Source: Alkalihalobacillus sp. FSL W8-0930 (GTDB lineage: Bacteria > Bacillota > Bacilli > Bacillales > Bacillaceae_D). Taken from it: a DNA stretch of 64,000 bases. The position numbers and the translations under genes are program-made. Positions 1 to 64,000 of the stretch are shown one piece after another (position 1 is the first letter of the stretch; every line of letters starts with the position of its first letter). The stretch covers positions 1,922,001 through 1,986,000 of the forward strand of contig CP150183.1 in NCBI GenBank assembly GCA_037965595.1. The letters are read 5' to 3'. The notes beneath the pieces are model-generated. The model made no database searches, was not told the DNA's origin, and saw only the letters and a program-made list of their open reading frames with translations.

Positions 1-583
1 TCGGTTGATGGATGAGGAGTGGTGTTCCTAGATCAGCAAGAATGCGAGCGGCTTCTTTCGTTTCGGCAGGACTATAACTTGATATGCCAACATAGAGGGC
101 TTTCCCCTGACGAACGATTTGATGCAAGGCACCCATCGTTTCTTCTAATGGCGTATCCGGATCTGGTCGATGAGAATAAAAAATATCAACATAATCTAAT
201 TTCATCCGCTGTAAGCTTTGGTCAAGACTTGCAATGAGGTTTTTCTTAGAGCCCCACTCTCCGTAAGGACCTGGCCACATATAATAGCCTGCTTTTGAAG
301 AGATAATAAGCTCATCCCGATACGGTGCAAAGTCCGTTTGAAGAATTCGCCCAAACATTTCCTCTGCTGAACCTGCAGGAGGTCCATAATTATTCGCTAA
401 ATCAAAATGAGTAATCCCATGATCAAATGCACTCCTTACCATCGCACGACCATTCTCATATGAATCTACACCACCAAAGTTGTGCCATAGCCCAAGTGAC
501 AAGGCAGGTAGTTTTAAACCGGAATTGCCCGTTCGACGGTAAGGCATAGTACTGTATCTTTGTTCAGCAGCAACGTAACTCAA
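1..583 (-). CDS. Aldo/keto reductase, YghZ-like (3' end beyond the window)
   Basis: The reading frame is open from 583 to the window edge, so the C-terminal part is missing. The product belongs to the NADPH-dependent aldo/keto reductases, closest by eye to the YghZ type that reduces glyceraldehyde-like aldehydes in the cytosol. Visible family marks are the N-terminal YRRTGNSGLKLPALSLGLW stretch, the catalytic Asp/Tyr region FDLANNYG, the Lys in SSKAGY and the His in YSHRPDPD. The start is a TTG at 583 with a GAGGAG ribosome site 7 to 8 bases upstream; the first ATG is 12 codons further in and has no such site. It is a single gene, divergent from nothing visible in the window. The exact substrate cannot be read from the sequence. 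Confidence 0.9.
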   Translation of the reverse strand, partial: MSYVAAEQRYSTMPYRRTGNSGLKLPALSLGLWHNFGGVDSYENGRAMVRSAFDHGITHFDLANNYGPPAGSAEEMFGRILQTDFAPYRDELIISSKAGYYMWPGPYGEWGSKKNLIASLDQSLQRMKLDYVDIFYSHRPDPDTPLEETMGALHQIVRQGKALYVGISSYSPAETKEAARILADLGTPLLIHQP

Positions 584-664
584 ATAACCATCTCCTCGTA
601 AGCGTTATCATTATTTTATAGAGTATCACAATAAGACATAAGAGTCTCCTGTGAACTCGTGTTT

Positions 665-1276
665 TTATAAATCTCGTTCCTTATCTCCATCACGGATTTG
701 GATGTTAAAAGAGTTGGTATATCCACTCATATCTACGTCATCGGATGATGTTTGATTTATTTCAATCATGTGAGTTGATCTCGGTTTTAATTGAATGTGT
801 TCCCACTCGTATAAAAGAAATCCATCTGTCTGATAATTATCATATATATTTAATTGGAAGTTCACTTCATCTGAAGAATGATTTTTAAGCTCCACCTCAC
901 ACATGGTGTCCCTTCCATCATACGTACAAGTGGATTCCTCGTCATTATAAGACAAAGCATCCACCCCTGTGGCCAAGGTATATTGATATAAATGAACGAC
1001 TTTCATTGGCAACCAACCAACAACGATAACCATCAAGACGGTGAGAACAGCACGATGATTAGAGAGCGAGCGAACAAAAAGAACAATAGCTAAGATAAAA
1101 AGAATGAAGGACACCCACTCTAAAAGCTGTACTCCCGTGCGACTGCTTAGATTAAAAAGAAATAGATCACTTGATCCAGAGCCTACAAACCGAACATTCG
1201 GAGAAGGAAGCCGATATAAAACCAGTAAAATAAAAATAAAAATGGACCCTAAAAGTAACCATTTGTTACGAATCAT
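665..1276 (-). CDS. Membrane protein with extracytoplasmic C-terminal domain, unknown function
   Basis: A protein of 203 residues that I do not recognise. There are hydrophobic helices at about residues 6-23, 52-70 and 76-95. A soluble tail of about 100 residues follows, with beta-strand-like content and two Cys (in the CTYDGRDTMC region), which could form a disulphide outside the cell. The start at 1276 is supported by a GGGGTG ribosome site. The gene stands alone between the terminator of the nucleoside transporter and the aldo/keto reductase, both on the same strand. No enzymatic motif is visible. Confidence 0.7.
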   Translation of the reverse strand: MIRNKWLLLGSIFIFILLVLYRLPSPNVRFVGSGSSDLFLFNLSSRTGVQLLEWVSFILFILAIVLFVRSLSNHRAVLTVLMVIVVGWLPMKVVHLYQYTLATGVDALSYNDEESTCTYDGRDTMCEVELKNHSSDEVNFQLNIYDNYQTDGFLLYEWEHIQLKPRSTHMIEINQTSSDDVDMSGYTNSFNIQIRDGDKERDL

Positions 1277-1333
1277 ATGTCACCCCGATATTGGATTATT
1301 TTATCAATCATAGCACAATACGGCACTCATGAA

Positions 1334-1369
1334 TAAAAAAAGCTGCAAAACATTTTATGTTTTGCAGCT
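1334..1369 (-). terminator. Rho-independent terminator of the nucleoside transporter gene
   Basis: The perfect inverted repeat AGCTGCAAAACAT / ATGTTTTGCAGCT at 1341-1369 is followed on the minus strand by seven T. It lies 6 bases past the transporter stop codon. Confidence 0.9.
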
Positions 1370-1374
1370 CAGGA

Positions 1375-2562
1375 TTAATAGATTAATCCAACAACTGTAG
1401 CAGTTAGGAAGCTAACTAAGGTGGCTCCAAATAATAACTTTAAACCAAACCTGGCAACCATATTCCCCTTCTCTTCATTTAATCCTTTTACTGCACCGGA
1501 TATAATTCCGATAGACGAAAAGTTAGCGAAGGATACTAGGAAAACAGATACAATGGCTTCTGATCGATCACTTAATGAACCAGCACCTTCAGAGAGAATT
1601 TGCATGGCGACAAACTCATTTGAGACAAGCTTTGTTGCCATAATGCTGCCTGAGTACACAGCCTCATTCCAAGGTACACCCATTAAGAACGCAAATGGAG
1701 CAAAAATATAACCAAGTAAGTCTTGGAATGAAATGCCGAGGATTGCATTAAAGATTCCGTTAATCATCGCGATTAATGCGACAAAACCAAGAAGCATGGC
1801 GGCGACCACAACGGCTACTTTAAAACCATCCATGATGTATTCGCCTAGCATTTCGAAGAAGGATTGTCTCTCTTCTTCTTCCACGACGATTAAATCCTCC
1901 TCCTCAGTTACGTGATACGGATTAATAATAGATGCGATAATAAAGCCACCAAATAAGTTTAAGACAATAGCTGTCACAACATAAGCCGGATTAATTAAGG
2001 TCATATATGCTCCAACAATTGACATAGATACGGTAGACATCGCAGATGCACATAATGTATACATACGGTGTTTAGGTAGTAGATGTAGCTGTTTTTTTAA
2101 TGAAATAAATACCTCAGATTGTCCCAATATAGCTGAGGCCACCGCATTGTAGGATTCTAATTTACCCATTCCATTTATTTTACTTAAGGCAAATCCAATG
2201 TATTTAACAATGAAGGGTAGAATTCTCCAATGCTGTAGAATACCGATTAAGGCAGAGATAAATACAATAGGCAATAACACATTCATAAAAAAAGGAGATT
2301 CCCCTGGATTCATCAAACCTCCAAACACAAATTGAATCCCTTCAGCAGCATAGTTCAGCAACCGTTCAAATCCGTTCGCTATCCCACTAATGATAAATTG
2401 TCCAACACTCGTAACGAGTAGTATGTATCCTAAAATAAATTGCAAGACAATCATAACAATGATTGGACGTAGTTTTACCTGCTTTTTATTACTACTTGCA
2501 AGCCAGGCAATGACCAAAAAGAGGAGTAATCCAAGTCCTCCAATAATATACTTCAAATCCAT
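1375..2562 (-). CDS. nupC: NupC-type concentrative nucleoside transporter (CNT family)
   Basis: A polytopic inner-membrane protein of 395 residues, the usual length for bacterial CNT proteins, which import nucleosides with H+ or Na+. The order of domains is an N-terminal Nucleos_tra2_N helix pair, a gate domain and a C-terminal transport core. The conserved core segments GQSEVFISLKK, SAMSTVSMSIVGAYM and the EAVYSGSIMATKLVSNEFVA region are all present, and about nine to ten hydrophobic helices can be counted. I chose the ATG at 2562 because it has a GGAAGG ribosome site. The frame stays open 69 codons further upstream, but that extension is not CNT-like and overlaps the terminator of the next gene. 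A terminator follows the gene. I looked for a purine riboswitch in the leader and saw none. Confidence 0.92.
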   Translation of the reverse strand: MDLKYIIGGLGLLLFLVIAWLASSNKKQVKLRPIIVMIVLQFILGYILLVTSVGQFIISGIANGFERLLNYAAEGIQFVFGGLMNPGESPFFMNVLLPIVFISALIGILQHWRILPFIVKYIGFALSKINGMGKLESYNAVASAILGQSEVFISLKKQLHLLPKHRMYTLCASAMSTVSMSIVGAYMTLINPAYVVTAIVLNLFGGFIIASIINPYHVTEEEDLIVVEEEERQSFFEMLGEYIMDGFKVAVVVAAMLLGFVALIAMINGIFNAILGISFQDLLGYIFAPFAFLMGVPWNEAVYSGSIMATKLVSNEFVAMQILSEGAGSLSDRSEAIVSVFLVSFANFSSIGIISGAVKGLNEEKGNMVARFGLKLLFGATLVSFLTATVVGLIY

Positions 2563-2729
2563 CAATCCTTCCGTTTCAAACATAACTGGTTCTAAGCAAA
2601 TGACTCTCAGACCCTTTGTTAGTATGACATAATTAGTCCCCCTACATACAAGAGAAAACGTGCGTAAAATAAAATGTTTTAATACTAAAATTCTTCTTAC
2701 TCTTTGCCCTTTTTTGAATTTCTGCAAAC

Positions 2730-2761
2730 AAAAAAGCAAACACCAAGTTTCAGTGCTTGCT
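2730..2761 (-). terminator. Rho-independent terminator of the MOSC gene
   Basis: The stem AGCAAGCAC/GTGTTTGCT (one G-T pair, 9-base loop) is followed on the minus strand by a T run. It begins 12 bases past the stop codon of the MOSC gene. Confidence 0.75.
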
Positions 2762-2772
2762 CTAAACATTAG

Positions 2773-3423
2773 CTAGAGAATTTTTGATAACAATCGTTCA
2801 AAATGAATTCTCCACTTCTCTGCTAAATCCTTTTCTTGTAAAAGCAACTCAATTTGATTTTTATCTTTTACTTGTTGAAAGAATAAACGATTTGCTTGAA
2901 GGACAGAAATTCTTTGTTTACCTTTATCAATCAGCCTAATCACTGAGTTTGAAGTAATTACTCCCTCTTCTACTACTTTTGCAAAGTAGCCAGTGTAGCC
3001 TGTTTCAATCATCTGTTTGAACAGCCCATCTAGTCCAGTCCTGCGATCAATTGTGTTACACGGGACGCGCCCCTGTGTAATGACTACAATTGCCTCACCA
3101 ATTTGATAGACATCGCCGATACAAACCTCGTCTTCAAGCATTCCACTAACCGTTATATTTTCACCAAAGGCTGCTGTATCAAGAGAATCTTGATAGATGT
3201 CATTCCAGTATTTATAACGTTCATCCGCATAAAAACAAACCGCGCGTTCTACCCCACCATGATGTTTTAAATCAGCTACTCCGTCTCCCTCAAAACCGTC
3301 TACCTTAAGTAACACCCGATCTGTTGTCTGTTTTTTTATTGCCGTACTCATTTCTTTGTTTCCAGCGTATTGCATAACTTTTGGCTTTCCGACTGCAACA
3401 TGTACTAATTGATAATTTTCCAT
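2773..3423 (-). CDS. MOSC domain protein, YiiM/YflK-like
   Basis: A protein of 216 residues with a MOSC (molybdenum cofactor sulfurase C-terminal) domain followed by a C-terminal helical 3-alpha segment, the architecture of the YiiM class. Those proteins bind molybdenum cofactor and reduce N-hydroxylated compounds. Seen in the sequence are GDGVADLKHHGG near residue 50, AFGENITVSGM, and the Moco-ligating Cys in the motif GRVPCNTIDRRTG. It is probably cytosolic. The gene is monocistronic with its own terminator and shares no strand with the glycolipid operon to the right. The family assignment is firm and the substrate is unknown. Confidence 0.88.
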   Translation of the reverse strand: MENYQLVHVAVGKPKVMQYAGNKEMSTAIKKQTTDRVLLKVDGFEGDGVADLKHHGGVERAVCFYADERYKYWNDIYQDSLDTAAFGENITVSGMLEDEVCIGDVYQIGEAIVVITQGRVPCNTIDRRTGLDGLFKQMIETGYTGYFAKVVEEGVITSNSVIRLIDKGKQRISVLQANRLFFQQVKDKNQIELLLQEKDLAEKWRIHFERLLSKIL

Positions 3424-3899
3424 GAAAACTCCTTAAATGCTTTTTATTTTATCTTATCAGATGATTTAAAGAATGGGCATACAATTTCGAAATAGATAGA
3501 CAGGTCGTATTACATGTAAACGTAAAAAAGCTCTGAAACCCTAAATCTTAAAATTAAGTTTACATAATAATATTATAATAATCTTATCATTCACTTCCAA
3601 AAGATGGTTGCGCTTTGTTTTGTTTCGGTGTACTATTCAAGTAATACACCAAGTCATTCAACTATACTTTTCTGCTTTACATAATTTCTTGATTAAAACT
3701 TTAGAAAAGCTTGAGAAATAACCACCTTTTTTTGTGCTATCTTATTAATCATGGTTTGATTTCACGCATACACATCTTACATGCTTGTAAGACTTTTGAA
3801 AGATAAATGGATTTGAGCTTCTACTCGATTATCGTATTCTATATCTACTTATATCAACATTACATCTATTAACTGTTCTAAAAAAGGGGTTTATTAACC
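3424..3899. other. Intergenic region between divergent MOSC gene and glycolipid operon
   Basis: These 476 bases contain no credible gene on either strand. They are strongly AT-rich and must hold both divergent promoters, but no clean -35/-10 pair stands out. An imperfect palindrome, GGTGTACTATTC / AAGTAATACACC at 3627-3650, could be an operator. The last bases before 3900 give an AAAAAGGGGT ribosome site for the glycosyltransferase. Confidence 0.5.
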
Positions 3900-5111
3900 A
3901 TGAGAATTGCATTATTTACAGATACGTACCATCCACAAATTAATGGTGTCGCTACCTCTATTATGGTTCTTGAAAAATATCTTCAACAAAGAGGTCACGA
4001 TGTGTACGTTTTTACTTCTTCAGATTCCCATGCTGACCTTACAGAAGAAAATGGAAAGGTTTTTCGTTTCCCAAGCTTAGGAGCTTTATTTGTACCAGAA
4101 CGTCGCTTAGCCGTTGCAGGACTGTCAAGAGCTTCTCAGCTCATTGAAAACTTAGACATTGACCTTATTCATACGCACACTGAATTTTCAATGGGTGTAA
4201 TGGGGAAAATACTAGCGAAGAAATATCATCTTCCTTGTATTCATACGTATCATACGATGTACAAGGATTATCTCCATTACATTGCAAAGGGAAAATTAAT
4301 CCCCCCTTCTCTTGTTGGAGTCTTATCACGTCTATATTGTAAAAAGACATATGCTGTTATTGCTCCTACAGAAAAGGTAAAAAAACAGTTAGAACTATAC
4401 AACATACGTGGATCCATTCGCACAATCCCTACAGGCATTGATTTTGGAACGTTTAAGCGAGATTTTAAACGAATTGAAGCAGTCCAACATATAAAAGAAA
4501 AGCTACAGCTTCAGCCTAACGATACGATTTTATTAAGTGTAGGAAGAATTGCTCAAGAAAAAAATATGCGCGCATTAATAGAGTCTCTTCCTGTCATTCT
4601 ACGCAAGCAACCGTCAGTCAAGCTGGTGATGGTAGGTGATGGGCCTGAAAAGAAAGAACTCATGCAATTAACCAAAAAATTTGGCCTAACTGAATATGTA
4701 AGGTTTACAGGTGCCATCCCTTGGTCTGATATTCCAGCCTACTATCATATGGCCGACTTATTCTTAAGTGCCTCTACCTCTGAAACACAAGGCCTGACCT
4801 ATATTGAAGCTATGGCTTCCGGATTGCCGGTCGTAGCAAAAAAAGATCCTAGTATTGAAGAGCTTATAATTGATCAAAAAACAGGATTCTTATTTAAAGA
4901 CGACCATGAGCTCGCTGAAACACTTATCCTAATTTTAAATCAACCAGAACGATTTCGTTCCATTAAACAACAAGCAAAAAGGCATATTGAGCGCTTATCT
5001 GCTGAACATTTTGCCAATCAAATGGAGCAAGTTTATGAAGAAGCTGTGTATTCCTACGCAACATCGCATCACTTATTCCGAACACTTAACAAGAAAGAGA
5101 GACTCTCATGA
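3900..5111 (+). CDS. GT4 glycosyltransferase, probable 1,2-diacylglycerol 3-glucosyltransferase
   Basis: A GT-B fold transferase of 403 residues. The N-terminus MRIALFTDTYHPQINGVATS, with the G-V-A-T-S loop, is typical of the monoglucosyldiacylglycerol synthases of Firmicutes and Acholeplasma, which move glucose from UDP-glucose to diacylglycerol at the inner membrane face. The donor domain shows SVGRIAQEKN, VMVGDGPEKKEL and the GT4 E-x7-E motif in SETQGLTYIEAMASGLPVV. A long intergenic region precedes it. Its end overlaps the next transferase by four bases (ATGA), so the two are co-translated. The acceptor is inferred from the family and from the neighbouring CpoA-like gene. Confidence 0.85.
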   Translation: MRIALFTDTYHPQINGVATSIMVLEKYLQQRGHDVYVFTSSDSHADLTEENGKVFRFPSLGALFVPERRLAVAGLSRASQLIENLDIDLIHTHTEFSMGVMGKILAKKYHLPCIHTYHTMYKDYLHYIAKGKLIPPSLVGVLSRLYCKKTYAVIAPTEKVKKQLELYNIRGSIRTIPTGIDFGTFKRDFKRIEAVQHIKEKLQLQPNDTILLSVGRIAQEKNMRALIESLPVILRKQPSVKLVMVGDGPEKKELMQLTKKFGLTEYVRFTGAIPWSDIPAYYHMADLFLSASTSETQGLTYIEAMASGLPVVAKKDPSIEELIIDQKTGFLFKDDHELAETLILILNQPERFRSIKQQAKRHIERLSAEHFANQMEQVYEEAVYSYATSHHLFRTLNKKERLS

Positions 5112-6127
5112 TTCGATTAACCATGTTTTCATCCGCTGAAAAAGTAAAAGGGCAAGGCGTTGCTTCTGCATATCGAGAATTAATCAATTTATTATTTAAT
5201 CAAACAGAACTGTATGATATGAAAATTAATACGTATCGATCTACAGATATATCTCATTATCATACAGTTGACCTGCCCTTTTATGTTTCAACATTTTCAA
5301 AAAAACGCGGGGTTAAAGTTGGCTATGTTCACTTTATTCCAGAGACGGTTGATGATAGTCTTCAACTACCTAAATGGTTTAGGCGATTTTTCTATGCGTA
5401 TTTGATTTCTTTTTACAAACGGATGGACAAACTTGTTGTTGTGAATCCCGCATTCATTTCGAAGCTCGAAGCGTATGGTATTGCGAAAAATAAAATTGAG
5501 TACATTCCAAACTTTGTTTCAAATCAAACGTTTTATCCTATGGATCCAATTAAACGAAACCAACTCAAGGAACAGCATGTGCCCTCAAAAGCATTCACAG
5601 TACTTGGAGCAGGACAAATACAGCAACGTAAAGGTGTACTTGATTTTATCGAAGTGGCTAAAAAGCTTCCTGATGTTCAATTCATCTGGGTTGGAGGATT
5701 TTCATTTGGAAAAATAACATCTGGTTATAAAGAACTTAAGTTAATCGTAGACAACCCACCGAAAAATGTTCTCTTTACTGGTATTGTTGATCGTGAACAA
5801 ATGAACATGTATTTTAACCTAGCCGATGTCATGTTCCTTCCATCGTTTCACGAGCTTTTTCCGATGACCATTTTAGAAGGGATGAGCTGCGAGCGACCAA
5901 TATTACTTAGAGACCTAGAGTTATATGAAGACATCTTGTTTGATTACTATTTAAAAGCATCGTCTATTGAAGGATTTGTAGAGGCGATTACTCAATTACA
6001 GAACGATTCAAAGTATTATGAAGCGGCAAGGATGTCTGCAGCTAAAGGAGCATACCATTACTCTGAAGAACGATTAACAGAGATTTGGCAAGACTTTTAC
6101 CATGGTCTAGAGGGTATAACAAGATGA
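5108..6127 (+). CDS. GT4 glycosyltransferase, CpoA/alDGS-like diglucosyldiacylglycerol synthase
   Basis: This 339-residue GT4 enzyme resembles streptococcal CpoA and Acholeplasma alDGS, which add a second sugar to monoglucosyldiacylglycerol. The signature N-terminus is MFSSAEKVKGQGVASAYREL, where the V-K-G-Q-G-V stretch is the family mark. The C-terminal half has LGAGQIQQRKGVLDF, a UDP-sugar binding loop, and the E-x7-E motif in SFHELFPMTILEGMSCERP. The gene overlaps both neighbours by four bases (ATGA), which supports strict translational coupling. Together with the upstream gene it would make mono- and di-glycosyl lipids, the usual lipoteichoic-acid anchors or membrane glycolipids. Confidence 0.87.
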   Translation: MIRLTMFSSAEKVKGQGVASAYRELINLLFNQTELYDMKINTYRSTDISHYHTVDLPFYVSTFSKKRGVKVGYVHFIPETVDDSLQLPKWFRRFFYAYLISFYKRMDKLVVVNPAFISKLEAYGIAKNKIEYIPNFVSNQTFYPMDPIKRNQLKEQHVPSKAFTVLGAGQIQQRKGVLDFIEVAKKLPDVQFIWVGGFSFGKITSGYKELKLIVDNPPKNVLFTGIVDREQMNMYFNLADVMFLPSFHELFPMTILEGMSCERPILLRDLELYEDILFDYYLKASSIEGFVEAITQLQNDSKYYEAARMSAAKGAYHYSEERLTEIWQDFYHGLEGITR

Positions 6128-7158
6128 AGTCGGTCCGAAGTCATCTACTAAACATATCCTTACTCTTGCTCATTACTGGTGGGGTTCTTTTTTTTATTTT
6201 CCGTGAGTTAAGCTGGTATGATGTAAAAGAGGATCTTGCAACCATGCATTTTGGCTGGTTCATCGCTGGTGCTGGTGCGATTATCTTAAGCTGGTTCTTT
6301 GAAGCAATTGTTCTACATAACATGACGAATACTGATCAAACCAACGTACGCTTCGGCTCTACTTTAAAAATTACAATGGTCGGTTTGTTGTTTAACAATA
6401 TTACCCCCTCCTCCAGTGGTGGACAGCCTGCACAGTTGTTTATGTTGTTTAAACGTGGAGTAGATGTAAGTAAAGCAAGCTCCGTTCTACTGATCAAATT
6501 CATTTTGTTTCAGACCATTTTAGTGTTACTCTTTCTTGGGATCCTTGTATTTGGATATCAAGATTTAGCTGCCATCGTACCAAACATGAAGTACTTTATC
6601 TTAATAGGATTTATCATTAATTTAAGTGTGATCACTTGTTTACTTCTGATTTGCTTTAGCAAGAAATCTATTCTGATTCTCATACGCTTAGTTTTATACC
6701 CTATCTCTTTAGTTAAAAAAGAACTAGCTGAAAAATGGAGAGATTCATTGCATGAAAAGGTTCTTACGTTCCATGAAGAAAGCAGAAGACTTATTCATGA
6801 ACGGACTCTTCTTCTTCAATGTTCAATGTACACGATCCTACAGCTGATGTTCTTTTTAATCGTTCCTTACTTTGTTTTTTTAAGTTTAGGATATAGTGAG
6901 TTGAGTTTATTTAGTGCCATCGCTTTTCACGCATTCATTATGATGTTTGCATCAGTCATACCTACTCCAGGTGGTAGTGGCGCGGGGGAATATAGTTTTA
7001 CATTACTGTTTGGCACAATCGTAGCTCAAACAGACTTATTAGTCGGTCTTTTAATCTGGAGAATTCTCACAGCGTACAGTCCTGCTATCATTGGTGCATT
7101 AAGTTTCGCTATCCGTTTGAACAAACCAAAAAAAGAACCAACCAAAGGAGTGTCCTAA
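6124..7158 (+). CDS. Flippase-like membrane protein (UPF0104, LPG synthase TM-domain family)
   Basis: A membrane protein of 344 residues with about eight helices. The family is that of the membrane domain of MprF and of YbhN, often linked to lipid flipping. The conserved core is visible: the FNNITPSSSGGQPAQ motif near residue 95 and the TPGGSGAGEYSF motif near residue 285. The start is the ATG inside the ATGA overlap at 6124; a further upstream ATG at 6085 lies within the preceding transferase. The context suggests that it translocates the glycolipid made by the two upstream enzymes. That role is an inference, not shown by the sequence. A terminator overlaps its 3' end. Confidence 0.85.
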   Translation: MKSVRSHLLNISLLLLITGGVLFFIFRELSWYDVKEDLATMHFGWFIAGAGAIILSWFFEAIVLHNMTNTDQTNVRFGSTLKITMVGLLFNNITPSSSGGQPAQLFMLFKRGVDVSKASSVLLIKFILFQTILVLLFLGILVFGYQDLAAIVPNMKYFILIGFIINLSVITCLLLICFSKKSILILIRLVLYPISLVKKELAEKWRDSLHEKVLTFHEESRRLIHERTLLLQCSMYTILQLMFFLIVPYFVFLSLGYSELSLFSAIAFHAFIMMFASVIPTPGGSGAGEYSFTLLFGTIVAQTDLLVGLLIWRILTAYSPAIIGALSFAIRLNKPKKEPTKGVS

Positions 7159-7177
7159 CTGGATGCTTCTTTTTTTG
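7144..7177 (+). terminator. Rho-independent terminator of the glycolipid operon
   Basis: A 12-base-pair stem (AAAGGAGTGTCC / GGATGCTTCTTT, with three G-T pairs) around a TAACT loop runs into a T tract. It starts inside the last codons of the flippase-like gene. Confidence 0.75.
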
Positions 7178-7238
7178 GTCTAGTCGCCATATTGATTTCA
7201 TACAGATAGATGGAACCCTCGCAAGAAAGGAGGCTTTT

Positions 7239-7970
7239 ATGATTACGATTGCTGGAAAGTTGATTTCAGATGCTCAGTTAAATACAATCCCGTTGTCTTC
7301 GAAACGTCGAGCCGTGCTAAGTAGTATTGCAACAAACCAAACGATGTATGTCTTTCAATCCATGGAGGAATTACTTTTTGAAGTAAAAGTAAGAGCAAAT
7401 ACGACGCAAGCATCTTATGACTTAGCCACAAGTGGAGTTGGCTTTGCTGATTTTGATCATTCAACCTGTAATCAGGCGCTTTGGACACTAACAAGAGAGG
7501 GCGGATTCCTTCTAAAACCATCGATTACTCCTCAAAGAGGAATAGACGATATCTTTAATAATGGTCGCTTGTATTCCTTTGAATGTGCCGTAGCAATTAT
7601 TATTATCTTTTACAAAGCAACCTTAGACTCAATTGGTGCCACAGCATTTAATCAGCTATTTAGAGGGCTATATTTATTTTCATGGAGATATGATGAGGAT
7701 CTTCATTTAATTAGTCATTCAGGCTCTGATTTCTTACCAGGAGATTGTGTATACTTTAACAACCCCGATTTTAATCCAGCAACCCCTGAATGGCGCGGGG
7801 AAAATACAATTGTTATGGACTACGATTTGTATTTCGGTCATGGAATCGGAATTTCCTCAGGTGCGGATATTATCAAATCACTTAATGAAGAACGTTTCCC
7901 AGGAGCTAGGCAATCCGCATACCTTGAAAACCGAATTACTCACCCCGAGTATAGATACCTCGGGGGGTAA
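7239..7970 (+). CDS. tgl: Protein-glutamine gamma-glutamyltransferase (spore transglutaminase) Tgl
   Basis: A protein of 243 residues, against 245 in B. subtilis. Tgl forms epsilon-(gamma-glutamyl)lysine cross-links between spore coat proteins such as GerQ late in sporulation. The catalytic Cys falls at residue 116 in the motif LYSFECAVA, exactly as in the B. subtilis enzyme. Other conserved stretches are MYVFQSMEELLFEVKVRANT, LPGDCVYFNNPDFNP and WRGENTIVM, followed by the GHGIGI segment. The start has an excellent AAGGAGG site. It is a single gene bounded by terminators on both sides. Expression in the mother cell is expected from the family; I did not pick a promoter with confidence. Confidence 0.95.
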   Translation: MITIAGKLISDAQLNTIPLSSKRRAVLSSIATNQTMYVFQSMEELLFEVKVRANTTQASYDLATSGVGFADFDHSTCNQALWTLTREGGFLLKPSITPQRGIDDIFNNGRLYSFECAVAIIIIFYKATLDSIGATAFNQLFRGLYLFSWRYDEDLHLISHSGSDFLPGDCVYFNNPDFNPATPEWRGENTIVMDYDLYFGHGIGISSGADIIKSLNEERFPGARQSAYLENRITHPEYRYLGG

Positions 7971-8006
7971 AGGAGTTGGAGATACGACAGATGTCTCCAA
8001 CTCCTT
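7970..8006. terminator. Bidirectional hairpin between tgl and the convergent gene
   Basis: A perfect 13-base inverted repeat, AAGGAGTTGGAGA / TCTCCAACTCCTT, has an 11-base loop and sits between two convergent genes. T tracts are short on both sides, so it may stop both transcripts only in part. Confidence 0.75.
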
Positions 8007-8012
8007 GTTGTA

Positions 8013-8495
8013 TTACTGCGTTGAATGGAGCTCTATTTGTTCCACTACATCGTTCGTTACATAAAACGAAAGCTCAACTTCATGATCACGATATATCATT
8101 TTTTGTATATGTGTTTCTACTTCCTTTTGTTCAGTTACCTCTCCGTACTGGTCAATCACATCTTCAAGCGAATCTCCAAGCGATATCCCTTTACTTGTCT
8201 CGACTTCAGGATGTAATGAAGTTAAATGAACAACTTGATTTGAAGAATCAAAAGAAATCAGCATCTGTTCATATTCAAACGTGTGAGCATAGTTTGAGAT
8301 TGTATCATCATTTACGATCATAAGCTTAGATGGTTCAAACTCAGTAATTGGTGTGTTTAAACGAATTTGATTGAGCGATTCATTCGAAAGGTCTAATACC
8401 TCTTCCTTTGATTCCGCTTGAAAGTAAAGTTGTAATGAAAATAATCCAAGTATACTTATTAAGCATGCAATACATGCGATCCATCTTCTTTTCAA
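8013..8495 (-). CDS. Membrane-anchored extracytoplasmic protein, unknown function
   Basis: A protein of 160 residues with an N-terminal transmembrane anchor (residues about 5-27 after LKRRW) and an acidic soluble domain outside the cell. I do not recognise a family. The segment GISLGDSLEDVIDQYGEV resembles the calcium- or repeat-type stretches found in secreted Bacillus proteins, but this is only a resemblance. The frame extends to an ATG at 8525 that lacks a ribosome site. I prefer the TTG at 8495, which has GGAG seven bases upstream. The gene converges with tgl. Confidence 0.65.
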   Translation of the reverse strand: MKRRWIACIACLISILGLFSLQLYFQAESKEEVLDLSNESLNQIRLNTPITEFEPSKLMIVNDDTISNYAHTFEYEQMLISFDSSNQVVHLTSLHPEVETSKGISLGDSLEDVIDQYGEVTEQKEVETHIQKMIYRDHEVELSFYVTNDVVEQIELHSTQ

Positions 8496-8679
8496 ACCAT
8501 TCACTCCATCTATTTGTCCTACCATTAGAATGAACCATGATTCTAAAGAAACTCTAAACTACGTATCAATATTTTGTGAAGTTGTGATAAATTTTAAATA
8601 AGACGTAAATATAAAGATGTCTTAACTGACGTGGTTTAGGGTAAAGTAGGAAAAAAGTGAAGATTCGAAGGAGGACTAG

Positions 8680-8967
8680 ATGTTTTTAATTAGTTTTATT
8701 GTAAGCATTATTGTATCAACGGCTATGTATCTTATTCAAAGAAAGTGGACCATGTTTCGCTCCATTTTTGATATCATAGCCCTCCTCTGTCTGCTTGTAT
8801 TCAGCAGTATTGCAGCAAGTGCGATTTACGAGGTTTTGATAAACCATACTGTATTTATGACAAACATTCATGCACTGTTTTTGAATGGGTATTTCCTAGT
8901 TTCTGGAGCATATGTCTTGATGTATAGCATGTACAAGCTAATCAAAATGGTTGTTCGCCCTACTTAA
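8680..8967 (+). CDS. Small three-helix membrane protein, unknown function
   Basis: 95 residues, nearly all hydrophobic, with helices at about 1-19, 28-50 and 60-87 and a short basic tail (KLIKMVVRPT). The start is well supported by a GAAGGAGG site. The 3' end overlaps the convergent DUF4177 gene by four bases. No family was recognised. Confidence 0.75.
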   Translation: MFLISFIVSIIVSTAMYLIQRKWTMFRSIFDIIALLCLLVFSSIAASAIYEVLINHTVFMTNIHALFLNGYFLVSGAYVLMYSMYKLIKMVVRPT

Positions 8968-9149
8968 CGCTCTTCTCGAGTGAACACAGCCAAATTCCCA
9001 TCTGTTCCTCCCATTGCAGATTGAGGCGCAAAACTAAGTAATTGCCATCCCTCACTTGCTATTTCATTTATTAAAGATTCGACTTTAGCCGCTTGTTTCT
9101 TTGTTACAGCAGCAGGTAATAACACCGTTTTATATTCCACATTCATCAC
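8964..9149 (-). CDS. DUF4177-like small protein
   Basis: 61 residues. The pattern YKTVLLPAAV, then a helix with ESLINEIASEGWQLLSF, then a terminal strand is the compact layout of the DUF4177 family (small cytosolic proteins with the motif N-E-x-A-x-E-G-W-x-L). A GGAG-type site precedes the ATG pair. It converges with the three-helix membrane protein, and the two stop codons overlap. Function is unknown for the family. Confidence 0.75.
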   Translation of the reverse strand: MMNVEYKTVLLPAAVTKKQAAKVESLINEIASEGWQLLSFAPQSAMGGTDGNLAVFTREER

Positions 9150-9201
9150 TCCTAACTAAATGTACCTCCACTGTAACATATCGAAATTCATGAATGAACC
9201 C

Positions 9202-9233
9202 TAAATAAGTAGAGGAGCCATTCGCTCCCCTAC
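9202..9233 (-). terminator. Rho-independent terminator of cotX
   Basis: The stem GTAGGGGAGC/GCTCCTCTAC has a 5-base loop and is followed on the minus strand by TTATTT. It lies just downstream of the coat gene at 9248. Confidence 0.8.
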
Positions 9234-9247
9234 CAGGTAACACATCC

Positions 9248-9721
9248 CTATAGAATGTCTAGTCTTACAAGTAATGCAAGAAGGATTTGCAGAAGAAGCT
9301 GAATGTTGATAGCGATTTGTGTATCAACAGTTGTTACTTCTACGTTTTTAGAATTTTCAACAACTGTTTTCTGGTAGCTTAGTTGCTTGATTTTAGAGCT
9401 TTGAAGAAGTTCTTGCGTAATCTTCTCTGCTTTTTCACTATCTGCAATTGAAATACTGATGACTAAAGCGATAGCTGTTTGAAGCGATGCTTGAAGAGAA
9501 AGTGCGGCTTTGGTATCAGTAGAGTTTACTGTTACATCACAAGAATCCTTAATCAGGATATACTCTTCAGATAATTGAAGGGTTTTGTTTTCTTGAGTTG
9601 CGCCTTGAGTTTCTTTTCCTCCACGATCCATTGGATGACATGCATCTGGATCTAGTGCAGACCATCTTCTTTCAGAGCCCTCTTTTCTTTCTTCTACTTC
9701 GTGTTTATCACTCATGTTCAT
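9248..9721 (-). CDS. cotX: Spore coat protein X (CotX/CotV family)
   Basis: A protein of 157 residues, crust/outer-coat type. After a hydrophilic N-terminus carrying SALDPDACHP there are two copies of the CotX repeat of about 55 residues. Each has a strand with N-S-x-D or N-x-V-x-V, then a DT-containing turn, then a hydrophobic helix (ALSLQASLQTAIALV in copy one, AINIQLLLQILLALLV in copy two). The single N-terminal Cys and the Cys in KDSCDV may take part in cross-links. The start has an AAAGGGG site. A sigma-K-type -10 element lies about 25 bases upstream. Tgl, encoded nearby, is a natural partner in coat cross-linking. Confidence 0.88.
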   Translation of the reverse strand: MNMSDKHEVEERKEGSERRWSALDPDACHPMDRGGKETQGATQENKTLQLSEEYILIKDSCDVTVNSTDTKAALSLQASLQTAIALVISISIADSEKAEKITQELLQSSKIKQLSYQKTVVENSKNVEVTTVDTQIAINIQLLLQILLALLVRLDIL

Positions 9722-9744
9722 TCCCCTTTCATTCGGATTTAATT

Positions 9745-9753
9745 TAAAGTATG
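9745..9753 (-). promoter_or_regulatory. Candidate sigma-K -10 element upstream of cotX
   Basis: On the minus strand this reads CATACTTTA, matching the sigma-K -10 consensus CATANNNTA at every fixed base. The -35 side is weak. Mother-cell expression is what a coat gene needs. Confidence 0.5.
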
Positions 9754-9797
9754 TCTAAAAGTGTAGATTGCTTGGACGAACGAATCAGGCCATTTGA

Positions 9798-10157
9798 CTA
9801 AAACTTTCTACGATTCACAAAACGCCCAGAATTCTTAGATTGTTTGATCTTAGCAACTGGTTCACCATAAGCTGTACTAGGATCTCTCTCAACCACATAA
9901 CTTTCCTCAACTTCAGTCTCTTTTGAAGTAAGCTTGTCGGTTAAGCTTTTTGTCATGAGCGTTGTATCAAGCGTTGGAAGACTTGGCATATCCATATCTA
10001 AATTACTTAGAAACTTCTCTACTTCTGCTTGAATGTCTAAAACAGTTCCTTTTACTTTCACTTTTTCTGTAGACGTTAATGTTTGATCCACATTCACATC
10101 ATATTTGTCCAAAATTTTACCAACTACAACTTCAATTAAATGTTGGTGATTGTTCAT
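9798..10157 (-). CDS. Probable spore coat protein, small helical family
   Basis: 119 residues starting MNNHQHLIEVVVGKILDKY. The N-terminus forms an amphipathic helix of the type seen in short Bacillus coat-associated proteins. The middle (VLDIQAEVEKFLSNLD) is a second helix and the C-terminus is polar and basic. I call it a coat protein mainly from that N-terminus, from its place beside cotX on the same strand, and from a sigma-K-like element upstream. The ATG at 10157 has a GGAGGG site 7 to 8 bases upstream; a longer frame to 10196 exists but lacks one. Confidence 0.6.
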   Translation of the reverse strand: MNNHQHLIEVVVGKILDKYDVNVDQTLTSTEKVKVKGTVLDIQAEVEKFLSNLDMDMPSLPTLDTTLMTKSLTDKLTSKETEVEESYVVERDPSTAYGEPVAKIKQSKNSGRFVNRRKF

Positions 10158-10229
10158 CCAGCATCCCTCCATATTTTTTGCTCCAGATGGTAGCACCTGA
10201 AATCTCTGACCAATATCAGAATTTCTTAA

Positions 10230-10238
10230 TAGTATATG
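10230..10238 (-). promoter_or_regulatory. Candidate sigma-K -10 element upstream of the second coat gene
   Basis: On the minus strand this reads CATATACTA, a perfect CATANNNTA match, giving a leader of about 65 bases. Two coat genes in a row carry the same element, which strengthens both calls. Confidence 0.5.
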
Positions 10239-10522
10239 TTAGCCACAATGGAGTGATTGGGCTGACGCTGGACTACACTCTTTCCAAACTTAAACCCTAT
10301 GTCAATCTCAAAAAAGCCTATCCGCAATGGATAGGCTTTTAAACAATATAAAATAAGGACCCGAAGCGTGCCCTTTAAAACAAGTAAGAGGTTCGAGTGT
10401 GAGGAAGCTTTCTCATCACTAGAATACCTAAAGTTGCTTTAATAAACTCTTCATTCGGTTTATCTTTTGTTTTTTCTTTGAAATTGATTGAATATAAATA
10501 CGGTACGTGAAATTAATTAACT
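10239..10522. other. Intergenic region with terminator and possible gene remnant
   Basis: No complete gene is visible. On the minus strand an open stretch near 10375-10505 without a start codon encodes protein-like sequence (for example NFKEKTKDKPNEEF and ATLGILVMRKLP), which could be a decayed gene end. The terminator at 10312-10340 also lies here. Confidence 0.3.
10312..10340 (-). terminator. Rho-independent terminator downstream of the secreted-protein gene
   Basis: A perfect stem AAAAGCCTATCC/GGATAGGCTTTT with a 5-base loop. The minus strand carries the longer T run (six T), so it most likely ends the transcript of the gene at 10523-10987. It could also act on the plus strand. Confidence 0.8.
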
Positions 10523-10987
10523 TTACTCATGCTCAATCGGAATAACGATGGTTTCTTTAAATTTGTTAAAATGGTCAGTATGTTCATCTTCCCATACGAG
10601 TAAGATTTCCAAAGCAGACTCTTTCTTTGATACAGGAAAATTGGTAAAGCTTGTTAACACCTCATGACTTTTGAGCAACGGTTTAGTTTCCCGGAAGAAA
10701 CCTCCCTCTTTTTTAAAACCAGATGGCGAAGCTTCGCTGCGGTACGTATGAAGGGTCATAACATTTGTTTTTTCTCTACCCTTGTTAATTGTCACAACAT
10801 GAAAATTAGAACAACCTTCATCGCACTTCGCTTGCTGTTGATCACGAGTAAAGTCTGTCTTATACACTTCAACTACCCAATCAGGTGTTTCAACCTTAGA
10901 AACCAGCTCTTCCGCCTGTGCAAAATGAAATGGTATAAATAAGGTAATCAACACACCTACAATAAAAATGATGCTCTTCACATGCAT
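10523..10987 (-). CDS. Secreted protein, unknown function
   Basis: 154 residues with a clear Sec signal peptide (HVKSIIFIVGVLITLFIPF, cleavage likely after AQA near residue 25). The mature part is beta-rich with two Cys in the CDEGCS motif, probably a disulphide, and ends in a highly polar strand. I do not recognise a domain. Upstream on the same strand lie a lipoprotein gene and the rap gene; spacing of 70 bases leaves co-transcription possible. An exported product fits the C-terminal Cys pair. Confidence 0.7.
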   Translation of the reverse strand: MHVKSIIFIVGVLITLFIPFHFAQAEELVSKVETPDWVVEVYKTDFTRDQQQAKCDEGCSNFHVVTINKGREKTNVMTLHTYRSEASPSGFKKEGGFFRETKPLLKSHEVLTSFTNFPVSKKESALEILLVWEDEHTDHFNKFKETIVIPIEHE

Positions 10988-11057
10988 ACCTCCCAGATTA
11001 ATCTACTGGTATGGTTTGCCAAAATGAAAAAAGCTATGTATTCATTGCGAAATAAAG

Positions 11058-11477
11058 TTATTCAGGATGAACATGAATGATTTTCTTTTCACCATTTCCA
11101 TCAAAAATGGTTAATGTGAAGGAATCCATTCGGTTAAGCAATTCAACTGGAAATGTATCATTAAACGTAACACTATACGTTTGTTCAAGATCAGATTCGA
11201 TGATGACAGGCCCAGTGGAAAGCTCTCCAATTTGACCTGGCAACATATACTCTTGAAAATAAGCATCAACTTCATCATCATGAAACCGAATATCGTATGT
11301 TATTTCAATCGATGAAGATCCTTCATTCGTTAAAACTAAACTAAAGACTTTGACAGGCTCGCTCATTGTAAAGCTTTCCATAAATTTAACATCCGCTATA
11401 TTGGCCTGACAAGCAACAAGAATAGAGATGAGTGTTATTGGTATTAGCTTAAAAGATAAATTTCTCAACAGGTTCAT
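11058..11477 (-). CDS. Lipoprotein, unknown function
   Basis: 139 residues with a lipoprotein signal: a basic start, a hydrophobic run and the lipobox ILVAC with the lipid-modified Cys at residue 23. The mature domain looks like an immunoglobulin-type beta sandwich (KVFSLVLTNEGSSSIEITYD is characteristic of such folds) with acidic ends. It lies 64 bases downstream of rap on the same strand, in the place where a phr pheromone gene would usually sit, but it is far too long and lacks the Phr layout. Function unknown. Confidence 0.7.
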   Translation of the reverse strand: MNLLRNLSFKLIPITLISILVACQANIADVKFMESFTMSEPVKVFSLVLTNEGSSSIEITYDIRFHDDEVDAYFQEYMLPGQIGELSTGPVIIESDLEQTYSVTFNDTFPVELLNRMDSFTLTIFDGNGEKKIIHVHPE

Positions 11478-11541
11478 TTAATCAACACCTACTTTGATCT
11501 ACCGCGTTATCTTTTTTGTAACTCCTCAACAAATGTCGGCA

Positions 11542-12618
11542 TTACATGTTGTCATTCATTCCTAGTTGATGATTTTTTACATTCATTTTAAGAGCCAGTT
11601 TTGAAAAATAAAGCGCTTTTGAAAATTGTTCACGTTCCTGATAATAATTAACGAGTTCGAGTGCAATTTCTTCGGCATCAAAGTACAATTGATGTTGTAT
11701 TAACTCCTCAAATCCTTTCTGCATTCCATTTTCATATGAACCAATAAAAACATCTTGATAAATAAGCATCTTAGCATGATATTCATTGTCTTGCTGTGTC
11801 CATTCCTCAATTTCTTTTAATAAAGCCTGTCCAGACTCCACTTCTCCTAATCGTAAATGTATAAAAGCAAGGTCTGCTTTCGTCTTATTTCCTGTCTTTG
11901 CTAGCAAATGTTCTTTAATACTTAGAGCTTGAATAAAGATAGACTTTGCTTCCTCATATTTGTGTTGTCTTAATCGATTTAATCCCAAACTTCGTAGAAT
12001 AAGTGATTTTACTTTTGGTAAATCTTCTGCTTGATATAACGCTTTATAGTAGCGTACTTCAGCTTGATCATACTTTCCTAACTCAGAATCAATAGCAGCT
12101 AATAACAAATGACCATTTAACACTTTATTTTGATAGTTAGGATTCTGCTCAAACAATTCCATAGCTTGTTCCACGTACGTTACTGCAAACAAATATTGAT
12201 TGATTCGATAGTACCCATCAGCTAGACGAAGAAAAAACTCTGCCCGCTCATATTGGTCTTCTACAAATTCTAATAGCGCCTCTGCTTTATTGTACAAACG
12301 TACCGCAGATGTATACTTGCCATCGTAGTACTGCTGTTGTCCACTTATGAAATTATACATATACTTTAAATAGGACTCATTTTTACCTTCAAAAGATATA
12401 ACTAATGAATGACCTGATATCTGATTTACTAGTAGGTTGTGACGCAACGATAACAGCTCATAAAAGCCAGTGACATTGGGATCAGATTCCATATTATGAA
12501 TCATCTCTGTCACTTCATTTTTTAGTCTAGTCGATGCTTCAAAATCACTTTGAATCATGACATGATACCAATCCAAACATCTCGAACCTACAATAACAGA
12601 TGGTATTCCCTGACTCAT
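11542..12618 (-). CDS. Rap-family response regulator aspartate phosphatase homologue
   Basis: 358 residues, slightly short of the usual 370-390. The N-terminal three-helix domain shows the Rap hallmark CLDWYHVMIQSDFEASTRLK, ending with YELLSLRHNLLV. The rest is about six tetratricopeptide repeats (for example AEFFLRLADGYYRINQYLFA and ILRSLGLNRLRQHKYEEAK). Rap proteins either dephosphorylate Spo0F or bind regulators such as ComA, and are inhibited by secreted Phr peptides. The start is backed by an AAAAGGGG site. No phr gene is seen downstream, so the ligand, if any, is unknown. Whether the phosphatase residues are kept cannot be settled by eye. Confidence 0.82.
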   Translation of the reverse strand: MSQGIPSVIVGSRCLDWYHVMIQSDFEASTRLKNEVTEMIHNMESDPNVTGFYELLSLRHNLLVNQISGHSLVISFEGKNESYLKYMYNFISGQQQYYDGKYTSAVRLYNKAEALLEFVEDQYERAEFFLRLADGYYRINQYLFAVTYVEQAMELFEQNPNYQNKVLNGHLLLAAIDSELGKYDQAEVRYYKALYQAEDLPKVKSLILRSLGLNRLRQHKYEEAKSIFIQALSIKEHLLAKTGNKTKADLAFIHLRLGEVESGQALLKEIEEWTQQDNEYHAKMLIYQDVFIGSYENGMQKGFEELIQHQLYFDAEEIALELVNYYQEREQFSKALYFSKLALKMNVKNHQLGMNDNM

Positions 12619-12838
12619 GGTAGTGACCCCTTTTATTGAATGGATAATTAGAATTATTTATTTTGTCTTTATTTAGTCTATCAATCTCATCATAAAAAAC
12701 ACTTAAAATAAATCATTTGAACCATCTTAACACAGGTTTAGCTCCCTCCGAATGTATATATGTAATAAAGGCTAATCTTCCAATGTTTTTTCATTAATTC
12801 TTAGGGTAAAGAGTTATAATAATAATAATGGAGGGCCT

Positions 12839-13024
12839 ATGATACAGAAAAACTTCTTTATTAATGCTTTGATTACGTTTGCAATCATTTTAGCTGTTTC
12901 AATACTATTTGGCTTGATTTTTAGCAATGCAAGCGTTGGAGAAATACTCGCAGACCGTGTCGTTTTTGCAGCAATCTTTGCTATCGTTTGGACTATCCTT
13001 CAATTTGCAATTAATAAAACGTAA
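12839..13024 (+). CDS. Small two-helix membrane protein
   Basis: 61 residues with two helices (about 8-28 and 38-57) and a basic end. The ATG is preceded by TGGAGGG. It is the first of several small membrane-protein genes between 12.8 and 13.9 kb. No family recognised. Confidence 0.65.
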   Translation: MIQKNFFINALITFAIILAVSILFGLIFSNASVGEILADRVVFAAIFAIVWTILQFAINKT

Positions 13025-13164
13025 GTATTAATCACCAATTCAATTCACTCTTTCTTTTAAAAACAAAAACCAACAAGAGATGACATTGTATGTATCAATT
13101 TAATTTCTTTCTATGGCAGAATGCTCACCAAAGCTCAATTTCATTACTCCCTTCATCTAATCCC

Positions 13165-13347
13165 TTACTCTTTATCTCCCTTATCAAAAATGGAAACAAT
13201 CGCAAATACGATTCCAAAAATAAAGATACCGTATTGAATGACTGACTCTCTATATGAGTTACCTGAACCAGTTATCAACAACACAATGTAGAACACTAAT
13301 ATAAGTAACAGTATACAAATAGAAGTTAATCTAATGAATCTTAATAT
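13165..13347 (-). CDS. Small two-helix membrane protein, apparent AUA start
   Basis: An open frame of 60 codons that encodes a coherent membrane protein: a basic start (LRFIRL), helix one (ICILLLILVFYIVLLI), a polar loop (GSGNSYRESV), helix two (IFIFGIVFAIVSIF) and a charged end (DKGDKE). A strong AAAAAGGAG site lies exactly 8 bases before an ATA codon at 13347, and the frame has no ATG, GTG or TTG before the end of helix one. So either translation begins at AUA or the start is damaged. Coding character is good; start codon usage is unusual. Confidence 0.5.
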   Translation of the reverse strand: MLRFIRLTSICILLLILVFYIVLLITGSGNSYRESVIQYGIFIFGIVFAIVSIFDKGDKE

Positions 13348-13481
13348 ATTAAATACTCCTTTTTATTCCACTTTAGCATCTTACTAGGTGTCTTTAAATA
13401 TTCTTTTCTCTTTGTTATAAATAAGTTAAAATTTATGAAACTATATATCATTTGATCCGTATTACTATCGAGGTGATCTAG

Positions 13482-13652
13482 ATGAAAAAAATGAACATTT
13501 ATTACATAATTGCTTTACTAATGCTTGTCATAGGAGGTTTAAACTTTGTTACCGACTCTAGTAATAATCTATTTTTGATCTACTTGCCATTGACAGCGAG
13601 TTTCTTCTTATTAGGGTTGGCTGAAGAAAAGAAGAAATCAAAGGAGCAATAG
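13482..13652 (+). CDS. Small two-helix membrane protein with a paralogue in the prophage
   Basis: 56 residues: MKKMNIYYIIALLMLVIGGL, then a short polar loop, a second helix (LFLIYLPLTASFFLLGL) and a Lys/Glu-rich tail. A GAGGTG ribosome site precedes the ATG. About 60 percent of its residues match the 58-residue protein at 52019-52195 in the prophage, and the sequence just upstream (ATCCGTAT and the GAGGTG site) matches too. Function unknown. Confidence 0.7.
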   Translation: MKKMNIYYIIALLMLVIGGLNFVTDSSNNLFLIYLPLTASFFLLGLAEEKKKSKEQ

Positions 13653-13709
13653 AACTGGAATCATTGAGCTAAACTGGAATATTAGTTTACTAAATAGATG
13701 GGAGATCCT

Positions 13710-13901
13710 ATGAGAAATCCAAAGATTTATTTAACGATATCTATTCTTTTATATGTAATATTAGCATCTGCATTTCTACTCTTTGAATTTGCTGCCGCTA
13801 GCTACGATTGGAGTTCGTTTATATTCTTTAGCTTTGTTTACTGGATGATCCTAAGTTTGGATTACCAAAGAAAATTTAAAATAAACGAAGTAAGTAACTA
13901 A
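13710..13901 (+). CDS. Small two-helix membrane protein
   Basis: 63 residues with two helices (about 6-24 and 33-49) and a basic tail ending DYQRKFKINEVSN. The ATG at 13710 has a GGGAG site 6 to 7 bases upstream; an ATG four codons earlier lies inside that site. It lies 57 bases downstream of the paralogous membrane gene and shares its strand, and is followed by a terminator. Confidence 0.65.
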   Translation: MRNPKIYLTISILLYVILASAFLLFEFAAASYDWSSFIFFSFVYWMILSLDYQRKFKINEVSN

Positions 13902-13927
13902 TCGGCGCACATGCGTCGATTTTTTTA
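13901..13927 (+). terminator. Rho-independent terminator after the small membrane genes
   Basis: The stem ATCGGCGCA/TGCGTCGAT (one G-T pair) has a 2-base gap in the centre and is followed by seven T. It starts at the last base of the stop codon. Confidence 0.8.
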
Positions 13928-13998
13928 CCTATTACATTTCACCTCACCACCCCTCCTCACATAGGCTACTGTACCGAATGTTAAGGAGGGGGATCGTT

Positions 13999-14442
13999 AT
14001 GGTTGAGCTGACGTTTGCTCACTGGCTGTATCTTGCGGGTACGGTTTTAATTATTTTAACGATGTTATTCCGGCAAAATGTGTTGGTACCTTCGTTGTTT
14101 ATGACCTTTTTTGTTGGGTGGGTGTATACAGGTTCGTTTGTGGAAGGGTTGCAGACGACGTTTAGTGCGAGTTTGGTTGCAGCTGCGGAATTGTTTAATA
14201 TTTTCTTAATTATTACGGTGATGACGGCTCTTCTTCATGCGTTACGGTCTCTTCAGGCTGACGAGCGAATGGTGCGCCCGTTTGGGTACGTGATGAAGTC
14301 CGGTCATTCGTCTTTCTGGGTATTGGCTTTTATTACGTACGGGATCTCGTTGTTCTTTTGGCCGACGCCTGCTGTACCTTATGTTGTGAAAGGTACAAAA
14401 ACAGAAATCAAAACATGTATTTACGTATGCTTTGATATATAG
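13999..14442 (+). pseudogene. 5' fragment of a conserved polytopic membrane protein gene, truncated near 14388
   Basis: The first about 130 residues (starting MVELTFAHWLYLAGTVLIIL, with the conserved-looking FNIFLIITVMTALLHAL and ISLFFWPTPAVPYV) read as the N-terminus of a larger, multi-helix Bacillus membrane protein. I recall such proteins at about 450 residues, which I could not check. After VPYV at about 14388 the base composition drops to AT-rich and the reading becomes a short unrelated tail (KGTKTEIKTCIYVCFDI) before a stop. The start has a superb AAGGAGGGGG site. The remaining part of the gene is not in the window, so a large insertion or deletion has cut it. This is the best candidate for the left edge of the integrated element. 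Confidence 0.65.
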
Positions 14443-15323
14443 TCCTTGAAGAATTTACTAATATTTTCATCTGTCGTTAAGTCATAGTAAAATAGATGAC
14501 CTTGGCGATTAAACTTCGCAATTTTAGTTAGATTTAATTTACATAAACGGATGATACGCTTTTTTATTTTACTTTTAGCCGTTGAATCGATTGTATTTAG
14601 GAAATCTAATCTATTAAAGATCGTCTCATATCTTGCAATACAGGCAAACATGTAACTAAACGGTATTAATAATATAGATAGAATAACCGAAATTAACACT
14701 TCATATAGTATTAAAGATAAGTCAGCAAAATTATTTATTAATTGAATTACGGAATAAGTGAACAAGATTAACCCTGTCAATTTAAGCAAACATCCAGCTC
14801 CATCTCCAGCTGCTTTATATTCAGCCTTTTTATCATAACTATAAATAGCCACTATAAACGTTGATAATATAATTAATACTATTAAAGCTAATTCAATAGC
14901 AATTGAAAAAGTATAAAAATTAATCATACATTCCAAAAACACTACTATTGAAATTGCTTTCAAAAAGGTCCTTTTAAAATAAGAATTGTCCTCTGCATCT
15001 GATATGCTTTGAAATGTTACATAATATGGAACAGTTATTATCCATACTAAAACTGTTTTAAGATTACTTTCATCAACCAATCCTATAAAGTAGATTAAAG
15101 ATATAATCATACTACTGTATAGAGTTGTAAATATTCCTGCTATAACAATTCTATTATGCATTATTTTACTAAAGAAATTTTTTAATGATGCTCTACCTTC
15201 TGAAGTTGAAATTAGTAGAATAATAAAAAATAACACAATAAGTACATAAGCCCATTCTCTCGTATTTAAAAAGTTTAAAATTGTAATATCCTCCTTATAA
15301 GGTATCCCAAAGTTAAAATCCAA
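14421..15323 (-). CDS. Polytopic membrane protein, unknown function
   Basis: 300 residues with about seven hydrophobic helices (around 25-42, 60-80, 90-108, 120-140, 143-165, 178-200 and 205-232) and a basic, cytosolic C-terminal domain of some 65 residues ending FKDYISKHT. It is strikingly AT-rich compared with the chromosomal genes to the left. It faces the truncated gene and overlaps its tail by 22 bases, and it is separated from hag by the hag terminator. I know no family. Position in phage cargo would fit an exclusion or defence role, but nothing in the sequence proves it. Confidence 0.7.
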   Translation of the reverse strand: MDFNFGIPYKEDITILNFLNTREWAYVLIVLFFIILLISTSEGRASLKNFFSKIMHNRIVIAGIFTTLYSSMIISLIYFIGLVDESNLKTVLVWIITVPYYVTFQSISDAEDNSYFKRTFLKAISIVVFLECMINFYTFSIAIELALIVLIILSTFIVAIYSYDKKAEYKAAGDGAGCLLKLTGLILFTYSVIQLINNFADLSLILYEVLISVILSILLIPFSYMFACIARYETIFNRLDFLNTIDSTAKSKIKKRIIRLCKLNLTKIAKFNRQGHLFYYDLTTDENISKFFKDYISKHT

Positions 15324-15394
15324 TTTACTAATAAAACAATCTATTACGACTTTATCACATAATTAAAAATATTAAATATAGCTTTAATAAAACA

Positions 15395-15423
15395 CAAAAA
15401 AACTCGGCCAATTAAGACCGAGT
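15395..15423 (-). terminator. Rho-independent terminator of hag
   Basis: The stem ACTCGG/CCGAGT has a 10-base loop and is followed on the minus strand by seven T. It lies just past the flagellin stop. Confidence 0.88.
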
Positions 15424-15439
15424 CTAAATCTAGATACTA

Positions 15440-16618
15440 TTATCCTAGAAGTTGAAGAACTTGTTGTGGAGCTTGGTTTGCTTGAGCAAGCATAGATTGA
15501 GAAGCTTGAGAAAGAATGTTGTTCTTAGTGAACTCCATGATTTCTTTAGCCATATCAACGTCACGAATACGAGACTCAGCAGCTTGAAGGTTCTCAGAAG
15601 AGTTGTTCAAGTTAGAGATTGTATGCTCTAAACGGTTTTGGTTTGCACCTAGTTTAGAACGCTCAGCGGATACTTGATCAATAGCTGATTGAATCGTAGT
15701 GATTGCAGCGGCAGCACTATCGTGAGTTGATACATTAAGAGCTTGTTCAGTAACAGTATTGTTTGTACCATTAGTTACACCTAAATCTGCATCAGTAGTA
15801 CCAACTGAACTGATCCCTAAAGCAACTGCTCTCATATCAGCAATATCAAGTGTTAAGCTTTGGTTTTCGTTAGCACCAATTTGAAATTTCAAGCTATTAG
15901 TTGGATCAGCAACAGCATCTTCCTGAGCTATACCAGCAGTAGTTACTGTGTGAGTAGCTCCTGTTGGTGCTGTGTCAGTTTCTGCACCTTCAAGTTGAGT
16001 TAATACCAAGTTAGTTCCATCTTTAGTCGCAGTATACTTAACGTTAAGATCGGTATTTTGATTAATCGCGTCAACTAATTCATCTAAGTTATCAAAATCA
16101 GTTTCAAAAGTGAAAGCTTCGTCATCAATTGTAATAGTAGCTCCGCCAGCAGCAGCATATGTATATACACCTTGAACTGCTTTTGCAGAAGTACCATCTT
16201 TGTCACCGTTAAGAAGCTTCTGAGTATTAAACTCAGTAGTGTTACCGATGCGGTTGATTTCAGAGGTTAAAGAGTTCATTTCTTTTTGAATTTCGTTACG
16301 GTCTGAATCTGTGTTAGTATCATTTGATGCTTGTGTAGCAAGTTCGCGCATACGTTGAAGAATAGAATGAGTCTCACTAAGAGCTCCTTCAGCTGTTTGG
16401 ATTAAAGAGATACCATCTTGTGCGTTAGTGCTAGCTTGATCCAAGCCACGAACTTGAGCACGCATTTTTTCAGAGATTGCAAGGCCAGCAGCGTCATCTC
16501 CTGCACGGTTAATGCGAAGACCTGAAGATAGTTTTTCTTGAGCTTTTGCTCCGTTTGCTTGGTTCGCACCAAGTTGACGGTGAGCGTTCATTGCAGATAA
16601 ATTGTGATTAATAATCAT
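15440..16618 (-). CDS. hag: Flagellin
   Basis: 392 residues, longer than the 304 of B. subtilis Hag because of a larger surface domain. The conserved D0/D1 ends are intact: KLSSGLRINRAGDDAAGLAI and DGISLIQTAEGALSETHSIL at the N-terminus, and AESRIRDVDMAKEIMEFTKN with LSQASQSMLAQANQAPQQVL at the C-terminus. The centre (about 150-300) holds a flagellin_IN-type segment (TITIDDEAFTF, LDELVDAINQNTDLNV) and Thr/Ala-rich sequence. The leader carries two CsrA sites, one covering the AUGGAGGU ribosome site. The gene follows csrA, but the usual neighbours (fliW, flgK, flgL, fliD) are absent. Confidence 0.95.
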   Translation of the reverse strand: MIINHNLSAMNAHRQLGANQANGAKAQEKLSSGLRINRAGDDAAGLAISEKMRAQVRGLDQASTNAQDGISLIQTAEGALSETHSILQRMRELATQASNDTNTDSDRNEIQKEMNSLTSEINRIGNTTEFNTQKLLNGDKDGTSAKAVQGVYTYAAAGGATITIDDEAFTFETDFDNLDELVDAINQNTDLNVKYTATKDGTNLVLTQLEGAETDTAPTGATHTVTTAGIAQEDAVADPTNSLKFQIGANENQSLTLDIADMRAVALGISSVGTTDADLGVTNGTNNTVTEQALNVSTHDSAAAAITTIQSAIDQVSAERSKLGANQNRLEHTISNLNNSSENLQAAESRIRDVDMAKEIMEFTKNNILSQASQSMLAQANQAPQQVLQLLG

Positions 16619-16626
16619 TTAAGATT

Positions 16627-16666
16627 ACCTCCATGTTTTGTTTTTAGGGTCACATCCGTATGGCCC
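16627..16666 (-). promoter_or_regulatory. Two CsrA-binding sites in the hag leader
   Basis: The minus strand reads ATACGGATGT (16652-16661) in the loop of a GGG...CCC hairpin (16647-16666), and ACATGGAGGT (16627-16636) overlapping the ribosome site. Both fit the CsrA consensus RUACARGGAUGU around GGA. This is the layout of the B. subtilis hag leader, where CsrA blocks translation. Confidence 0.75.
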
Positions 16667-16708
16667 TTAATTTATATACAAAACTTCCTAAGAAGTGATG
16701 TAACTAAC

Positions 16709-16924
16709 TTATTTGATGTGCTTGCGATGTTCTTCTGCAAGAGCTTGAAGTGCTTCCCCGTGATCGGTTCTCTCTTCATAAATCTCTTCTCTTAGAATAT
16801 CCACACCAATTGGTGCATCAATTTTCAATCTGACAAGACCGTCTTCTGTTTTAAGAACTTGGACTTTAATAATGTCAGCGATAATAATCGATTGACCGTC
16901 TTTTCTTCCTAGTGTTAGTGCCAT
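16709..16924 (-). CDS. csrA: Carbon storage regulator CsrA, translational repressor of flagellin
   Basis: 71 residues. CsrA is a dimeric RNA-binding protein that binds GGA motifs. The family pattern is visible: LTLGRKDGQSIIIAD, VRLKIDAP and the RNA-binding Arg45 in DILREEIYEE. The N-terminus differs somewhat from the common MLVLTRK form. The ATG at 16924 has a GGGAGG site and removes an 11-codon upstream extension. It is transcribed from a sigma-D-type promoter and followed directly by hag, so repressor and target share a transcript. FliW, which normally titrates CsrA, is not encoded anywhere in the window. Confidence 0.92.
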   Translation of the reverse strand: MALTLGRKDGQSIIIADIIKVQVLKTEDGLVRLKIDAPIGVDILREEIYEERTDHGEALQALAEEHRKHIK

Positions 16925-16979
16925 TTTCAATCCTCCCTGATCTCCATCATTAATCATCTTCCATGATGTTCTACTTTTT

Positions 16980-17006
16980 ATATCGGAACTTTAATCAAGA
17001 TGTTTA
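16980..17006 (-). promoter_or_regulatory. Sigma-D promoter of the csrA-hag operon
   Basis: The minus strand reads TAAA (17003-17006), 15 bases, then TCCGATAT (16980-16987). The sigma-D consensus is TAAA-N15-GCCGATAT, so spacing is exact and 11 of 12 bases match. Confidence 0.8.
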
Positions 17007-17095
17007 GCATTTCTTTAAAATAATTTTCATTGAAACTAAAACTGTTTTATTGCGTATAATTGGAATACTGAAAAAAGATTGGAGAGACAGGTAAA

Positions 17096-17692
17096 TTGAT
17101 TAAAAACAAAAGTATACTTTTGATGTTTAGCACTTTTTCCTTCTTAGGAATTGTTGGTTGCTCTGACACATCAGCTGAAGATTTAAGTGGCAATGAATTA
17201 ATCGAGCTATTATCAAGTGAGAATACCCCTCAGTTTTATGACGATGAGGAGGTTATGGAAGAATATATAAAAAGTAATGGCCTATCATCTCTTGTTGAAG
17301 TTGACCCACACAATCTTAAAGAAAGTACTTTTTGGTCAATGGACACCCTTAATCAAGATGATAAAATACAAAACTTCTCCTTCTATCTGGATCGTATTGA
17401 TGCAACGTTAAATGAATTAGAGGCTTTAGATTTCTTACATTCGTTCTTCAATAATAATTTTTTGTCCAATTATGATGTTGAAAAGTATAAATATCTACAT
17501 TCTTCAGGCCGAGACGTATATGTCATAGAGTACAAGCAAAAAAATCTTGAGCAACCTATTGAAGAGATACCCAATGTATTCACCGTCAGTTTAGGAGTTG
17601 AAGAAGATCAAGTCGTTAGCTTACGAACAAGTAACAAATCTCCACGTGTAGCTGATATCGTAGAAACATACGACTGGGATTTACCATTTTAA
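17096..17692 (+). CDS. Lipoprotein, unknown function
   Basis: 198 residues starting at TTG, with a lipoprotein signal and lipobox GIVGC (Cys at residue 22). The mature domain is acidic, with alternating helices and strands (DRIDATLNELEALDFLHSFF) and a late conserved-looking YVIEYKQ strand. No domain was recognised. It is divergent from csrA, so the 17 kb intergenic region serves both. GGAG lies about 11 bases upstream, a little far, so the start is not certain. It may be part of the cargo region. Confidence 0.65.
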   Translation: MIKNKSILLMFSTFSFLGIVGCSDTSAEDLSGNELIELLSSENTPQFYDDEEVMEEYIKSNGLSSLVEVDPHNLKESTFWSMDTLNQDDKIQNFSFYLDRIDATLNELEALDFLHSFFNNNFLSNYDVEKYKYLHSSGRDVYVIEYKQKNLEQPIEEIPNVFTVSLGVEEDQVVSLRTSNKSPRVADIVETYDWDLPF

Positions 17693-17802
17693 TATAATCT
17701 CTTAAAAACACGTACTAGGCTATACTTAGAATTTATTAACATTGATCACGAACATACATTCCCATATAATTAGATCTATGATCTATTTAGGGAGTGTTTG
17801 TC

Positions 17803-18171
17803 ATGCCATCGTTTGAGGAGTTAGAAGAGTATAAAACATATCTAAGACGCGGTAATCTAACGTGGGAAGGCAGCAGAATGATGTTGCCAGAACACAAGGT
17901 GCGGATACTCGATAGCAATGAGCGTGACAAGCGAGTCGAAAAACATGAGCTGGATCCAGATGAACTGCAGGAAATTGGATACGTGGTAATGGATGCGCTG
18001 AACTACACTAAAAAGGTACAAATAAATTATTGGGATGATTGGGCTTACCATGAAATTTTGTGTTTTATCTTAAGTGTAAGTAGGGATCAAAAACAAATTA
18101 AAGTGGAAAACGAGAATGGGGACATTGATTATATTCAGGTGGAGTGTCTTCGTACTGTGTTGCTGTTATGA
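17803..18171 (+). CDS. YolD-like protein
   Basis: 122 residues of the YolD family, named for an SPbeta phage gene and often paired with Y-family DNA polymerases (UvrX/YqjW). The signature is RRGNLTWEGSRMMLPEHKVRI near the N-terminus, followed by a beta-rich C-terminal domain with KKVQINYWDDWAYHEI and a DYIQVECL strand. No polymerase gene is next to it here. The ATG at 17803 has a GGGAG site. Its last 74 bases overlap the convergent HEPN-like gene. Function is unknown; a phage-borne copy fits the cargo region. Confidence 0.75.
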   Translation: MPSFEELEEYKTYLRRGNLTWEGSRMMLPEHKVRILDSNERDKRVEKHELDPDELQEIGYVVMDALNYTKKVQINYWDDWAYHEILCFILSVSRDQKQIKVENENGDIDYIQVECLRTVLLL

Positions 18172-18415
18172 AGGTTAAGAGCGTGGATATTAATTTAAAT
18201 TCACTTTCGTTTATAGGTTCAAAGTGGGCTACCTTGTTTCTAATTCGAATTGAATCTTTGAGTAATTTTAAAACATAAGGGGTATACATATCTGAGTATC
18301 GGTTATTAACTTTCCTGACGTTCAAAGCATAATCAAACTCAATTAGATTGTGTCTTTGAATAAGTAATTGATTGATATTGAATAATTTCACATAGGTTTT
18401 TGAGTTTAAAGACAA
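18098..18415 (-). CDS. Small HEPN-like protein, possible Abi-type RNase
   Basis: 105 residues from a TTG start at 18415 that has an outstanding AAGGGAGGTG ribosome site; an ATG 24 codons upstream lacks one. The C-terminal half contains LKLLKDSIRIRNKVAHFEPI, a R-N-x3-H arrangement that matches the HEPN catalytic motif R-x4-H and recalls the C-termini of Abi-like (AbiD/AbiF) proteins. Full Abi proteins are near 300 residues, so this is either a compact HEPN module or a remnant. It overlaps the convergent YolD gene by 74 bases. The strong ribosome site argues that it is expressed. Confidence 0.5.
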   Translation of the reverse strand: MSLNSKTYVKLFNINQLLIQRHNLIEFDYALNVRKVNNRYSDMYTPYVLKLLKDSIRIRNKVAHFEPINESEFKLISTLLTFITATQYEDTPPEYNQCPHSRFPL

Positions 18416-18601
18416 TTGACACCTCCCTTTATATGGTTTCAATGTCATCAGCCAAATACCTTTATTTTTTTGATTTATTACTGACATTTAAATGAGTTTC
18501 TTTTCACATATCTTTCATAAATTATTTATACAATGTAGCCGATCTATATTGTAAACAGTATTCTATTATGAAATACTACAAATAACAGGGGGTGTTTTAA
18601 A

Positions 18602-19063
18602 TTGACTACAATTATGGAAGTTGCAAATTTCTTTCTACAAAAAACAAATCATGAGACAGAAACAGTGATCTCACCTTTAAAATTGCAAAAAGTTTGTTAC
18701 TATGCTCAAGCGTGGTGTCTAGCTTTAAATGGTGTAAGACTGTTTGATGACGAATTTGTTGCATGGCCACATGGACCTGTAAACGAGGATCTTTACCATA
18801 AGTACAAAGATTACAAATGGAGACCGATTGACTTTCCAGAGGATTTTGATGACAGTGTTCTTTCTCTTCAGGAAAGAAACTACTTGAACGATGTTTGGGA
18901 GTTATACGGAAAGTATGACGCAAAGTACTTAGAGGACCTTACACATCAGGAGTTACCTTGGCAAGAAGCTAGAGAGGGTTATCCAGAAGGTCATCATTGT
19001 AGCGTTGTAATTAGAGAAGAAACAATGCGCAACTATTATAGAGAGTTGCTTGCTGATGGCTAA
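18602..19063 (+). CDS. Panacea-domain (DUF4065, SocA-like) antitoxin
   Basis: 153 residues. The Panacea layout is plain: VANFFLQKTN, then LKLQKVCYYAQAWCLALNG, then EFVAWPHGPVNEDLYHKYK, with a helical C-terminus. In Caulobacter SocA the domain acts as a proteolytic adaptor or antitoxin; in many phages it neutralises a downstream toxin. TTG start with a GGGGGTG site. The end overlaps the next gene by eight bases, the usual coupling in a toxin-antitoxin pair. Confidence 0.85.
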   Translation: MTTIMEVANFFLQKTNHETETVISPLKLQKVCYYAQAWCLALNGVRLFDDEFVAWPHGPVNEDLYHKYKDYKWRPIDFPEDFDDSVLSLQERNYLNDVWELYGKYDAKYLEDLTHQELPWQEAREGYPEGHHCSVVIREETMRNYYRELLADG

Positions 19064-19496
19064 AAGGATCAAAGTAAGCAACCCAAAAAATCAAAACAAA
19101 ATATCTGGAAAAACAATTTCTGATAAAGCGTTAGAAGTGAGGAATCCAGGACATAACACAAACGATTTGGCTCCTCACTTCTCATTCAAACATGCTTGTA
19201 ATCATCATTTCCAACTATCAGATTGGCAATCTATTGAATTAGCTGAGCTAATAGAGTGCTTTAGAAAGCTCGAAAGTCAGAGTTGGACAAACATAATGAA
19301 ACAAAGTAAAAGAGGTCTTGGATACTGCAAGGTGGATCCTAAAACTTTCAGTAAATCTTTACCTGAATACATATCGCCGGAACATACAATAATTGAATTA
19401 AGAGTAAACAAAAAAGCTAGATTGTTTGGTTATAGATGGGAAAATGTTTTTCATATTATCTGGTTCGACCGAAATCATGATGTATATCCTATGTAA
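19056..19496 (+). CDS. Probable toxin partner of the Panacea antitoxin
   Basis: 146 residues. The C-terminus IELRVNKKARLFGYRWENVFHIIWFDRNHDVYP is cut here to its core, RLFGYRWENVFHIIWF, which has the strand pattern and the terminal D-x-N-H-x-V-Y-P ending seen in a toxin family that often follows Panacea genes. The first about 35 residues are basic and probably disordered (SNPKNQNKISGKTI). I chose the ATG at 19056, inside the end of the antitoxin frame. A strong terminator closes the pair. The biochemical target cannot be told from sequence. Confidence 0.7.
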   Translation: MAKRIKVSNPKNQNKISGKTISDKALEVRNPGHNTNDLAPHFSFKHACNHHFQLSDWQSIELAELIECFRKLESQSWTNIMKQSKRGLGYCKVDPKTFSKSLPEYISPEHTIIELRVNKKARLFGYRWENVFHIIWFDRNHDVYPM

Positions 19497-19500
19497 ATAA

Positions 19501-19535
19501 AAACGGCCCACCTTATTAAAAGGTTGGGCCGTTTT
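19501..19535. terminator. Bidirectional terminator between toxin and endolysin genes
   Basis: AAACGGCCCACCT / AGGTTGGGCCGTTTT forms a long G+C-rich stem with A runs on one side and T runs on the other. It serves both convergent transcripts and marks the end of the phage late operon. Confidence 0.88.
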
Positions 19536-19538
19536 ACT

Positions 19539-20636
19539 TTAGTTTATTACTTTATCTAGTTCTCTATAAGTGTTAGGTCCTGCGACCCCATCCACTTCAC
19601 GAGGCAAATATACTTTTTGGAAACGTGTCACAGCATCTTCAGTCTTTTTACCAAAGTCATTATCAACGGAACTGACTTTGAAGTTAGCTGCATTTAAAGC
19701 TGTCTGAAGCAAACCTACGTCATTTCCTTTACTGCCACGTCTAAGCGTAGCAGACGGCAAAGAATATTTTTTCTTAGAGGGCTTTGGTGCAGGAGTAGAC
19801 TCTACCTTCCCATCAAACTCAACAAATTGTGTGTTGGCTGTGATGTAGAGACCTGAGATCAGCTGATACATTTTTGAACCGTTTACCGTAAGCTCACGAG
19901 CAACCGTGAAGGCTTCACCTTTAGACACTTGGAATGACTTTGAATTCCAATCAGCCTTGTCGTATACCCATAGCTTGTCTGCTTTTACACGTAATAGTGA
20001 TTTACCGACATCATCTGATTTAACCGGTGCAGATGGTTGTACCGGCGTACTTGGTACATTTCCGTTTGATTTAGGAACAGTAACGCTGTAGAAATTACAA
20101 ATACCTACCAGCAATGCCTGAGCATATGCTTCATCAAACGCAGGTGTAAGCATCCATTTACGTGCTTCCGGATTCGAAAAGAAATCACCTTCCGTAAGAA
20201 TGGCCAGCATGTTTTTGTATGTGGCTCTCAACACACCAAAGTTAGCTCGTTTTACGCCACGGTTTGGTTTCTTTAATCCTGCAACCAGGGCAGATTGTAC
20301 AGCTTGTGCAATGGCCAGTGATGCATGACTATCCGTATGGATAAAGGTTTCCGTACCAGTAACGCTGGTGTCGCTGTGTGCATTTGAATGGATAGAACAG
20401 AATAAATCCGCCTTCGCCCTTACCGCATTCGCTCCACGTTGAGACAAGCTTAAGTCATTTGGACTGTTGATATCGCAAGAGTACATGGTACGAAAGCCAG
20501 CATCCTTCAGCTTTTTATCTAACAGTCTGGCCACGTTACGGTTGCTTAAATACTCGTAGTAAGTAGGATTACTCCCAGCACGTTTACCTGGTGTATTCTT
20601 TGCGTGACCTGGATCGATACAAATTAATTTACTCAT
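19539..20636 (-). CDS. Phage endolysin, N-acetylmuramoyl-L-alanine amidase (Amidase_3) with SH3b and peptidoglycan-binding domains
   Basis: 365 residues, last gene of the late operon. The Amidase_3 catalytic domain (1-180) shows the zinc ligands His11 in DPGH, Glu28 in YEYLSNR and the His of SIHSNAH, plus the catalytic Glu in ILTEGDFF. A linker with Pro-rich stretches leads to an SH3-like domain (about 215-280) and a C-terminal PG_binding_1 domain (LRRGSKGNDVGLLQTALNA). It cuts the bond between muramic acid and the peptide, releasing phage progeny. No signal peptide is present, so the holin just upstream is needed for export. Confidence 0.93.
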   Translation of the reverse strand: MSKLICIDPGHAKNTPGKRAGSNPTYYEYLSNRNVARLLDKKLKDAGFRTMYSCDINSPNDLSLSQRGANAVRAKADLFCSIHSNAHSDTSVTGTETFIHTDSHASLAIAQAVQSALVAGLKKPNRGVKRANFGVLRATYKNMLAILTEGDFFSNPEARKWMLTPAFDEAYAQALLVGICNFYSVTVPKSNGNVPSTPVQPSAPVKSDDVGKSLLRVKADKLWVYDKADWNSKSFQVSKGEAFTVARELTVNGSKMYQLISGLYITANTQFVEFDGKVESTPAPKPSKKKYSLPSATLRRGSKGNDVGLLQTALNAANFKVSSVDNDFGKKTEDAVTRFQKVYLPREVDGVAGPNTYRELDKVIN

Positions 20637-20637
20637 G

Positions 20638-20904
20638 TTAATTTACCTCCTTAGATTGTCCATCGCGATGTTTAAATAATTCAAATAAACCTGTACCTGA
20701 CAACCCTGCAAAACCACCGGCCCATAACCTTAAGACCAAATCCATTTCAGTGAATGGTGTAGCAAGAGCTCCTACAAATAAGCCGATCCCAAATGAAATT
20801 AGAGGTAGTAGATTTACCTTGATATTGACTGCCTTTTTAAGTACCTGGATAAGCGCCAGAACCACCGGTGCAAGAACCGAGGCAAACAACAAAACTTCTT
20901 CCAC
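20638..20904 (-). CDS. Phage holin
   Basis: 88 residues with two hydrophobic helices (about 3-22 and 32-52), a third weaker one (66-80) and a short charged tail (FKHRDGQSKEVN). It lies one base upstream of the endolysin, which sets its role: pore formation at lysis. The layout resembles the A118-type holins of Listeria and Bacillus phages. A GGGAGAT-type site precedes the ATG. Confidence 0.82.
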   Translation of the reverse strand: MEEVLLFASVLAPVVLALIQVLKKAVNIKVNLLPLISFGIGLFVGALATPFTEMDLVLRLWAGGFAGLSGTGLFELFKHRDGQSKEVN

Positions 20905-20920
20905 ATCATCATCTCCCTAA

Positions 20921-20953
20921 TAAAAATAGCCACCCTGAGTCTCACAGGATGGC
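20921..20953 (-). terminator. Terminator hairpin between xhlA and holin genes
   Basis: Minus strand: the stem AGCCATCCTG/CAGGGTGGCT with a 7-base loop, followed by ATTTTTATT. It would attenuate holin and endolysin transcription relative to upstream genes. Confidence 0.7.
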
Positions 20954-21286
20954 TTAACTTGATAATAATTCAATTAATGCGGCTACAGCACCGCCACTAC
21001 CAACAGCTATTCCGACAATCTTCCATACCTGTTGCTGTGTAAAAGCATTTCTTTCTCTTTGCGCCTTTCGTGAAACAACGTCATTCTGCAGTACGTGGTC
21101 AATCAATTTTTGGGATAGGTCCTGTTGCTTACCGCTCTCTTTCAAAACGGTATTTTCAGTATCTGTTAATTTATTTCGAATTTCTCCATTCAAGCGTTCT
21201 TGTTGAATTCTATAATCCTCAAGCGATTGTAATCGCAATTCGTGGTTGTCCAAAGTTTCTTGCACACCCATCGCCTCCTCTGGCAT
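20954..21286 (-). CDS. xhlA: XhlA-like haemolysin family lysis protein
   Basis: 110 residues: an N-terminal coiled coil (LDNHELRLQSLEDYRIQQER onward) and one C-terminal transmembrane helix (VGIAVGSGGAVAALIELL). This is the layout of PBSX XhlA, which acts with the holin in host lysis. The ATG at 21286 has an AGAGGAGGGGG site, ruling out a 12-codon longer start. Position upstream of holin and amidase matches PBSX. Confidence 0.82.
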   Translation of the reverse strand: MPEEAMGVQETLDNHELRLQSLEDYRIQQERLNGEIRNKLTDTENTVLKESGKQQDLSQKLIDHVLQNDVVSRKAQRERNAFTQQQVWKIVGIAVGSGGAVAALIELLSS

Positions 21287-21313
21287 GTTCCCCCTCCTCT
21301 GTGAAATTATTAG

Positions 21314-21413
21314 CGGGAGCATGTACTCATGTATGATCCCGTTTTTTCGATTAAGCTAGAATAACACCCGCCCTCTGTCGGGTGTAGGGGAGCCATACAC
21401 TCCCCGTTTTTTT
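21314..21413 (+). other. Three hairpins in a row, two with plus-strand T tracts
   Basis: CGGGA/TCCCG (21314-21341, followed by six T), ACACCCG/CGGGTGT (21364-21385) and GGGGA/TCCCC (21387-21405, followed by seven T). On the plus strand the first and third look like Rho-independent terminators, although all genes here lie on the minus strand. Confidence 0.6.
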
Positions 21414-21675
21414 ATCTATGAAAATGTCTTTGAATGGCAGCGAAATCCTTGCCTGACGTAAAATCAATAATTCGAATACCTTGCGCAAATCTGTGCTGCA
21501 GCTTCTCATCATACGTTTTCTTGTAATAAGCTAATTTTGAGTCGATGTTCATAGTTGGATTAATGATGATTTCCGGTTCAGGGAAACCATCCATTTCAAC
21601 AAGTACTGCAACACAATTGCCTGCCTTTTTAGCTTCTAAGAAGCACTTTTCCATTTCTGTTACGTGTATATCCAT
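21412..21675 (-). CDS. Phage protein, unknown function
   Basis: 87 residues, cytosolic, mixed alpha/beta: KCFLEAKKAGNCVAVLVEMD, then PEIIINPTMN, then YYKKTYDEKLQHRF and a terminal helix. Small proteins of this shape occur after the tail-fibre genes of Bacillus phages, but I know no function. A GGAGGTGATAAAGAG ribosome site precedes the ATG. It is in the late operon, between the XkdX-like gene and the lysis cassette. Confidence 0.7.
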   Translation of the reverse strand: MDIHVTEMEKCFLEAKKAGNCVAVLVEMDGFPEPEIIINPTMNIDSKLAYYKKTYDEKLQHRFAQGIRIIDFTSGKDFAAIQRHFHR

Positions 21676-21697
21676 CTCTTTATCACCTCCAACTCAA

Positions 21698-21724
21698 AAT
21701 AAAAGAAGCCTATTTCTAGGCTTC
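21698..21724 (-). terminator. Terminator after the XkdX-like gene
   Basis: The stem GAAGCCTA/TAGGCTTC with a 4-base loop, followed on the minus strand by TTTTATTTT. The stop codon of the upstream gene lies within the stem. Confidence 0.8.
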
Positions 21725-21925
21725 GGTTTCGGACTCTTCAGGATCTCCGTCTTCAATTGGATCTTCACCCGGAGCCGGTTCTTGTTCTTGGACTGGATCA
21801 GGCTGCGACGGATTCAGTTCATCCTCACGCCCTAACATTGTAGCAACCTGTACACGGCAGTGTTCGGGTACATCCATTAGGTCATAACGACCAATAGATA
21901 CCATAATGCTGTAAAAACTATTCAT
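21716..21925 (-). CDS. XkdX-like phage protein
   Basis: 69 residues. The N-terminal half, FYSIMVSIGRYDLMDVPEHC, matches the XkdX pattern (a short aromatic helix, then D-V-P-x-H). The C-terminal 35 residues are a Pro/Glu/Asp-rich tail (PDPVQEQEPAPGEDP). XkdX-like proteins sit just after the tail-fibre genes of PBSX-type phages. The ATG at 21925 has a GGAGGAG site; the frame overlaps its upstream neighbour by eight bases. Confidence 0.75.
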   Translation of the reverse strand: MNSFYSIMVSIGRYDLMDVPEHCRVQVATMLGREDELNPSQPDPVQEQEPAPGEDPIEDGDPEESETEA

Positions 21926-22238
21926 TCGTTTCTCCTCCAATTTTAGCCTCTAAATCAGCTAGTTTAGTTTCTAATTCTGTAATTCGTTTTTGGTCTTCAC
22001 TACTTTGGATCACCAAATACCCAACAGCTTCACCTAATGCATCGTTATCGAGAACCACTCCTCCGAGAGTTGCTCCCAGTCCTTCTGTATCAAGTATCAC
22101 AGCACCAAGTGCAACTCCAACATTTTCTGCATCGATTAAAAAAGGAAGGCGTTCGCCCTCCTCCGTTTCTGTGCTTATTCCCTTTTGATTAAGTAATTCA
22201 ATGATGACTTCTAAGCCTAACGAAGGTTGGTTGCTCAT
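21918..22238 (-). CDS. Phage protein with an internal Gly-rich repeat and C-terminal coiled coil
   Basis: 106 residues. The centre has three turns of an imperfect 15-residue repeat: NVGVALGAVILDTEG, LGATLGGVVLDNDA and LGEAVGYLVIQ. The end (ITELETKLADLEAKIG) is a coiled coil, which suggests oligomerisation. It follows the large fibre-type protein by one base and is probably a tail accessory or chaperone. No family was recognised. Confidence 0.6.
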   Translation of the reverse strand: MSNQPSLGLEVIIELLNQKGISTETEEGERLPFLIDAENVGVALGAVILDTEGLGATLGGVVLDNDALGEAVGYLVIQSSEDQKRITELETKLADLEAKIGGETNE

Positions 22239-22239
22239 A

Positions 22240-24279
22240 TTATACTCCTTTCAACTGACGAACGAGTTTTACGACCTCTGCCAGCATTAGTTCATGTGCA
22301 GTTACCTGTTGCTTAGTATCTGTATTTCTTTCAACCTCTTTTTCGAAAGCAGACTTAAAGCTTGATTGATAAGTTACACTGGCTTTAGATAAAGTAGTTG
22401 TAAGTGTATGCTTATCTAAAACAATATAGGTAACAGTGTAAGTGGATTGTTCGTCATATTCAGATACAGGTATTCTTGCTAATTGTGTACCCGCTGAGTT
22501 CACATGATTATTACTGATGTTCCACTTCTTATCTAAAACACCGTCTCTATAGACCCCTACAATATATTTGTCTCGATACTTCAACTTAGAAGCACCATCG
22601 CTCACACTTTTTTGATTGATTAAAAATTCTCCGCTAGCGCGAACAGGATTAACGATTTCCTTAGTAATTATTCCTTCTTCTATCTCAATTAAGTTACTAC
22701 CTCCATGTAAGCTTATTTCGCCTTCTTCACTTAATGAACGTTCAATTGGAACTGCGAGTTCATAATGAACGAGAAATGGGTTATCTCTAAAGAAGTTATT
22801 CACTTGTTCATTAGTTGGAGTAACACCATCAACAAAGCCTGTACGTTCATTAGGAATAGTTATAGAAAAACTACTATCATTATGAAACAAGGCTGAAAAT
22901 GGTTTATTTTGATCTTTGTCGCTGTACACAGAACCACTATTAGTATCATGGGCGAATACATTGGGTGTACTACCCTTTGCCTCTTGGAAAAGAGAGAAGT
23001 CTACAGGTTTTATTCTTTTAAAACCGATCCCTTCTTCCATAACTCTCATAGATTTAGAACCATCAATCATCCCACTTTTCATCCTTTGAATTGAAACATA
23101 ATTCCCATTCTTTTTATAAATACTATCGCGAACCGTTCCGTCTGAAGATGAGCCTAGAAGAGTGTCCGAAAAGTAAAGATAATCATTATTTTGTGGTTGG
23201 AAAGAAATCATCCTAGAACCAATTGTTAAACTGAAGTTTGTAAATGAATACGTACCTGGAGTCGATAAACTAGAAAGCCTAATTTCAAGATATTTTGTAC
23301 CAGGTAAAGTCTTAAACGTTCCTCTACTCGCTCCAGTGCTCACATAAGCACTTTCATCATTGGATGCTGCATTTTTATGATAAGCTATTACTCCATTATT
23401 AGTACCATCAGTCTCAACATCGCATTGCAATGTGTATACCTGATTAGGTACAGCTGGTATATGAAATCTAGCAAACTGATCGGTGCCATTGGAAATGAAT
23501 TTCAGTTCATAAGGCATCAAACTGATGATATCTTTAGTTTCTAGCCGCGAAGTAAAACTATCAGGAAAAGCAGGGAGTAGATTTTTTCCTTTTTTCACTA
23601 CCACCGGATTGCGTACATGTTGAACACCTTCAATAAACGGATACCTTTCACCTAATTTTGATTCTGTAAGTAACAGAGCTTCAGAATACTCAGATTGAGT
23701 GAGCTCAAAAAGTGTTATTTTTTCAAAGCTTATAAGTTCTTTAAGTTGAGCAGTATCAATCCTTAAATATAATTCATTCTCACCATTACTAATGAATAAA
23801 ATTTTGCTTTGAACCGGTATCCCACCTCTTACAGTTGGTGTTGCTTCGTGAATGGTAGTTCCATTAAACCCATCTTTACGAATCTGTACTCTACCATTTG
23901 TTAAACAATTTAGAAGATACGGTTTGTTAGCTTTCAATTTCAATTTAAAGTACTGCATTTGCCAATCGCCTTCTGGCATAATTTTTATTGAATGAGCAGT
24001 GGTTTCCCATTTACCTGAATGTCTCACCCATCTTTCTGATAAAAAGTTAGGTAACAGGTTTACTCTCGTCTGTCCTGTGATCAAAAAATCAACTGGCCCC
24101 GGTTGCTCACTCTCTACAAGATTTAATCCATGCTTTAAAGGTGCGGTGATCGCATCCTGAGAACGAAGCTGATCGGCAATCTTTTCGTCGCGTTCCTTTA
24201 ACTCATTTTGTCGCTTATTGAAGTCATCTGCATAAGCTGCAGTATCAGTTGTAAATGGCGTAACCTCAGGTAGTTTCAT
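22240..24279 (-). CDS. Large tail-fibre or receptor-binding protein
   Basis: 679 residues, beta-rich. The N-terminal 45 residues form a helical attachment region (DDFNKRQNELKERDEKIADQL). Two jelly-roll-like modules follow (around 60-210 and 230-380; each starts with a NLLP or NLLPAFPD segment and ends in a carbohydrate-binding-like strand set). The last 40 residues are a coiled coil (VERNTDTKQQVTAHELMLAE). The place between the baseplate and lysis genes fits a host-recognition protein. I see no enzymatic motif. The repeated NLLP modules suggest domain duplication. Confidence 0.72.
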   Translation of the reverse strand: MKLPEVTPFTTDTAAYADDFNKRQNELKERDEKIADQLRSQDAITAPLKHGLNLVESEQPGPVDFLITGQTRVNLLPNFLSERWVRHSGKWETTAHSIKIMPEGDWQMQYFKLKLKANKPYLLNCLTNGRVQIRKDGFNGTTIHEATPTVRGGIPVQSKILFISNGENELYLRIDTAQLKELISFEKITLFELTQSEYSEALLLTESKLGERYPFIEGVQHVRNPVVVKKGKNLLPAFPDSFTSRLETKDIISLMPYELKFISNGTDQFARFHIPAVPNQVYTLQCDVETDGTNNGVIAYHKNAASNDESAYVSTGASRGTFKTLPGTKYLEIRLSSLSTPGTYSFTNFSLTIGSRMISFQPQNNDYLYFSDTLLGSSSDGTVRDSIYKKNGNYVSIQRMKSGMIDGSKSMRVMEEGIGFKRIKPVDFSLFQEAKGSTPNVFAHDTNSGSVYSDKDQNKPFSALFHNDSSFSITIPNERTGFVDGVTPTNEQVNNFFRDNPFLVHYELAVPIERSLSEEGEISLHGGSNLIEIEEGIITKEIVNPVRASGEFLINQKSVSDGASKLKYRDKYIVGVYRDGVLDKKWNISNNHVNSAGTQLARIPVSEYDEQSTYTVTYIVLDKHTLTTTLSKASVTYQSSFKSAFEKEVERNTDTKQQVTAHELMLAEVVKLVRQLKGV

Positions 24280-24297
24280 AGCTTTTCATCTCCTTTC

Positions 24298-24678
24298 TTA
24301 GTACATATCATCGATCTCAAAACCAAACTGCATGTCTCCATCTTTGCGTTTGCTGTACATGGTACGAATAGCTGTAAACTTTCCATCTTCATCAACTAAA
24401 GCCATTTCATTAATGTTCCGGCCAACAAGTTCTGACTCGCCAAGTGTAATTACATACCGCATGGTAGCCGGAGCGATGAAACTGGCACTCTCAATAGCTT
24501 TGCGAACTAATTGATTTTTAAGCGCTTGCTCATTTCCTGTTGGAGCGACAGGATTACCAGCTGAATCAACGCCCCCATCACCTAAAGCAATGTGTGTATT
24601 CTTCGTAATACGTGATCCTGATGCGCGAGCTTTCGCCATTTGTTCTCGAGCATAAACCGTTGTTTTTGTTGTACTCAT
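24298..24678 (-). CDS. Tail-collar-fibre N-terminal domain protein (DUF3751-like)
   Basis: 126 residues. The opening AREQMAKARASGSRITKNTH and the segment HIALGDGGVDSAGNPV are the hallmarks of phage tail-collar fibre N-terminal domains, which join fibres to the baseplate. The downstream large gene then provides the distal fibre. In many myoviruses these two parts are one polypeptide; here they are split by 18 bases. GGAG precedes the ATG. Confidence 0.8.
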   Translation of the reverse strand: MSTTKTTVYAREQMAKARASGSRITKNTHIALGDGGVDSAGNPVAPTGNEQALKNQLVRKAIESASFIAPATMRYVITLGESELVGRNINEMALVDEDGKFTAIRTMYSKRKDGDMQFGFEIDDMY

Positions 24679-24691
24679 GTTCTGATCTCCT

Positions 24692-26170
24692 TTATAGTGC
24701 GATTTTTTCAGAGGTTGCGTTCAAACGTCTACTTCCATCAAGTTTTACCGAGCCGTCCAACGTCCACCAATCCTTGCGTACAGTAAGTACCCCTTTACTA
24801 GTAGTGGGCATTCGTACCACGCTTTTAAAGGTCACCTTTTGTCTGAATAGAAGCGGATGCAAATTGTTGAATCCGTTTAAATACCAACTGCCATCAAGGT
24901 TGTCTACACCATTCAGATAAATGGGTAAGACACCAAAGAAACCTAGACATGTACGGAAGACCTGCTTTTGTTTTTGATCTTTCTTTTCAAGTGAATCAAC
25001 CTTTGCTCTAACAGCTGCGGCAATTTTCGTTTGTTGTTTTTTAGGAACCTTAAATCTCGTTTTTAACTTTTTAGCAAACACCTGGCGCGGATATTTATCG
25101 TTTGTACCATTGAGGTACCAGCTGCCATCTAAATAGTGACGGCCGTTTAAAGACACCGGCACAAAACCAAAAAAGCCAATAGCAGCTCGAATGATCATCT
25201 TGCGCCATTGGATATCCTTATTTTGATACGAATGATTCTGAGATCGAACCTTTTGCTTAGCTCTTGATTGCATCGATTGTTCACTAATCATCTTCATTAA
25301 CAATTTGTGACCAAACAACTGCCTTCTGTACCGGTTGTCATAGCCATCAAGAGAGAAAGTACCGTCCAGGTTGTATACACCATCCAAATAGACCGGCAAC
25401 ATATCAAAGAAGCCTACTCGAGTACGAAAGCGACTTTTCTTACCATAGTCTTTAAGTTCAAACGGAGCAGTGATAGCGCGAAAGATCATCTTTTCATGAT
25501 GCGATAACTCAGCTTCAATCTTGCTTCTAAACTTAATAAAAAACTGATAATACTCATGAATTTTTTTCTCCGAGAAACCATTTAAGCTCCATGAACCATC
25601 TAATTTATGATTACCGTCTAAATAAACACGTGATACTTTATCCCAATAAGGATGAACCGTCTTGATTTTTAATTTCTGTTTGTACTGAATTGAGTTATCT
25701 GTATGCTCCTTAAACAGTGCTCTGAATGTGTAAGCCAAATGTGCTGGCTTCATACGCTCTAGTTGCTGAATGATTTGTGTCCCGTACTGCAAGTCATATC
25801 CATCTATGTTCACCATGAAATGAGGTCGACCTGGTGTGCTCCTTACAACGGTTGAAGGATTCATCAAGTATCGATTAATGGTCCGTTCCAACGTTTTGTA
25901 TGTTGTAGAAGGGAAGTTACTAATCTGTGAAATGATGCGGTTCCTTCTAACGTAAATATCGTCTGAACTATCTCTATCACTTGAAAGAAGATCCTCCCAT
26001 CGATCCAGCCCCCATGTAGCGGTGGGAATGAATAGTTGATCGGTCATATCAAAAAGGAGATCGTTGAGCTGCTGAAACTCTTCTGCTTCAGTACCAACGA
26101 TCTCCTTCATCTCAACTAAACGATTCAACATAGGTGGTAAATAGGCTTCCATTTCCTCTCGCTTACTCAT
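24692..26170 (-). CDS. Baseplate protein: YmfQ/XkdU-like N-terminus plus five LDGSWxLNG repeats
   Basis: 492 residues. The first about 170 (LPPMLNRLVEMKEI, then DRWEDLLSS and RNRIISQISNFPSTTYKTLE) form a DUF2313/YmfQ domain, as in PBSX XkdU, a baseplate wedge protein of about 200 residues. The extra 320 residues hold five copies of a L-D-G-x-x-x-L-D-G-S-W-x-L-N-G unit near residues 190, 270, 350, 423 and 477, separated by basic helices rich in Lys and Gln. Its end overlaps the baseplate J gene by eight bases. The repeats probably extend the wedge toward the fibres. Confidence 0.8.
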   Translation of the reverse strand: MSKREEMEAYLPPMLNRLVEMKEIVGTEAEEFQQLNDLLFDMTDQLFIPTATWGLDRWEDLLSSDRDSSDDIYVRRNRIISQISNFPSTTYKTLERTINRYLMNPSTVVRSTPGRPHFMVNIDGYDLQYGTQIIQQLERMKPAHLAYTFRALFKEHTDNSIQYKQKLKIKTVHPYWDKVSRVYLDGNHKLDGSWSLNGFSEKKIHEYYQFFIKFRSKIEAELSHHEKMIFRAITAPFELKDYGKKSRFRTRVGFFDMLPVYLDGVYNLDGTFSLDGYDNRYRRQLFGHKLLMKMISEQSMQSRAKQKVRSQNHSYQNKDIQWRKMIIRAAIGFFGFVPVSLNGRHYLDGSWYLNGTNDKYPRQVFAKKLKTRFKVPKKQQTKIAAAVRAKVDSLEKKDQKQKQVFRTCLGFFGVLPIYLNGVDNLDGSWYLNGFNNLHPLLFRQKVTFKSVVRMPTTSKGVLTVRKDWWTLDGSVKLDGSRRLNATSEKIAL

Positions 26171-27248
26171 ACAGGTTCACCTCTGCTAGCCTCGGAATCT
26201 CAATTTCATCAAGTTCAAGGTTTCCGCTTTGGCCATCGATCAAAACCTCAGCATAGTCAAAAACAGAAGGTGAGCGTTGAAGGATCTGGTTGATCTGACT
26301 CACACGAATGAATGGGTCCTCAAATGCCAATGTCCTGAACAGTGCTTGAACACCCTCCCGAACTTCTCTCTCACAGTCTTCAAGCGTTCTTCCGGATGAA
26401 AGAACAATCTTTGCACTGATGGCTATATCTTTCCATTCTGCGCTAACAACAGTAGCTTTGGCTCCAATTGGTGCCTCACCCTCTCCGTGACCTTCTTCCG
26501 GATCAATGAACGTTTGAACGTCATTAATTAACCTGGTAGTAGCAGGCTCAATGTTTGCATCAGTAATAACAATTCTCACTGTCCCTTCACCATAAGCTAA
26601 CGGGAAAATTTTCGCCTTCCCTACTCCTTCAACAGATTCAGCCCACTGCTTATAATGTGCCGCGTTTCCTGAAACAGCTTCTCTCCTTACACGGACTTGA
26701 TATCGTGCAAAAAGAGCTTGATCTGTTTCCTCCTCCGCACCTGGTACGAGTAAACTGACTAATTGCGCTGTCTCAAGACCTGGTATTGTTTCGACAGGTT
26801 GGAGCGGGAGATCCTTCATACTTGAAACGTTCCCCGCTTCACCAGCTGTTTCAGCTCTCAATTGTGAATTCCCAAGCGATTGAAAATATATAGAATGTGA
26901 TTCAAGAAAGAACCGCATACCTGCAGGTACAGACACATTAAAACGAGCATCCCAAACGGCTCTAGTTGCAGGTACACGCTCAATTCCAGCTTCAACTACA
27001 CGCTTATCAAGAAACTCCCCAGTTGCTGTATCAGCGAAAACTAGATCAAATGAAGCCTCTAACCATGCATAAGACTGAGTTACTTCTGCCGCTGCCGGTG
27101 CAAGTGCATTCCAGATGATACTTCCCTCTCGTTTATCAATATCATTTGGTACCCTATCCAACATACGCTCCATGATGGCTTCAAACGTGTAACTCTGAAG
27201 CAAATCAACGACTTCTTGATATCTTTTATTCGCTAAGGTTTCCCGCAT
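26163..27248 (-). CDS. Baseplate J / gp47 family protein (XkdT-like)
   Basis: 361 residues. Baseplate_J family markers: [20 protein letters not shown] near residue 37, [13 protein letters not shown], the [20 protein letters not shown] region and [20 protein letters not shown]. It builds the wedge of the contractile baseplate. The ATG has an AGGAGGTGG site and overlaps the upstream gene's end by 23 bases. Order XkdS-XkdT-XkdU is kept as in PBSX. Confidence 0.92.
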
Positions 27249-27660
27249 CGCCTACCACCTCCTGAACGTCAAATAAGCCCTCCACACTTTCAACGGTAAA
27301 GGACACAAAGAAGGAATCTCCTCGTTTTTCAACTTCCATATTCGATATCGCCTCGATACGTTCATCGTAAAGAAGGGCTTCCTCAATTACTCGAGGGATC
27401 TCCATTTCTTTATACGCGTCAGAAGCCTCCTCATCAGCACACACGGCCTTTAGTTCACTGCCAATGTCATGGCTATAGATTGCATAAGCAAATCGCTCAG
27501 TACGTATAGAGAGAATGACAAATTGCTTAATTGCATCAATGCCATCGATTAAACGAGTAGATATTCTTCCGGTGTCGAAATCAATTGCGTACGTGGCTGA
27601 TGTTTCAATTTCTTCTGAATCTACATCTTCCACAAAATTTAATCCTGGTGTAATCGTCAT
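27226..27660 (-). CDS. XkdS-like baseplate protein (DUF2634)
   Basis: 144 residues. DUF2634 marks: [40 protein letters not shown], then SHDIGSELK. The family is homologous to gp25 of T4, part of the baseplate wedge. GAGG precedes the start. It fits the PBSX order between DUF2577 and Baseplate J proteins. Confidence 0.88.
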
Positions 27661-27669
27661 CTGAACCTC

Positions 27670-27933
27670 CTAAATGGCATCCAGTACATAAAACGACTGA
27701 CCACCTTGTAATTTAATCGTCATCACTTTGTCCCCTACTCTCAAAGCATAATCACCAGACCGAAGTCTACGGGGTACCGTTACAAGGTCACCTGGTATGA
27801 CTAATTTTGCATTAGACTGCAATCTAATTGAGATGGGTGAGACTGTGGCAACCGTTGCACTAATGAGCTCTGTTAATTCCTGAGCTTCACCAGCTTTTTG
27901 TAATAGTGACATTAACTCCGTTTCGAAGCTCAC
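27670..27933 (-). CDS. XkdR-like protein (DUF2577)
   Basis: 87 residues, beta-rich: a helical start (FETELMSLLQKAGEAQEL), a strand pair (SPISIRLQSNAKLVIPGDLV) and a C-terminal pair (GDKVMTIKLQGGQSFYVLD). It matches the DUF2577 family, an OB-fold-like baseplate component. Its start overlaps the XkdQ stop by one base. Confidence 0.85.
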   Translation of the reverse strand: MSFETELMSLLQKAGEAQELTELISATVATVSPISIRLQSNAKLVIPGDLVTVPRRLRSGDYALRVGDKVMTIKLQGGQSFYVLDAI

Positions 27934-28919
27934 TAACTCACCTCCGGTATACGATTATGCTCCACAAGATCAAGAGTCATTGTGTGTTTATTACCATGGA
28001 ACGAATGTGAGTCTGAATCAACCCAATGCGTTTTATTTAAACCGATCTCATCTATCTTCACACTAACCGGCAAACCGCTTGTTACATCAGGTATGCCGAC
28101 AGCAATCAGACCTTGTAACTTCTTTTTAACGCCTTTCAATTCTTTCTGTTTATTATCCGCTCGCCGTTGTAGCTGAGCCTTATTCATTTCCTCTGTTACA
28201 TTTTCGCTATACTGCAGCACACCGAATTTAGAAGCACCGGAATTATCTCGAGCAGTCACAGTGGTTGTTTTTCCATCAACCTCATGTGTCATTTTTACTC
28301 GAGTCGCTGATTCCTCAATACTTGTACTGTATTCCCAGCTGATGATATTTCCTGTCTTTCCAGTCTCTAATACCCATATGTCAGAGGGATCCGGCCAAGC
28401 TCGCAATCCTAACTTACCTTCAGACGAATACAACTGATAATTACGGCCATTCTGTTCCCTCGTTTGTTTGAGAGCCTTTAAGATGATGTCATACAAACTG
28501 GTTTGCTGAGTGATAAGCAGGGATTTAATGACATGGCCCGTATTAATGATTGAAGTCATAGGGATATCAAAGTCATTGCAAATGCGTCGAACAATTTGAT
28601 CTGCGCGTTGATTTGTAAAAACATAGACATCATCGTTACGTACGATGTACGTAAGCATATCAAGCGCTTCAAAAAAGAGCGTATTGCCACGAGGGATACG
28701 ACTAAACACCACGCCTCTAAATAACTCTTTACCTTTCCATTTCAAAAGAATGGTGTCGCCCTCTTCAACGCTAAAATATTTGTCATTACCCTGCTTCGTC
28801 ACGATAGTTGCTTGAACCTTACGTGGCGCTTGAAACCTCTTGCCTTCCCACTTCACTTCACCCTCAACAACAAGCTCAAGACGCTCGGTTGACTTCACAT
28901 TCCAAATTTCAATACTCAT
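27933..28919 (-). CDS. XkdQ-like baseplate hub protein
   Basis: 328 residues of the XkdQ/YqbQ family, related to gpD/gp27 hub proteins. Signs are the N-terminal WNVKSTERLELVVEGEVKWE strand set, EGDTILLKWKGKELFRGVVF, TYIVRNDDVYVFTNQRADQI and the late VGIPDVTSGLPVSVKIDEIG. It links tube and spike. An insertion of about 1.2 kb (small plus-strand gene and HNH endonuclease) separates it from the LysM protein, its neighbour in PBSX. Confidence 0.88.
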   Translation of the reverse strand: MSIEIWNVKSTERLELVVEGEVKWEGKRFQAPRKVQATIVTKQGNDKYFSVEEGDTILLKWKGKELFRGVVFSRIPRGNTLFFEALDMLTYIVRNDDVYVFTNQRADQIVRRICNDFDIPMTSIINTGHVIKSLLITQQTSLYDIILKALKQTREQNGRNYQLYSSEGKLGLRAWPDPSDIWVLETGKTGNIISWEYSTSIEESATRVKMTHEVDGKTTTVTARDNSGASKFGVLQYSENVTEEMNKAQLQRRADNKQKELKGVKKKLQGLIAVGIPDVTSGLPVSVKIDEIGLNKTHWVDSDSHSFHGNKHTMTLDLVEHNRIPEVS

Positions 28920-29113
28920 ATGTCACCTCCTAATTGATGTATTGGAACGGCAAAGACCTTGTTTATGGCATTGCATACAATTCTTAAATTCATTCCATGA
29001 AGTAACTTTCTATAACTAAATCACTCCTAAAAACTCCTAAAAACATGTGATTTTCTTATTAATGCGGGTATGGTAAAAATGTAACCACATTTTTTATAAA
29101 GGAGGAGTTAGCA

Positions 29114-29221
29114 ATCGAAACTTTCCTATTTTTCGGTATTATGATATTGACGCCTGTTATATTAATAGGTGGGGGCTTAGCAGCAACTATCTATGGAATT
29201 AAAAACATTCGCGAAAATTAA
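29114..29221 (+). CDS. Tiny single-helix membrane peptide, possible AUC start; toxin-like
   Basis: 35 codons on the strand opposite the late operon: ETFLFFGIMILTPVILIGGG, then LAATIYGIKNIREN, one transmembrane helix and a charged end. The AAAGGAGGAG ribosome site lies 6 bases before an ATC codon; the first ATG is nine codons in and lacks a site. A strong terminator follows at once. Size and layout recall type I toxin peptides of Bacillus prophages (such as BsrG and TxpA), but no antisense RNA has been identified. It may instead be a random open stretch between promoter-like and terminator sequences. Confidence 0.4.
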   Translation: METFLFFGIMILTPVILIGGGLAATIYGIKNIREN

Positions 29222-29254
29222 GAAAAAACCAGGCATTATGCCTGGTTTTTTCTT
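29222..29254. terminator. Strong hairpin terminator after the plus-strand membrane peptide
   Basis: AAGAAAAAACCAGGC / GCCTGGTTTTTTCTT with a 5-base loop, T-rich on both strands. It can end both the small plus-strand gene and the endonuclease transcript. Confidence 0.88.
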
Positions 29255-29304
29255 AGAGATAATCATTATATAAAAACATCAACTATATCAAGTCAAAAAG
29301 AAGC

Positions 29305-30162
29305 CTAATGCTTCTTAATTGGTTCTTCAATTATTCTATTTACCTCCCAACCACGATAGTATCTGTTTCTAAGTGCACCTTCGCGAACACCGAGGAGTGC
29401 TGCCCATTCATCAATATGTTTTGTTTCACCTTTGTAGGTGAGCATTAAAGATCCTTGATATTTTCTAGGTTCAGTTAGTTGTGCTCCATAATGACCTTGT
29501 TTTAACCTACTTCTTAACGTGGCAACAGAGAGGTTTAATCTCTTTGCAAGATCTAACAATCGAAGTTTTTCTCCTTGATAATCAATGTATGAAGTATTCC
29601 TCTTATTCATTTGCTGATCCTGCATGGTAATCCATTTACAGTTGTTAAAAGAATAATCATCATCTACGTTTATTCTTTCAATTGTAAGATTGTTAGAATA
29701 ACTTCCCCCCATGTCACTATAGAAGTTTGAGAAATCATGCCATCTCGAAACAACCTTTATGCCTCGTCCTCCGTAATTCTTAAAATCTTTCGCCTTAGGT
29801 TCGTGACATCTTTCAATCATGTGTGACCAAATACGATAAATTCTAGTATTCGATTTACCATGTTTGAGATTTGAATCACCCATTTGTTTGGCTTTCTGTG
29901 AATCTATAATTACTTTCCAACAGCCGCAGCTTTTAATTCTCTTTTTCCTAATCCCATCCCCATGAACTAACTTTTCATTACCACATTCACATAAGCACAT
30001 ATAATAGCGTTGTTTGGCTTTGCCTGGAGTAACTCTTTGATATACTTTTTTAACAGTTAACCAGTGAGATACTGAACCTATCCATTTTTTTGAAATAACA
30101 TTATCTTCATCTAATTCTTCAAACAAATCACCGTTGAATTGAAGCATGGACATTGAATTCAC
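29305..30162 (-). CDS. Free-standing HNH/AP2-type homing endonuclease-like protein
   Basis: 285 residues. An N-terminal zinc ribbon (CLCECGN and KSCGCW) is followed by the core RIYRIWSHMIERCHEP, NYGGRGIKV, W-H-D-F-S-N-F and LTIERINVDDDYSFNNCKWI, the pattern of phage HNH/AP2 proteins that insert beside late genes. The C-terminal 100 residues have two short helix-turn-helix-like DNA-binding repeats (LRLLDLAKRLNLSVATLRSR and EWAALLGVREGALRNRYYRG). It sits inside the tail operon between XkdQ and XkdP and is more AT-rich than both, so it is a recent insertion. Confidence 0.8.
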   Translation of the reverse strand: MNSMSMLQFNGDLFEELDEDNVISKKWIGSVSHWLTVKKVYQRVTPGKAKQRYYMCLCECGNEKLVHGDGIRKKRIKSCGCWKVIIDSQKAKQMGDSNLKHGKSNTRIYRIWSHMIERCHEPKAKDFKNYGGRGIKVVSRWHDFSNFYSDMGGSYSNNLTIERINVDDDYSFNNCKWITMQDQQMNKRNTSYIDYQGEKLRLLDLAKRLNLSVATLRSRLKQGHYGAQLTEPRKYQGSLMLTYKGETKHIDEWAALLGVREGALRNRYYRGWEVNRIIEEPIKKH

Positions 30163-30185
30163 CCCTCATGATAATTGTATCATTA

Positions 30186-30857
30186 TTACTGGGGAATTCG
30201 TAAAGTTTGATTCGGGTATATCCAATGGCCAGGTTGCCGGTTGTTACGCTTATCACGTTTGATCATCATTGCCTTGTTTGCATTCCAGATCTTTCGCCAA
30301 TCAGTATTTTTACCGTACTGCCTCCCTGCAATCGCCCAAAGAGTGTCACCTTTTTTTACTTTATACGTTTTATCAGGCTTCTTAGCAGGCCGTTTTGCTG
30401 CAGCTGGTTTTTTCGGTGCTGCTTTGACTTTAATCTTTCGTGGAGTAGCGACCTTATATTCTTTAAGAGAAATTGAGTAATCTCGATCGCCTACTGCACT
30501 CTCACCCTCTGACCAATCAAATGCCTCAAGACTACAATTAAAATTGATCTTGGTACCAGTAACGATAAGACGGATTGGTTCGTTTTTATTCCTCCACTTT
30601 TCAAGTGTCTGAATGCAGTTTTCAGGTGATGGGAATCCCTTGTATTCACATATAGGTGAATGTCGCAATGGAAAAAAAGAATCCAAGCTAATTTGCTTGG
30701 ATCCTTGTTCTTTAATAAATGTTAATTCGCCGAGCTTGTCTACCTCTACTGAATCAGACTGCATGTTGCTTGTTAATTTAATGGCTTCCGGAAGAACAGG
30801 GAGCCTAAGCTTTTCCTTCCCTTGCGAAAGCCAAATTTCATACTTCGATTTAGCCAT
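30186..30857 (-). CDS. XkdP-like tail protein with LysM domain
   Basis: 223 residues. The N-terminal domain ([20 protein letters not shown], then [20 protein letters not shown]) is the XkdP/YqbP fold of hub-associated proteins. A basic Pro/Lys/Ala linker ([16 protein letters not shown]) leads to a C-terminal LysM domain ([20 protein letters not shown]) that binds peptidoglycan. It probably helps the tail engage the cell wall. Overlaps the tape-measure end by eight bases. Confidence 0.9.
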
Positions 30858-33800
30858 TACTTAGCACCCCCACGGTTCCATTTAAACGCATATTTCTAAA
30901 CACTGCGGCAAGATCATTTTTAATGATTGCAGCCAATTTCTCCATATCGGCTTCATTATGATAATGATTGTCCCCAGTGATGTTGATATGAACTGTCACA
31001 TCACCTTCTTGAACGGTAGAGCTTGAGTTATCAATCTGACTTGATGAATCGATAGAAGGACAACTGGTTAAACCAATCTCCTGTGCCACGGATTCAGGCA
31101 GATCGTAGTCACTATCTCCTTGATCGATGACTTGCATACCAAGATCGGCAGCTGCCTGATTTAGAAGATAACGACCTCTAATTCCTCGTTCAGTTGGAAT
31201 GATCCACTCACGACGACCACCCTCACCGACACGAGCGATCTGTTCATTCGTAATCAAGCCACCGTTAGCATAACCACGGTACGCTCCACCGTTACGCATA
31301 GAACGGATACCAGGAACATTAGAGATATCGCCGTAACGAGACTGAATGTAGCGAATAGCTGCGGCTGTGTTATGAACAGGATTATAGATATCATCCATGC
31401 CAGCAAGCTTATGAGCATTGAATGTTGGATCTATTGTCTGCATGAGACCTTTTGATGGGGTACCACGTTTAGCGTTACTATCCCAGTTGTTGATCGCTCG
31501 AGCATTTCCACCACTTTCTTTCATAGCAATGGTCACGAGAGGATCAATCCAGTCCTTGCCTACACCTGTTGCTAACGCTGCTTGAGCCACCGCACTTCTG
31601 GTCGATATATCCGCACCAGAACCGCCAAATAAAGCATTTCCTCCACCCATTGGGTTAAATGCCACACCATTTCTCCGTGTCTCATAGTGGACGTGTGGAC
31701 CGGTACTGTTTCCTGTTGAACCAACAAGTCCAATGATCTGACCTCCAGTAACCATGTCGCCCTGCTTAACAAGGTTTTTGGAGTTATGGCCATACATATA
31801 CTCAATGCCGTCCGCTCCTTGAATCTTAACCAGATTTCCGTAACCGCCTTGCCATCCACTGAATGTGACCATACCAGGCGCTTGTGAAGGAATAGGCGTG
31901 CCCATAGGAGCAGCAAAATCGACACCCTTATGATTGGTTGTACCAATTCCACCTGGAGATTTACGCATTCCAAATCCAGATGTCATTGTGAAAGGAGATC
32001 CGAAGTCTGGGGCCATACCTGTATACGCACTAATTAAGCCATCTACCTGCTTATTAGCGAACTTTTTAAGGTCTACCGCATCTAACCCTTTCAAGATTCC
32101 GAGTGATGTCCATTCACCTAAGCCAAACATGACACGTGAAGGCGAATGAATACCTAGTCGCTCTTTAAAAGTGGATTCAACGGTATCAGCCAAGAACTGT
32201 GCAGCCTCTTTGACCTGTGAACTATGTGATCGCATACCTGAAACAAATTCAGATATTGTACCAGTTCCCCAGCTGCTCCCTTTCGCTTGTGTATCATTGA
32301 AAGGAGTATGGACCTGTGTTTGCAGATAAGAATCCGTTCCGGTTTGTGAAGCATCTTGACCTGATCTAAATGCAGTCACCGTATTTCTACCGTGTGAAGG
32401 AGCCTCTGATTCAATTGCATTGAATGGTCTAGTCACCTGTGATGCTAAGTAAGTGCTAGTGCCTGTTTGTGATGAATCTTGACCACTACGGAATCCCTGT
32501 ACAGTACCCGAACCATGCGCAGATGCTCCACCTTGAATGACTTCAAACGGTCGTTTCACTTGATTGTGCAAGTGAGATTGAGTACCTGTTGCTGTGCCAT
32601 TCTGACCGGCACTGAAAGATTGCACCGTTCCGGATCCAAAGCCAACAGCATCTTGCACAATACCTTGCATCGGGTTACTGATGTTACGCTGTTTCCAAGC
32701 TGATAACGAGATTGTGTTCCCGTTCACACCTGCAGATACAGCTTCACTAAACTGCTGACCATAAGCATTCGCTTCACTTTGCATGTTTGCTGTACGAACA
32801 GCATCCAACGAAACGACCGCAGATACGGCAGCAGGTTGAGTACCAGTCGAAGGTGAGCTAGCGTTAATTGATCCACCAACTAAACCACCGTTCGCATAAG
32901 GTCTTACACCAAGCGCAGATCCTGTTTGCTCGTAAAGATCAAGAGCACGACTTCTACGGTTTGCCGATAAAGGAATAATAGCCTCTGGTCCCGCTTCACC
33001 AACTAAACCAACATGAGGACGATTAATGAATCCACCGTTTGCATAAGCTGGCGTGTGACCACTAGAAGCAGAATGCCTTGTCGGGGATGTTTTCTGTTGG
33101 CTTGCTGTGGTCGATGCGTTACCAGTAGCTTGGCCACTCTCTCGACCTTCCTTAAACGGTTGCGTTACATTCTTATCAAACCAAGAACCAACATTGCCAA
33201 GAATACCTTTACCCCAATCTAGAACGTTGCTCCATTTATCTCCCCACCAGTCTTTACTAAACAAGGAATCAGAGATTGAAGTACGTACACTGTCCCAGAT
33301 CGATTGAGCACTATCCCATTTATCCTGAGACCATCCTTTTACGGATTCCCATTTGTTGTTCCACCAATCTCCGCTAAAGATGGTTTCTCCTATCTTAGTG
33401 GTTACGGAATCCCAAATGGATTGAGCGCTATTCCATTTGTCTTGTGTCCAGGATTTTACTGACTCCCAATGTCCTGACCACCATTCGCTGTTAAAAACAG
33501 TATCGGAAATGTTAGTGGCAATAGAAGTCCAAATACCTTTTGCGCTGTCCCACTTGCTTTGCGTCCAGGACTTAACATTCTCCCACTTCTCTAGCCACCA
33601 TTCAGAACTAAAAACGGTCTCTTCAATGCCAGTCTTAATCTTATATCCAAGTCCACCGATCTGGATGGCTTTCTCTGCAGACCAAGCCTTAACGTCTTCC
33701 CATTTTTGATTCCACCACTCACCATTAAAAACGGTGTCATTAATAGCGTTAAGTGTTCCCTGCAACCAGGAGCCTTCGTATAGCTTTTTGGTACCCTCAA

Positions 33801-36800
33801 CTGTTGAATCCCAGTTCCCTGACCACCATTCCGCATTAAAAACGGTGTTATCTAATGCCGAAACAGTCTTATCTAGCCAAGAACCTTCATACAGTTGTCG
33901 AGACCACTGAGCTGCTTCAGCCCATTTAGCACTCCACCACTCTCCACTAAAGAGAGTCGTTTCAAGTAGTCCGAATAACTCCCCGATCTGATTAGACCAC
34001 CAACTAAGATCCGTTAATTTAGAAGCGTACTCAGTAATCTCGGCCCATTGACCGCTCCACCAATCGCCGTTAAACAACGTATCTCCAATTGCAGTGATGC
34101 CTTTGTCCAACCACGAGCCCTCGTAAAGAGCGGATGTTCCTTCAGTAATAGAAGACCATTTGCTTGACCACCAAGAGCCACTAAAAACCGTATCTCCTAT
34201 TGCGTTAACGGTTTTCTGCATCCAAGAGTCTTCATAAAGGACTTTTGCGCCTACTTTAGTCGCGCTCCACTGTTCGGACCACCAATCTTTATTGAACATG
34301 GTATTTTTAATGCTATCGATCACGCCAATGTCCTGCAGATATTGACCAAGTTTGGATCCACCAATCGAACCGGCAATCCCTCCAAGAATTCCTCCAACAA
34401 TAGTTCCCACACCGGGGAAAACGGAACCGACTAGCGCACCTGTTGCAGCACCACCAGCCATTCCTCCAAGAGCTCCACCTGCAACAGATGCTTTTTCTTC
34501 ATCAGGTGCTCCCACAATTGCTGCAGCTGATAAACTGGTCCCTAATAGAGGAATCCCTTTCAAACCACTTGTCATCCATTTAGGTAGGAATGAACGTTTA
34601 GGCATCTCGATTGTAGTGTTTTTTGGTCCACCCGTTGGTAGTGTCGGCTGCTTAGGATTTATAGGACCCGTACCTTTACCATGAGGTGCAAATGCAGAGA
34701 ACAGACCGAATAGTGAAGCCCATTTACCTCCACCCTTTGGTGCTCCTGGTCCTTTAGGTGGTTTTGGTCCATTTTTGCCGAACGTCTTACTCCATACAGT
34801 GGAAACACCATCTTTAAGGTGTTTCGCGCCTCTCCCTAGCCCTACTGCTATATCTTTAAAAGGTTTTAGAGCCATTAAAATCTTTCCAACAATTACACCA
34901 GCAATTAAATTACCTAGTAATGCTGATGTATTTGCACCATCTTGTACCCACTCTTCTTTCCCTATAACATTTCCTACATTGGATTTAATTGCAGTTACGT
35001 TAACATCCCATAATTTTTGAGCTAACCTCATTGATAAGTCAGCAGGGTCAATAGAATCTATGAAACTATCAACAAATGAACGACTTGCCATAGCGCCAGC
35101 AGTAACAAATTCATTATTTGACTCGTCTTCCACTCCAAGTAGTCCACGAATTAGACCGCCCATGACACTTCCATAAGTGGAACCAACTGATTCTGCGCCG
35201 GCTATTAAACCAGGAGCTCCTTTGTCACCCCACCATGCAGCAAATTCTTCCTGAATGTTTGGCCAAACAATATCCCATCGAGCCTTGAGTGATAGATCAC
35301 GATATTGATCAAGTTCTTCAAAGCGCTTTGATGCCTCGGGATCGTCTTTAAATTGCTCTCTAAGCTCAGTCGTCGTTTCACCTGGGAAAAGGATACGCAA
35401 TTGATCTCCCACAAAACCAAAGGTTTTACTCATTGGATTCATGACAGCTTCTGCGAAATTCTCCCCTGCTACTTGCATTTGTTTGGTCATATCAGCGATA
35501 ACATATGCATTCTCGCCACGCCATGAACGGAAGCTTTCTAAAGCAGGTTGAACTACACTTGCAAGACCTGCTCCCCAAGGCATGATGATCGCATTATTCA
35601 TGAATGACTTAACGCCAAGAAACAAGTTAGCAAGGTTGTCTGACATCTTGATCATCATGTCATCAAAGCGTCCGAATTCCTTCGTCGCTTCTGGCCAGAT
35701 CTCGGAAATGTCTTTACCGCTTTCAGCAAGACCCTCTAATTTTGCTCTTGAAGCACCAGAAATAGCCCCCATCTCTTGGAGTGCTGCAGTAGCATCTCCA
35801 ATAGGACGACCATTTTGTAATCCATCATATAAACGACCAACCCATAAGGAGACATCCGCAAATGGCTTTTGTGTTCCAGCTGCTATATCCCCAACCAATT
35901 TCATTCCATCTCCTGCAGCTAAGGCTCCATCCGTAAAAATTTGAAGCACTCGAGACGCTTCAAATATTTCATCACGGGCAAATGGGGTCTGTCCTGCGAA
36001 TGAAATTAAATCATCTAGTCGTTGATCAGCTGCTTCCCTACTACCTAACAACGTTTCAAATGCTGTAGTCATATTCTGACGATCAGCGGTAGCTCTTAAC
36101 GGAGCAACCACACCTCCGTAAGCACCGGCTCCTACACCTAACATAGCCCCAGTACTTGAAGCCATTCCACTCAGCTTACGCAGCGGTCGTGTAGCATAGT
36201 CAGCAATCTTAACGGTCATTGTAAAAGTTCGATTTAGATGAGAATTTGCATATCCGTAAATTTTACGTGCGCCTGGTGTGGCACGATCTATTAAAGATGC
36301 TGTCATTGCATAAGATCGCGCCAAGGTACTTCGAGCATGAGAGGACATTCGGTTAACTTGCGCTGTTAAGCGATCAAGTACACCAATGGTCGCTGTGTAT
36401 CCTCTACCCAACGTCCGCTTAGCAAAGCTATTCACTCGATTGATTACTTTAGTAGATTCATCTTTTGCTTGAATATTAAACTCGTAATTTCTTCCGATCA
36501 GACTACGCTTAATACGAGCTGAAATACTTTCAGTAACAGCAGTGATACGATCACGTGCCGTAAAATTAACATCAACGGTTTTTGGTATCGCACGATTAAC
36601 CTTCGCTCGAGTCTGATTGATTTTTCGATTGAGCTTTCTATCATCTGCATCCAGGATAGTGACTCTGTTCTTGGGAAGAGCGCGCTCAATCTTCTTATTA
36701 ACAGAATCAACAGTCTTTACAAGCCCTTTCCCTTCGCCCAAAAGCATTGTGGTATGCTGCTTTGGCGTGGCTTTAAGTCGCTTATTCGCCTGCTCTACAA

Positions 36801-37026
36801 CTCGTTTAGTAGAGTCCTTTGCATTAAGATGCATCGTATGGTTATTGGACCGATCTAATTGTTTATTGATCTTCGCCATTGCAGGAGTGATGCGATCAAC
36901 CGCTCCAAGTTTTATACGATCTAATTTTTGCGCTAACGCCTCAGCCTTCTCCAAACCCCGTGTCATACGCTCAAGCTTCTTGGAGATGCGATCCTCTAGA
37001 TCAAATTTAGCTGTAAACTTCGCCAT
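30850..37026 (-). CDS. Tail tape measure protein with M23 peptidase and SLT domains
   Basis: 2058 residues. The first about 290 carry helical repeats rich in Arg and Thr (for example [20 protein letters not shown]). A tape-measure core follows ([20 protein letters not shown], then [20 protein letters not shown]). Residues about 900-1290 hold some ten repeats of F-x-x-x-W-W-x-x-x-W. Residues about 1455-1615 hold three RSGQD-type repeats. The C-terminus has an M23 endopeptidase (HKGVD with HVHYE, near 1700-1790) and an SLT transglycosylase (MKESGGNA with catalytic Glu, near 1832). The protein sets tail length and digests wall during injection. RBS GGAGG. Confidence 0.95.
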
Positions 37027-37044
37027 TGTTTGTCCTCCTTTCTC

Positions 37045-37727
37045 CTAGCTTCTAGCCATTTCTTTTCTCTCTTTTTCCTTTTGTTCCATTTCAATAGACA
37101 ATGAAGCGAAAACAAATGCCTTTCTTTTCTTGTCACCAGTCAATACATTGAAGACCTCAGAGGGATCCCATCCTTTCACCATTAACATGTAATGTGAAAA
37201 GACGGCATCTTTATCCCCTGACTTAATTAGTTTTTTGCTGCTTCTTCATCCTGTACATCCTCAGACTCTTCGCCATAACCGTTAACTAACATTGCCCGGT
37301 CAATCCAGTTGCTGTACTCCCCACCGATTGAAAGCATTTTTTTAGCTGCAGTAATCGCATCTTGAGTACCATAGGATTTTAGAATTTTAGCATCTGAAAA
37401 TTTAGGATAGATAGTGGATTCGACCGCAATTGCTGCTGAAAAACGTTCGTTATCAAAGTCTTTTTGGCCACGACGTTTACCTTTTGTAATTGTTTTCGTA
37501 TGGAACTTTTGTAAATCCTCAATCCGCTCGGTAGAGATCGCTTGAAAAACAAAAGGAATCGGTTCTCCATTTTGATCTTTGAAACGACGTGTGATAATTG
37601 CTTTTTCTTTCGGTGCCTTAGCTTCATTCCCTGATAAGAAGAAAGACATATCATATAGTTCTGCTTCCTCTTCTTTTGCTTCTACCTCTTCGTTTACTTT
37701 GTAACCTTGATCTTCAGTCATATTCAA
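37045..37727 (-). CDS. Tail assembly chaperone, -1 frameshift product
   Basis: The upstream chaperone gene ends AAA AAC TAA at 37235-37227. The heptamer A AAA AAC at 37230-37236 is an ideal -1 slippery site. After a slip the frame continues LIKSGDKDAVFSHYMLMVKG through WDPSEVFNVLTGDKKRKAFV to a stop at 37045, adding 61 residues with protein-like composition. Long-tailed phages commonly make a G and a G-T chaperone in this way, just before the tape measure gene, which follows here at 37026. The fusion bridges the tape measure and tube proteins during assembly. Confidence 0.75.
37227..37727 (-). CDS. Tail assembly chaperone, unshifted form (XkdN-like)
   Basis: 166 residues. XkdN-like features are the DQNGEPIPFVFQAIS-type strand pair, KGKRRGQKDFDNERFSAAIA and ESTIYPKFSDAKILKSYGTQ, which are typical of phage tail chaperones of the Phage_TAC class. 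A Glu-rich N-terminus (KVNEEVEAKEEEAELYD) precedes. It lies between tube and tape measure genes as in PBSX and skin. Its last codons form a slippery heptamer. GGAGC precedes the ATG. Confidence 0.85.
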   Translation of the reverse strand: MNMTEDQGYKVNEEVEAKEEEAELYDMSFFLSGNEAKAPKEKAIITRRFKDQNGEPIPFVFQAISTERIEDLQKFHTKTITKGKRRGQKDFDNERFSAAIAVESTIYPKFSDAKILKSYGTQDAITAAKKMLSIGGEYSNWIDRAMLVNGYGEESEDVQDEEAAKN

Positions 37728-37760
37728 TCATGCTCCTTTTATTTGAGTTTAGTTTTAATA

Positions 37761-37783
37761 TAAAAAAGGGCCGAAGCCCTTTT
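37761..37783 (-). terminator. Terminator after the tail tube gene
   Basis: The stem AAAAGGGC/GCCCTTTT with a UUCG tetraloop, followed by TTTTTTA on the minus strand. It would make transcripts of the abundant tube protein more numerous than those of the tape measure. Confidence 0.85.
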
Positions 37784-37785
37784 GA

Positions 37786-38232
37786 TTAACGGAAATTATT
37801 TGATAAGCCTTGTGGCATGTCAAAGTCATCGAATGTGAATGGCACTTCTTCCTCAAGACCCTCTGAATCAACATCGAGTGCAGCAATTCGCACAGAATCA
37901 ATGTTCACATCAAACAGGGTCACACGTTGAGTACCTCGGCGCGCCCCTTTATCGTCATTGACGACTTCAACAGTGAAGTACTCGTCAATACCAGTACGCT
38001 TGTAATCAACCATCATTTTTACGAATTGAGAAGTAACCTTGTGCAGTGTCATAGTACCTGAACCACTGGCACCAAGTGTCTTATTTCCCGACATGACACG
38101 TCCTAAGATCTTCTTTTGAGTTTTTTCTTTCTCGACGTTCGCTTCAATGTTGGTTACTTGAGCAAGTTCTTGTCCATTCCAAAATACTCGCCCCTCTTTA
38201 CCACTAACAATATTTTGCGCTTTAAATGTCAA
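37786..38232 (-). CDS. Tail tube protein (XkdM-like)
   Basis: 148 residues. XkdM markers: AQNIVSGKEGRVFWNGQELA at the start, ILGRVMSGNKTLGASGSGTM and the C-terminal EEEVPFTFDDFDMP. It forms the inner tube of the contractile tail. The gene starts directly after the sheath gene, with a terminator after it. RBS GGAGGTGAGC overlaps the sheath stop. Confidence 0.92.
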   Translation of the reverse strand: MTFKAQNIVSGKEGRVFWNGQELAQVTNIEANVEKEKTQKKILGRVMSGNKTLGASGSGTMTLHKVTSQFVKMMVDYKRTGIDEYFTVEVVNDDKGARRGTQRVTLFDVNIDSVRIAALDVDSEGLEEEVPFTFDDFDMPQGLSNNFR

Positions 38233-39555
38233 TTAGCTCACCTCCACATCAAGATATACTTTTTCAACAGAGTCTACAGGTTGTACAGCGATTTTCACCA
38301 TCACACTATCACCTGACATTAGTGAAACAACCACATCCTCTTCAGGATCGAAGTTTTGAATTGCTCCAGCTGCTTGCAACTCATTCATATACTGAACAAT
38401 CCCTGTACGGATGATAGACTCTCCATCTTCATTACCAGGGATATCCGCTCCACCTTGCTTAGCCTGAAGGATGATCGCTTTAATACCAGAACGTAAATCA
38501 TTGTTAATCGCATCAATGATACGGACGATTTTATTCTTAGCGAATTTCCCTTTTGCAGCAGAGTTCAAATCTTGCTCGACACTAACAGTGCGATCCGCAG
38601 GATCAAACGTGAAGATGAACTCGCCATTCTTCAAGCGCTTGACGATTTCAGCATTATCTAAACGTACTGATACATCTGCTGCGCCTTCGTATACAACAGA
38701 TGTGAGAGCTTGTAGAGTGCTCGCTCCTGCCGTTGCTCCAGCGACCCATGCAGTAGCTTCCGGATTAGTTAAAACTCGTCCAGCGTCCAATTGAACACTG
38801 CTAGTGACGTTGATAATACCTTCATATGAACCGTTATAGTCGGCGATAACGCCCTGAACCTTAATACCAACCTCTTCGCGCATACGACGGATGAATGATG
38901 CTGCAGTAACTTTCAACGCTTCATCAGCCACAGGGAAAGCGACTGTGTTAAAGCTCTCTGTCTCGAGTGCAGATAGAAAACCTGCATAAGCCTGAGGTGT
39001 CACAGCTCCATCAGAACCACCTTGCAGGTAGACACCAACAGTTGGATCTAATGAACCGGTACCACGAAACTCAACGTAGGCATTTGATTGTAAATCGGCA
39101 GCAGAAGCAACCGTTTGACGTTCCACCTGAGCCTCATCAAAGAATGTCTCTACATCAAATAATTCGCTATCCAATACGTTTGGAGATACACGAATCATGA
39201 TGCTTTCACCCTTTTTCCCTCCGTAGATTGCAGATACAGAAGAATCAGGACCAATTGAACCAGTAGCTTTCTGTCCATCATTCAAACGATATACAAGTAC
39301 GGTATTGCTGCGTTTCTTTGCTTCACGCACTAAAAGCATACTCGGATCAGATAACCCTACTCCTAGCTTATTGATCGCATCAGCATCGCTAGAAATTTCA
39401 ATGATCTTGTTAGGGACACCCCACGATAAGATCACTGGCAGTGCAGCACGACCTCGATCGCTACCACTAATGCGCGTTTGGGCCTTCTCTGTAAAACGTG
39501 TGTAAATCCCTGGACGCGTCTTTTCGACACCAGGTTGAAATGTTCCACCATTCAT
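38233..39555 (-). CDS. Contractile tail sheath protein (XkdK-like)
   Basis: 440 residues. Sheath features: MNGGTFQPGVEKTRPGIYTR at the N-terminus (the handshake strand), GRAALPVILSWGVPNKIIEI, a variable outer domain, and a conserved C-terminal core (KRLKNGEFIFTF, RIIDAINNDLRSGIKAI). It surrounds the tube and contracts to drive it through the envelope. The overlap of one base with the upstream gene shows tight operon order. Confidence 0.93.
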   Translation of the reverse strand: MNGGTFQPGVEKTRPGIYTRFTEKAQTRISGSDRGRAALPVILSWGVPNKIIEISSDADAINKLGVGLSDPSMLLVREAKKRSNTVLVYRLNDGQKATGSIGPDSSVSAIYGGKKGESIMIRVSPNVLDSELFDVETFFDEAQVERQTVASAADLQSNAYVEFRGTGSLDPTVGVYLQGGSDGAVTPQAYAGFLSALETESFNTVAFPVADEALKVTAASFIRRMREEVGIKVQGVIADYNGSYEGIINVTSSVQLDAGRVLTNPEATAWVAGATAGASTLQALTSVVYEGAADVSVRLDNAEIVKRLKNGEFIFTFDPADRTVSVEQDLNSAAKGKFAKNKIVRIIDAINNDLRSGIKAIILQAKQGGADIPGNEDGESIIRTGIVQYMNELQAAGAIQNFDPEEDVVVSLMSGDSVMVKIAVQPVDSVEKVYLDVEVS

Positions 39556-39836
39556 TACGCTTTCGCCTCCTTGCTAAGATCACGAGCTAGAAACTCATCA
39601 ACTCGTTTTCTCGCATCAGTTTTTGTAATCTGTAAATCTTTGCAATCAAAAAGAGCACCATCGAAAACCTCTGGATTGACTCCAAATGCTTCTCGACAAT
39701 GCTCTCTTAATTGAATGATGTGGTACTTTGGTTCATTCGGTTGAACCGGTTCCGGTTCAGTTTGAATTACTGCCTTTGCCTCAACCAAATCTTCCTTGGT
39801 CAGGGCTTTATTTTTGCTTGATGCTCTATTACTCAC
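39555..39836 (-). CDS. YqzN/YkzM-like phage protein
   Basis: 93 residues: a Lys/Ala/Glu-rich start (NKALTKEDLVEAKAVIQ), a Pro/Glu linker, then the compact domain YHIIQLREHCREAFGVNPEV with FDGALFDCKDLQITKTDARK, which matches the YqzN/YkzM family found between connector and sheath genes in PBSX-like prophages. Function unknown; a sheath-proximal accessory is likely. Confidence 0.8.
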   Translation of the reverse strand: MSNRASSKNKALTKEDLVEAKAVIQTEPEPVQPNEPKYHIIQLREHCREAFGVNPEVFDGALFDCKDLQITKTDARKRVDEFLARDLSKEAKA

Positions 39837-40293
39837 TTTTCATACCTCCTTCTAGGGTAAAATTCTCAATGTTCACGTAATCTGGACGTACATATTGGTA
39901 AGGACTCGACCATTGAAAAACCATTGTTGCTGATGCACCGTCACCTGGCCGTACATCGATACGGCTAATTCGAACGAAATTGTCTATTTCTTCACCGTTA
40001 TCGTCAATCATAGGCATATACATCCTTTTTCGTTCGCATTCGTCATGGAGCGATTCTGCGACACTCACAGCTAAAGGCTGATTTGAGTGAAACAGTTTGA
40101 GATTAAGCGTATATGACTTTGAGTAGGTACTGAGCGAAGATGCCCCACCACCAAATGAGGCCAAGGGAGGTACATAAAAAGACGGCACCTTAAAATCTTG
40201 TGGTACCTCATTCACATAAACGGTTGATGGGAAGTGTTCCAGAAGGAACCGGACAATTGCTGCAACTTCTGGGTGTAATGCGTTCTCATTCAT
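39829..40293 (-). CDS. XkdJ-like tail terminator / connector protein
   Basis: 154 residues. The layout (helix VAAIVRFLLEHFPSTVYVNE, then DFKVPSFYVPP, a charged NLKLFHSNQPLAVSVAESLH segment and a beta-rich end with VFQWSSPYQYVRP) is that of the phage tail terminator class (DUF6838/XkdJ). The gene order around it is the same as in PBSX. It overlaps both neighbours by a few bases. Confidence 0.8.
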   Translation of the reverse strand: MNENALHPEVAAIVRFLLEHFPSTVYVNEVPQDFKVPSFYVPPLASFGGGASSLSTYSKSYTLNLKLFHSNQPLAVSVAESLHDECERKRMYMPMIDDNGEEIDNFVRISRIDVRPGDGASATMVFQWSSPYQYVRPDYVNIENFTLEGGMKSE

Positions 40294-40811
40294 GCTCTAC
40301 CCTCAAATGTGCTGTCGATCCATCCTTGCAGCTTCTTTTCCAAAGACCGTTCAAACATTTTCTGAAAGATGAAATTTGCATTATCCCAGTAACCGGTACC
40401 GTCCACCCATTTGATCTTAAGCAGCATTCCATCTTTACTAGAAGGATCGTAAATGAAACGACCGTTGGTCCAGCGGCCTGGTACCCACCGTCGATCTTTA
40501 CCGCTACTTGGATCAACTGTAAAGTGGCCATCGTTAACAAAAGAAGCATACTCCACGTTGGTTCCAACCTCTAACGTCAGTCCGCCTTTACTGACAGACC
40601 ACACGTTATCAGAATCACCTTTACCAAAGCTATTTAACAAGCGCCTGGTATCAACCGTCTTTGTACGGATGATTTCATTCTGAATCTCATCTAAGAATTG
40701 AAATGCAGATGCTTCACCCCAAAGCTTTATCTCCTCTTTCACACCGCTCTTTGCTGCCTTATTTGCGCTTTTAATAAACTTGTCTAACCCTGCAAACCCC
40801 TTCTTACTCAT
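40290..40811 (-). CDS. HK97 gp10-like tail-completion protein (XkdI-like)
   Basis: 173 residues of the HK97_gp10 family. Seen are the N-terminal helical FAGLDKFIKSANKAAKSGVK, TVDTRRLLNSFGKGDSDNVW, the strand LEVGTNVEYASFVNDGH and a long C-terminal helix (ANFIFQKMFERSLEKKLQGW). The protein completes the head-tail joining region. ATGA overlap with its upstream neighbour. Confidence 0.88.
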   Translation of the reverse strand: MSKKGFAGLDKFIKSANKAAKSGVKEEIKLWGEASAFQFLDEIQNEIIRTKTVDTRRLLNSFGKGDSDNVWSVSKGGLTLEVGTNVEYASFVNDGHFTVDPSSGKDRRWVPGRWTNGRFIYDPSSKDGMLLKIKWVDGTGYWDNANFIFQKMFERSLEKKLQGWIDSTFEGRA

Positions 40812-41152
40812 AACGTATCACTCCTTGTTGCCGTTACAATGATATGATGCCCCCTAACATCTTTAGGTTGTTGCAGCTTATAGGAAGCACCAGACCACTT
40901 AACTGTATCGTTTAGCTTAATGTCGGTACCTGCAGGGAACGTAACTCTCATACGTTGTAAAAAGGTTGCCTGCGGCTGCCCTTGCACAACATCTTGAGTA
41001 AGCTCTTGAAAATGACAAGGAACACCGCTACTAATTGGCTCCTCTGAGAACTGGTTAGGCTGCTCAATTTCAATACCGTAACTCTTTTTCGGAGTTACGG
41101 CGGCTAACCTATACACATCGCATGTATGAACAAGAAAATTCTCTAAGCTCAT
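40808..41152 (-). CDS. Head closure protein, XkdH/YqbH-like (DUF3599)
   Basis: 114 residues, beta-barrel pattern: LENFLVHTCDVYRLAAVTPK, then GVPCHFQELTQDVVQGQPQA, FLQRMRVTFPAGTDIKLNDT and KDVRGHHIIVTATRS. This is the head-closure fold of PBSX-like phages (DUF3599). The ATGA overlaps on both sides show translational coupling. Confidence 0.85.
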   Translation of the reverse strand: MSLENFLVHTCDVYRLAAVTPKKSYGIEIEQPNQFSEEPISSGVPCHFQELTQDVVQGQPQATFLQRMRVTFPAGTDIKLNDTVKWSGASYKLQQPKDVRGHHIIVTATRSDTL

Positions 41153-41538
41153 AATGGACGCATCCTGAATCTAGGTTTATTCTCTACTGGAATAGGTAGA
41201 ACGATATAATCGCGCAGCAAGATTGATAGATCCGGCTTTCTGATAGTTTCCCCATCCGCTAGCGTGTACGAATAGTTTTCGAATCTCTCAGATTTATAGC
41301 CTTTTGTGAGAGATTCATCAGAATTATACAGCGCATAAAACTGAGCCAACTTACAAAGAGCAAGCTTCACCTTATGAGGAAGCGGATCATACAACTCTTT
41401 ATCTGAGAAATCATGGCCAACAATGTTCTCCACCTCAACGGTTGCTTCAAGAATATCGTTACTAAGCTGCTCATCTGCTCTTTTCTTAACCTTCGCAAAC
41501 ACTGAGTATGCTCGAACGTCCTCTGGAGTAACCAACAT
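41149..41538 (-). CDS. Head-tail adaptor protein, YqbG-like (DUF3199)
   Basis: 129 residues, mostly helical: VTPEDVRAYSVFAKVKKRAD, EATVEVENIVGHDFSDKELY and KLALCKLAQFYALYNSDESL are the DUF3199/YqbG markers. The protein forms the ring between portal and head-closure protein. Shares one base with the upstream stop. Confidence 0.87.
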   Translation of the reverse strand: MLVTPEDVRAYSVFAKVKKRADEQLSNDILEATVEVENIVGHDFSDKELYDPLPHKVKLALCKLAQFYALYNSDESLTKGYKSERFENYSYTLADGETIRKPDLSILLRDYIVLPIPVENKPRFRMRPL

Positions 41539-41933
41539 TACTCAAGACCCGCTTCTTGTGCGATCTCCTGCAACTTGAGGATTAAAGCAACACGCTCTTG
41601 AGCGTTTTTCGCTTGACCAGGATCACCGTTCAGAGATTGAATGATTCCCTCTTGTTCAGCTTGTTTTAACTTCAATAAGTCTTTCTCGGTATACGATCCA
41701 GGAGGATTGTTTTCTCCATTCTCACCAGAAGGAGTTTGATTACCCTCATTCTTGGTGTGCGTTCCATGATCCTTAAAATTATCAGAATCTGAACGCGAGA
41801 CCAGAAAGAACTCGTTCCCTTTAAGATACTCCCCTAAATCATCTGAGACAGAACGAGGGACACCAGCTTTAAAGATAGTCCCCCCCACGTCAAATGACTT
41901 ACCCTTTTTAGGATCTAACGTGACTTCAAACAT
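41538..41933 (-). CDS. YqbF-like protein
   Basis: 131 residues in two parts. The first 55 are a small beta domain (KGKSFDVGGTIFKAGVPRSV, then LKGNEFFLVSRSD) as in the YqbF family of the skin element. After a low-complexity linker (Asn/Gly/Glu/Pro) comes a helical end (TEKDLLKLKQAEQEGIIQSL, then AQERVALILKLQEIAQEA). It follows the capsid gene, a place often used by head decoration or head-tail proteins, but its role is not known. Confidence 0.7.
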   Translation of the reverse strand: MFEVTLDPKKGKSFDVGGTIFKAGVPRSVSDDLGEYLKGNEFFLVSRSDSDNFKDHGTHTKNEGNQTPSGENGENNPPGSYTEKDLLKLKQAEQEGIIQSLNGDPGQAKNAQERVALILKLQEIAQEAGLE

Positions 41934-41936
41934 GTA

Positions 41937-42878
41937 TTACATCTCCTTCACGTTAACAATTTTTGAAACAGCATCCTCTTCCTCGAATACACTGTCCAAT
42001 TTAGCAGTAAGCACAATGATAAATTTACGAGCACGGATGTCTTTATCTACTTCAATACGAATGTTACGAGAGAACCCAGTGATGATGTTTTTCGGATGTG
42101 TCAAGATAATATCTGAAATATCCGCTTCTCCATCATTGATCTCGTAAGGTTGCATAGTTGCGATACCTTGAACAGGAACACCAAATGCAGTTGAACGTCC
42201 ACCTTGTACTGCAGAATCTCCTAAATTAGTTTGACGGTCAGCGACTCTATCCATCCACTCAATAGAATTACTTGGAGAAGTATAGAATCGGAACTCTTGA
42301 GGAACGCGAATGTACTTAGCTGGGATAGCTTTGTAACCACGCTTGAAAATCCCTCTACTAATTGGCTCTAACTGAGCATCAACGATATGGGACACCGCAT
42401 TTTTTCGGATGCCATTAATTTGAGCTAGGAAAGGGTCGCTAGAACTTTTATCTCCATTTACCAATAACTCTTCAATATCAACGGCAGCACGTTCAACGAT
42501 TTGCTGCATGAGAGTATCTTTTAAACTCTCTTTCTCAATGTTATTTTCTAGCGTGTCATAGGTAATATTAATCTCAGCAATAACTTCTTTTGCGTTAAGA
42601 TTTACTGTACTGGTGGTTGGCACTGCCTTTTGATCTTCAGATAGTGGCACTCCTTCAGCACCAGGACGAAGGATCCGCTGTCCAAACCCAATCTTCTCAA
42701 TCTTTTGTGTGTCATGATCCATAGGGATAACACGTGAGTCTTTTAGAATTGTTGGTGTGTCTTGGATCATTCTAATGAATTTACTCGCTTGAGTCGGATT
42801 CATTAGTCCACCCGTTTGGAGAGAACTCAGCGTCATAGCCGCTTTCTCAATAATTTGTTGATTAGTCATTCTTGACAT
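41937..42878 (-). CDS. Major capsid protein (XkdG-like)
   Basis: 313 residues, HK97 fold by family. Markers: [20 protein letters not shown] at the N-terminus, [20 protein letters not shown], the E-loop-like segment with [16 protein letters not shown] and a late [20 protein letters not shown]. No separate N-terminal scaffold is visible; the upstream XkdF-like gene may supply scaffold or protease. RBS GGGAGCATTTTC upstream. Confidence 0.92.
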
Positions 42879-42899
42879 GAAAATGCTCCCTTCTTCGGC

Positions 42900-43997
42900 T
42901 TAGAACAAGCCATCCCACATTGATTTTTGAACTGGTTCTTTTGGATTGTTGTTATCTGAATCATCTTGCTTGGAAATACCACGGGCTTTTTCAAGCTTCG
43001 TGATACGGTCAGATACAGGCTCGATCGCTTTAGCAACGGCTTTTGTCACAACTTCGCTCAAATCCTCGTTGGTATCGCCTGTACCACCTTCAGGATCAGT
43101 TGGATTGTTCTCTTCTTGTTGCTTCTCTATTTCGTCAATACGAGCAGTCACAGGCTCCAACGCCTTCGCTACTGCTGCGGTAATATCTTCTGGTTTCAAA
43201 TCGTTTTCCTCCTTCTGGACCTTATCGGCCAAAGCTTTTTGAATATCTTCCTGTGTCTCAATTTCATTGATTAACTCTGCAAATTCACTTGCAGCATCTT
43301 TAATTCTTTGAAAGTCTGCGATATCCGGAGTGCGGTTATCCCAGCGCGATTGGTCAAATTCTAACTCAAGAGCACCCCACGCAGCCCATAAATTGCGTTG
43401 TTTCTGATTTTCTTTATATTTCTCACGTACTGCGCCTTTTTGGATCAATTCTCCAGTAAAGAATTCTTTCAAAACTTTAAACAGACTCTTCTCGGATTTG
43501 TCTGATGTTCCTGTCGTACCATCACTTTTCTCAATGGTTTCAGCAAGACCAGCCATACTAAATCCTGTTACGTCACCCTTTTTAATAGATTCCCAGCTGT
43601 CTGCATCTGAGACCTTAACGGTCATAACCCACGTGCCGGCTGAGATGTCCTCATCACCTAGCTTCATTTCAGTCTTAGCAATCCAAGACTCGACGACCTC
43701 ACCGACGTTTGAAGTGAAGTCATGCTGCTTATCAATTTGACGATAATCAGAAAGAAATTGATGAGCTGCTTTTTCAATCTCGCTTGCTGTCATGTAATCC
43801 TCATGAGCGTCCAACACATCAGGTTCATAAACAACACCAGTAACAAGCTGTTGTTCCTCATTGGACTTTACAATTTTGACTTCTTTATTAAAGTCAGGTT
43901 GCTTGTCCGATTTCATAATGGCGAACTTCTTACCATTTGCCCCTTTGTTTACCAAAGACACATGAGTGATCTGAGCATTTGTTAACTCTCTCGGCAT
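42900..43997 (-). CDS. XkdF-like prohead protein, putative serine protease/scaffold
   Basis: 365 residues. The N-terminal domain (MPRELTNAQITHVSLVNKGA, then VTGVVYEPDVLDAHEDYMTA) is the XkdF domain, thought to process or guide the prohead. The C-terminal half is a coiled coil with two similar segments (EDITAAVAKALEPVTARIDE and LSEVVTKAVAKAIEPVSDRI), typical of scaffolding. The ATG at 43997 has a GAAAGGAGGTG site; an ATG seven codons upstream lies within that site. Confidence 0.87.
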   Translation of the reverse strand: MPRELTNAQITHVSLVNKGANGKKFAIMKSDKQPDFNKEVKIVKSNEEQQLVTGVVYEPDVLDAHEDYMTASEIEKAAHQFLSDYRQIDKQHDFTSNVGEVVESWIAKTEMKLGDEDISAGTWVMTVKVSDADSWESIKKGDVTGFSMAGLAETIEKSDGTTGTSDKSEKSLFKVLKEFFTGELIQKGAVREKYKENQKQRNLWAAWGALELEFDQSRWDNRTPDIADFQRIKDAASEFAELINEIETQEDIQKALADKVQKEENDLKPEDITAAVAKALEPVTARIDEIEKQQEENNPTDPEGGTGDTNEDLSEVVTKAVAKAIEPVSDRITKLEKARGISKQDDSDNNNPKEPVQKSMWDGLF

Positions 43998-44020
43998 TTT
44001 TGTTTCACCTCCTTTCAAAA

Positions 44021-44941
44021 TTAAGAGACGCCAAGCTCTTCGAGAGCCTGACGTCGTATCTCTTCTTTTTCTTCTTTGCTCAATCCAAAAATGTCCTCAT
44101 CCACTTCGGGACCAAGGACACAATGACAACTTATACGTTCTTTAGCACTCAGCCTAGTATCTCTAGGATGCTGAGCAAACTCACCGCTATCAGGAATCTC
44201 AAAATCCTCGTCTACTCCTACAACTGTTCCATCGAGGGCCATATGATTCTGTCTTGGCGTAATGCTTTTCACACCGCTATGCTTCCAACGCTTGCCTGTA
44301 ACTGCAGGAGATTGACTGAAACTCTCTTGATGAGCAACCGATGAGGCCGTTAGGACTTCTGTTATAGCTGTTTTCCTTGCCCTATCACGACTGAAATCAG
44401 GAAGCTCCGCAAGTTCAGACTCAATTTTGCCAATTCCATGACCCTCTTTTATTCCCTCTACAAAGATCTTTTCGACTGATTTCTGACTGGAGGTCTGCAT
44501 TAATTCTCCTAATTGTTCCGACCATTCCTCAATCCATGTGGTTGATCGGGAAGAAAGCACTTCAAACTGTATGTCTTGATCAATGGCATCCATAATTACA
44601 CCAGCGAACTCCTCTATAGTCATCTGAAGGAAACGAGAAGCCTCTTCTGCTAGTTCTGCAGCAAACAAATCTGCATCAAAAAATTCACTCTGCAGGTACG
44701 AGAGTATGGCTTGAAGCGTTTCCCCATCATCTTTAGCAACAAATGAGCTCAGTAAATCTAAATACCTTTTACGCTGCCTTCTCAGAAGACGCGCCACAGT
44801 GGTTTCGAAATCCTCAACTAATTCCTCAACCTTGTCCTTACCCGGGAAGACAGGCAGATCATCACCAAGCGATTGGTCATCCTCTGTCTCTTTACGAATA
44901 AATGAGTTAATGTTTTTTAGAAGCCTTATGACATTAGCCAT
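44021..44941 (-). CDS. Phage head morphogenesis protein (SPP1 gp7-like / MuF)
   Basis: 306 residues. The C-terminal half has the MuF-like core: RARKTAITEVLTASSVAHQE, then GKRWKHSGVKSITPRQNHMA, DEDFEIPDSGEFAQHPRDTR and the Cys/His ending ISCHCVLGPEVDEDIFGL. These proteins are ejected with DNA in some phages. The start at 44941 is preferred to one five codons upstream because of the GAGGATG site; it overlaps the portal end by eight bases. Confidence 0.87.
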   Translation of the reverse strand: MANVIRLLKNINSFIRKETEDDQSLGDDLPVFPGKDKVEELVEDFETTVARLLRRQRKRYLDLLSSFVAKDDGETLQAILSYLQSEFFDADLFAAELAEEASRFLQMTIEEFAGVIMDAIDQDIQFEVLSSRSTTWIEEWSEQLGELMQTSSQKSVEKIFVEGIKEGHGIGKIESELAELPDFSRDRARKTAITEVLTASSVAHQESFSQSPAVTGKRWKHSGVKSITPRQNHMALDGTVVGVDEDFEIPDSGEFAQHPRDTRLSAKERISCHCVLGPEVDEDIFGLSKEEKEEIRRQALEELGVS

Positions 44942-46469
44942 TTTTGACATCCTCAAGAAGGTCCCTTACATCCTTCAATATGGAGACCAACTCATTCTGC
45001 TGCTGAGATCCATTAGATTTTTGCAATGGCAGCAGACTTGGTGTGACAGACCCTTGACTATTCCTAGCCACCGGACGATTGTATAACTCCTCTGGAAACT
45101 CTTCTAATGTTTTTCCAAGCACTTTGCCTAAAATGTCTCTTAAGTCGTTCGGTGCAATTGCAAGTGCATTAACAAAAGGCATGAGCACCTTTGCAATTTC
45201 AAGCGGATCACGAAAATCAGGGCCTTTAAGCGTAATTTTTGCTAAATTTATCTCTATTGCAGGTAAAAAGAGTGTGTTCAATTTACCTGCAATAGCATTT
45301 CGCTCAGGTTGAAACACCTGTTCTTCAGTAATTTTCCGAGCGGTATCAGCTGTCGCTTTATTGTATTCATCTGCCTCACCGGTGTAGAGAGGAGGCAAGC
45401 GAAAGGATGAACGAAACTTGCTACGATGAGTTGCATCATATTCAAGAAATAAAGCATCTTTCTGTACCATCTCAGCCAGACTTTTTATCTCAACTTTCAC
45501 ATTTGATTTTTTGTCACCATCAGATTTCAGACTATCATCCTCTGTTACTCCATCAACTTCTAACAATAAAAACTTATGTGCGTTATCACTGCCTTGCAGA
45601 TCATTCATATAATCTTGAAGATTCTTATATGCCTCATCCGTTAACTGTCCATTTTCAACAAGGATTGCAGCAGGAATGTGTCGCCCGTTCTTAAAGTAAA
45701 GGTAATTTAATTCCTCTGCCTTACGAGCTCCATATGCACTTAATAGATGACCGATCCATCTCGGCACACCATAAGTGCCGCTTCCTATTTTAAAATGTAT
45801 AACTTCAGTTGCTCTGAACGTTTCAGGAGTGTTCTCATCAAATTCTCCAGTGCGCATATCCATCACTCGTTCATCGCCAAATTCTTTAAAATACACTGTT
45901 TTACCATTGATCATTTGAGCATATTTTCTAAATGTACGCCACCTTGTTACAGTAACCGGTTTGCCATTTTGCATAATCTGCGTCTGAACTTGAGTCCGAA
46001 TGGTTTTCTTACAGACTCTCGTATACTTAACATCCATATAGGCGACCTCTGCAGGTACATTCAATCCATCTCGAATCACTTCGAGAAATCCATTTCCGGT
46101 CTTTTCTCGATCTTCTAGCATGTATCCGTATTCTATTTCGGAGCTCTCATCTAAATTTTGATATTTGATGAACTCCTCAAGTCTCACCCACTCATCCTCA
46201 GCTTGTTTTTTCTTTTCGGATGAAACATCATCGGCGTTAAAGTCAAAAGTATATGCTGGTTGGAAACCAAATCCAACTATATTTGTCTTATACGCATCGA
46301 TGCACTGCTGCAGGATTGAAGAATACTCCGCTATATTCTTTAATTCTTTAAAACTGTAAGGTGGTTCAATGATGCCTAGATCGTATAGACCCTCGAATTC
46401 ATCCTCGTACATCTGCTTTGACGAACCACTGACCGTTGATTTAATTACTCTTGCACCAACTTTACTCAA
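44934..46469 (-). CDS. Portal protein (XkdE-like)
   Basis: 511 residues, portal family (SPP1 gp6 / PBSX type). Visible marks: ELKNIAEYSSILQQCIDAYK, IVGFGFQPAYTFDF, FGDERVMDMRTGEFDENTPE, VIHFKIGSGTYGVPRWIGHL and the C-terminal tunnel-loop segment (PLYTGEADEYNKATADTARK). It forms the dodecameric ring used for DNA entry. Starts 6 bases after the large terminase stop. Confidence 0.94.
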   Translation of the reverse strand: MSKVGARVIKSTVSGSSKQMYEDEFEGLYDLGIIEPPYSFKELKNIAEYSSILQQCIDAYKTNIVGFGFQPAYTFDFNADDVSSEKKKQAEDEWVRLEEFIKYQNLDESSEIEYGYMLEDREKTGNGFLEVIRDGLNVPAEVAYMDVKYTRVCKKTIRTQVQTQIMQNGKPVTVTRWRTFRKYAQMINGKTVYFKEFGDERVMDMRTGEFDENTPETFRATEVIHFKIGSGTYGVPRWIGHLLSAYGARKAEELNYLYFKNGRHIPAAILVENGQLTDEAYKNLQDYMNDLQGSDNAHKFLLLEVDGVTEDDSLKSDGDKKSNVKVEIKSLAEMVQKDALFLEYDATHRSKFRSSFRLPPLYTGEADEYNKATADTARKITEEQVFQPERNAIAGKLNTLFLPAIEINLAKITLKGPDFRDPLEIAKVLMPFVNALAIAPNDLRDILGKVLGKTLEEFPEELYNRPVARNSQGSVTPSLLPLQKSNGSQQQNELVSILKDVRDLLEDVKNG

Positions 46470-46475
46470 TGGGCT

Positions 46476-48053
46476 TTACCTCCTCTCTCTACGTCCGGAA
46501 GGACGTGGTCTGCTAGGTCTGCCTTTCGGTTTATCCTGAACCTTGATTCTGCGCTGCAGTACTTCTGCAATGCCTGTTGTAGTATCCGGTGCATCATCAT
46601 GATTGTTTTTACCATGACGTTGATATTCATTCATCGCTTTGTAATACTCCGGCCAACGGTTCTTCCAGTCAGACGGGAACAGCACACGTTGCATTACATA
46701 AGTTGCGTTACTCAAGATACGAGCTTGTTTGTTCTTGCTTTGGTGGAATGAGTGAAAGATTGTTGGAGATATCAAATACCTCTCTTTAGTGATTCGATTC
46801 ACACTACGAACAAATCCAGCTCCACCACTGTTCGATTCCATGTAAGCATTATTTACTCTGTGTTCATACAGCTGATCTGCTGTCTCTTCCTCTGTTACCT
46901 CCATGCCCTCTTGTGTATATAGGACATCGACAACGTAGGCGTAACCTTGGTATTCCTGCGCCACAATTGAGCACAGATAATCGTCCCCGCCATCAGCTGT
47001 ATCGGTGTAATTAAATACTTGCTCAGCAAGACTGCTGCCATCTTCTGCAGCAGGAAGTCGATCGTAGGTTTTAAAGCTGGTGTACAGCTTCCCTTTTTGA
47101 TCAAGCGGACATTGATGGTAGTTAGCCCAAAATACAGCCTCGTCCATTTCTTTTTTAAAATACTCGTATCTGTGCTTAGAGAGAAGGTCTTCACAAAGCA
47201 TCTCTCCGCTCTTACTCTGTACCTCAATACGCAGCACAAACCATTCGTTCCGACCGTTACCATCAAGGATACGACCGCAAATGTCTTTCTTAGCCCACCT
47301 CGTCATATTGACGATCTCGATTGGTCGTCCTCCATCTTCCTCTAAACGAGATAAGAAGGTACCCGTATACCAACGCCACTGCTTATCTAATTCACGCTCG
47401 TTGTAGGCTTCCTCGGCATTCTTAACTGGATCATCAACAATAAGGATGTTTCCACCTTTACCTGTCACCGATCCACCGAGACCAGCTCCCTTATACGAGA
47501 AATGCGAGCCTTCAAGGGACCACTGTCGGTAAGATGAATCTCCTCGTTTAATCTTGGTATCCGGAAAGATATCGGAGTACACAATTTCAGCTGCAGAATT
47601 CTTCTCTTCTGCTATACCATCACGTGTATATCTAGAAAAATCAGTTGCCATATCTTCATTGTAAGAAGCTGTGATAATTTTGTTCGAACGATCTCGACCG
47701 AACGACCACTCACAAAACAAAATAAGCGTCCGGGACTTCCCGTGACGCGGTGGCATATTGATTATTAACTTGGTAAAGGGTTCATCGCTATCGGGAATTG
47801 CGCCCCAATCAAACTCATGCATGAACCACTTCGGTGCTATATCAGCCGCTAACGAATAAAAGTAAGCCTTAGTTAGCTTTCTATCATATAAGGCCTGCAG
47901 CGTCTCAGAATAAAGTCGCAGATACCAACGCTCATCCTTATAAAAGTCAGGAGCTCTCGTCTTGCAATACTCCCAAAAGCTCTCTTTCGAATTGAGGACA
48001 CGACGCTCCAGTACACGCCGAAGCTTTTCCTCATAAAGAGCTCTAACCCTCAT
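46476..48053 (-). CDS. Terminase large subunit
   Basis: 525 residues. ATPase motifs: Walker A in NMPPRHGKSRTLILF (about residue 97), Walker B in NILIVDDPVKNAEEAYNER (about 200). The RNase H-like nuclease domain begins at YTDTADGGDDYLCSIVAQEY. An Arg-rich tail (RPSRPRPSGRRERR) ends the protein. It packages DNA and cuts it at the portal. The start overlaps the small-subunit stop by 11 bases. Confidence 0.95.
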   Translation of the reverse strand: MRVRALYEEKLRRVLERRVLNSKESFWEYCKTRAPDFYKDERWYLRLYSETLQALYDRKLTKAYFYSLAADIAPKWFMHEFDWGAIPDSDEPFTKLIINMPPRHGKSRTLILFCEWSFGRDRSNKIITASYNEDMATDFSRYTRDGIAEEKNSAAEIVYSDIFPDTKIKRGDSSYRQWSLEGSHFSYKGAGLGGSVTGKGGNILIVDDPVKNAEEAYNERELDKQWRWYTGTFLSRLEEDGGRPIEIVNMTRWAKKDICGRILDGNGRNEWFVLRIEVQSKSGEMLCEDLLSKHRYEYFKKEMDEAVFWANYHQCPLDQKGKLYTSFKTYDRLPAAEDGSSLAEQVFNYTDTADGGDDYLCSIVAQEYQGYAYVVDVLYTQEGMEVTEEETADQLYEHRVNNAYMESNSGGAGFVRSVNRITKERYLISPTIFHSFHQSKNKQARILSNATYVMQRVLFPSDWKNRWPEYYKAMNEYQRHGKNNHDDAPDTTTGIAEVLQRRIKVQDKPKGRPSRPRPSGRRERR

Positions 48054-48630
48054 AACTCTTCAACGCCTTCTCAAGGTCCTCATCACTTAGACCACTAAAA
48101 TCGTAATTATGTGTGGTCACGCTGCCTTTGATCTCAACGTGATCAGTCGCTTTATATCCTGCGCGATCAAGGATATCCTGCAGCAAGTGGGAACGAAGTT
48201 CCTGAGCCTTGAGCCAATTGTGCTGCTTCAATCGATAAGGGAACCATTCCTGCATCTCGGCGGTGGCAGTTTTCATTGCCTGAATAGGATTTCGATACTC
48301 TTCAGGAGCTGCCTCGAGATGAGTCATCTTTTTATTTAAACGATCTAGTTCAGCAGCTGCTTCCTGATCACGGTGCAAGAGCTCCTCTACATCACGTAGT
48401 TGCTCCCAAAGCATCGCGTACGCTTTATTTGCATCTTCGGCCATACGCTCACGGAGGCGGGACATCTCGAAGTCAATTTTTTTCTTTACGTCAACATTTG
48501 TCAACAGTCGTTGCCCTTGTGATCGTGCTGTTTTTTGGCTATACCCAGCTGCTATTGCTGATTTTGTCGCATTAAAGCATTGGAGGTATTCTTTTATGAA
48601 CAACTCCTGCTTTGTATTTAATTCTTTCAT
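48043..48630 (-). CDS. Terminase small subunit
   Basis: 195 residues. The N-terminal DNA-binding domain is standard: LNTKQELFIKEYLQCFNATK, then AIAAGYSQKTARSQGQRLL. A central coiled coil (AAAELDRLNKKMTHLEAAPE) and a C-terminal region with DILDRAGYKATDHVEIKGSV follow. It recognises the packaging site and directs the large subunit. A pac site could lie within or beside this gene, but I cannot point to it. Confidence 0.93.
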   Translation of the reverse strand: MKELNTKQELFIKEYLQCFNATKSAIAAGYSQKTARSQGQRLLTNVDVKKKIDFEMSRLRERMAEDANKAYAMLWEQLRDVEELLHRDQEAAAELDRLNKKMTHLEAAPEEYRNPIQAMKTATAEMQEWFPYRLKQHNWLKAQELRSHLLQDILDRAGYKATDHVEIKGSVTTHNYDFSGLSDEDLEKALKSYEG

Positions 48631-48675
48631 GTCACATACACCCGCCTCCTTAATATAATCCGCTAGAGAAATCAG

Positions 48676-48709
48676 AACAAAGAGCCACCCATTTGGATGA
48701 CTCTTTGTT
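48676..48709 (-). terminator. Hairpin between the YfbU gene and terminase genes
   Basis: AACAAAGAG/CTCTTTGTT arms with an interior near-palindrome. The T tract on the minus strand is short, so termination may be partial and it could be a processing site. Confidence 0.5.
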
Positions 48710-48715
48710 TGTGCA

Positions 48716-49228
48716 TTAAGCTCTTTCTATTTCTTTAATATCGTCTTCAGATAGATTCCCAAATTTATTACGAGCTAATTTCCCCCTGTAAACTTCTAGC
48801 ATGTTTTTATAAGTCTCTAACATCGGGAAATGACTATTAAAAGAGTTCTCATTCTCCAAATTTTCCTCTATTTCTTTGAACCTACTTAGATCCCTAACAT
48901 AGTAATCCGCGTAAATTAACATATCGTTTTCAGAAGCCTCGTTTCCATCAAAACCAGAAAACTTGACATCACTCTTTCCATTGTTCAATTTCTGGGATGA
49001 GAAAATTAAGTTTCTATACATATTTAAGATCTCAATTACTAAATCACATCTTTCCAAGGACATTTCCTCATGTAAGCTTGCATTCGGTGGTTCTGCATAA
49101 TGCCTTGAATAACCCATTTCTAAAGCCTCTCTATAACGCGCCAAATCACCAGCGTTAGAAGGATCTAGCTTCTCCAAAATTAGATATTGATTTATTAATA
49201 TTAACCTTTCCTGCTTGTTTAATTTCAT
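48716..49228 (-). CDS. YfbU family protein
   Basis: 170 residues. The YfbU pattern is clear: KLNKQERLILINQYLILEKL, DPSNAGDLARYREALEMGYS, then LVIEILNMYRNLIFS, VKFSGFDGNEASENDMLIYA and a closing HFPMLETYKNMLEVYRGKLA. The domain is all-helical, and its role is not established. The ATG at 49228 has a GGAGGTG site. It lies between the Xpf-like activator and the terminase genes, where PBSX has nothing equivalent, so it looks like an added gene with its own terminator-like hairpin. Confidence 0.85.
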   Translation of the reverse strand: MKLNKQERLILINQYLILEKLDPSNAGDLARYREALEMGYSRHYAEPPNASLHEEMSLERCDLVIEILNMYRNLIFSSQKLNNGKSDVKFSGFDGNEASENDMLIYADYYVRDLSRFKEIEENLENENSFNSHFPMLETYKNMLEVYRGKLARNKFGNLSEDDIKEIERA

Positions 49229-49357
49229 AAATAACACCTCCGCTCCCTTTATTCGACAGCAAAATACGTTATCCTGCTTTTATAAGTTCCAAATATATTA
49301 ATATTGAGACATTTAATCTCGAATTGTACTCTTACCTATAGCGGGCAACCGTACCAC

Positions 49358-49397
49358 AAGAAAGCAGCCTTTTATACCGCGAAGGCAAAAAGGCTGC
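49358..49397 (-). terminator. Terminator of the Xpf-like / early transcript
   Basis: GCAGCCTTTT/AAAAGGCTGC with a 14-base loop overlaps the end of the sigma-like gene, and TTTCTTG follows on the minus strand. It separates early from late transcription. Confidence 0.65.
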
Positions 49398-49671
49398 ATG
49401 AAGTCTGTTCTTTTATTTTCTTTTTTGACCGCTCTAACTGGTTTTGAACCGACGTTTTTTTCACGTTCCTGTACTGAGCAATCTGCTCCATAGATAATTG
49501 CTGCACGTGATACATGAGAAATACATCTTTTTCGATCTCGGTTAATACTGACAAGGCATCCTCTATACGCAGCTTGTCCCCTTCAGATAACTCCTGAACT
49601 GGTTCTTCCTCCAACGGCTCAACCGTTCTTGCATAGTTCTCAAGAATGCTAGGATCCATATGATACGTCAA
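49372..49671 (-). CDS. Sigma-70 region-4-like late activator, Xpf/ArpU type (start uncertain)
   Basis: 99 residues from a TTG at 49671. The C-terminal half is a sigma region 4 helix-turn-helix: LSEGDKLRIEDALSVLTEIE, then KDVFLMYHVQQLSMEQIAQY, then VKKTSVQNQLERSKKKIKEQ. This is the type of Xpf, which turns on PBSX late genes. The frame stays open upstream with good coding character (NWRTLKDYGRRPGAKRDIDR) to about 49758 but has no ATG, GTG or TTG there. A CTG at 49734 lies just 3 bases after GGAGG. So the true start is unresolved. Confidence 0.75.
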   Translation of the reverse strand: MTYHMDPSILENYARTVEPLEEEPVQELSEGDKLRIEDALSVLTEIEKDVFLMYHVQQLSMEQIAQYRNVKKTSVQNQLERSKKKIKEQTSCSLFAFAV

Positions 49672-49760
49672 TTCGTAAACCGATCTTCTATCAATGTCCC
49701 TCTTGGCCCCCGGCCTGCGTCCGTAATCTTTCAGTGTCCTCCAGTTGGCTGGTAGAACAT

Positions 49761-50507
49761 TTATTCAATTATGATGTATTCTTTAATAACATCGAGCATA
49801 TAATCAGCGGTCTTTGGGGTATAATTTGGAGATTGGCAAAATACAACGAAATCTGGCTTATCTTCTGCGCAGTAATCATCCCCTTCAGTATATTTAAAAG
49901 GTATTAATGGATCTTTTGTAGTGGGTAAGAGTGCTTCTGCTCGATCAATTATCTCCATAGAAGAATACTCTTTACCATAATGTTTGAATTCAAAAAAACC
50001 AGTATGTTCATTTAAATCTTTCGCATAGAGTACAAAGAAGTCTTCAAAATTAAAGTCAGGAGGGGTAATGAAATCAACTTCAGAGACCCATCCTAGTGCC
50101 AATAAGTAAGCGACGTAATTTGAGTATTTAACTTCAGAAAGTTTAAGATTATTTATTCTCTCTGCAATAGGATATTTAGTAAGATCTTGTGATATGTATA
50201 CCCAACCAGAGTCGCCTAACCCTAAATCTGAATGACCATCAATATGAGTTAACCGAAATGGCTTAGCTAACTGACCCAGTTCTATTTTTTCTTTAAAGAG
50301 ATGAAAGGCTTCGTCATGATGTTTAATTATTTTCCCTCGCGTAGGTTTCTCCTTTGATAAAAGACAATTCTCTTCGAGGAAATTTCTAAAATCTTTTTCT
50401 TCCCAAGGAGGATAATACTCATCATCAACCCTTTTTTCACCCGCTGGAATTGAATAAGGTATCTCTTTCAAAAAGAAATCCATATCAATGTCTAATACAT
50501 TCCTCAA
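49761..50507 (-). CDS. UPF0489 family protein
   Basis: 248 residues. The UPF0489 marks are VLDIDMDFFLKEIPYS at the N-terminus, HHDEAF, and RLTHIDGHSDLGLGDSGWVY, an arginase-like metal-binding pattern with His/Asp clusters. The middle has YSNYVAYLLALGWVSEVDFI and a late DFVVFCQSPNYTPKTADYML. The D-x-D-x-F, H-H-D-E and H-x-D-x-H-x-D residues would bind metal ions, suggesting hydrolase activity. No function is known. It overlaps the XtrA-like gene start by four bases. Its presence in a phage is unusual. Confidence 0.8.
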   Translation of the reverse strand: MRNVLDIDMDFFLKEIPYSIPAGEKRVDDEYYPPWEEKDFRNFLEENCLLSKEKPTRGKIIKHHDEAFHLFKEKIELGQLAKPFRLTHIDGHSDLGLGDSGWVYISQDLTKYPIAERINNLKLSEVKYSNYVAYLLALGWVSEVDFITPPDFNFEDFFVLYAKDLNEHTGFFEFKHYGKEYSSMEIIDRAEALLPTTKDPLIPFKYTEGDDYCAEDKPDFVVFCQSPNYTPKTADYMLDVIKEYIIIE

Positions 50508-50704
50508 AACTCCTCACCCTCATCCCATCTAACACGCTTCACCTTGCCCTGGTGTGTAACCACTGTTGTATCCCCGTGAGGGGGGAGCTCAGTCATCCGA
50601 ACTCTCCCGCCAGAGACAACGATAATGCAAGGCTTGTCTAGTTCTAAAGTATTTAATTCTATTTTACCAGATTGTAAATTTATCTCAACCTCTTTTAACC
50701 GCAT
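50504..50704 (-). CDS. XtrA-like protein
   Basis: 66 residues. The stretch RVRMTELPPHGDTTVVTHQG followed by KVKRVRWDEGEEF is the XtrA/YqaO signature, found at the end of early operons in PBSX and skin. GGAGGGACGTAC site upstream. ATGA overlap with the UPF0489 gene, so they are co-translated. Function unknown. Confidence 0.85.
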   Translation of the reverse strand: MRLKEVEINLQSGKIELNTLELDKPCIIVVSGGRVRMTELPPHGDTTVVTHQGKVKRVRWDEGEEF

Positions 50705-50731
50705 GTACGTCCCTCCATCTTAATCTAGTTG

Positions 50732-51484
50732 TCATCCGTACTGCAGCTCCTGTTCAATTAATGCAATCTTACCTCTGCGCTCTAAAATACGATGGATGAA
50801 AAGTCTGCCAGATTGCGTCCATTGAGTATTCATAACGACCTCGTCACGACCATCTGAGCGCTGTATGTCAACAGTCCTAGACTTTGTATATCCTTTGTTA
50901 TGGTATTTAGCATAAAGCAGCCATTGGCCCTTCTGTTTAAATTGAATACGCTCTTCTTTGAGTATTCTGTTCAGCTGCATAGCCGACATGCCATAATCCT
51001 TGGCTATCTGCGTTGTTGTAACAGTGGCTTTGGACTTGAGGATGTCATCAACATAATTAGCCTTTTCCTCATAGAGTGCTGCCCTCTGTTCAATCTCTCG
51101 CTTTTCCTCTTGTTCCTGGATCCAGCGCTTTGCTCTTTCAATAGGATCCTCAATCATATAGGACCCAACATTTGCTTGTTGCAGCTGGCCACGCATTCTA
51201 TTAAACTCAGCAATGTATCTTTCTTTAAATGCAGCTGCCGCACTCCCGGTATATCCGAATACTAGGAAGGAGAACCCATCTTGCGTGATGAGGTATCTCT
51301 TATACGTGCGGCCTCTTTCATTTTCATAAGTTGACTCTCCAAAATTGGCGAGTGAGAATCCGGGACTGCATTCAAGGTTACGAATATCCCTCATAACCTT
51401 GTCATGCGATTTACCAAATGACTCTGCTATGGTCAAGCTGTCCGTAACCACTCGATTGCTTTCAATAAACACTAACTGAGTCAT
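50732..51484 (-). CDS. Rha-family phage regulatory protein with KilA-C antirepressor domain
   Basis: 250 residues. Rha domain: VVTDSLTIAESFGKSHDKVM, ENERGRTYKRYLITQDGFSF and FKERYIAEFNRMRGQL. A helical linker leads to a C-terminal phage antirepressor KilAC domain (TTTQIAKDYGMSAMQLNRIL, then EERIQFKQKGQWLLYAKYHN). Such proteins interfere with lysogeny control or IHF-related functions. The ATG has a GAGGAGGAATTG site. Two small plus-strand genes lie to its right, so it starts a new transcript. Confidence 0.9.
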   Translation of the reverse strand: MTQLVFIESNRVVTDSLTIAESFGKSHDKVMRDIRNLECSPGFSLANFGESTYENERGRTYKRYLITQDGFSFLVFGYTGSAAAAFKERYIAEFNRMRGQLQQANVGSYMIEDPIERAKRWIQEQEEKREIEQRAALYEEKANYVDDILKSKATVTTTQIAKDYGMSAMQLNRILKEERIQFKQKGQWLLYAKYHNKGYTKSRTVDIQRSDGRDEVVMNTQWTQSGRLFIHRILERRGKIALIEQELQYG

Positions 51485-51576
51485 CTCAATTCCTCCTCTT
51501 TGTTTAGTACAACCTCCAATGTTTTATAAGCACCTCGCAGGGTAGAGAGTTCTAACAATAAACTGGAGGGTTAATC

Positions 51577-51756
51577 ATGTATCGATTCGGTAAATGGGTA
51601 GACAACACGATACTTGCTTTAATAACCGCTGCTGTATTTGTTATAATGCCGTTAATCACGAACAGAGATATCAATTGGTACAGCGTAATTGGTGTGTTTA
51701 TAGCAACAATAATTGTGTGGGTATTTATTGCGCCCAAGATGTATAGCAGACGATAA
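51577..51756 (+). CDS. Small two-helix membrane protein on the phage plus strand
   Basis: 59 residues starting MYRFGKWVDNTILALITAAV, with helices at about 10-26 and 36-52 and a basic end (KMYSRR). A TGGAGGG site precedes the ATG. On the minus strand the same bases are open too, but without a ribosome site, so the plus-strand reading is the gene. A -35/-10-like pair (TTGTTT and TATAAG) lies in the upstream gap. Function unknown. Confidence 0.65.
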   Translation: MYRFGKWVDNTILALITAAVFVIMPLITNRDINWYSVIGVFIATIIVWVFIAPKMYSRR

Positions 51757-51786
51757 TTTTACACTAAGGTGTAAGTCGGTTAAATA

Positions 51787-51942
51787 TTAGATATAAACGA
51801 TTATCCATATATGTCCACATTTATTGCATTTAGCGTGAAGTTTATCGTTATCCCCTTCAATTGAGCCATCATCTTGATCAATAAGCCTTGGTAAGGTTCC
51901 AACATCTGTGACATTACATTTGTCACAAGTATCTGCATCTAT
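51787..51942 (-). CDS. Zinc-ribbon mini-protein, apparent AUA start
   Basis: 51 codons encoding DADTCDKCNVTDVGTLPRLI, then a Asp/Gly loop and KLHAKCNKCGHIWIIVYI, two C-x2-C knuckles that would hold one zinc. AGGAGAGG lies 6 bases upstream of an ATA codon at 51942. The frame is closed by a stop three codons earlier and has no ATG, GTG or TTG. It lies between two plus-strand genes. The zinc ribbon leaves little doubt that it is a gene, but the start is unusual. Confidence 0.55.
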   Translation of the reverse strand: MDADTCDKCNVTDVGTLPRLIDQDDGSIEGDNDKLHAKCNKCGHIWIIVYI

Positions 51943-52018
51943 CGTCTACCTCTCCTATAAAAATCATTTTTTTGAAACTTGATCCGATTTAATCCGTATC
52001 ACTTATTGAGGTGAAAAT

Positions 52019-52195
52019 ATGAAAATGAACACATATTACATAATCGCTATAATTATGCTTATAATCGGTGCACTAAATTATTTTATGGGTTCAAGTCCCG
52101 GTCTCTTTTGGATCTACCTAGCATTACCTGCTACCTTCTTCTTGCTCGGTGCTGATGAAGAAGAAAAAAAGAAAAAGAAGGAGGAGGAGGGCTAA
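52019..52195 (+). CDS. Small two-helix membrane protein, paralogue of the chromosomal 13482 gene
   Basis: 58 residues: KMNTYYIIAIIMLIIGALNY, a short loop (FMGSSPGLFW), a second helix (IYLALPATFFLLG) and a charged tail (ADEEEKKKKKEEEG). A GAGGTG site precedes the ATG. It aligns without gaps, apart from one Lys, with the chromosomal protein at 13482-13652. The 30 bases before both starts also match. A plus-strand cargo gene of the phage. Confidence 0.7.
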   Translation: MKMNTYYIIAIIMLIIGALNYFMGSSPGLFWIYLALPATFFLLGADEEEKKKKKEEEG

Positions 52196-52207
52196 TACAT
52201 TGCCCTC

Positions 52208-52600
52208 CTATACAGTCGTAGTCAACTGGCGTAAAAAGCCAACTTCTCTGGCCAGTACTATAATCTCGTCCATTTCGTGATCTGCATAACCCCATCCAGA
52301 AGCGAGAAGACCTCCGTAACCGTGTTTACCGTTCGTATGACCCCCGAGTAATATAAAGTCTTTGAAATCATGAACTAAGGCCCATAAAGTCCCTCCGCCC
52401 TGAAAGTTATAATCTCTTCGCAAATCATAAGGGTTCACATTAGTACCATCTGCATTTCTGAAATGAAGCCTTTTACGTTGACCACCTACTAAAATGAAAT
52501 GAGCTACGTTGCCCTTCTTGTCTGAGAAGAACCCTCTGCCTCGTTCTCCAATGGCTTTAATAATTTTATTGATTGCTTCTAACCGTTGTTGCTTGTCCAT
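52208..52600 (-). CDS. Phage protein, unknown function
   Basis: 130 residues: a helical start (QQRLEAINKIIKAIGERGRG), a beta core (GNVAHFILVGGQRKRLHFRN) and Gly-rich loops (DYNFQGGGTLWALVHDFKDF, LLGGHTNGKHGYGG). I do not recognise it. The ATG at 52600 has a GAGGAGG site. It is the last of the early small-gene group on this strand, and ends 12 bases from the convergent plus-strand membrane gene. Confidence 0.7.
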   Translation of the reverse strand: MDKQQRLEAINKIIKAIGERGRGFFSDKKGNVAHFILVGGQRKRLHFRNADGTNVNPYDLRRDYNFQGGGTLWALVHDFKDFILLGGHTNGKHGYGGLLASGWGYADHEMDEIIVLAREVGFLRQLTTTV

Positions 52601-52613
52601 CCATGTATCCTCC

Positions 52614-52808
52614 TCATAAAATAAGTCGCTTATAATACCTATATAATTCAACTGGTGTCATTGTGTAATCCTGTTGGGTGCCATCCCATGAATACTCGTA
52701 ATGAATGTATCCATCAAGATCCTCATACTTTACGTAGATAAGCTCGTCCTCTGTTTTGCTTTCGAAAATACAGTCAAATTTTTTCTTACTTTGAATTTCA
52801 TCATTCAC
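52614..52808 (-). CDS. Phage protein, unknown function
   Basis: 64 residues, GTG start inside a GTGA overlap with the upstream stop. The sequence is beta-rich and aromatic: KKFDCIFESKTEDELIYVKY, then EDLDGYIHYEYSWDGTQQDY, ending with PVELYRYYKRLIL. No family recognised. Coupled translation with the upstream gene is likely. Confidence 0.6.
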   Translation of the reverse strand: MNDEIQSKKKFDCIFESKTEDELIYVKYEDLDGYIHYEYSWDGTQQDYTMTPVELYRYYKRLIL

Positions 52809-53383
52809 CCTATAATTAGTTGCTTGGCATAGTCGAACTGGTCTCTCGTAACCACAATGTTTACTGGATCGTAGTATTTCAGCCAATTTTCTACATCGAA
52901 GCTTACAGCTGAATCTGACCCATATCGATCTCGAACATGTTTTTTCAGAGCCTCTGATCCCGCCCTCAAACTCTCTACATCAGATTGATCTGGAGGAGTT
53001 TGTAAATCAGGTCTCCACAACATGAATCCTGATTGTATGTTATCGAGGGAGATGTCCAAGTTTTCATCATTACAATCACCTTCATCCATTGAAGAAGCCA
53101 GATAACGGTCATCCCTACTTTTATTCTTAAACACAATCACTGGCACGTTTCTGTAATACTCATTAAGAGCCTGCAAAACATCTTTATATAGCTGAGATTC
53201 TTCGGAAAGATCTTTCTCCGATATCTCTCCTTCTTTATTTACAAAAAAAGAAGTGTCTAGCTGCAGCTTTCCATCGATTAAATCAAAACGGAAGAAAGTG
53301 TCCTTTAAATTGTTAATCTGAAGAATGCCCCACTCATCGATCTTCTCAGATTTTTCAATATTGGTAATTTTACATTTACTCAA
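52805..53383 (-). CDS. Phage protein, unknown function
   Basis: 192 residues, acidic. Visible are EWGILQINNLKDTFFRFDLI at the start, ESQLYKDVLQALNEYYRNVP and a C-terminal DVENWLKYYDPVNIVVTRDQ with a tail DYAKQLIIG. It overlaps both neighbours by four bases. I see no catalytic pattern. It lies among early genes with unknown roles that differ greatly between phages. Confidence 0.7.
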   Translation of the reverse strand: MSKCKITNIEKSEKIDEWGILQINNLKDTFFRFDLIDGKLQLDTSFFVNKEGEISEKDLSEESQLYKDVLQALNEYYRNVPVIVFKNKSRDDRYLASSMDEGDCNDENLDISLDNIQSGFMLWRPDLQTPPDQSDVESLRAGSEALKKHVRDRYGSDSAVSFDVENWLKYYDPVNIVVTRDQFDYAKQLIIG

Positions 53384-53565
53384 ATTTTACGCCTCCCTAA
53401 TTCGTTTTGTACCGCGTCTATAATTGACTGCTGCCTTTGCACGTACTCCGGTTGATGAAACCCGCCAACAGCATGGCTTGAGATACGGCTTTCAGCATCA
53501 TCCGCAATGATTTTTAATTGATCTTCTGTGTACGAAGATAGTTGGGACTTAATCCACTCACTCAT
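53380..53565 (-). CDS. Small helical phage protein
   Basis: 61 residues: EWIKSQLSSYTEDQLKIIAD, then DAESRISSHAVGGFHQPEYV and a final helix (RQQSIIDAVQNELGRRKI). The ATG at 53565 has a GGAGAAA site. It overlaps the YopX-like gene by eight bases. Unknown function. Confidence 0.65.
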   Translation of the reverse strand: MSEWIKSQLSSYTEDQLKIIADDAESRISSHAVGGFHQPEYVQRQQSIIDAVQNELGRRKI

Positions 53566-53932
53566 TGGCTTTCTCCAGTAGGTGCGGATGCTGATGGACG
53601 TTACCAATCACTTCTCCACGTTCAGGCTCTGCTACATATTCATCCGAGCAACAACCGCATCCATCGTCCGTAGCAAATGGATGGAAACCCACTCTGTCTA
53701 AATCAAATTTCACGTGATAAACACGACCGAGAGAGTCTTTATAAATGTCATCTGAAAAAATCTCTTTTTCATTTTTATCGTGAACTCCGGATCCGTACAT
53801 GAAGACTGGCTCATCACACTCAAAGTGCTCAAAACGAATGCTTAAGCTGTCATCCATAAGCTCTTCTTTCCCGTACATCATGCCATCTCCATACATTTCT
53901 TCACGATCTGGATCGAATGCTTTAATATTCAT
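53558..53932 (-). CDS. yopX: YopX-like protein
   Basis: 124 residues. YopX family hallmarks: KAFDPDREEMYGDGMMYG at the start, LMDDSLSIRFEHFECDEPVF, the D-x-x-x-K-E-I-F-x-D-D turn and the ending ERGEVIGNVHQHPHLL. A Gly/Cys patch (TDDGCGCCSDEY) is an extra. YopX proteins are common in SPbeta-type and other Firmicute phages with no assigned role. Confidence 0.88.
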   Translation of the reverse strand: MNIKAFDPDREEMYGDGMMYGKEELMDDSLSIRFEHFECDEPVFMYGSGVHDKNEKEIFSDDIYKDSLGRVYHVKFDLDRVGFHPFATDDGCGCCSDEYVAEPERGEVIGNVHQHPHLLEKANE

Positions 53933-53947
53933 TTTTTAGCTCCTTAT

Positions 53948-54208
53948 TTAGAATGGTGGCAAGTGTCTACCTAATGGGCTCTGGCTTACCTGAATTACTG
54001 TTGATCGACTTTCCATAAACTGATAAATATCACTATCTATCAATTGCCCGATTATCCATTCAACCTTTTGATTTTCGTTTAAACCAGATTTACCTTCATG
54101 CATATGAGGATGAATACCTTCCCCAGCTGCTAAAGCCTGCGCTTCTTTTAACTTACCTGGTTGCTCCGTGAGCTCTAACACCTTCTCCAAAAGATCAACC
54201 CTCTTCAT
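53948..54208 (-). CDS. Small phage protein, unknown function
   Basis: 86 residues: MKRVDLLEKVLELTEQPGKL, KEAQALAAGEGIHPHMHEGK, then NENQKVEWIIGQLIDSDIYQ and a polar end (SQSPLGRHLPPF). The ATG at 54208 follows GAGG by seven bases. It overlaps the upstream gene by 14 bases. No family seen. Confidence 0.65.
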   Translation of the reverse strand: MKRVDLLEKVLELTEQPGKLKEAQALAAGEGIHPHMHEGKSGLNENQKVEWIIGQLIDSDIYQFMESRSTVIQVSQSPLGRHLPPF

Positions 54209-54359
54209 GTTCAAACCTCACCTTGTCGGGATTATCTAAGGTTTCAAGAAGCAAGAGGACCACATCTGCTCTGTGATACCCTTTGCCGGCTAATAGCTTG
54301 CCGGTCATCATAATGAATTCTTTATCGCTTTTACTAATGTTCATATATTGCTTGGCCAT
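54195..54359 (-). CDS. Small phage protein, unknown function
   Basis: 54 residues: AKQYMNISKSDKEFIMMTGK, then LLAGKGYHRADVVLLLLETL and an acidic end. The ATG at 54359 has a TAGGAGG site, so an 11-codon longer reading is unlikely. Helical; no motif visible. Confidence 0.65.
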   Translation of the reverse strand: MAKQYMNISKSDKEFIMMTGKLLAGKGYHRADVVLLLLETLDNPDKVRFEHEEG

Positions 54360-54367
54360 ATATCCTC

Positions 54368-54850
54368 CTAGAACAAACTCATTTGTTCCCAATCTTCTTC
54401 AGGAAAGGCATCCGGTTCAACTTCAGCTTCCTCATTTTTTGACTCAATAAGCTCATAATCTATGAAATAATATTTCTGAAAAGTACCTCGGCCAATTATG
54501 CATTCAGGATCATCGTATATATGGACTTGGGTACTTTGAGTTTTATGTTGTCTAACGTAATAGTGTTTTCCTTCTAAGTCCCGATGGCCCTTCATGCGCA
54601 CCCACACAAGAAACGCTTTATAAACCGCACCCATTGTTAGATCAATTTTAATCCTGGGTGGTTCAGGCGGACGTTGAGGGGCTTCTTCCTCTATCACTTG
54701 GAAGAGGTATTTTTGATAACAACCAAAATGAGCTTTAGGATTATCGAATTTACATACATAGAAATGAGCGGGACCACTGGGGAAAAGGAAATACTCTTTA
54801 CCCTGGGTTAAAGTAGTTGTCCCTCCTGGATCGATACAAAGTCCTTTCAT
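54368..54850 (-). CDS. Phage protein with an internally duplicated domain
   Basis: 160 residues made of two related units of about 50 residues. The first reads TLTQGKEYFLFPSGPAHFYV, then KAHFGCYQKYLFQVIEEE. The second reads DLEGKHYYVRQHKTQSTQVH, then IIGRGTFQKYYFIDYELIES. A Pro-rich linker (PQRPPEPPRIKID) lies between them. The shared pattern G-K-x-Y-x-V, D-x-P and Q-K-Y-x-F suggests a small beta domain duplicated in tandem. No function is known. ATGA overlap with the small membrane gene. Confidence 0.65.
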   Translation of the reverse strand: MKGLCIDPGGTTTLTQGKEYFLFPSGPAHFYVCKFDNPKAHFGCYQKYLFQVIEEEAPQRPPEPPRIKIDLTMGAVYKAFLVWVRMKGHRDLEGKHYYVRQHKTQSTQVHIYDDPECIIGRGTFQKYYFIDYELIESKNEEAEVEPDAFPEEDWEQMSLF

Positions 54851-54945
54851 GACTTATCACCTTCCAAAATGTCCTCATGCTCTTTCACTGCCTTTAAAAA
54901 TAGCCGGCCAATGATCAAGAATAAAATCCACCCTACATACTTCAT
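54847..54945 (-). CDS. Tiny single-helix membrane protein
   Basis: 32 residues: MKYVGWILFLIIGRLFLKAV followed by KEHEDILEGDKS, one helix and an acidic tail. GGAGAG lies 9 bases upstream of the ATG. Its stop overlaps the start of the next gene (ATGA) and its start overlaps the RecU stop by four bases, so it is embedded in the operon. Confidence 0.6.
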   Translation of the reverse strand: MKYVGWILFLIIGRLFLKAVKEHEDILEGDKS

Positions 54946-55475
54946 GACGATTCACTCTCCTGCAGCTGATCCACCACAGCAAGATAGTCTAATGACACGC
55001 GACCCCGATCCACTTCAAAAGCGTAAATATCAAAATCAGCTATAGGGATACTTTTATGGCCACCTTCTTTTGACTTGATGTAATAGTGATTTATAAAAGA
55101 AACCGGACAATAAAAGTATTTACGCACTTTGCTAAATTCAATAAAGACGAATGATACAGCACCGTGTTTTTCAGCATTGAGCAAGTACTTCATTTGATGA
55201 TCTTTTAAAAGCTTTAAAGGAAAACGAGTTTCAATGGTACTTTTTGCTTCAAAAACGATTGATTTCCCCTTATATACGCCGTCATAATCAACCGTGGATT
55301 TCTCAGCAAAGAACGCACTAAGGATTTTAAATCCCTTTGCTTTCACAACTGTAACTGGGGTAGGGCGTTTGTTTATGAGTGCAATTTGTTGATTTGTGTA
55401 TTGAGTGTTAATGATGTTCACCAGGTTTTCAAAAGCTTGACCTGTTTGCGATTTTAAGTGCTTAAAATGGGTCAT
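54942..55475 (-). CDS. recU: Holliday junction resolvase RecU
   Basis: 177 residues. RecU signs: QTGQAFENLVNIINTQYTNQ, ALINKRPTPVTVVKAKGFKI, the catalytic region TVDYDGVYKGKSIVFEAKST (Asp, Glu and Lys of the nuclease core) and FPLKLLKDHQMKYLLNAEKH with GAVSFVFIEFSKV. It resolves branched DNA made by phage recombination and replication. The GAGAGGAAG site supports the start. Next to ssb, as in many Firmicute phages. Confidence 0.92.
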   Translation of the reverse strand: MTHFKHLKSQTGQAFENLVNIINTQYTNQQIALINKRPTPVTVVKAKGFKILSAFFAEKSTVDYDGVYKGKSIVFEAKSTIETRFPLKLLKDHQMKYLLNAEKHGAVSFVFIEFSKVRKYFYCPVSFINHYYIKSKEGGHKSIPIADFDIYAFEVDRGRVSLDYLAVVDQLQESESS

Positions 55476-55501
55476 TGGATACTTCCTCTCGTAGTAGTTG
55501 G

Positions 55502-55957
55502 TCAGAACGGTAGATCGTCATCTGAGATATTGATTGTTCCGCTGTCATTTGCAAATGGATCGTCACTATACCCTCTTCTGGTGTTGTTACTGGGTTGATT
55601 TGAATTTGTCGCAGGCGATTGTGATTCAGATCGAGAGCTTTTTGACTCTAAGTAAGAAATCCTCTCTGCAACAACCTCTGTAACATACACGCGTCTGCCC
55701 TCGTTATTATCGTAAGACCTGGTTTGAATTCTGCCGTTAACAGCGATAAGAGAACCTTTCCCCAAGTAATTAGCTGCATTTTCAGCTGGTTTCTTCCAGA
55801 CGACACACTGCACAAAATCCGCTTCACGATCCCCTTGCTGATTTTGGAAAGGACGATTGATGGCCAATGTAAAAGTAGCGACAGCTACACCGCTTGGCGT
55901 ATACTTCAACTCCGGATCTCTAGTTAAACGACCAACCAACGACACTGAATTCATCAT
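55502..55957 (-). CDS. ssb: Single-stranded DNA-binding protein
   Basis: 151 residues. The OB-fold is plain: [60 protein letters not shown] and [21 protein letters not shown] Ser/Asn/Gln-rich linker leads to the acidic tip DDDLPF, which recruits partner proteins. It overlaps the upstream small gene by four bases. Two ATG codons in tandem begin it. Confidence 0.95.
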
Positions 55958-56130
55958 GATGTACTCACCTGCTCACGTATGTAATTAGTGGCCTGCGAGA
56001 AGCTGTTACAAAGCTCATCTGTGCCATTGACCTTCGCAATAAAACTAGCTCCCAACGGAATGATAAAACCTGCTTCCTTGTCATTTACAAGTACAATAAC
56101 GCCAGTGGACGTATGATTTACCTGGATCAT
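55954..56130 (-). CDS. Small phage protein, unknown function
   Basis: 58 residues starting [20 protein letters not shown], then [20 protein letters not shown] and a helical end. It shows a strand-rich N-terminus and a short amphipathic helix. AGAGG lies seven bases upstream of the ATG. It overlaps ssb by four bases and the upstream gene by one base. Unknown function. Confidence 0.6.
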
Positions 56131-56735
56131 CAGATCGCCTCTTTTCTTGTTAGTTCATCCATGAAGTTCCCATCACTCAACCAGGCTTTACGATCTTGCT
56201 CTTGCTGCAGTAAATCGATTAAATCCGGCTCTTCTTGCTGTTTCTTTAAACATTCAGGACCATATCCAATGATCTGACTACGTCTGGACCTAAGAGGATG
56301 ATTGCACCTTAAGCATTTGTAATGCAGCGTTCCTTCGTCATCCACAACACCTTTGACAAGTAGATCATCAGCTGACTGAAATTGATCCACCATGATTCCG
56401 GCAGCTGCTAGGATGGCTTGTACTAGAGCATAGCTTGCTGTTGGACCTTCGCCGGTTCCCAGCTGATCTGCTCCAATTCTCTGATAAGGTTCGACAATTG
56501 CTTGGTGTAAAAAGCCTGGCTTAAATTCTAGTCGAACCTCTCCCATATTTTCTGCTGCTTCAATCGCTTGGTTAAGATCCTCTACAGGGTTGAACTGAGC
56601 CATTCGGCTTACTGATTCACCGTTCTTCCTAAACCAACTCACAGCTGAAGTACTTCCGGTCTTTGTGACGTTTGTCCAACCATGAATCTTCGTTGCAATA
56701 AGTGCATTAATCAGTTGTTTTTGTTTGAAATCCAC
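56130..56735 (-). CDS. Phage protein with DUF6011-like zinc motif
   Basis: 201 residues, GTG start with an AAGGA site. The N-terminus (KQKQLINALIATKIHGWTNV) is helical. A Cys4 knuckle follows the middle: YKCLRCNHPLRSRRSQIIGY and GPECLKKQ, the C-x2-C...G-x-x-C arrangement of DUF6011 proteins. It sits just downstream of the replication initiator and may assist replication, but no enzyme motif is visible. Confidence 0.7.
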   Translation of the reverse strand: MDFKQKQLINALIATKIHGWTNVTKTGSTSAVSWFRKNGESVSRMAQFNPVEDLNQAIEAAENMGEVRLEFKPGFLHQAIVEPYQRIGADQLGTGEGPTASYALVQAILAAAGIMVDQFQSADDLLVKGVVDDEGTLHYKCLRCNHPLRSRRSQIIGYGPECLKKQQEEPDLIDLLQQEQDRKAWLSDGNFMDELTRKEAI

Positions 56736-56750
56736 GATCTCATTCCTTTC

Positions 56751-58022
56751 TTAGTGGCTATATTGGCGGTTTTCCTTACTCTTTCTAAGCTCTTCCAACA
56801 TGTTTTCAAATGCCTTTTTGTTATCGTCAGGTGACATTGGCGAGGATTGCCTTTGGTTTGTTTTATCTTGCTTATCTTCTCTAAACCATTTAGGCATTTC
56901 GTCCTTGCGCTCATTGGCTTTTCTTGGTTCTGCATTCTTACTTGCTAAACCGGCCATTTTCTCAAACTTCGCATCCAATTCGCGTGGAGTCATAATCGTC
57001 GTACTCCAAAAGTGATTGTTTCGAGCAGCTGTCATGACTTCCCTTATCCGCTCTGGTGATTTGCCCTTATCAAGTATCTTTTGCATATCTGCAGCCCAGG
57101 CGTTCATGTTGGGCTCTGAGTGATCCGGTACGATCCGTTTAACACCCTCCAGAAACTCTTGCGCTAGCTCCATAGCTTCTCGTCCTGTAGTTGAGCTCTC
57201 TTGATGATGTCGATCTAGTATGTAGCCCACGCAGTAGGAAAGTGAATTGATTCGAGCACTTCCGTGTTTTGGCTTGTATGTGTCGAAGCATTCCTGCATA
57301 TATTGCTTAATTTTAAGCAAGCTCATATTTGCTTTAACAATTTCATCTGCAGCTTTTGAATCAACAGGTGACGTTTGAAGACCATGAGCACGTAATCGAA
57401 TGAATTCATTCAAGATTTCTTGTTTCATAGATTCAAAGGAATAAGAATTTGAAGTAGCAGCTTTTACTTCTTCTTTTTCTTTTTTCTCTTTGTAATTTAT
57501 GTTTTTATTTATATTGTTTATAATGGAGTGTTCATTTTCGGCACGATTTGATTCAAAAACGGCACGCTTTGTACCATTTTCGGCACGATTTGAATTTTCA
57601 CGCGTGCCATTTTCGGCACGATCCGGTTCATTTTCGGCACACTTTGCTTCTACAACCGTGCCATTTTCGGCACGATCTGAAACGTTTCTGGCACGATTGG
57701 GATCGGGATCTTTCCACTTTTTCGAACGTTTCACATTAAAAATGCTACCTCTTGTTGTTGTTTGCATCGTGATGTAATCCGCCTCTAAAAGTGCCTCGCA
57801 TTGTCTTCGAACAGTTGATTTTGAAAGTCCAAGTTCTTCTCCAATATGGTCATAAGAAACAGGACGACCATACAGAACCCTGCCCGACCTCTCACCGTCA
57901 TGCTCAGGTTCGTCAGTTATGCGGTGTAGTAGCCACAAATACGTCCATATGGCCTTACCTATGCGCTCTCGGTGTTCTTGTGTCAGTAGCCCTGAAAACA
58001 CTCTGAAATAAGTGTCGGACAT
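56751..58022 (-). CDS. Phage replication initiator (winged-helix N-terminus, DnaD-like C-terminus) with the origin inside
   Basis: 423 residues. The N-terminal winged helix (RIGKAIWTYLWLLHRI, then VSYDHIGEELGLSKSTVRRQ) binds DNA. A repeated region with RAENGT or RAENE follows (residues about 107-163). A Lys/Glu/Asn-rich stretch comes next, and the C-terminal half is helical (SYCVGYILDRHH, IREVMTAARNNHFWSTTIM). Proteins of this kind bind iterons within their own gene and load the helicase. Here the repeats encode the iterons (see 57533-57696). No DnaC-like loader or helicase gene is beside it. Confidence 0.85.
   Translation of the reverse strand: MSDTYFRVFSGLLTQEHRERIGKAIWTYLWLLHRITDEPEHDGERSGRVLYGRPVSYDHIGEELGLSKSTVRRQCEALLEADYITMQTTTRGSIFNVKRSKKWKDPDPNRARNVSDRAENGTVVEAKCAENEPDRAENGTRENSNRAENGTKRAVFESNRAENEHSIINNINKNINYKEKKEKEEVKAATSNSYSFESMKQEILNEFIRLRAHGLQTSPVDSKAADEIVKANMSLLKIKQYMQECFDTYKPKHGSARINSLSYCVGYILDRHHQESSTTGREAMELAQEFLEGVKRIVPDHSEPNMNAWAADMQKILDKGKSPERIREVMTAARNNHFWSTTIMTPRELDAKFEKMAGLASKNAEPRKANERKDEMPKWFREDKQDKTNQRQSSPMSPDDNKKAFENMLEELRKSKENRQYSH
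57470..57525. other. AT-rich stretch beside the iterons, possible unwinding element
   Basis: This 56-base block is about 85 percent A+T by eye (TTTTCTTTTT and TTTATTTATATTG), next to the iteron cluster. It encodes a low-complexity Lys/Glu/Asn segment of the initiator. Confidence 0.5.
57533..57696. repeat. Iteron array, candidate phage replication origin
   Basis: Seven copies of CATTTTCGGCACGA (plus strand) begin at about 57533, 57554 (weak), 57575, 57608, 57629, 57662 and 57683 (weak), at intervals of 21 or 33 bases. Copies four and six also form the palindrome CGTGCC-N6-GGCACG. The spacing in multiples of about 10.5 puts sites on one face of the helix. Confidence 0.7.
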
Positions 58023-58041
58023 CCATAGACCCCCTTACTTT

Positions 58042-58236
58042 TTAATCTTCAGCCATCTTGCATACCACATAAGGTCGGGAGCCTGCTTTGACAGGCTCTA
58101 ACCTCACAAGCTCTAGCTTAGGATGGTATTTCTTTAAAAACGACACCACGTAGCTTCTATAAAGCTCTGCACGATTCTCCGAGTCTTTACAAAAAGAGTA
58201 ATAACAAGTTGGGATAGCAACCCTTTGATTACTCAT
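58042..58236 (-). CDS. Small phage protein, unknown function
   Basis: 64 residues: SNQRVAIPTCYYSFCKDSEN, RAELYRSYVVSFLKKYHPKL and a short beta end (LVRLEPVKAGSRPYVVCKM). The ATG at 58236 has an AGAGGGA site; upstream codons belong to recT. It overlaps recT by eight bases. No family seen. Confidence 0.6.
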   Translation of the reverse strand: MSNQRVAIPTCYYSFCKDSENRAELYRSYVVSFLKKYHPKLELVRLEPVKAGSRPYVVCKMAED

Positions 58237-59305
58237 TTGGTCCCTCTGGTGGCGGCTCAGCGTTATGTTCATAATTAATGAAAGGATCATCTGTTACTGT
58301 ATTTTGCGGTGTTTCCTCGTTTTTCTTGGCTAATTCAGCACGCAAATGCTTTTCAACTTTTTTGATATCAGCTAAGTTCCAATTGCGTGGATTAGCGTCA
58401 ATTGCTAGGTCAAACAAAACAATGGAATGCATCTTCCCTTCATCTAACCCCAACTGCTCTTTCAATTGTTTTATAGCTTGGGATGCTTGTTTCCACTCTT
58501 CATCAACAACTTTTTGATCATTCTTTTGATCGTTTTGTTGCGGATCGATAGCGGAATCCTTGTGAGGATGGTTATCAGAAAGTCTTTTAAGGTTCGGATC
58601 ATCGTAATCCAACGAATACTCACGTGGCATCTCTTCTTCTGTCACTAAACCGCTGATGTTAAATAGACGTTTTAAAACAATGACCTCAGCAACCTTGGTA
58701 ATCATCCTTGAAGGATAGTTGTCCCATACGGGGTTTTTACCTACCGCTTTTCTATATTCAGCAAAGTCCACTACAGCGACGGCAGGCTCTTTACCCTTTT
58801 TCTTGCAAATGGCCCATGCCCCGGTAATTAGTCCTCTTTCTGATGAAATTTCATGCTGGATCTCTTTTGTCATTGGATTGAATGAGAATTTATCTTTCAG
58901 GCGTATTTCACAGCTGTTTAGTTCTAGAAATTCGGGATCCTTTTGTGCAATTTTTGTATATCCATCTCTACTGGCCATTATGATTGGATCAATACCTGAA
59001 TAATCAATCTCCCCGTTAGCCAACCTTGGAAAATCCCACTTACCCTTACTAAGTTCAACTTTCTTTGGTCGTTTTATGAACCAAATTTCTTTAGCGAGCG
59101 GGTCCAGTTGATAACGATGTGATAGATGTAAGAACATCTCTAATTCTGCATTGGATGCCCCTTTTGCAACTGTTTTACGGATATTTTCAACTTGGTCTTG
59201 CGAGAAATTAAGTAGGCCTCCTGTTGTTTGAGATAATTCTTTTTGTTCTCCAGGGTTAGCCGTAGTTTCTTTTGATTCTTTTGTTTCTGTCGTTTCTTCT
59301 GCCAA
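58229..59305 (-). CDS. recT: Phage recombinase RecT / Bet family
   Basis: 358 residues. The core reads ELEMFLHLSHRYQLDPLAKE, IWFIKRPK, YSGIDPIIMASRDGYTKIAQ, then SSERGLITGAWAICKKKGKE and NPVWDNYPSRMITKVAEVIV, as in Bet/RecT annealases. The C-terminal 130 residues are Asp/Gln-rich with a helical end (LADIKKVEKHLRAELAKKNE). It anneals single strands during phage recombination. The partner exonuclease normally encoded just upstream (YqaJ or RecE-like) is not present in the window. GGAGG precedes the start. Confidence 0.92.
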   Translation of the reverse strand: MAEETTETKESKETTANPGEQKELSQTTGGLLNFSQDQVENIRKTVAKGASNAELEMFLHLSHRYQLDPLAKEIWFIKRPKKVELSKGKWDFPRLANGEIDYSGIDPIIMASRDGYTKIAQKDPEFLELNSCEIRLKDKFSFNPMTKEIQHEISSERGLITGAWAICKKKGKEPAVAVVDFAEYRKAVGKNPVWDNYPSRMITKVAEVIVLKRLFNISGLVTEEEMPREYSLDYDDPNLKRLSDNHPHKDSAIDPQQNDQKNDQKVVDEEWKQASQAIKQLKEQLGLDEGKMHSIVLFDLAIDANPRNWNLADIKKVEKHLRAELAKKNEETPQNTVTDDPFINYEHNAEPPPEGPNE

Positions 59306-59399
59306 TTTAAGGACCTCCTGTTAACGTATTTGCAATCTTGATCAGGAAAGCCTATACTATTAGTAGTTATAAGTCGTATAGGCATTACCCCAAGAGTCC

Positions 59400-59600
59400 T
59401 CAGACCGCTATCTGATGGGCTCTTTTTTCTTTGTGCATGATAAAGAAAATACGCTCAGCTTCAATCGGAGTGATATCAAGCTGAAATGCCACCTGAGTGC
59501 ACCCCTTATCGATTCCTAACACAGCAACGTGATTGTAAAGGTAAAATGTTTCACCTTTCCCCAGTACCTTGTGACGACCTCCTGGCGTTAAGCAATTCAT
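59400..59600 (-). CDS. Small phage protein, unknown function
   Basis: 66 residues: NCLTPGGRHKVLGKGETFYL, YNHVAVLGIDKGCTQVAFQL, then DITPIEAERIFFIMHKEKRA. It forms a beta core and a C-terminal helix. The ATG at 59600 has a GGAGGGA site; 18 codons upstream of it belong to another frame's gene. A 34-base hairpin (59350-59383) lies between this gene and recT. Confidence 0.65.
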   Translation of the reverse strand: MNCLTPGGRHKVLGKGETFYLYNHVAVLGIDKGCTQVAFQLDITPIEAERIFFIMHKEKRAHQIAV

Positions 59601-59764
59601 CCTTTTGGTCCCTCCATTTCCTGTTCGTTGAATTGATCTAAAATGACTAAGCAAGCATCCTGTAACTCCTGATCAGTTGTCTGATTAATATGCGATAACT
59701 GCAACATTGCTAATGAGAGCGACAGTACTTTTGCTGTTTTACGATTCTTAGATAGCTCTCTCAT
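59597..59764 (-). CDS. Small helical phage protein
   Basis: 55 residues: MRELSKNRKTAKVLSLSLAM, LQLSHINQTTDQELQDACLV, ILDQFNEQEMEGPKG. Its start has an excellent CAGGAGG site and it overlaps both neighbours by four bases (ATGA), so it is well supported in spite of its size. Function unknown. Confidence 0.65.
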   Translation of the reverse strand: MRELSKNRKTAKVLSLSLAMLQLSHINQTTDQELQDACLVILDQFNEQEMEGPKG

Positions 59765-59931
59765 CGTTTACCTCCTGTATAAGAAAGATCATCTAAAAGC
59801 GACTCAAGAATGTTGCTAGCTTCTTCCACTTTCTTTTCTTTTGGACCGCCTTTAAGCAGTTCAACAACGTCCTGTACAGTCGATTTCGTTTCGCTTATTG
59901 AAACAACGCGTCCTAAAGTAACTGGTTGCAT
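59761..59931 (-). CDS. Small phage protein, unknown function
   Basis: 56 residues: MQPVTLGRVVSISETKSTVQ, DVVELLKGGPKEKKVEEASN, ILESLLDDLSYTGGKR. AAAAAGGAG lies 8 bases before the ATG. The chain of ATGA overlaps (59931 gene to 59764 gene to 59600 gene) shows one coupled operon. No motif recognised. Confidence 0.65.
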   Translation of the reverse strand: MQPVTLGRVVSISETKSTVQDVVELLKGGPKEKKVEEASNILESLLDDLSYTGGKR

Positions 59932-59963
59932 AAGAACAACTCCTTTTTAATTTTCAAAGAACT

Positions 59964-60031
59964 GGTGCAGCTGCACCGTGAGACTCACAACAGGGGGATT
60001 ATGAGCCTCACGGCAAAGCTGAGCTTGCCGT
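59964..60031. other. Three abutting palindromes between early genes
   Basis: GGTGCAGCTGCACC (perfect, 59964-59977), then CCGTGAGACTCA / TGAGCCTCACGG (59976-60013, 14-base spacer), then ACGGCAAAGCTG/GAGCTTGCCGT (60010-60031). They touch end to end within 68 bases. There is no T run on either side, so they look like binding sites or a structured RNA more than a terminator. Confidence 0.55.
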
Positions 60032-60073
60032 CTTAACCATTATTTGCTATGATCAAGTTATCCAAATGAAGAA

Positions 60074-60442
60074 TTACCTCGCGAAAGCATGAACTGTTCC
60101 AGCAGTTTGTGCTTTTTTTAATGGAGAATTCTTCTGTTGAAACCTATAAAATCTGATAAACACTTTTAACGAGAGATTGTATAATTCTTTTCTTTGCAAG
60201 TCGTGTACATTTGGTCCATACATTGATAAATTGATATTCGCCACTCGGTTTAAACAAGTGTAAATTTGCTTCATTCCACTACCATCTAATTCAACTGCTT
60301 GAAGATCCCTCTTCACCTTCTCGTAGTCCAAGTCGAACTGACGCTTGTCCCATCCTTTTAATTCGTGAGATCGGTTATCCATTGCATCCAGGATGATCTT
60401 CATTTCTCTTTCGTTCATTGCTTTAAGTGCTCTAGACTTCAT
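60074..60442 (-). CDS. Phage protein, unknown function
   Basis: 122 residues, helical and basic: MKSRALKAMNEREMKIILDA, then GWDKRQFDLDYEKVKRDLQA, MKQIYTCLNRVANINLSMYG and LYNLSLKVFIRFYRFQQKNS. GAGTGAGTG precedes the ATG. The gene lies between the palindrome block and a tiny membrane protein. No family recognised. Confidence 0.7.
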   Translation of the reverse strand: MKSRALKAMNEREMKIILDAMDNRSHELKGWDKRQFDLDYEKVKRDLQAVELDGSGMKQIYTCLNRVANINLSMYGPNVHDLQRKELYNLSLKVFIRFYRFQQKNSPLKKAQTAGTVHAFAR

Positions 60443-60458
60443 TTACACTCACTCCTTA

Positions 60459-60590
60459 TTAAATTAGTGCTGTTAGAAACGCTCCAGCCAAAACAATAAT
60501 TGCAGCGACAACAATAAATCTGTTTACAAATTGTTCATGCCTCTTTTCACTACGATTCTTTACTTCTGTTAGCTTGTTTGACTTTTCCAA
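60459..60590 (-). CDS. Tiny membrane protein, TTG start
   Basis: 43 residues: a basic N-terminal half (EKSNKLTEVKNRSEKRHEQF) and one C-terminal helix (FIVVAAIIVLAGAFLTALI). GAGGAGG lies seven bases upstream of the TTG. A tail-anchored layout. Confidence 0.6.
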   Translation of the reverse strand: MEKSNKLTEVKNRSEKRHEQFVNRFIVVAAIIVLAGAFLTALI

Positions 60591-60612
60591 ATTTCGTCCT
60601 CCTCTTACGGAA

Positions 60613-61245
60613 TTAAAGACTTTGAATGCGATTATGATGAAATTCAGTTAGCTTAATCTCTTCGTAGGCTGATACAGAAGCAATTACCACCTTGTCTGCT
60701 AAGGCTTCCTGAATCCAACTTCCTCTTAATCTCTGTCTATCTAACTCCCAATTTATAGACATGCTTTGCAAAGTGGATTCGGTCGCTTGTTTCATATCAA
60801 GGATTTCCTCAGCATGCTTGTACATTTCACTTGTGAAGCGTTCGCTTGCCGGTTCCCCTGGACGTATCTGAGTACCCATAATGAGTAGATCCTTTGCTGA
60901 ATCAATGGCTTGTTGCGCTTGTCTCATAAAGTTAACAAGTTGATCAGTTACCGATTCAAGCAAACGTGGATCAGTTGCCGGAAGGTCTAACCCGTAAATA
61001 TGCTTTATCTTTGCCTTTGCCGTGTAATCCTCGCATATATCACACCACTCTAATGCCATTTCAAAGGGTATCTGCGATTGCCCATCCTCAAATCGAGTTA
61101 AGCGAGGAAGCGATATGCCAAGAGAATCCGCCATAAACTGTTTGGTACGGCGTTCGTCTTTATGCGCTCGCTCTCTCGCAATTTTTAAGATGGTTCCTAT
61201 CGCTGAGGGTGAGTACAACCGGTTTTTTTGCAAAGTGTTCGTCAT
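60613..61245 (-). CDS. HTH-type phage regulator
   Basis: 210 residues. The N-terminal HTH_Xre domain reads SAIGTILKIARERAHKDERR, TKQFMADSLGISLPRLTRFE, DGQSQIPFEMALEWCDICED. A long helical C-terminal domain (LLESVTDQLVNFMRQAQQAI, ASERFTSEMYKHAEEILDMK) follows. It is probably a DNA-binding control protein for early genes. The ATG at 61245 has a CGGAGGCG site. Confidence 0.8.
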   Translation of the reverse strand: MTNTLQKNRLYSPSAIGTILKIARERAHKDERRTKQFMADSLGISLPRLTRFEDGQSQIPFEMALEWCDICEDYTAKAKIKHIYGLDLPATDPRLLESVTDQLVNFMRQAQQAIDSAKDLLIMGTQIRPGEPASERFTSEMYKHAEEILDMKQATESTLQSMSINWELDRQRLRGSWIQEALADKVVIASVSAYEEIKLTEFHHNRIQSL

Positions 61246-61320
61246 TATGTTCGCCTCCGAATATTCAGTTTTTGAATGTACAATGAGTCTAAGCAAGTAC
61301 AATTGTTCTCAAGGGCAAAA

Positions 61321-61467
61321 TTAAGCCCTTTTCTGTGAACCGTTGTTTTTTAATTGCTCCCTATTTTTTTGAATAAGCCTAGGAACAGAAGTCTTAAGAA
61401 AAAACTTTGCTAATTCACGAAGTGCTTTTTCAGATGGTTCCTTGCGGATAGTCTCTTCATCTTTCAA
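61321..61467 (-). CDS. Small phage protein, unknown function
   Basis: 48 residues from a TTG: KDEETIRKEPSEKALRELAK, FFLKTSVPRLIQKNREQLKN, NGSQKRA. AAGGGGTG lies 5 bases upstream. Basic, helical, first in line after the Cro-like gene. Proteins of this shape are frequent in early Bacillus phage operons. Confidence 0.55.
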   Translation of the reverse strand: MKDEETIRKEPSEKALRELAKFFLKTSVPRLIQKNREQLKNNGSQKRA

Positions 61468-61551
61468 ATCATCACCCCTTTCTTTTACAGGTGTATGTGA
61501 TATGGACGGTGGGACGGTCCTAGAATTTTTATTTAATGGTCATCACCTCTT

Positions 61552-61782
61552 TCATTCAGATATTTGATAACTACTGGTTAACTCCTTAGGCAAAAAAATA
61601 TCATCAGGTTTCATATTGAAAATTGCAGCAATTGAAACGGCTAAATCGTAATATAAACGCCTCTCGCCATTCTCAATCTGCCAGTAATAAGGTTTACTCA
61701 CACCTAACTGATCAGCCATTTCTTGTAGAGTCATACGGTTATTTAGCCTAACTTCCTTTAATCGTTCTCTCAAAATATTCAC
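61552..61782 (-). CDS. Cro-like HTH regulator
   Basis: 76 residues. HTH_3 pattern: LRERLKEVRLNNRMTLQEMA, DQLGVSKPYYWQIENGERRL, DLAVSIAAIFNMKPDDIFL. It is transcribed leftward from the operator region and starts the lytic transcript; the oppositely oriented repressor gene flanks the same operators. Role by position and size is that of Cro. Confidence 0.87.
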   Translation of the reverse strand: MNILRERLKEVRLNNRMTLQEMADQLGVSKPYYWQIENGERRLYYDLAVSIAAIFNMKPDDIFLPKELTSSYQISE

Positions 61783-61801
61783 CTACTCTCTTGCTGTTAA
61801 C

Positions 61802-61902
61802 TTGTTGTTAACCTGAGTATAAGTTAACTAATAGGTAACTGTCAATATAAAAATTCCTATTTAGTTAACTTTATTTACGTTAGCTGTTAGTTAACTTATA
61901 CT
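61802..61902. promoter_or_regulatory. Divergent promoters and four GTTAAC operators of the genetic switch
   Basis: Minus-strand promoter: TTGACA (61840-61845), 18 bases, TATACT (61816-61821). Plus-strand promoter: TTTACG (61874-61879), 17 bases, TATACT (61897-61902). GTTAAC cores lie at 61807, 61823, 61864 and 61890. Two of them sit in 18-base inverted copies (GTATAAGTTAACTAATAG, 61817-61834, and its near mirror 61884-61901), one in each promoter. Confidence 0.82.
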
Positions 61903-61937
61903 TAGTACATATATTGATTTAGATAGGAGCAAGCCTA

Positions 61938-62294
61938 ATGGCATTAGCACCCGATAGACTTAAAAAATTAAGAAAAGAACGCAAGTTATCTCAAGAAGCT
62001 CTAGGCAATCATATTAACGTCACAAAAGTCTCTATATCAGGTTATGAACGCGGGGAAAGAACTCCAGATGTTGATACACTAAATAAATTAGCTGATTTTT
62101 TCGGGGTTACAACCGACTACCTACTTGGAAGAGTGGAAGAACCAGATGATATAATGAATGTTGCCTACAGCAGAGGTGGTCATAATTTCACTAAAGAAGA
62201 AAAAGAAGAACTTGATTCAATCCTTGAAAACGAAGTTGAGAAATTCTTAAGGTTAAGAAAACAATTCTTAAGAAGTAAAGATGATAATAAATAA
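61938..62294 (+). CDS. Phage repressor, cI-like HTH
   Basis: 118 residues. The HTH domain reads DRLKKLRKERKLSQEALGNH, INVTKVSISGYERGERTPDV, DTLNKLADFFGVTTDYLLGR. A C-terminal helical segment (TKEEKEELDSILENEVEKFL) replaces the LexA-like protease domain, so inactivation probably depends on an ImmA-type protease. The plus-strand gene at 63483 encodes such a protease. AGGAGCAAGCC site upstream; terminator right after. Confidence 0.9.
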   Translation: MALAPDRLKKLRKERKLSQEALGNHINVTKVSISGYERGERTPDVDTLNKLADFFGVTTDYLLGRVEEPDDIMNVAYSRGGHNFTKEEKEELDSILENEVEKFLRLRKQFLRSKDDNK

Positions 62295-62331
62295 TAGATC
62301 CGACAATTTATTTAATCGGATCTATATTTTT
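62294..62331 (+). terminator. Terminator of the repressor gene
   Basis: TAGATCCGA / TCGGATCTA with a 12-base loop, followed by TATTTTT. It overlaps the repressor stop. Confidence 0.85.
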
Positions 62332-62397
62332 AAGTTATAGATAGGTATTTAGTATTAATATTCTTATATATAAAGGGATTAAGGGAGGGATAATTTC

Positions 62398-63414
62398 TTG
62401 ATTTTTCAAAGAAGATTCATGATTTCTGTCATTGTATTAGTTTTATTATCAGTACTGAACACAAACCTTGTCCATGCTAATACGCTATCCAATAGCTATT
62501 TCAATGATGCTTTGGATGAAGATATCCAGAAAAGAACAAATGAAATTAATGAACAATGGGAAATCTTTTGGACTAAAAATCTAAAATCATACATACGACA
62601 AGATATTAAAAAGAAAGAAGTAAGAGAAAAATTAGATGAACTTGAAGAGTATTTATTAGAGGAGATTGAATCAATTAAGGCTGAAGATATCCCTGAAGAA
62701 TTAGATAGAAAAGACAAACGTAGTATTAAAAAAATTCACAAAGCTGAACTAAAAAACTACAGAAATCTCTTGAAACAAACTCGAAAGGTTGATAAAGATA
62801 TCAAGAGAGATAAATTTGTTGATTCGGAACAATACGATAAAAAGTTAAAAACTTCTCAAAAAAATGAAGAGCGTATTAACAAAGAAATTGAAAAAATTAA
62901 CTCTAAAAATGATGTTAGTATAAAAACAATCTCTTTTAATCTATCAGATGAAATAGATAAAGAAACTGTTTTAAATGAATTAGAAGAAGAAATAAAGTTA
63001 GAGAAAGAAGCACAAGAAAAAGCTGCTGCACTTGCTGAAGAAGAGCGAAATGCTCAGGGAGAGGAAAACAGTAAGGAGCTAATTGAGGCATCATCCACCG
63101 ATACTAATCAAAAAGAAATTGAATTTCAAAATTGGGTTAACGATTTGATCGTAACAGGAGAAGGTCTTATTGTTGATGTTAAGCCTTTTATGCCTGATGA
63201 CTGGTCAAATACAGATATTTATTTGAGTTCAGAGTATTTCTTGTTAACGCCTGAACAACAAAAGTATCTGGCAGAAACTATAGGACCCACTGTAAAAAAT
63301 CAAGTTTTAGCTGCAAACTTAGAGTCTTACACAAGTATTAGATTCCGATACTATGAAGACAACAGAGTCTTAGCTGAAGAAAAATTTTGGGGTAGTGGCT
63401 ACAACATGAAATAA
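62398..63414 (+). CDS. Secreted coiled-coil protein in the immunity region
   Basis: 338 residues, TTG start with GGGAGG nine bases upstream. The signal peptide (RRFMISVIVLVLLSVLNTN, cut likely after HAN near residue 27) is followed by a long, highly charged coiled coil (residues about 45-200; for example VREKLDELEEYLLEEIESIK) and a compact C-terminal domain (IEFQNWVNDLIVTGEGLIVD, DNRVLAEEKFWGSGYNMK). It is expressed from the lysogenic strand between repressor and protease, as expected for a lysogenic conversion gene. I know no homologue. Confidence 0.7.
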   Translation: MIFQRRFMISVIVLVLLSVLNTNLVHANTLSNSYFNDALDEDIQKRTNEINEQWEIFWTKNLKSYIRQDIKKKEVREKLDELEEYLLEEIESIKAEDIPEELDRKDKRSIKKIHKAELKNYRNLLKQTRKVDKDIKRDKFVDSEQYDKKLKTSQKNEERINKEIEKINSKNDVSIKTISFNLSDEIDKETVLNELEEEIKLEKEAQEKAAALAEEERNAQGEENSKELIEASSTDTNQKEIEFQNWVNDLIVTGEGLIVDVKPFMPDDWSNTDIYLSSEYFLLTPEQQKYLAETIGPTVKNQVLAANLESYTSIRFRYYEDNRVLAEEKFWGSGYNMK

Positions 63415-63438
63415 AGAAAGCCTACGGGCTTTTCTTTT
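63411..63438 (+). terminator. Terminator after the secreted coiled-coil gene
   Basis: AAAGCC / GGGCTTT arms with a short TAC loop, followed by TCTTTTC. Weak but well placed. Confidence 0.6.
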
Positions 63439-63482
63439 CACCAAATAACCGAACGTATATTCCCTGTCAGGAGTGAAACAGC

Positions 63483-64000
63483 ATGAGATTTTCAGCTCAT
63501 ACATTCAGAGATAAAGAGGTCAGCAAATTATTAAGCAACAAAGGTATTAATTCAGTCAATGATCTATCGACTGATCACCTCAGTACCCTCTTAGACACAA
63601 TGGTTATTTATGAGCCAAGCGCTTCCCATGTAAGGTCCGTTGAAGACTTCACTCTAATCACACTAGACAGCCGTCTAAATAGGCTAGAACAAAGACGCGA
63701 ATTCTTTCATGAGCTTACTCACGCCCTTTTCCATCCAGGGGATCAACAACATATGTCCCCTGAACTTTCACGCTTCCAGGAAGAACAGGCGAATTACTTA
63801 ATGCTCTATTTAGCAATGCCCCTTCATTTATTCGAACCAGTCCTATTAAAATACCAATCGCTTGTAAGTTTACAAGAAATGTTCGATCTACCCCAGGATA
63901 TGATCAGTTCAAGGATTGAATCATTACGACGTGAACGCTCGAGATCATCATATCAGACTAAGCTTCAACGTATTGAGTGGCAATATAGGAAAAAGAGTCT
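63483..64000 (+). CDS. ImmA/IrrE-family metalloprotease (3' end beyond the window)
   Basis: 172 residues seen, open at the right edge. The zinc protease motif H76-E-L-T-H80 lies in QRREFFHELTHALFHPGD; a downstream Glu in FQEEQANYLMLYLAMP completes the ligand set. ImmA proteases cut phage or ICE repressors on DNA damage, and the nearby repressor lacks its own protease domain. AGGAGTG precedes the ATG. The integrase is expected past it. Confidence 0.88.
   Translation, partial: MRFSAHTFRDKEVSKLLSNKGINSVNDLSTDHLSTLLDTMVIYEPSASHVRSVEDFTLITLDSRLNRLEQRREFFHELTHALFHPGDQQHMSPELSRFQEEQANYLMLYLAMPLHLFEPVLLKYQSLVSLQEMFDLPQDMISSRIESLRRERSRSSYQTKLQRIEWQYRKKS

Follow-up and report, generated by a model that had tools for sequence, protein, structure and literature searches.

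A prophage of Alkalihalobacillus sp. FSL W8-0930 carries a two-gene flagellar operon, csrA-hag. The pair lies in a 64-kb stretch of the genome (bases 1,922,001-1,986,000 of contig CP150183.1; single-contig genome of 3,885,014 bases, G000 below), which is referred to here as the window, and it is a cargo gene pair (moron) of a contractile-tailed prophage of ~51.5 kb that splits a host gene. Our preferred reading, to which we give a probability of about 0.5, is that csrA-hag serves a temperate phage as a flagellar-conversion cassette; a FliW-blind CsrA would lower the level of host flagellin, and the phage flagellin would replace it.

The operon occupies positions 15395-17006 of the window, bounded by a terminator-like hairpin at one end and a sigma-D-type promoter at the other. 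Its parts are:

16980..17006 (-), sigma-D (flagellar) type promoter, TAAA-N15-TCCGATAT, 5' of csrA; a match without mismatches
16709..16924 (-), csrA, 71 aa; in alignments, R44 is present and I/V51 and N55 are absent
16619..16708 (-), hag leader, 90 nt; CGGA hairpin loop and GGA at the Shine-Dalgarno, CsrA-site-like in predicted folds
15440..16618 (-), hag, a 392-aa flagellin; D0/D1 complete, middle variable
15400..15425 (-), intrinsic-terminator-like hairpin 3' of hag, a sequence match

The csrA open reading frame spans 16709..16957 (-), but translation more likely begins at 16924, giving 71 aa. Its product belongs to the CsrA family (Pfam CsrA, E 3.9e-16, 59.2 bits against a cut-off of 27; Arg44 present), and the hag product is a complete flagellin by its domains (Pfam Flagellin_N, 5.8e-51; Flagellin_C, 2.2e-31). 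The earlier note on this DNA had described a complete flagellin gene with its CsrA, and the operon is indeed intact, with both Pfam flagellin domains and with its own promoter and terminator, these last two present as sequence matches only. The pattern TAAA-N16-CCGATAT occurs four times in the whole genome and the reversed control pattern three times, so that the count alone says little; two of the four sites are the csrA-hag promoter and the promoter 5' of the host hag. The pair also stands alone, as had been claimed for fliW, flgK/L and fliD. A phmmer search of the window (E up to 1e-4) for relatives of FliW, FlgK, FlgL, FliD, FliS and FlaG found none, and csrA-hag are the only flagellar genes that these searches found there.

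The prophage around the operon has genes for sheath, tape measure, baseplate, portal, terminase, holin, endolysin, repressor and serine recombinase (virion genes from a PHROGs scan of eight proteins). Its features in and near the window are:

13978..14379 (+), 5' portion of the host gene that the prophage splits; the intact form has 481 aa in the congener G002
14370..14382, attL junction region, GCTGTACCTT; attR has GCTGTTCCTT, and the crossover position is approximate
14421..15323 (-), membrane-type ORF of 300 aa between hag and attL, shared with a sister prophage; it matched nothing in Pfam, PHROG or PADLOC
17096..19496, accessory block of the prophage: lipoprotein-like ORF, YolD, SocA/Panacea gene and partner
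19539..20904 (-), lysis module: matches to Amidase_3 endolysin and Hol118-type holin
22240..48630 (-), virion genes, with PHROGs matches to baseplate, tape measure, sheath, prohead protease, portal, TerL and TerS
61938..62294 (+), CI-type HTH repressor of the prophage
near the window end, start of an ImmA/IrrE peptidase gene; the serine recombinase lies beyond the window end (L008)

The truncated host gene suspected in the earlier note is real. In the congeners G002 and G003 the gene continues across the junction (in G003 with an apparent frameshift further along), and the rest of the gene is located after the serine recombinase, ~51.5 kb from its start. These two congeners have an empty site, and the CsrA search found no phage-type CsrA in either of them. 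The csrA-hag pair lies between the lysis module and attL, inside the prophage borders, as expected of cargo; the borders and the empty sites together rule out a host hag locus mistaken for cargo. In a further congener, G001, a sister prophage (L036) occupies the identical site and also has csrA-hag. The host gene of G004 stops at the same junction point and adjoins other phage-like genes (L137), and csrA-hag was absent there from the 3.4 kb after the junction and from the CsrA search. Among the 41 genomes of the family that were searched, only G000 and G001 have the window's CsrA (100% identity; next best 54%).

Two side observations concern neighbouring genes. The endolysin at the occupied att site of G004 is related to that of the window. 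At positions 18602-19496, a 148-aa ORF that matches NsnC in PADLOC (4.4e-13) comes after a SocA/Panacea-type gene, and the two are possibly a toxin-antitoxin or defence pair to judge by these matches; in the sister prophage (L036 5983-7568) the Panacea gene is divergent, and its partner is a different one that gave no match.

The host has a flagellar system of its own. Its fliW-csrA locus lies between flgL and flaG-fliD and has no hag; flaG-fliD follow fliW-csrA directly (L009 6523-7639; G000:C1 ~3,050,500-3,051,640). The main hag (L010), which encodes 387 aa, is found elsewhere in the genome with a sigma-D-type promoter 5' of it, and a second host flagellin has 270 aa (L011). With a full hag, a small flagellin and fliW-csrA all found in the genome, the phage hag is not the only hag of the strain. 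The finding that the earlier note had named as fatal to its cargo reading, a sole hag locus located here in prophage-free relatives too, is thereby contradicted. Nor is the middle of the phage flagellin enlarged relative to the main host flagellin (392 vs 387 aa), as had been supposed for its D2/D3 part. Just upstream of the 270-aa flagellin gene is a FliS-like gene (L011 6750-8856), and similar small flagellins with a FliS-like gene occur 5' of flgK in L035, L050, L068 and L084.

Codon use lends no support to a foreign origin. GC3 is 0.232 in the phage hag and 0.209 in the host hag, nearly host-like, and foreign composition was rejected as a marker of the phage gene. Recent gene conversion from the strain's own host hag is unsupported as well, because over the first 390 nt the phage hag is closer to that of the sister prophage (0.890) than to the own host hag (0.833); identity to the host hag of A. 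gibsonii is 0.877.

The phage CsrA seems, from its sequence, to have lost the FliW-binding part by which the host switches off such repressors. N55 and V51 of CsrA are needed for FliW binding (PMC7829508, in the part available). These residues were compared in 70 CsrAs encoded directly upstream of a flagellin (69 of them distinct, L027 and L266 being the same locus), a non-random sample from scans seeded with the window's flagellin and phage CsrAs. The CsrA of L211, where the flagellin start fell outside the motif of the script, is not among these rows and was read directly. All 32 FliW-adjacent CsrAs have N55 together with Ile51 (31) or Val51 (1), and N55 plus I/V51 occur together in 0/38 of the other CsrAs. 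Asn is aligned at position 55 in three of the latter (L135, L258, L273); one more, the CsrA of L092, where a fragment of FliW lies at the end of the contig, has Ile51 and no Asn55. R44 is present throughout (70/70). The window's CsrA lacks I/V51 with N55 and has no adjacent fliW, which places it outside the FliW-regulated CsrAs. A CsrA tree agrees with this division: the FliW-type CsrAs fall into one clade (99/98) that includes none of the 12 phage CsrAs, and also contains L041 and L092 as long branches without N55. The phage label requires three changes on this tree, which is built from 72 columns and leaves many forks unresolved. The earlier note had held the CsrA to be under control of the host FliW or under no control; since the window's CsrA lacks the FliW-binding residues, the comparison leans towards the second. 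At L017 (7502-7876) and L022 (7537-7908), CsrAs with two CsrA stretches each are encoded beside fliD-like genes and hag.

For the lysogen, the following sequence of events can be proposed. Host sigma-D would transcribe the phage csrA-hag alongside the host's own hag. The phage CsrA has kept the RNA-binding arginine and lacks the FliW-binding residues, so host FliW should be unable to inactivate it. It would bind the GGA hairpin of the host hag leader, and less host flagellin would be translated. The phage flagellin could be exported and polymerised by the host, since its D0/D1 core is close to that of the host genus; it would bring its own exchangeable surface part, giving a filament that is wholly or partly phage-encoded. 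A possible benefit is an altered surface towards flagellotropic phages. This reading agrees with the flagellar-type promoter, the missing FliW contacts of the CsrA, the flagellin core resembling the host genus and the exchanged surface part, and it draws further on the recurrence of the pair in other phages. We infer repression of the host hag from two points, namely the CsrA-type site in its leader (ACACAAGGAUGUGU, with the GGA within a hairpin loop of the predicted fold) and RIP-seq of a comparable accessory CsrA, which has a peak at CAAGGAUG in a stem-loop (PMC13418256, in the part available); the host leader is of that motif type.

The leaders also hold an argument against this conversion reading. 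The window's phage hag leader itself has a GGA hairpin as well as a GGA at the Shine-Dalgarno, so that repression of the phage flagellin by its own CsrA is conceivable; the hag leaders of L214 and L219 even contain CAAGGAT. If it limits its own operon only, as a private thermostat, the phage flagellin would be mixed into the filament and the host hag would stay unsilenced. Such autoregulation through GGA sites would fit the predicted folds of the csrA leaders: in 10 of 12 phage pairs a GGA lies inside a predicted hairpin loop, against 2.8 expected from shuffles, a result that counts for the conversion reading as well. It would also fit the hag leaders, as the hairpin of the window recurs in L036 with GGA in the predicted loop of both. 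The fold of the window's hag leader has z = -2.4 in one run and is better than 94% of shuffles in another; in most leaders, fold stability is no better than in shuffles. Further, chromosomal csrA2-hag2 pairs stand beside fliW-csrA1-hag1 in intact-looking flagellar clusters, and since short CsrA-hag pairs occur in such ordinary clusters, silencing of the host flagellin is not needed to account for the pairing. Against a purely additive flagellin stands the host hag leader, whose CsrA site is at least as near the published motif as that of the phage; a phage CsrA that is active should therefore act on it too. We consider the additive alternative unlikely, though far from negligible, because escape of the phage operon from its own CsrA is the main uncertainty.

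The motif CAAGGAT, found in the hag leaders of L214 and L219, was considered as a mark of host versus accessory hags and rejected. CAAGGAT/C is present in both classes (17/35 leaders behind Asn55-column CsrAs vs 13/35 behind the rest) and does not separate them.

Eleven further csrA-hag pairs, from phages, phage-plasmids and the sister prophage, were compared with that of the window. Besides the window and L036, the 12 pairs are:

L007, 52.6 kb; portal match, terminase above cut-off
L140, 123.9 kb; assigned to phage by an amidase and a neighbourhood resembling L213
L211, 124.7 kb; portal, terminase and tape measure
L213, 124.2 kb; tape measure and portal
L214, 48.3 kb; terminase, portal, tape measure and integrase
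L219, 194.7 kb; terminase above cut-off
L226, 99.9 kb; terminase above cut-off
L015, Bacillus phage EZ-2018a, 118 kb; terminase below cut-off
L013 and L014, on plasmids

The plasmids belong to one family of 200-212 kb from B. licheniformis, B. paralicheniformis and B. halotolerans, all five members of which carry csrA-hag. The family is called phage-plasmids here because the two members checked both match tail sheath and terminase profiles (terminase above cut-off in both). An informal count by size and hallmark genes gives at least five phage genome types with the pair. L041 (Shouchella) was left out, its context being not clearly phage and its promoter off consensus. L225, with a TnpB-family gene, resolvase, csrA and flagellin, resembles published csrA-tldR loci and was kept outside the phage count.

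The wiring of these pairs is uniform at the promoter and varied further along. A TAAA-N13-17-NNCGATAT promoter lies at most 200 nt upstream of csrA in 12/12 phage pairs and upstream of 0/345 other ORFs (called mechanically) of the same loci, for a pattern fixed after several of these pairs had been seen. Six pairs have the hag start -11 to 30 nt after csrA, and the remaining six have it 57 to 90 nt after; for L211 and L226 the conserved Met was taken as the hag start.

The phage csrA-hag pair is recurrent but uncommon. A flagellin scan of IMG/VR gave the pair in 8 of 20 loci (including L225, set aside), and INPHARED holds 12 records with flagellin, two of which were inspected (L015 with csrA, L016 without). 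In the viral CsrA scan, a flagellin lies beside csrA in 2 of 67 loci. The other 65 show csrA on many viral contigs with no neighbouring flagellin, which speaks against the conversion reading and would suit a phage CsrA that regulates host mRNAs in general or brakes motility in phage development, with the flagellin secondary or serving as a FliW sponge. The position of the pair behind a flagellar-type promoter and a dN/dS of 0.07-0.09 at the hag ends of the sister prophages argue against this role, which we hold to be improbable.

Between the window and the L036 prophage, csrA has 16 synonymous changes and no nonsynonymous one. Two blocks align between the prophages: one of 800 bp (91.6%), which starts at the promoter and takes in the first third of hag, and one of 1781 bp (91.2%), which covers the final part of hag and extends as far as att. 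The hag middle gave no blastn match, and the two flagellins are 392 and 504 aa long. An identical csrA is shared by the phage-plasmids CP014843 and CP035189, and their hag genes reach identities, per 100-column window, of 0.88-0.99 at the ends and 0.40-0.59 in the middle. By these alignments, the hag middle (the surface part) was exchanged in each of two phage families, with csrA and both ends of hag left in place. The swapping of the filament surface proposed in the earlier note thus gains support at the sequence level from two cases, the sister prophages and the phage-plasmids.

In the hag phylogeny the phage label needs eight changes, at least six of them forced by supported branches. The hags of the window and L036 group with Alkalicoccobacillus and Shouchella flagellins (99/91), and only for these two does the tree show a core matched to the host genus, a point that counts against the conversion reading. 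L214, of which an unlabelled identical copy from the same contig (L283) is in the tree, groups with Peribacillus, and the neighbours of L007 are Heyndrickxia and Bacillus renqingensis. A separate clade is made up of five other phage hags; L211, L213 and L226 have no firm neighbours. The resemblance of the window and L036 hags to the host genus, like the occurrence of a similar architecture on Bacillales chromosomes, would be explained if phages had merely acquired a host csrA2-hag2 cassette that serves no phage-specific function. Such a passenger would hardly be expected to recur in several phage genome types, to be present in all five phage-plasmids of one family, to show purifying selection on csrA, or to exchange its surface part in two families; of the alternatives discussed, this is the one we consider most remote.

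Under the conversion reading, these comparisons matter beyond one strain. If it is true, flagellar remodelling by phages would be a recurrent strategy that extends beyond TldR prophages. The phage CsrAs would then offer naturally occurring FliW-blind variants with which to probe the FliW-CsrA-Hag checkpoint, and what phages gain from re-dressing flagella could be tested in laboratory strains of Bacillus. Among the matches listed in a literature search that covered few subscription papers and no bioRxiv preprints, no title or abstract opening dealt with a phage-borne csrA-hag.

Among the closest known systems is the FliW-CsrA-Hag homeostasis of Bacillus subtilis (PMC6529632, in the part available), with which the phage unit shares a CsrA-family protein, a flagellin and GGA sites in the leader; it differs in having no fliW, a CsrA without FliW-binding residues, and a second flagellin. 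Also close are the chromosomal csrA2-hag2 pairs of Bacillales, which lie between csrA1-hag1 and flaG-fliD. There too a short CsrA without the FliW residue pair is encoded directly 5' of hag, but the hag leaders mostly have ~190 nt, unlike the six of 12 phage pairs with a csrA-hag gap of at most 30 nt. Flagellar clusters with csrA1-hag1-csrA2-hag2 were seen in L259, L263-L265, L269 and L271-L274, the second CsrA being short and devoid of the FliW residue pair; this order suggests one CsrA for each flagellin. Because short CsrAs precede the second hag in these chromosomal clusters, the cassette is not restricted to phages.

An accessory CsrA linked to flagellin is also known from the csrA-tldR-fliC loci of Oscillibacter and Flavonifractor, where a CsrA of this type has a RIP-seq peak on the fliC 5' UTR (PMC13418256, as above). 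Those loci are chromosomal, paired with TldR and mostly accompanied by hin (PMC13418256); L225 is of this kind. The present pair, in contrast, is phage-borne, and a search with one TnpB profile (PF07282) gave no match in 12 genomes or records, its own included, the virus records being possibly fragments. TldR control of the phage flagellin was rejected on this ground.

A further close parallel is the TldR-FliCP system of the Flagellin Remodeling prophages (FRphi) of Enterobacter (PMC13418256), for which the available part of that account mentions a screen of 1144 phages that found no flagellotropic Enterobacter phage. In both cases the flagellin of a temperate phage has complete N and C domains and a variable surface, and its gene is linked to that of a candidate repressor of the host flagellin. 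The repressor of FRphi is an RNA-guided transcription factor derived from TnpB (PMC13418256); here it is a CsrA. Phage-borne flagellin is thereby extended to another phylum, with a different linked regulator, and its carriers with csrA-hag include a temperate prophage, larger phages and phage-plasmids. Because similar pairs occur in these other phages, they too may re-dress the flagellum of the lysogen. Tentatively, and at somewhat less than an even chance, the csrA-hag pairs could represent a post-transcriptional flagellin-swap cassette common to several kinds of Bacillota phages, in which a FliW-blind CsrA would silence translation of the host flagellin and sister phages would exchange the surface part of their own flagellin, an independently evolved counterpart of TldR-FliCP that works through an RNA-binding protein.
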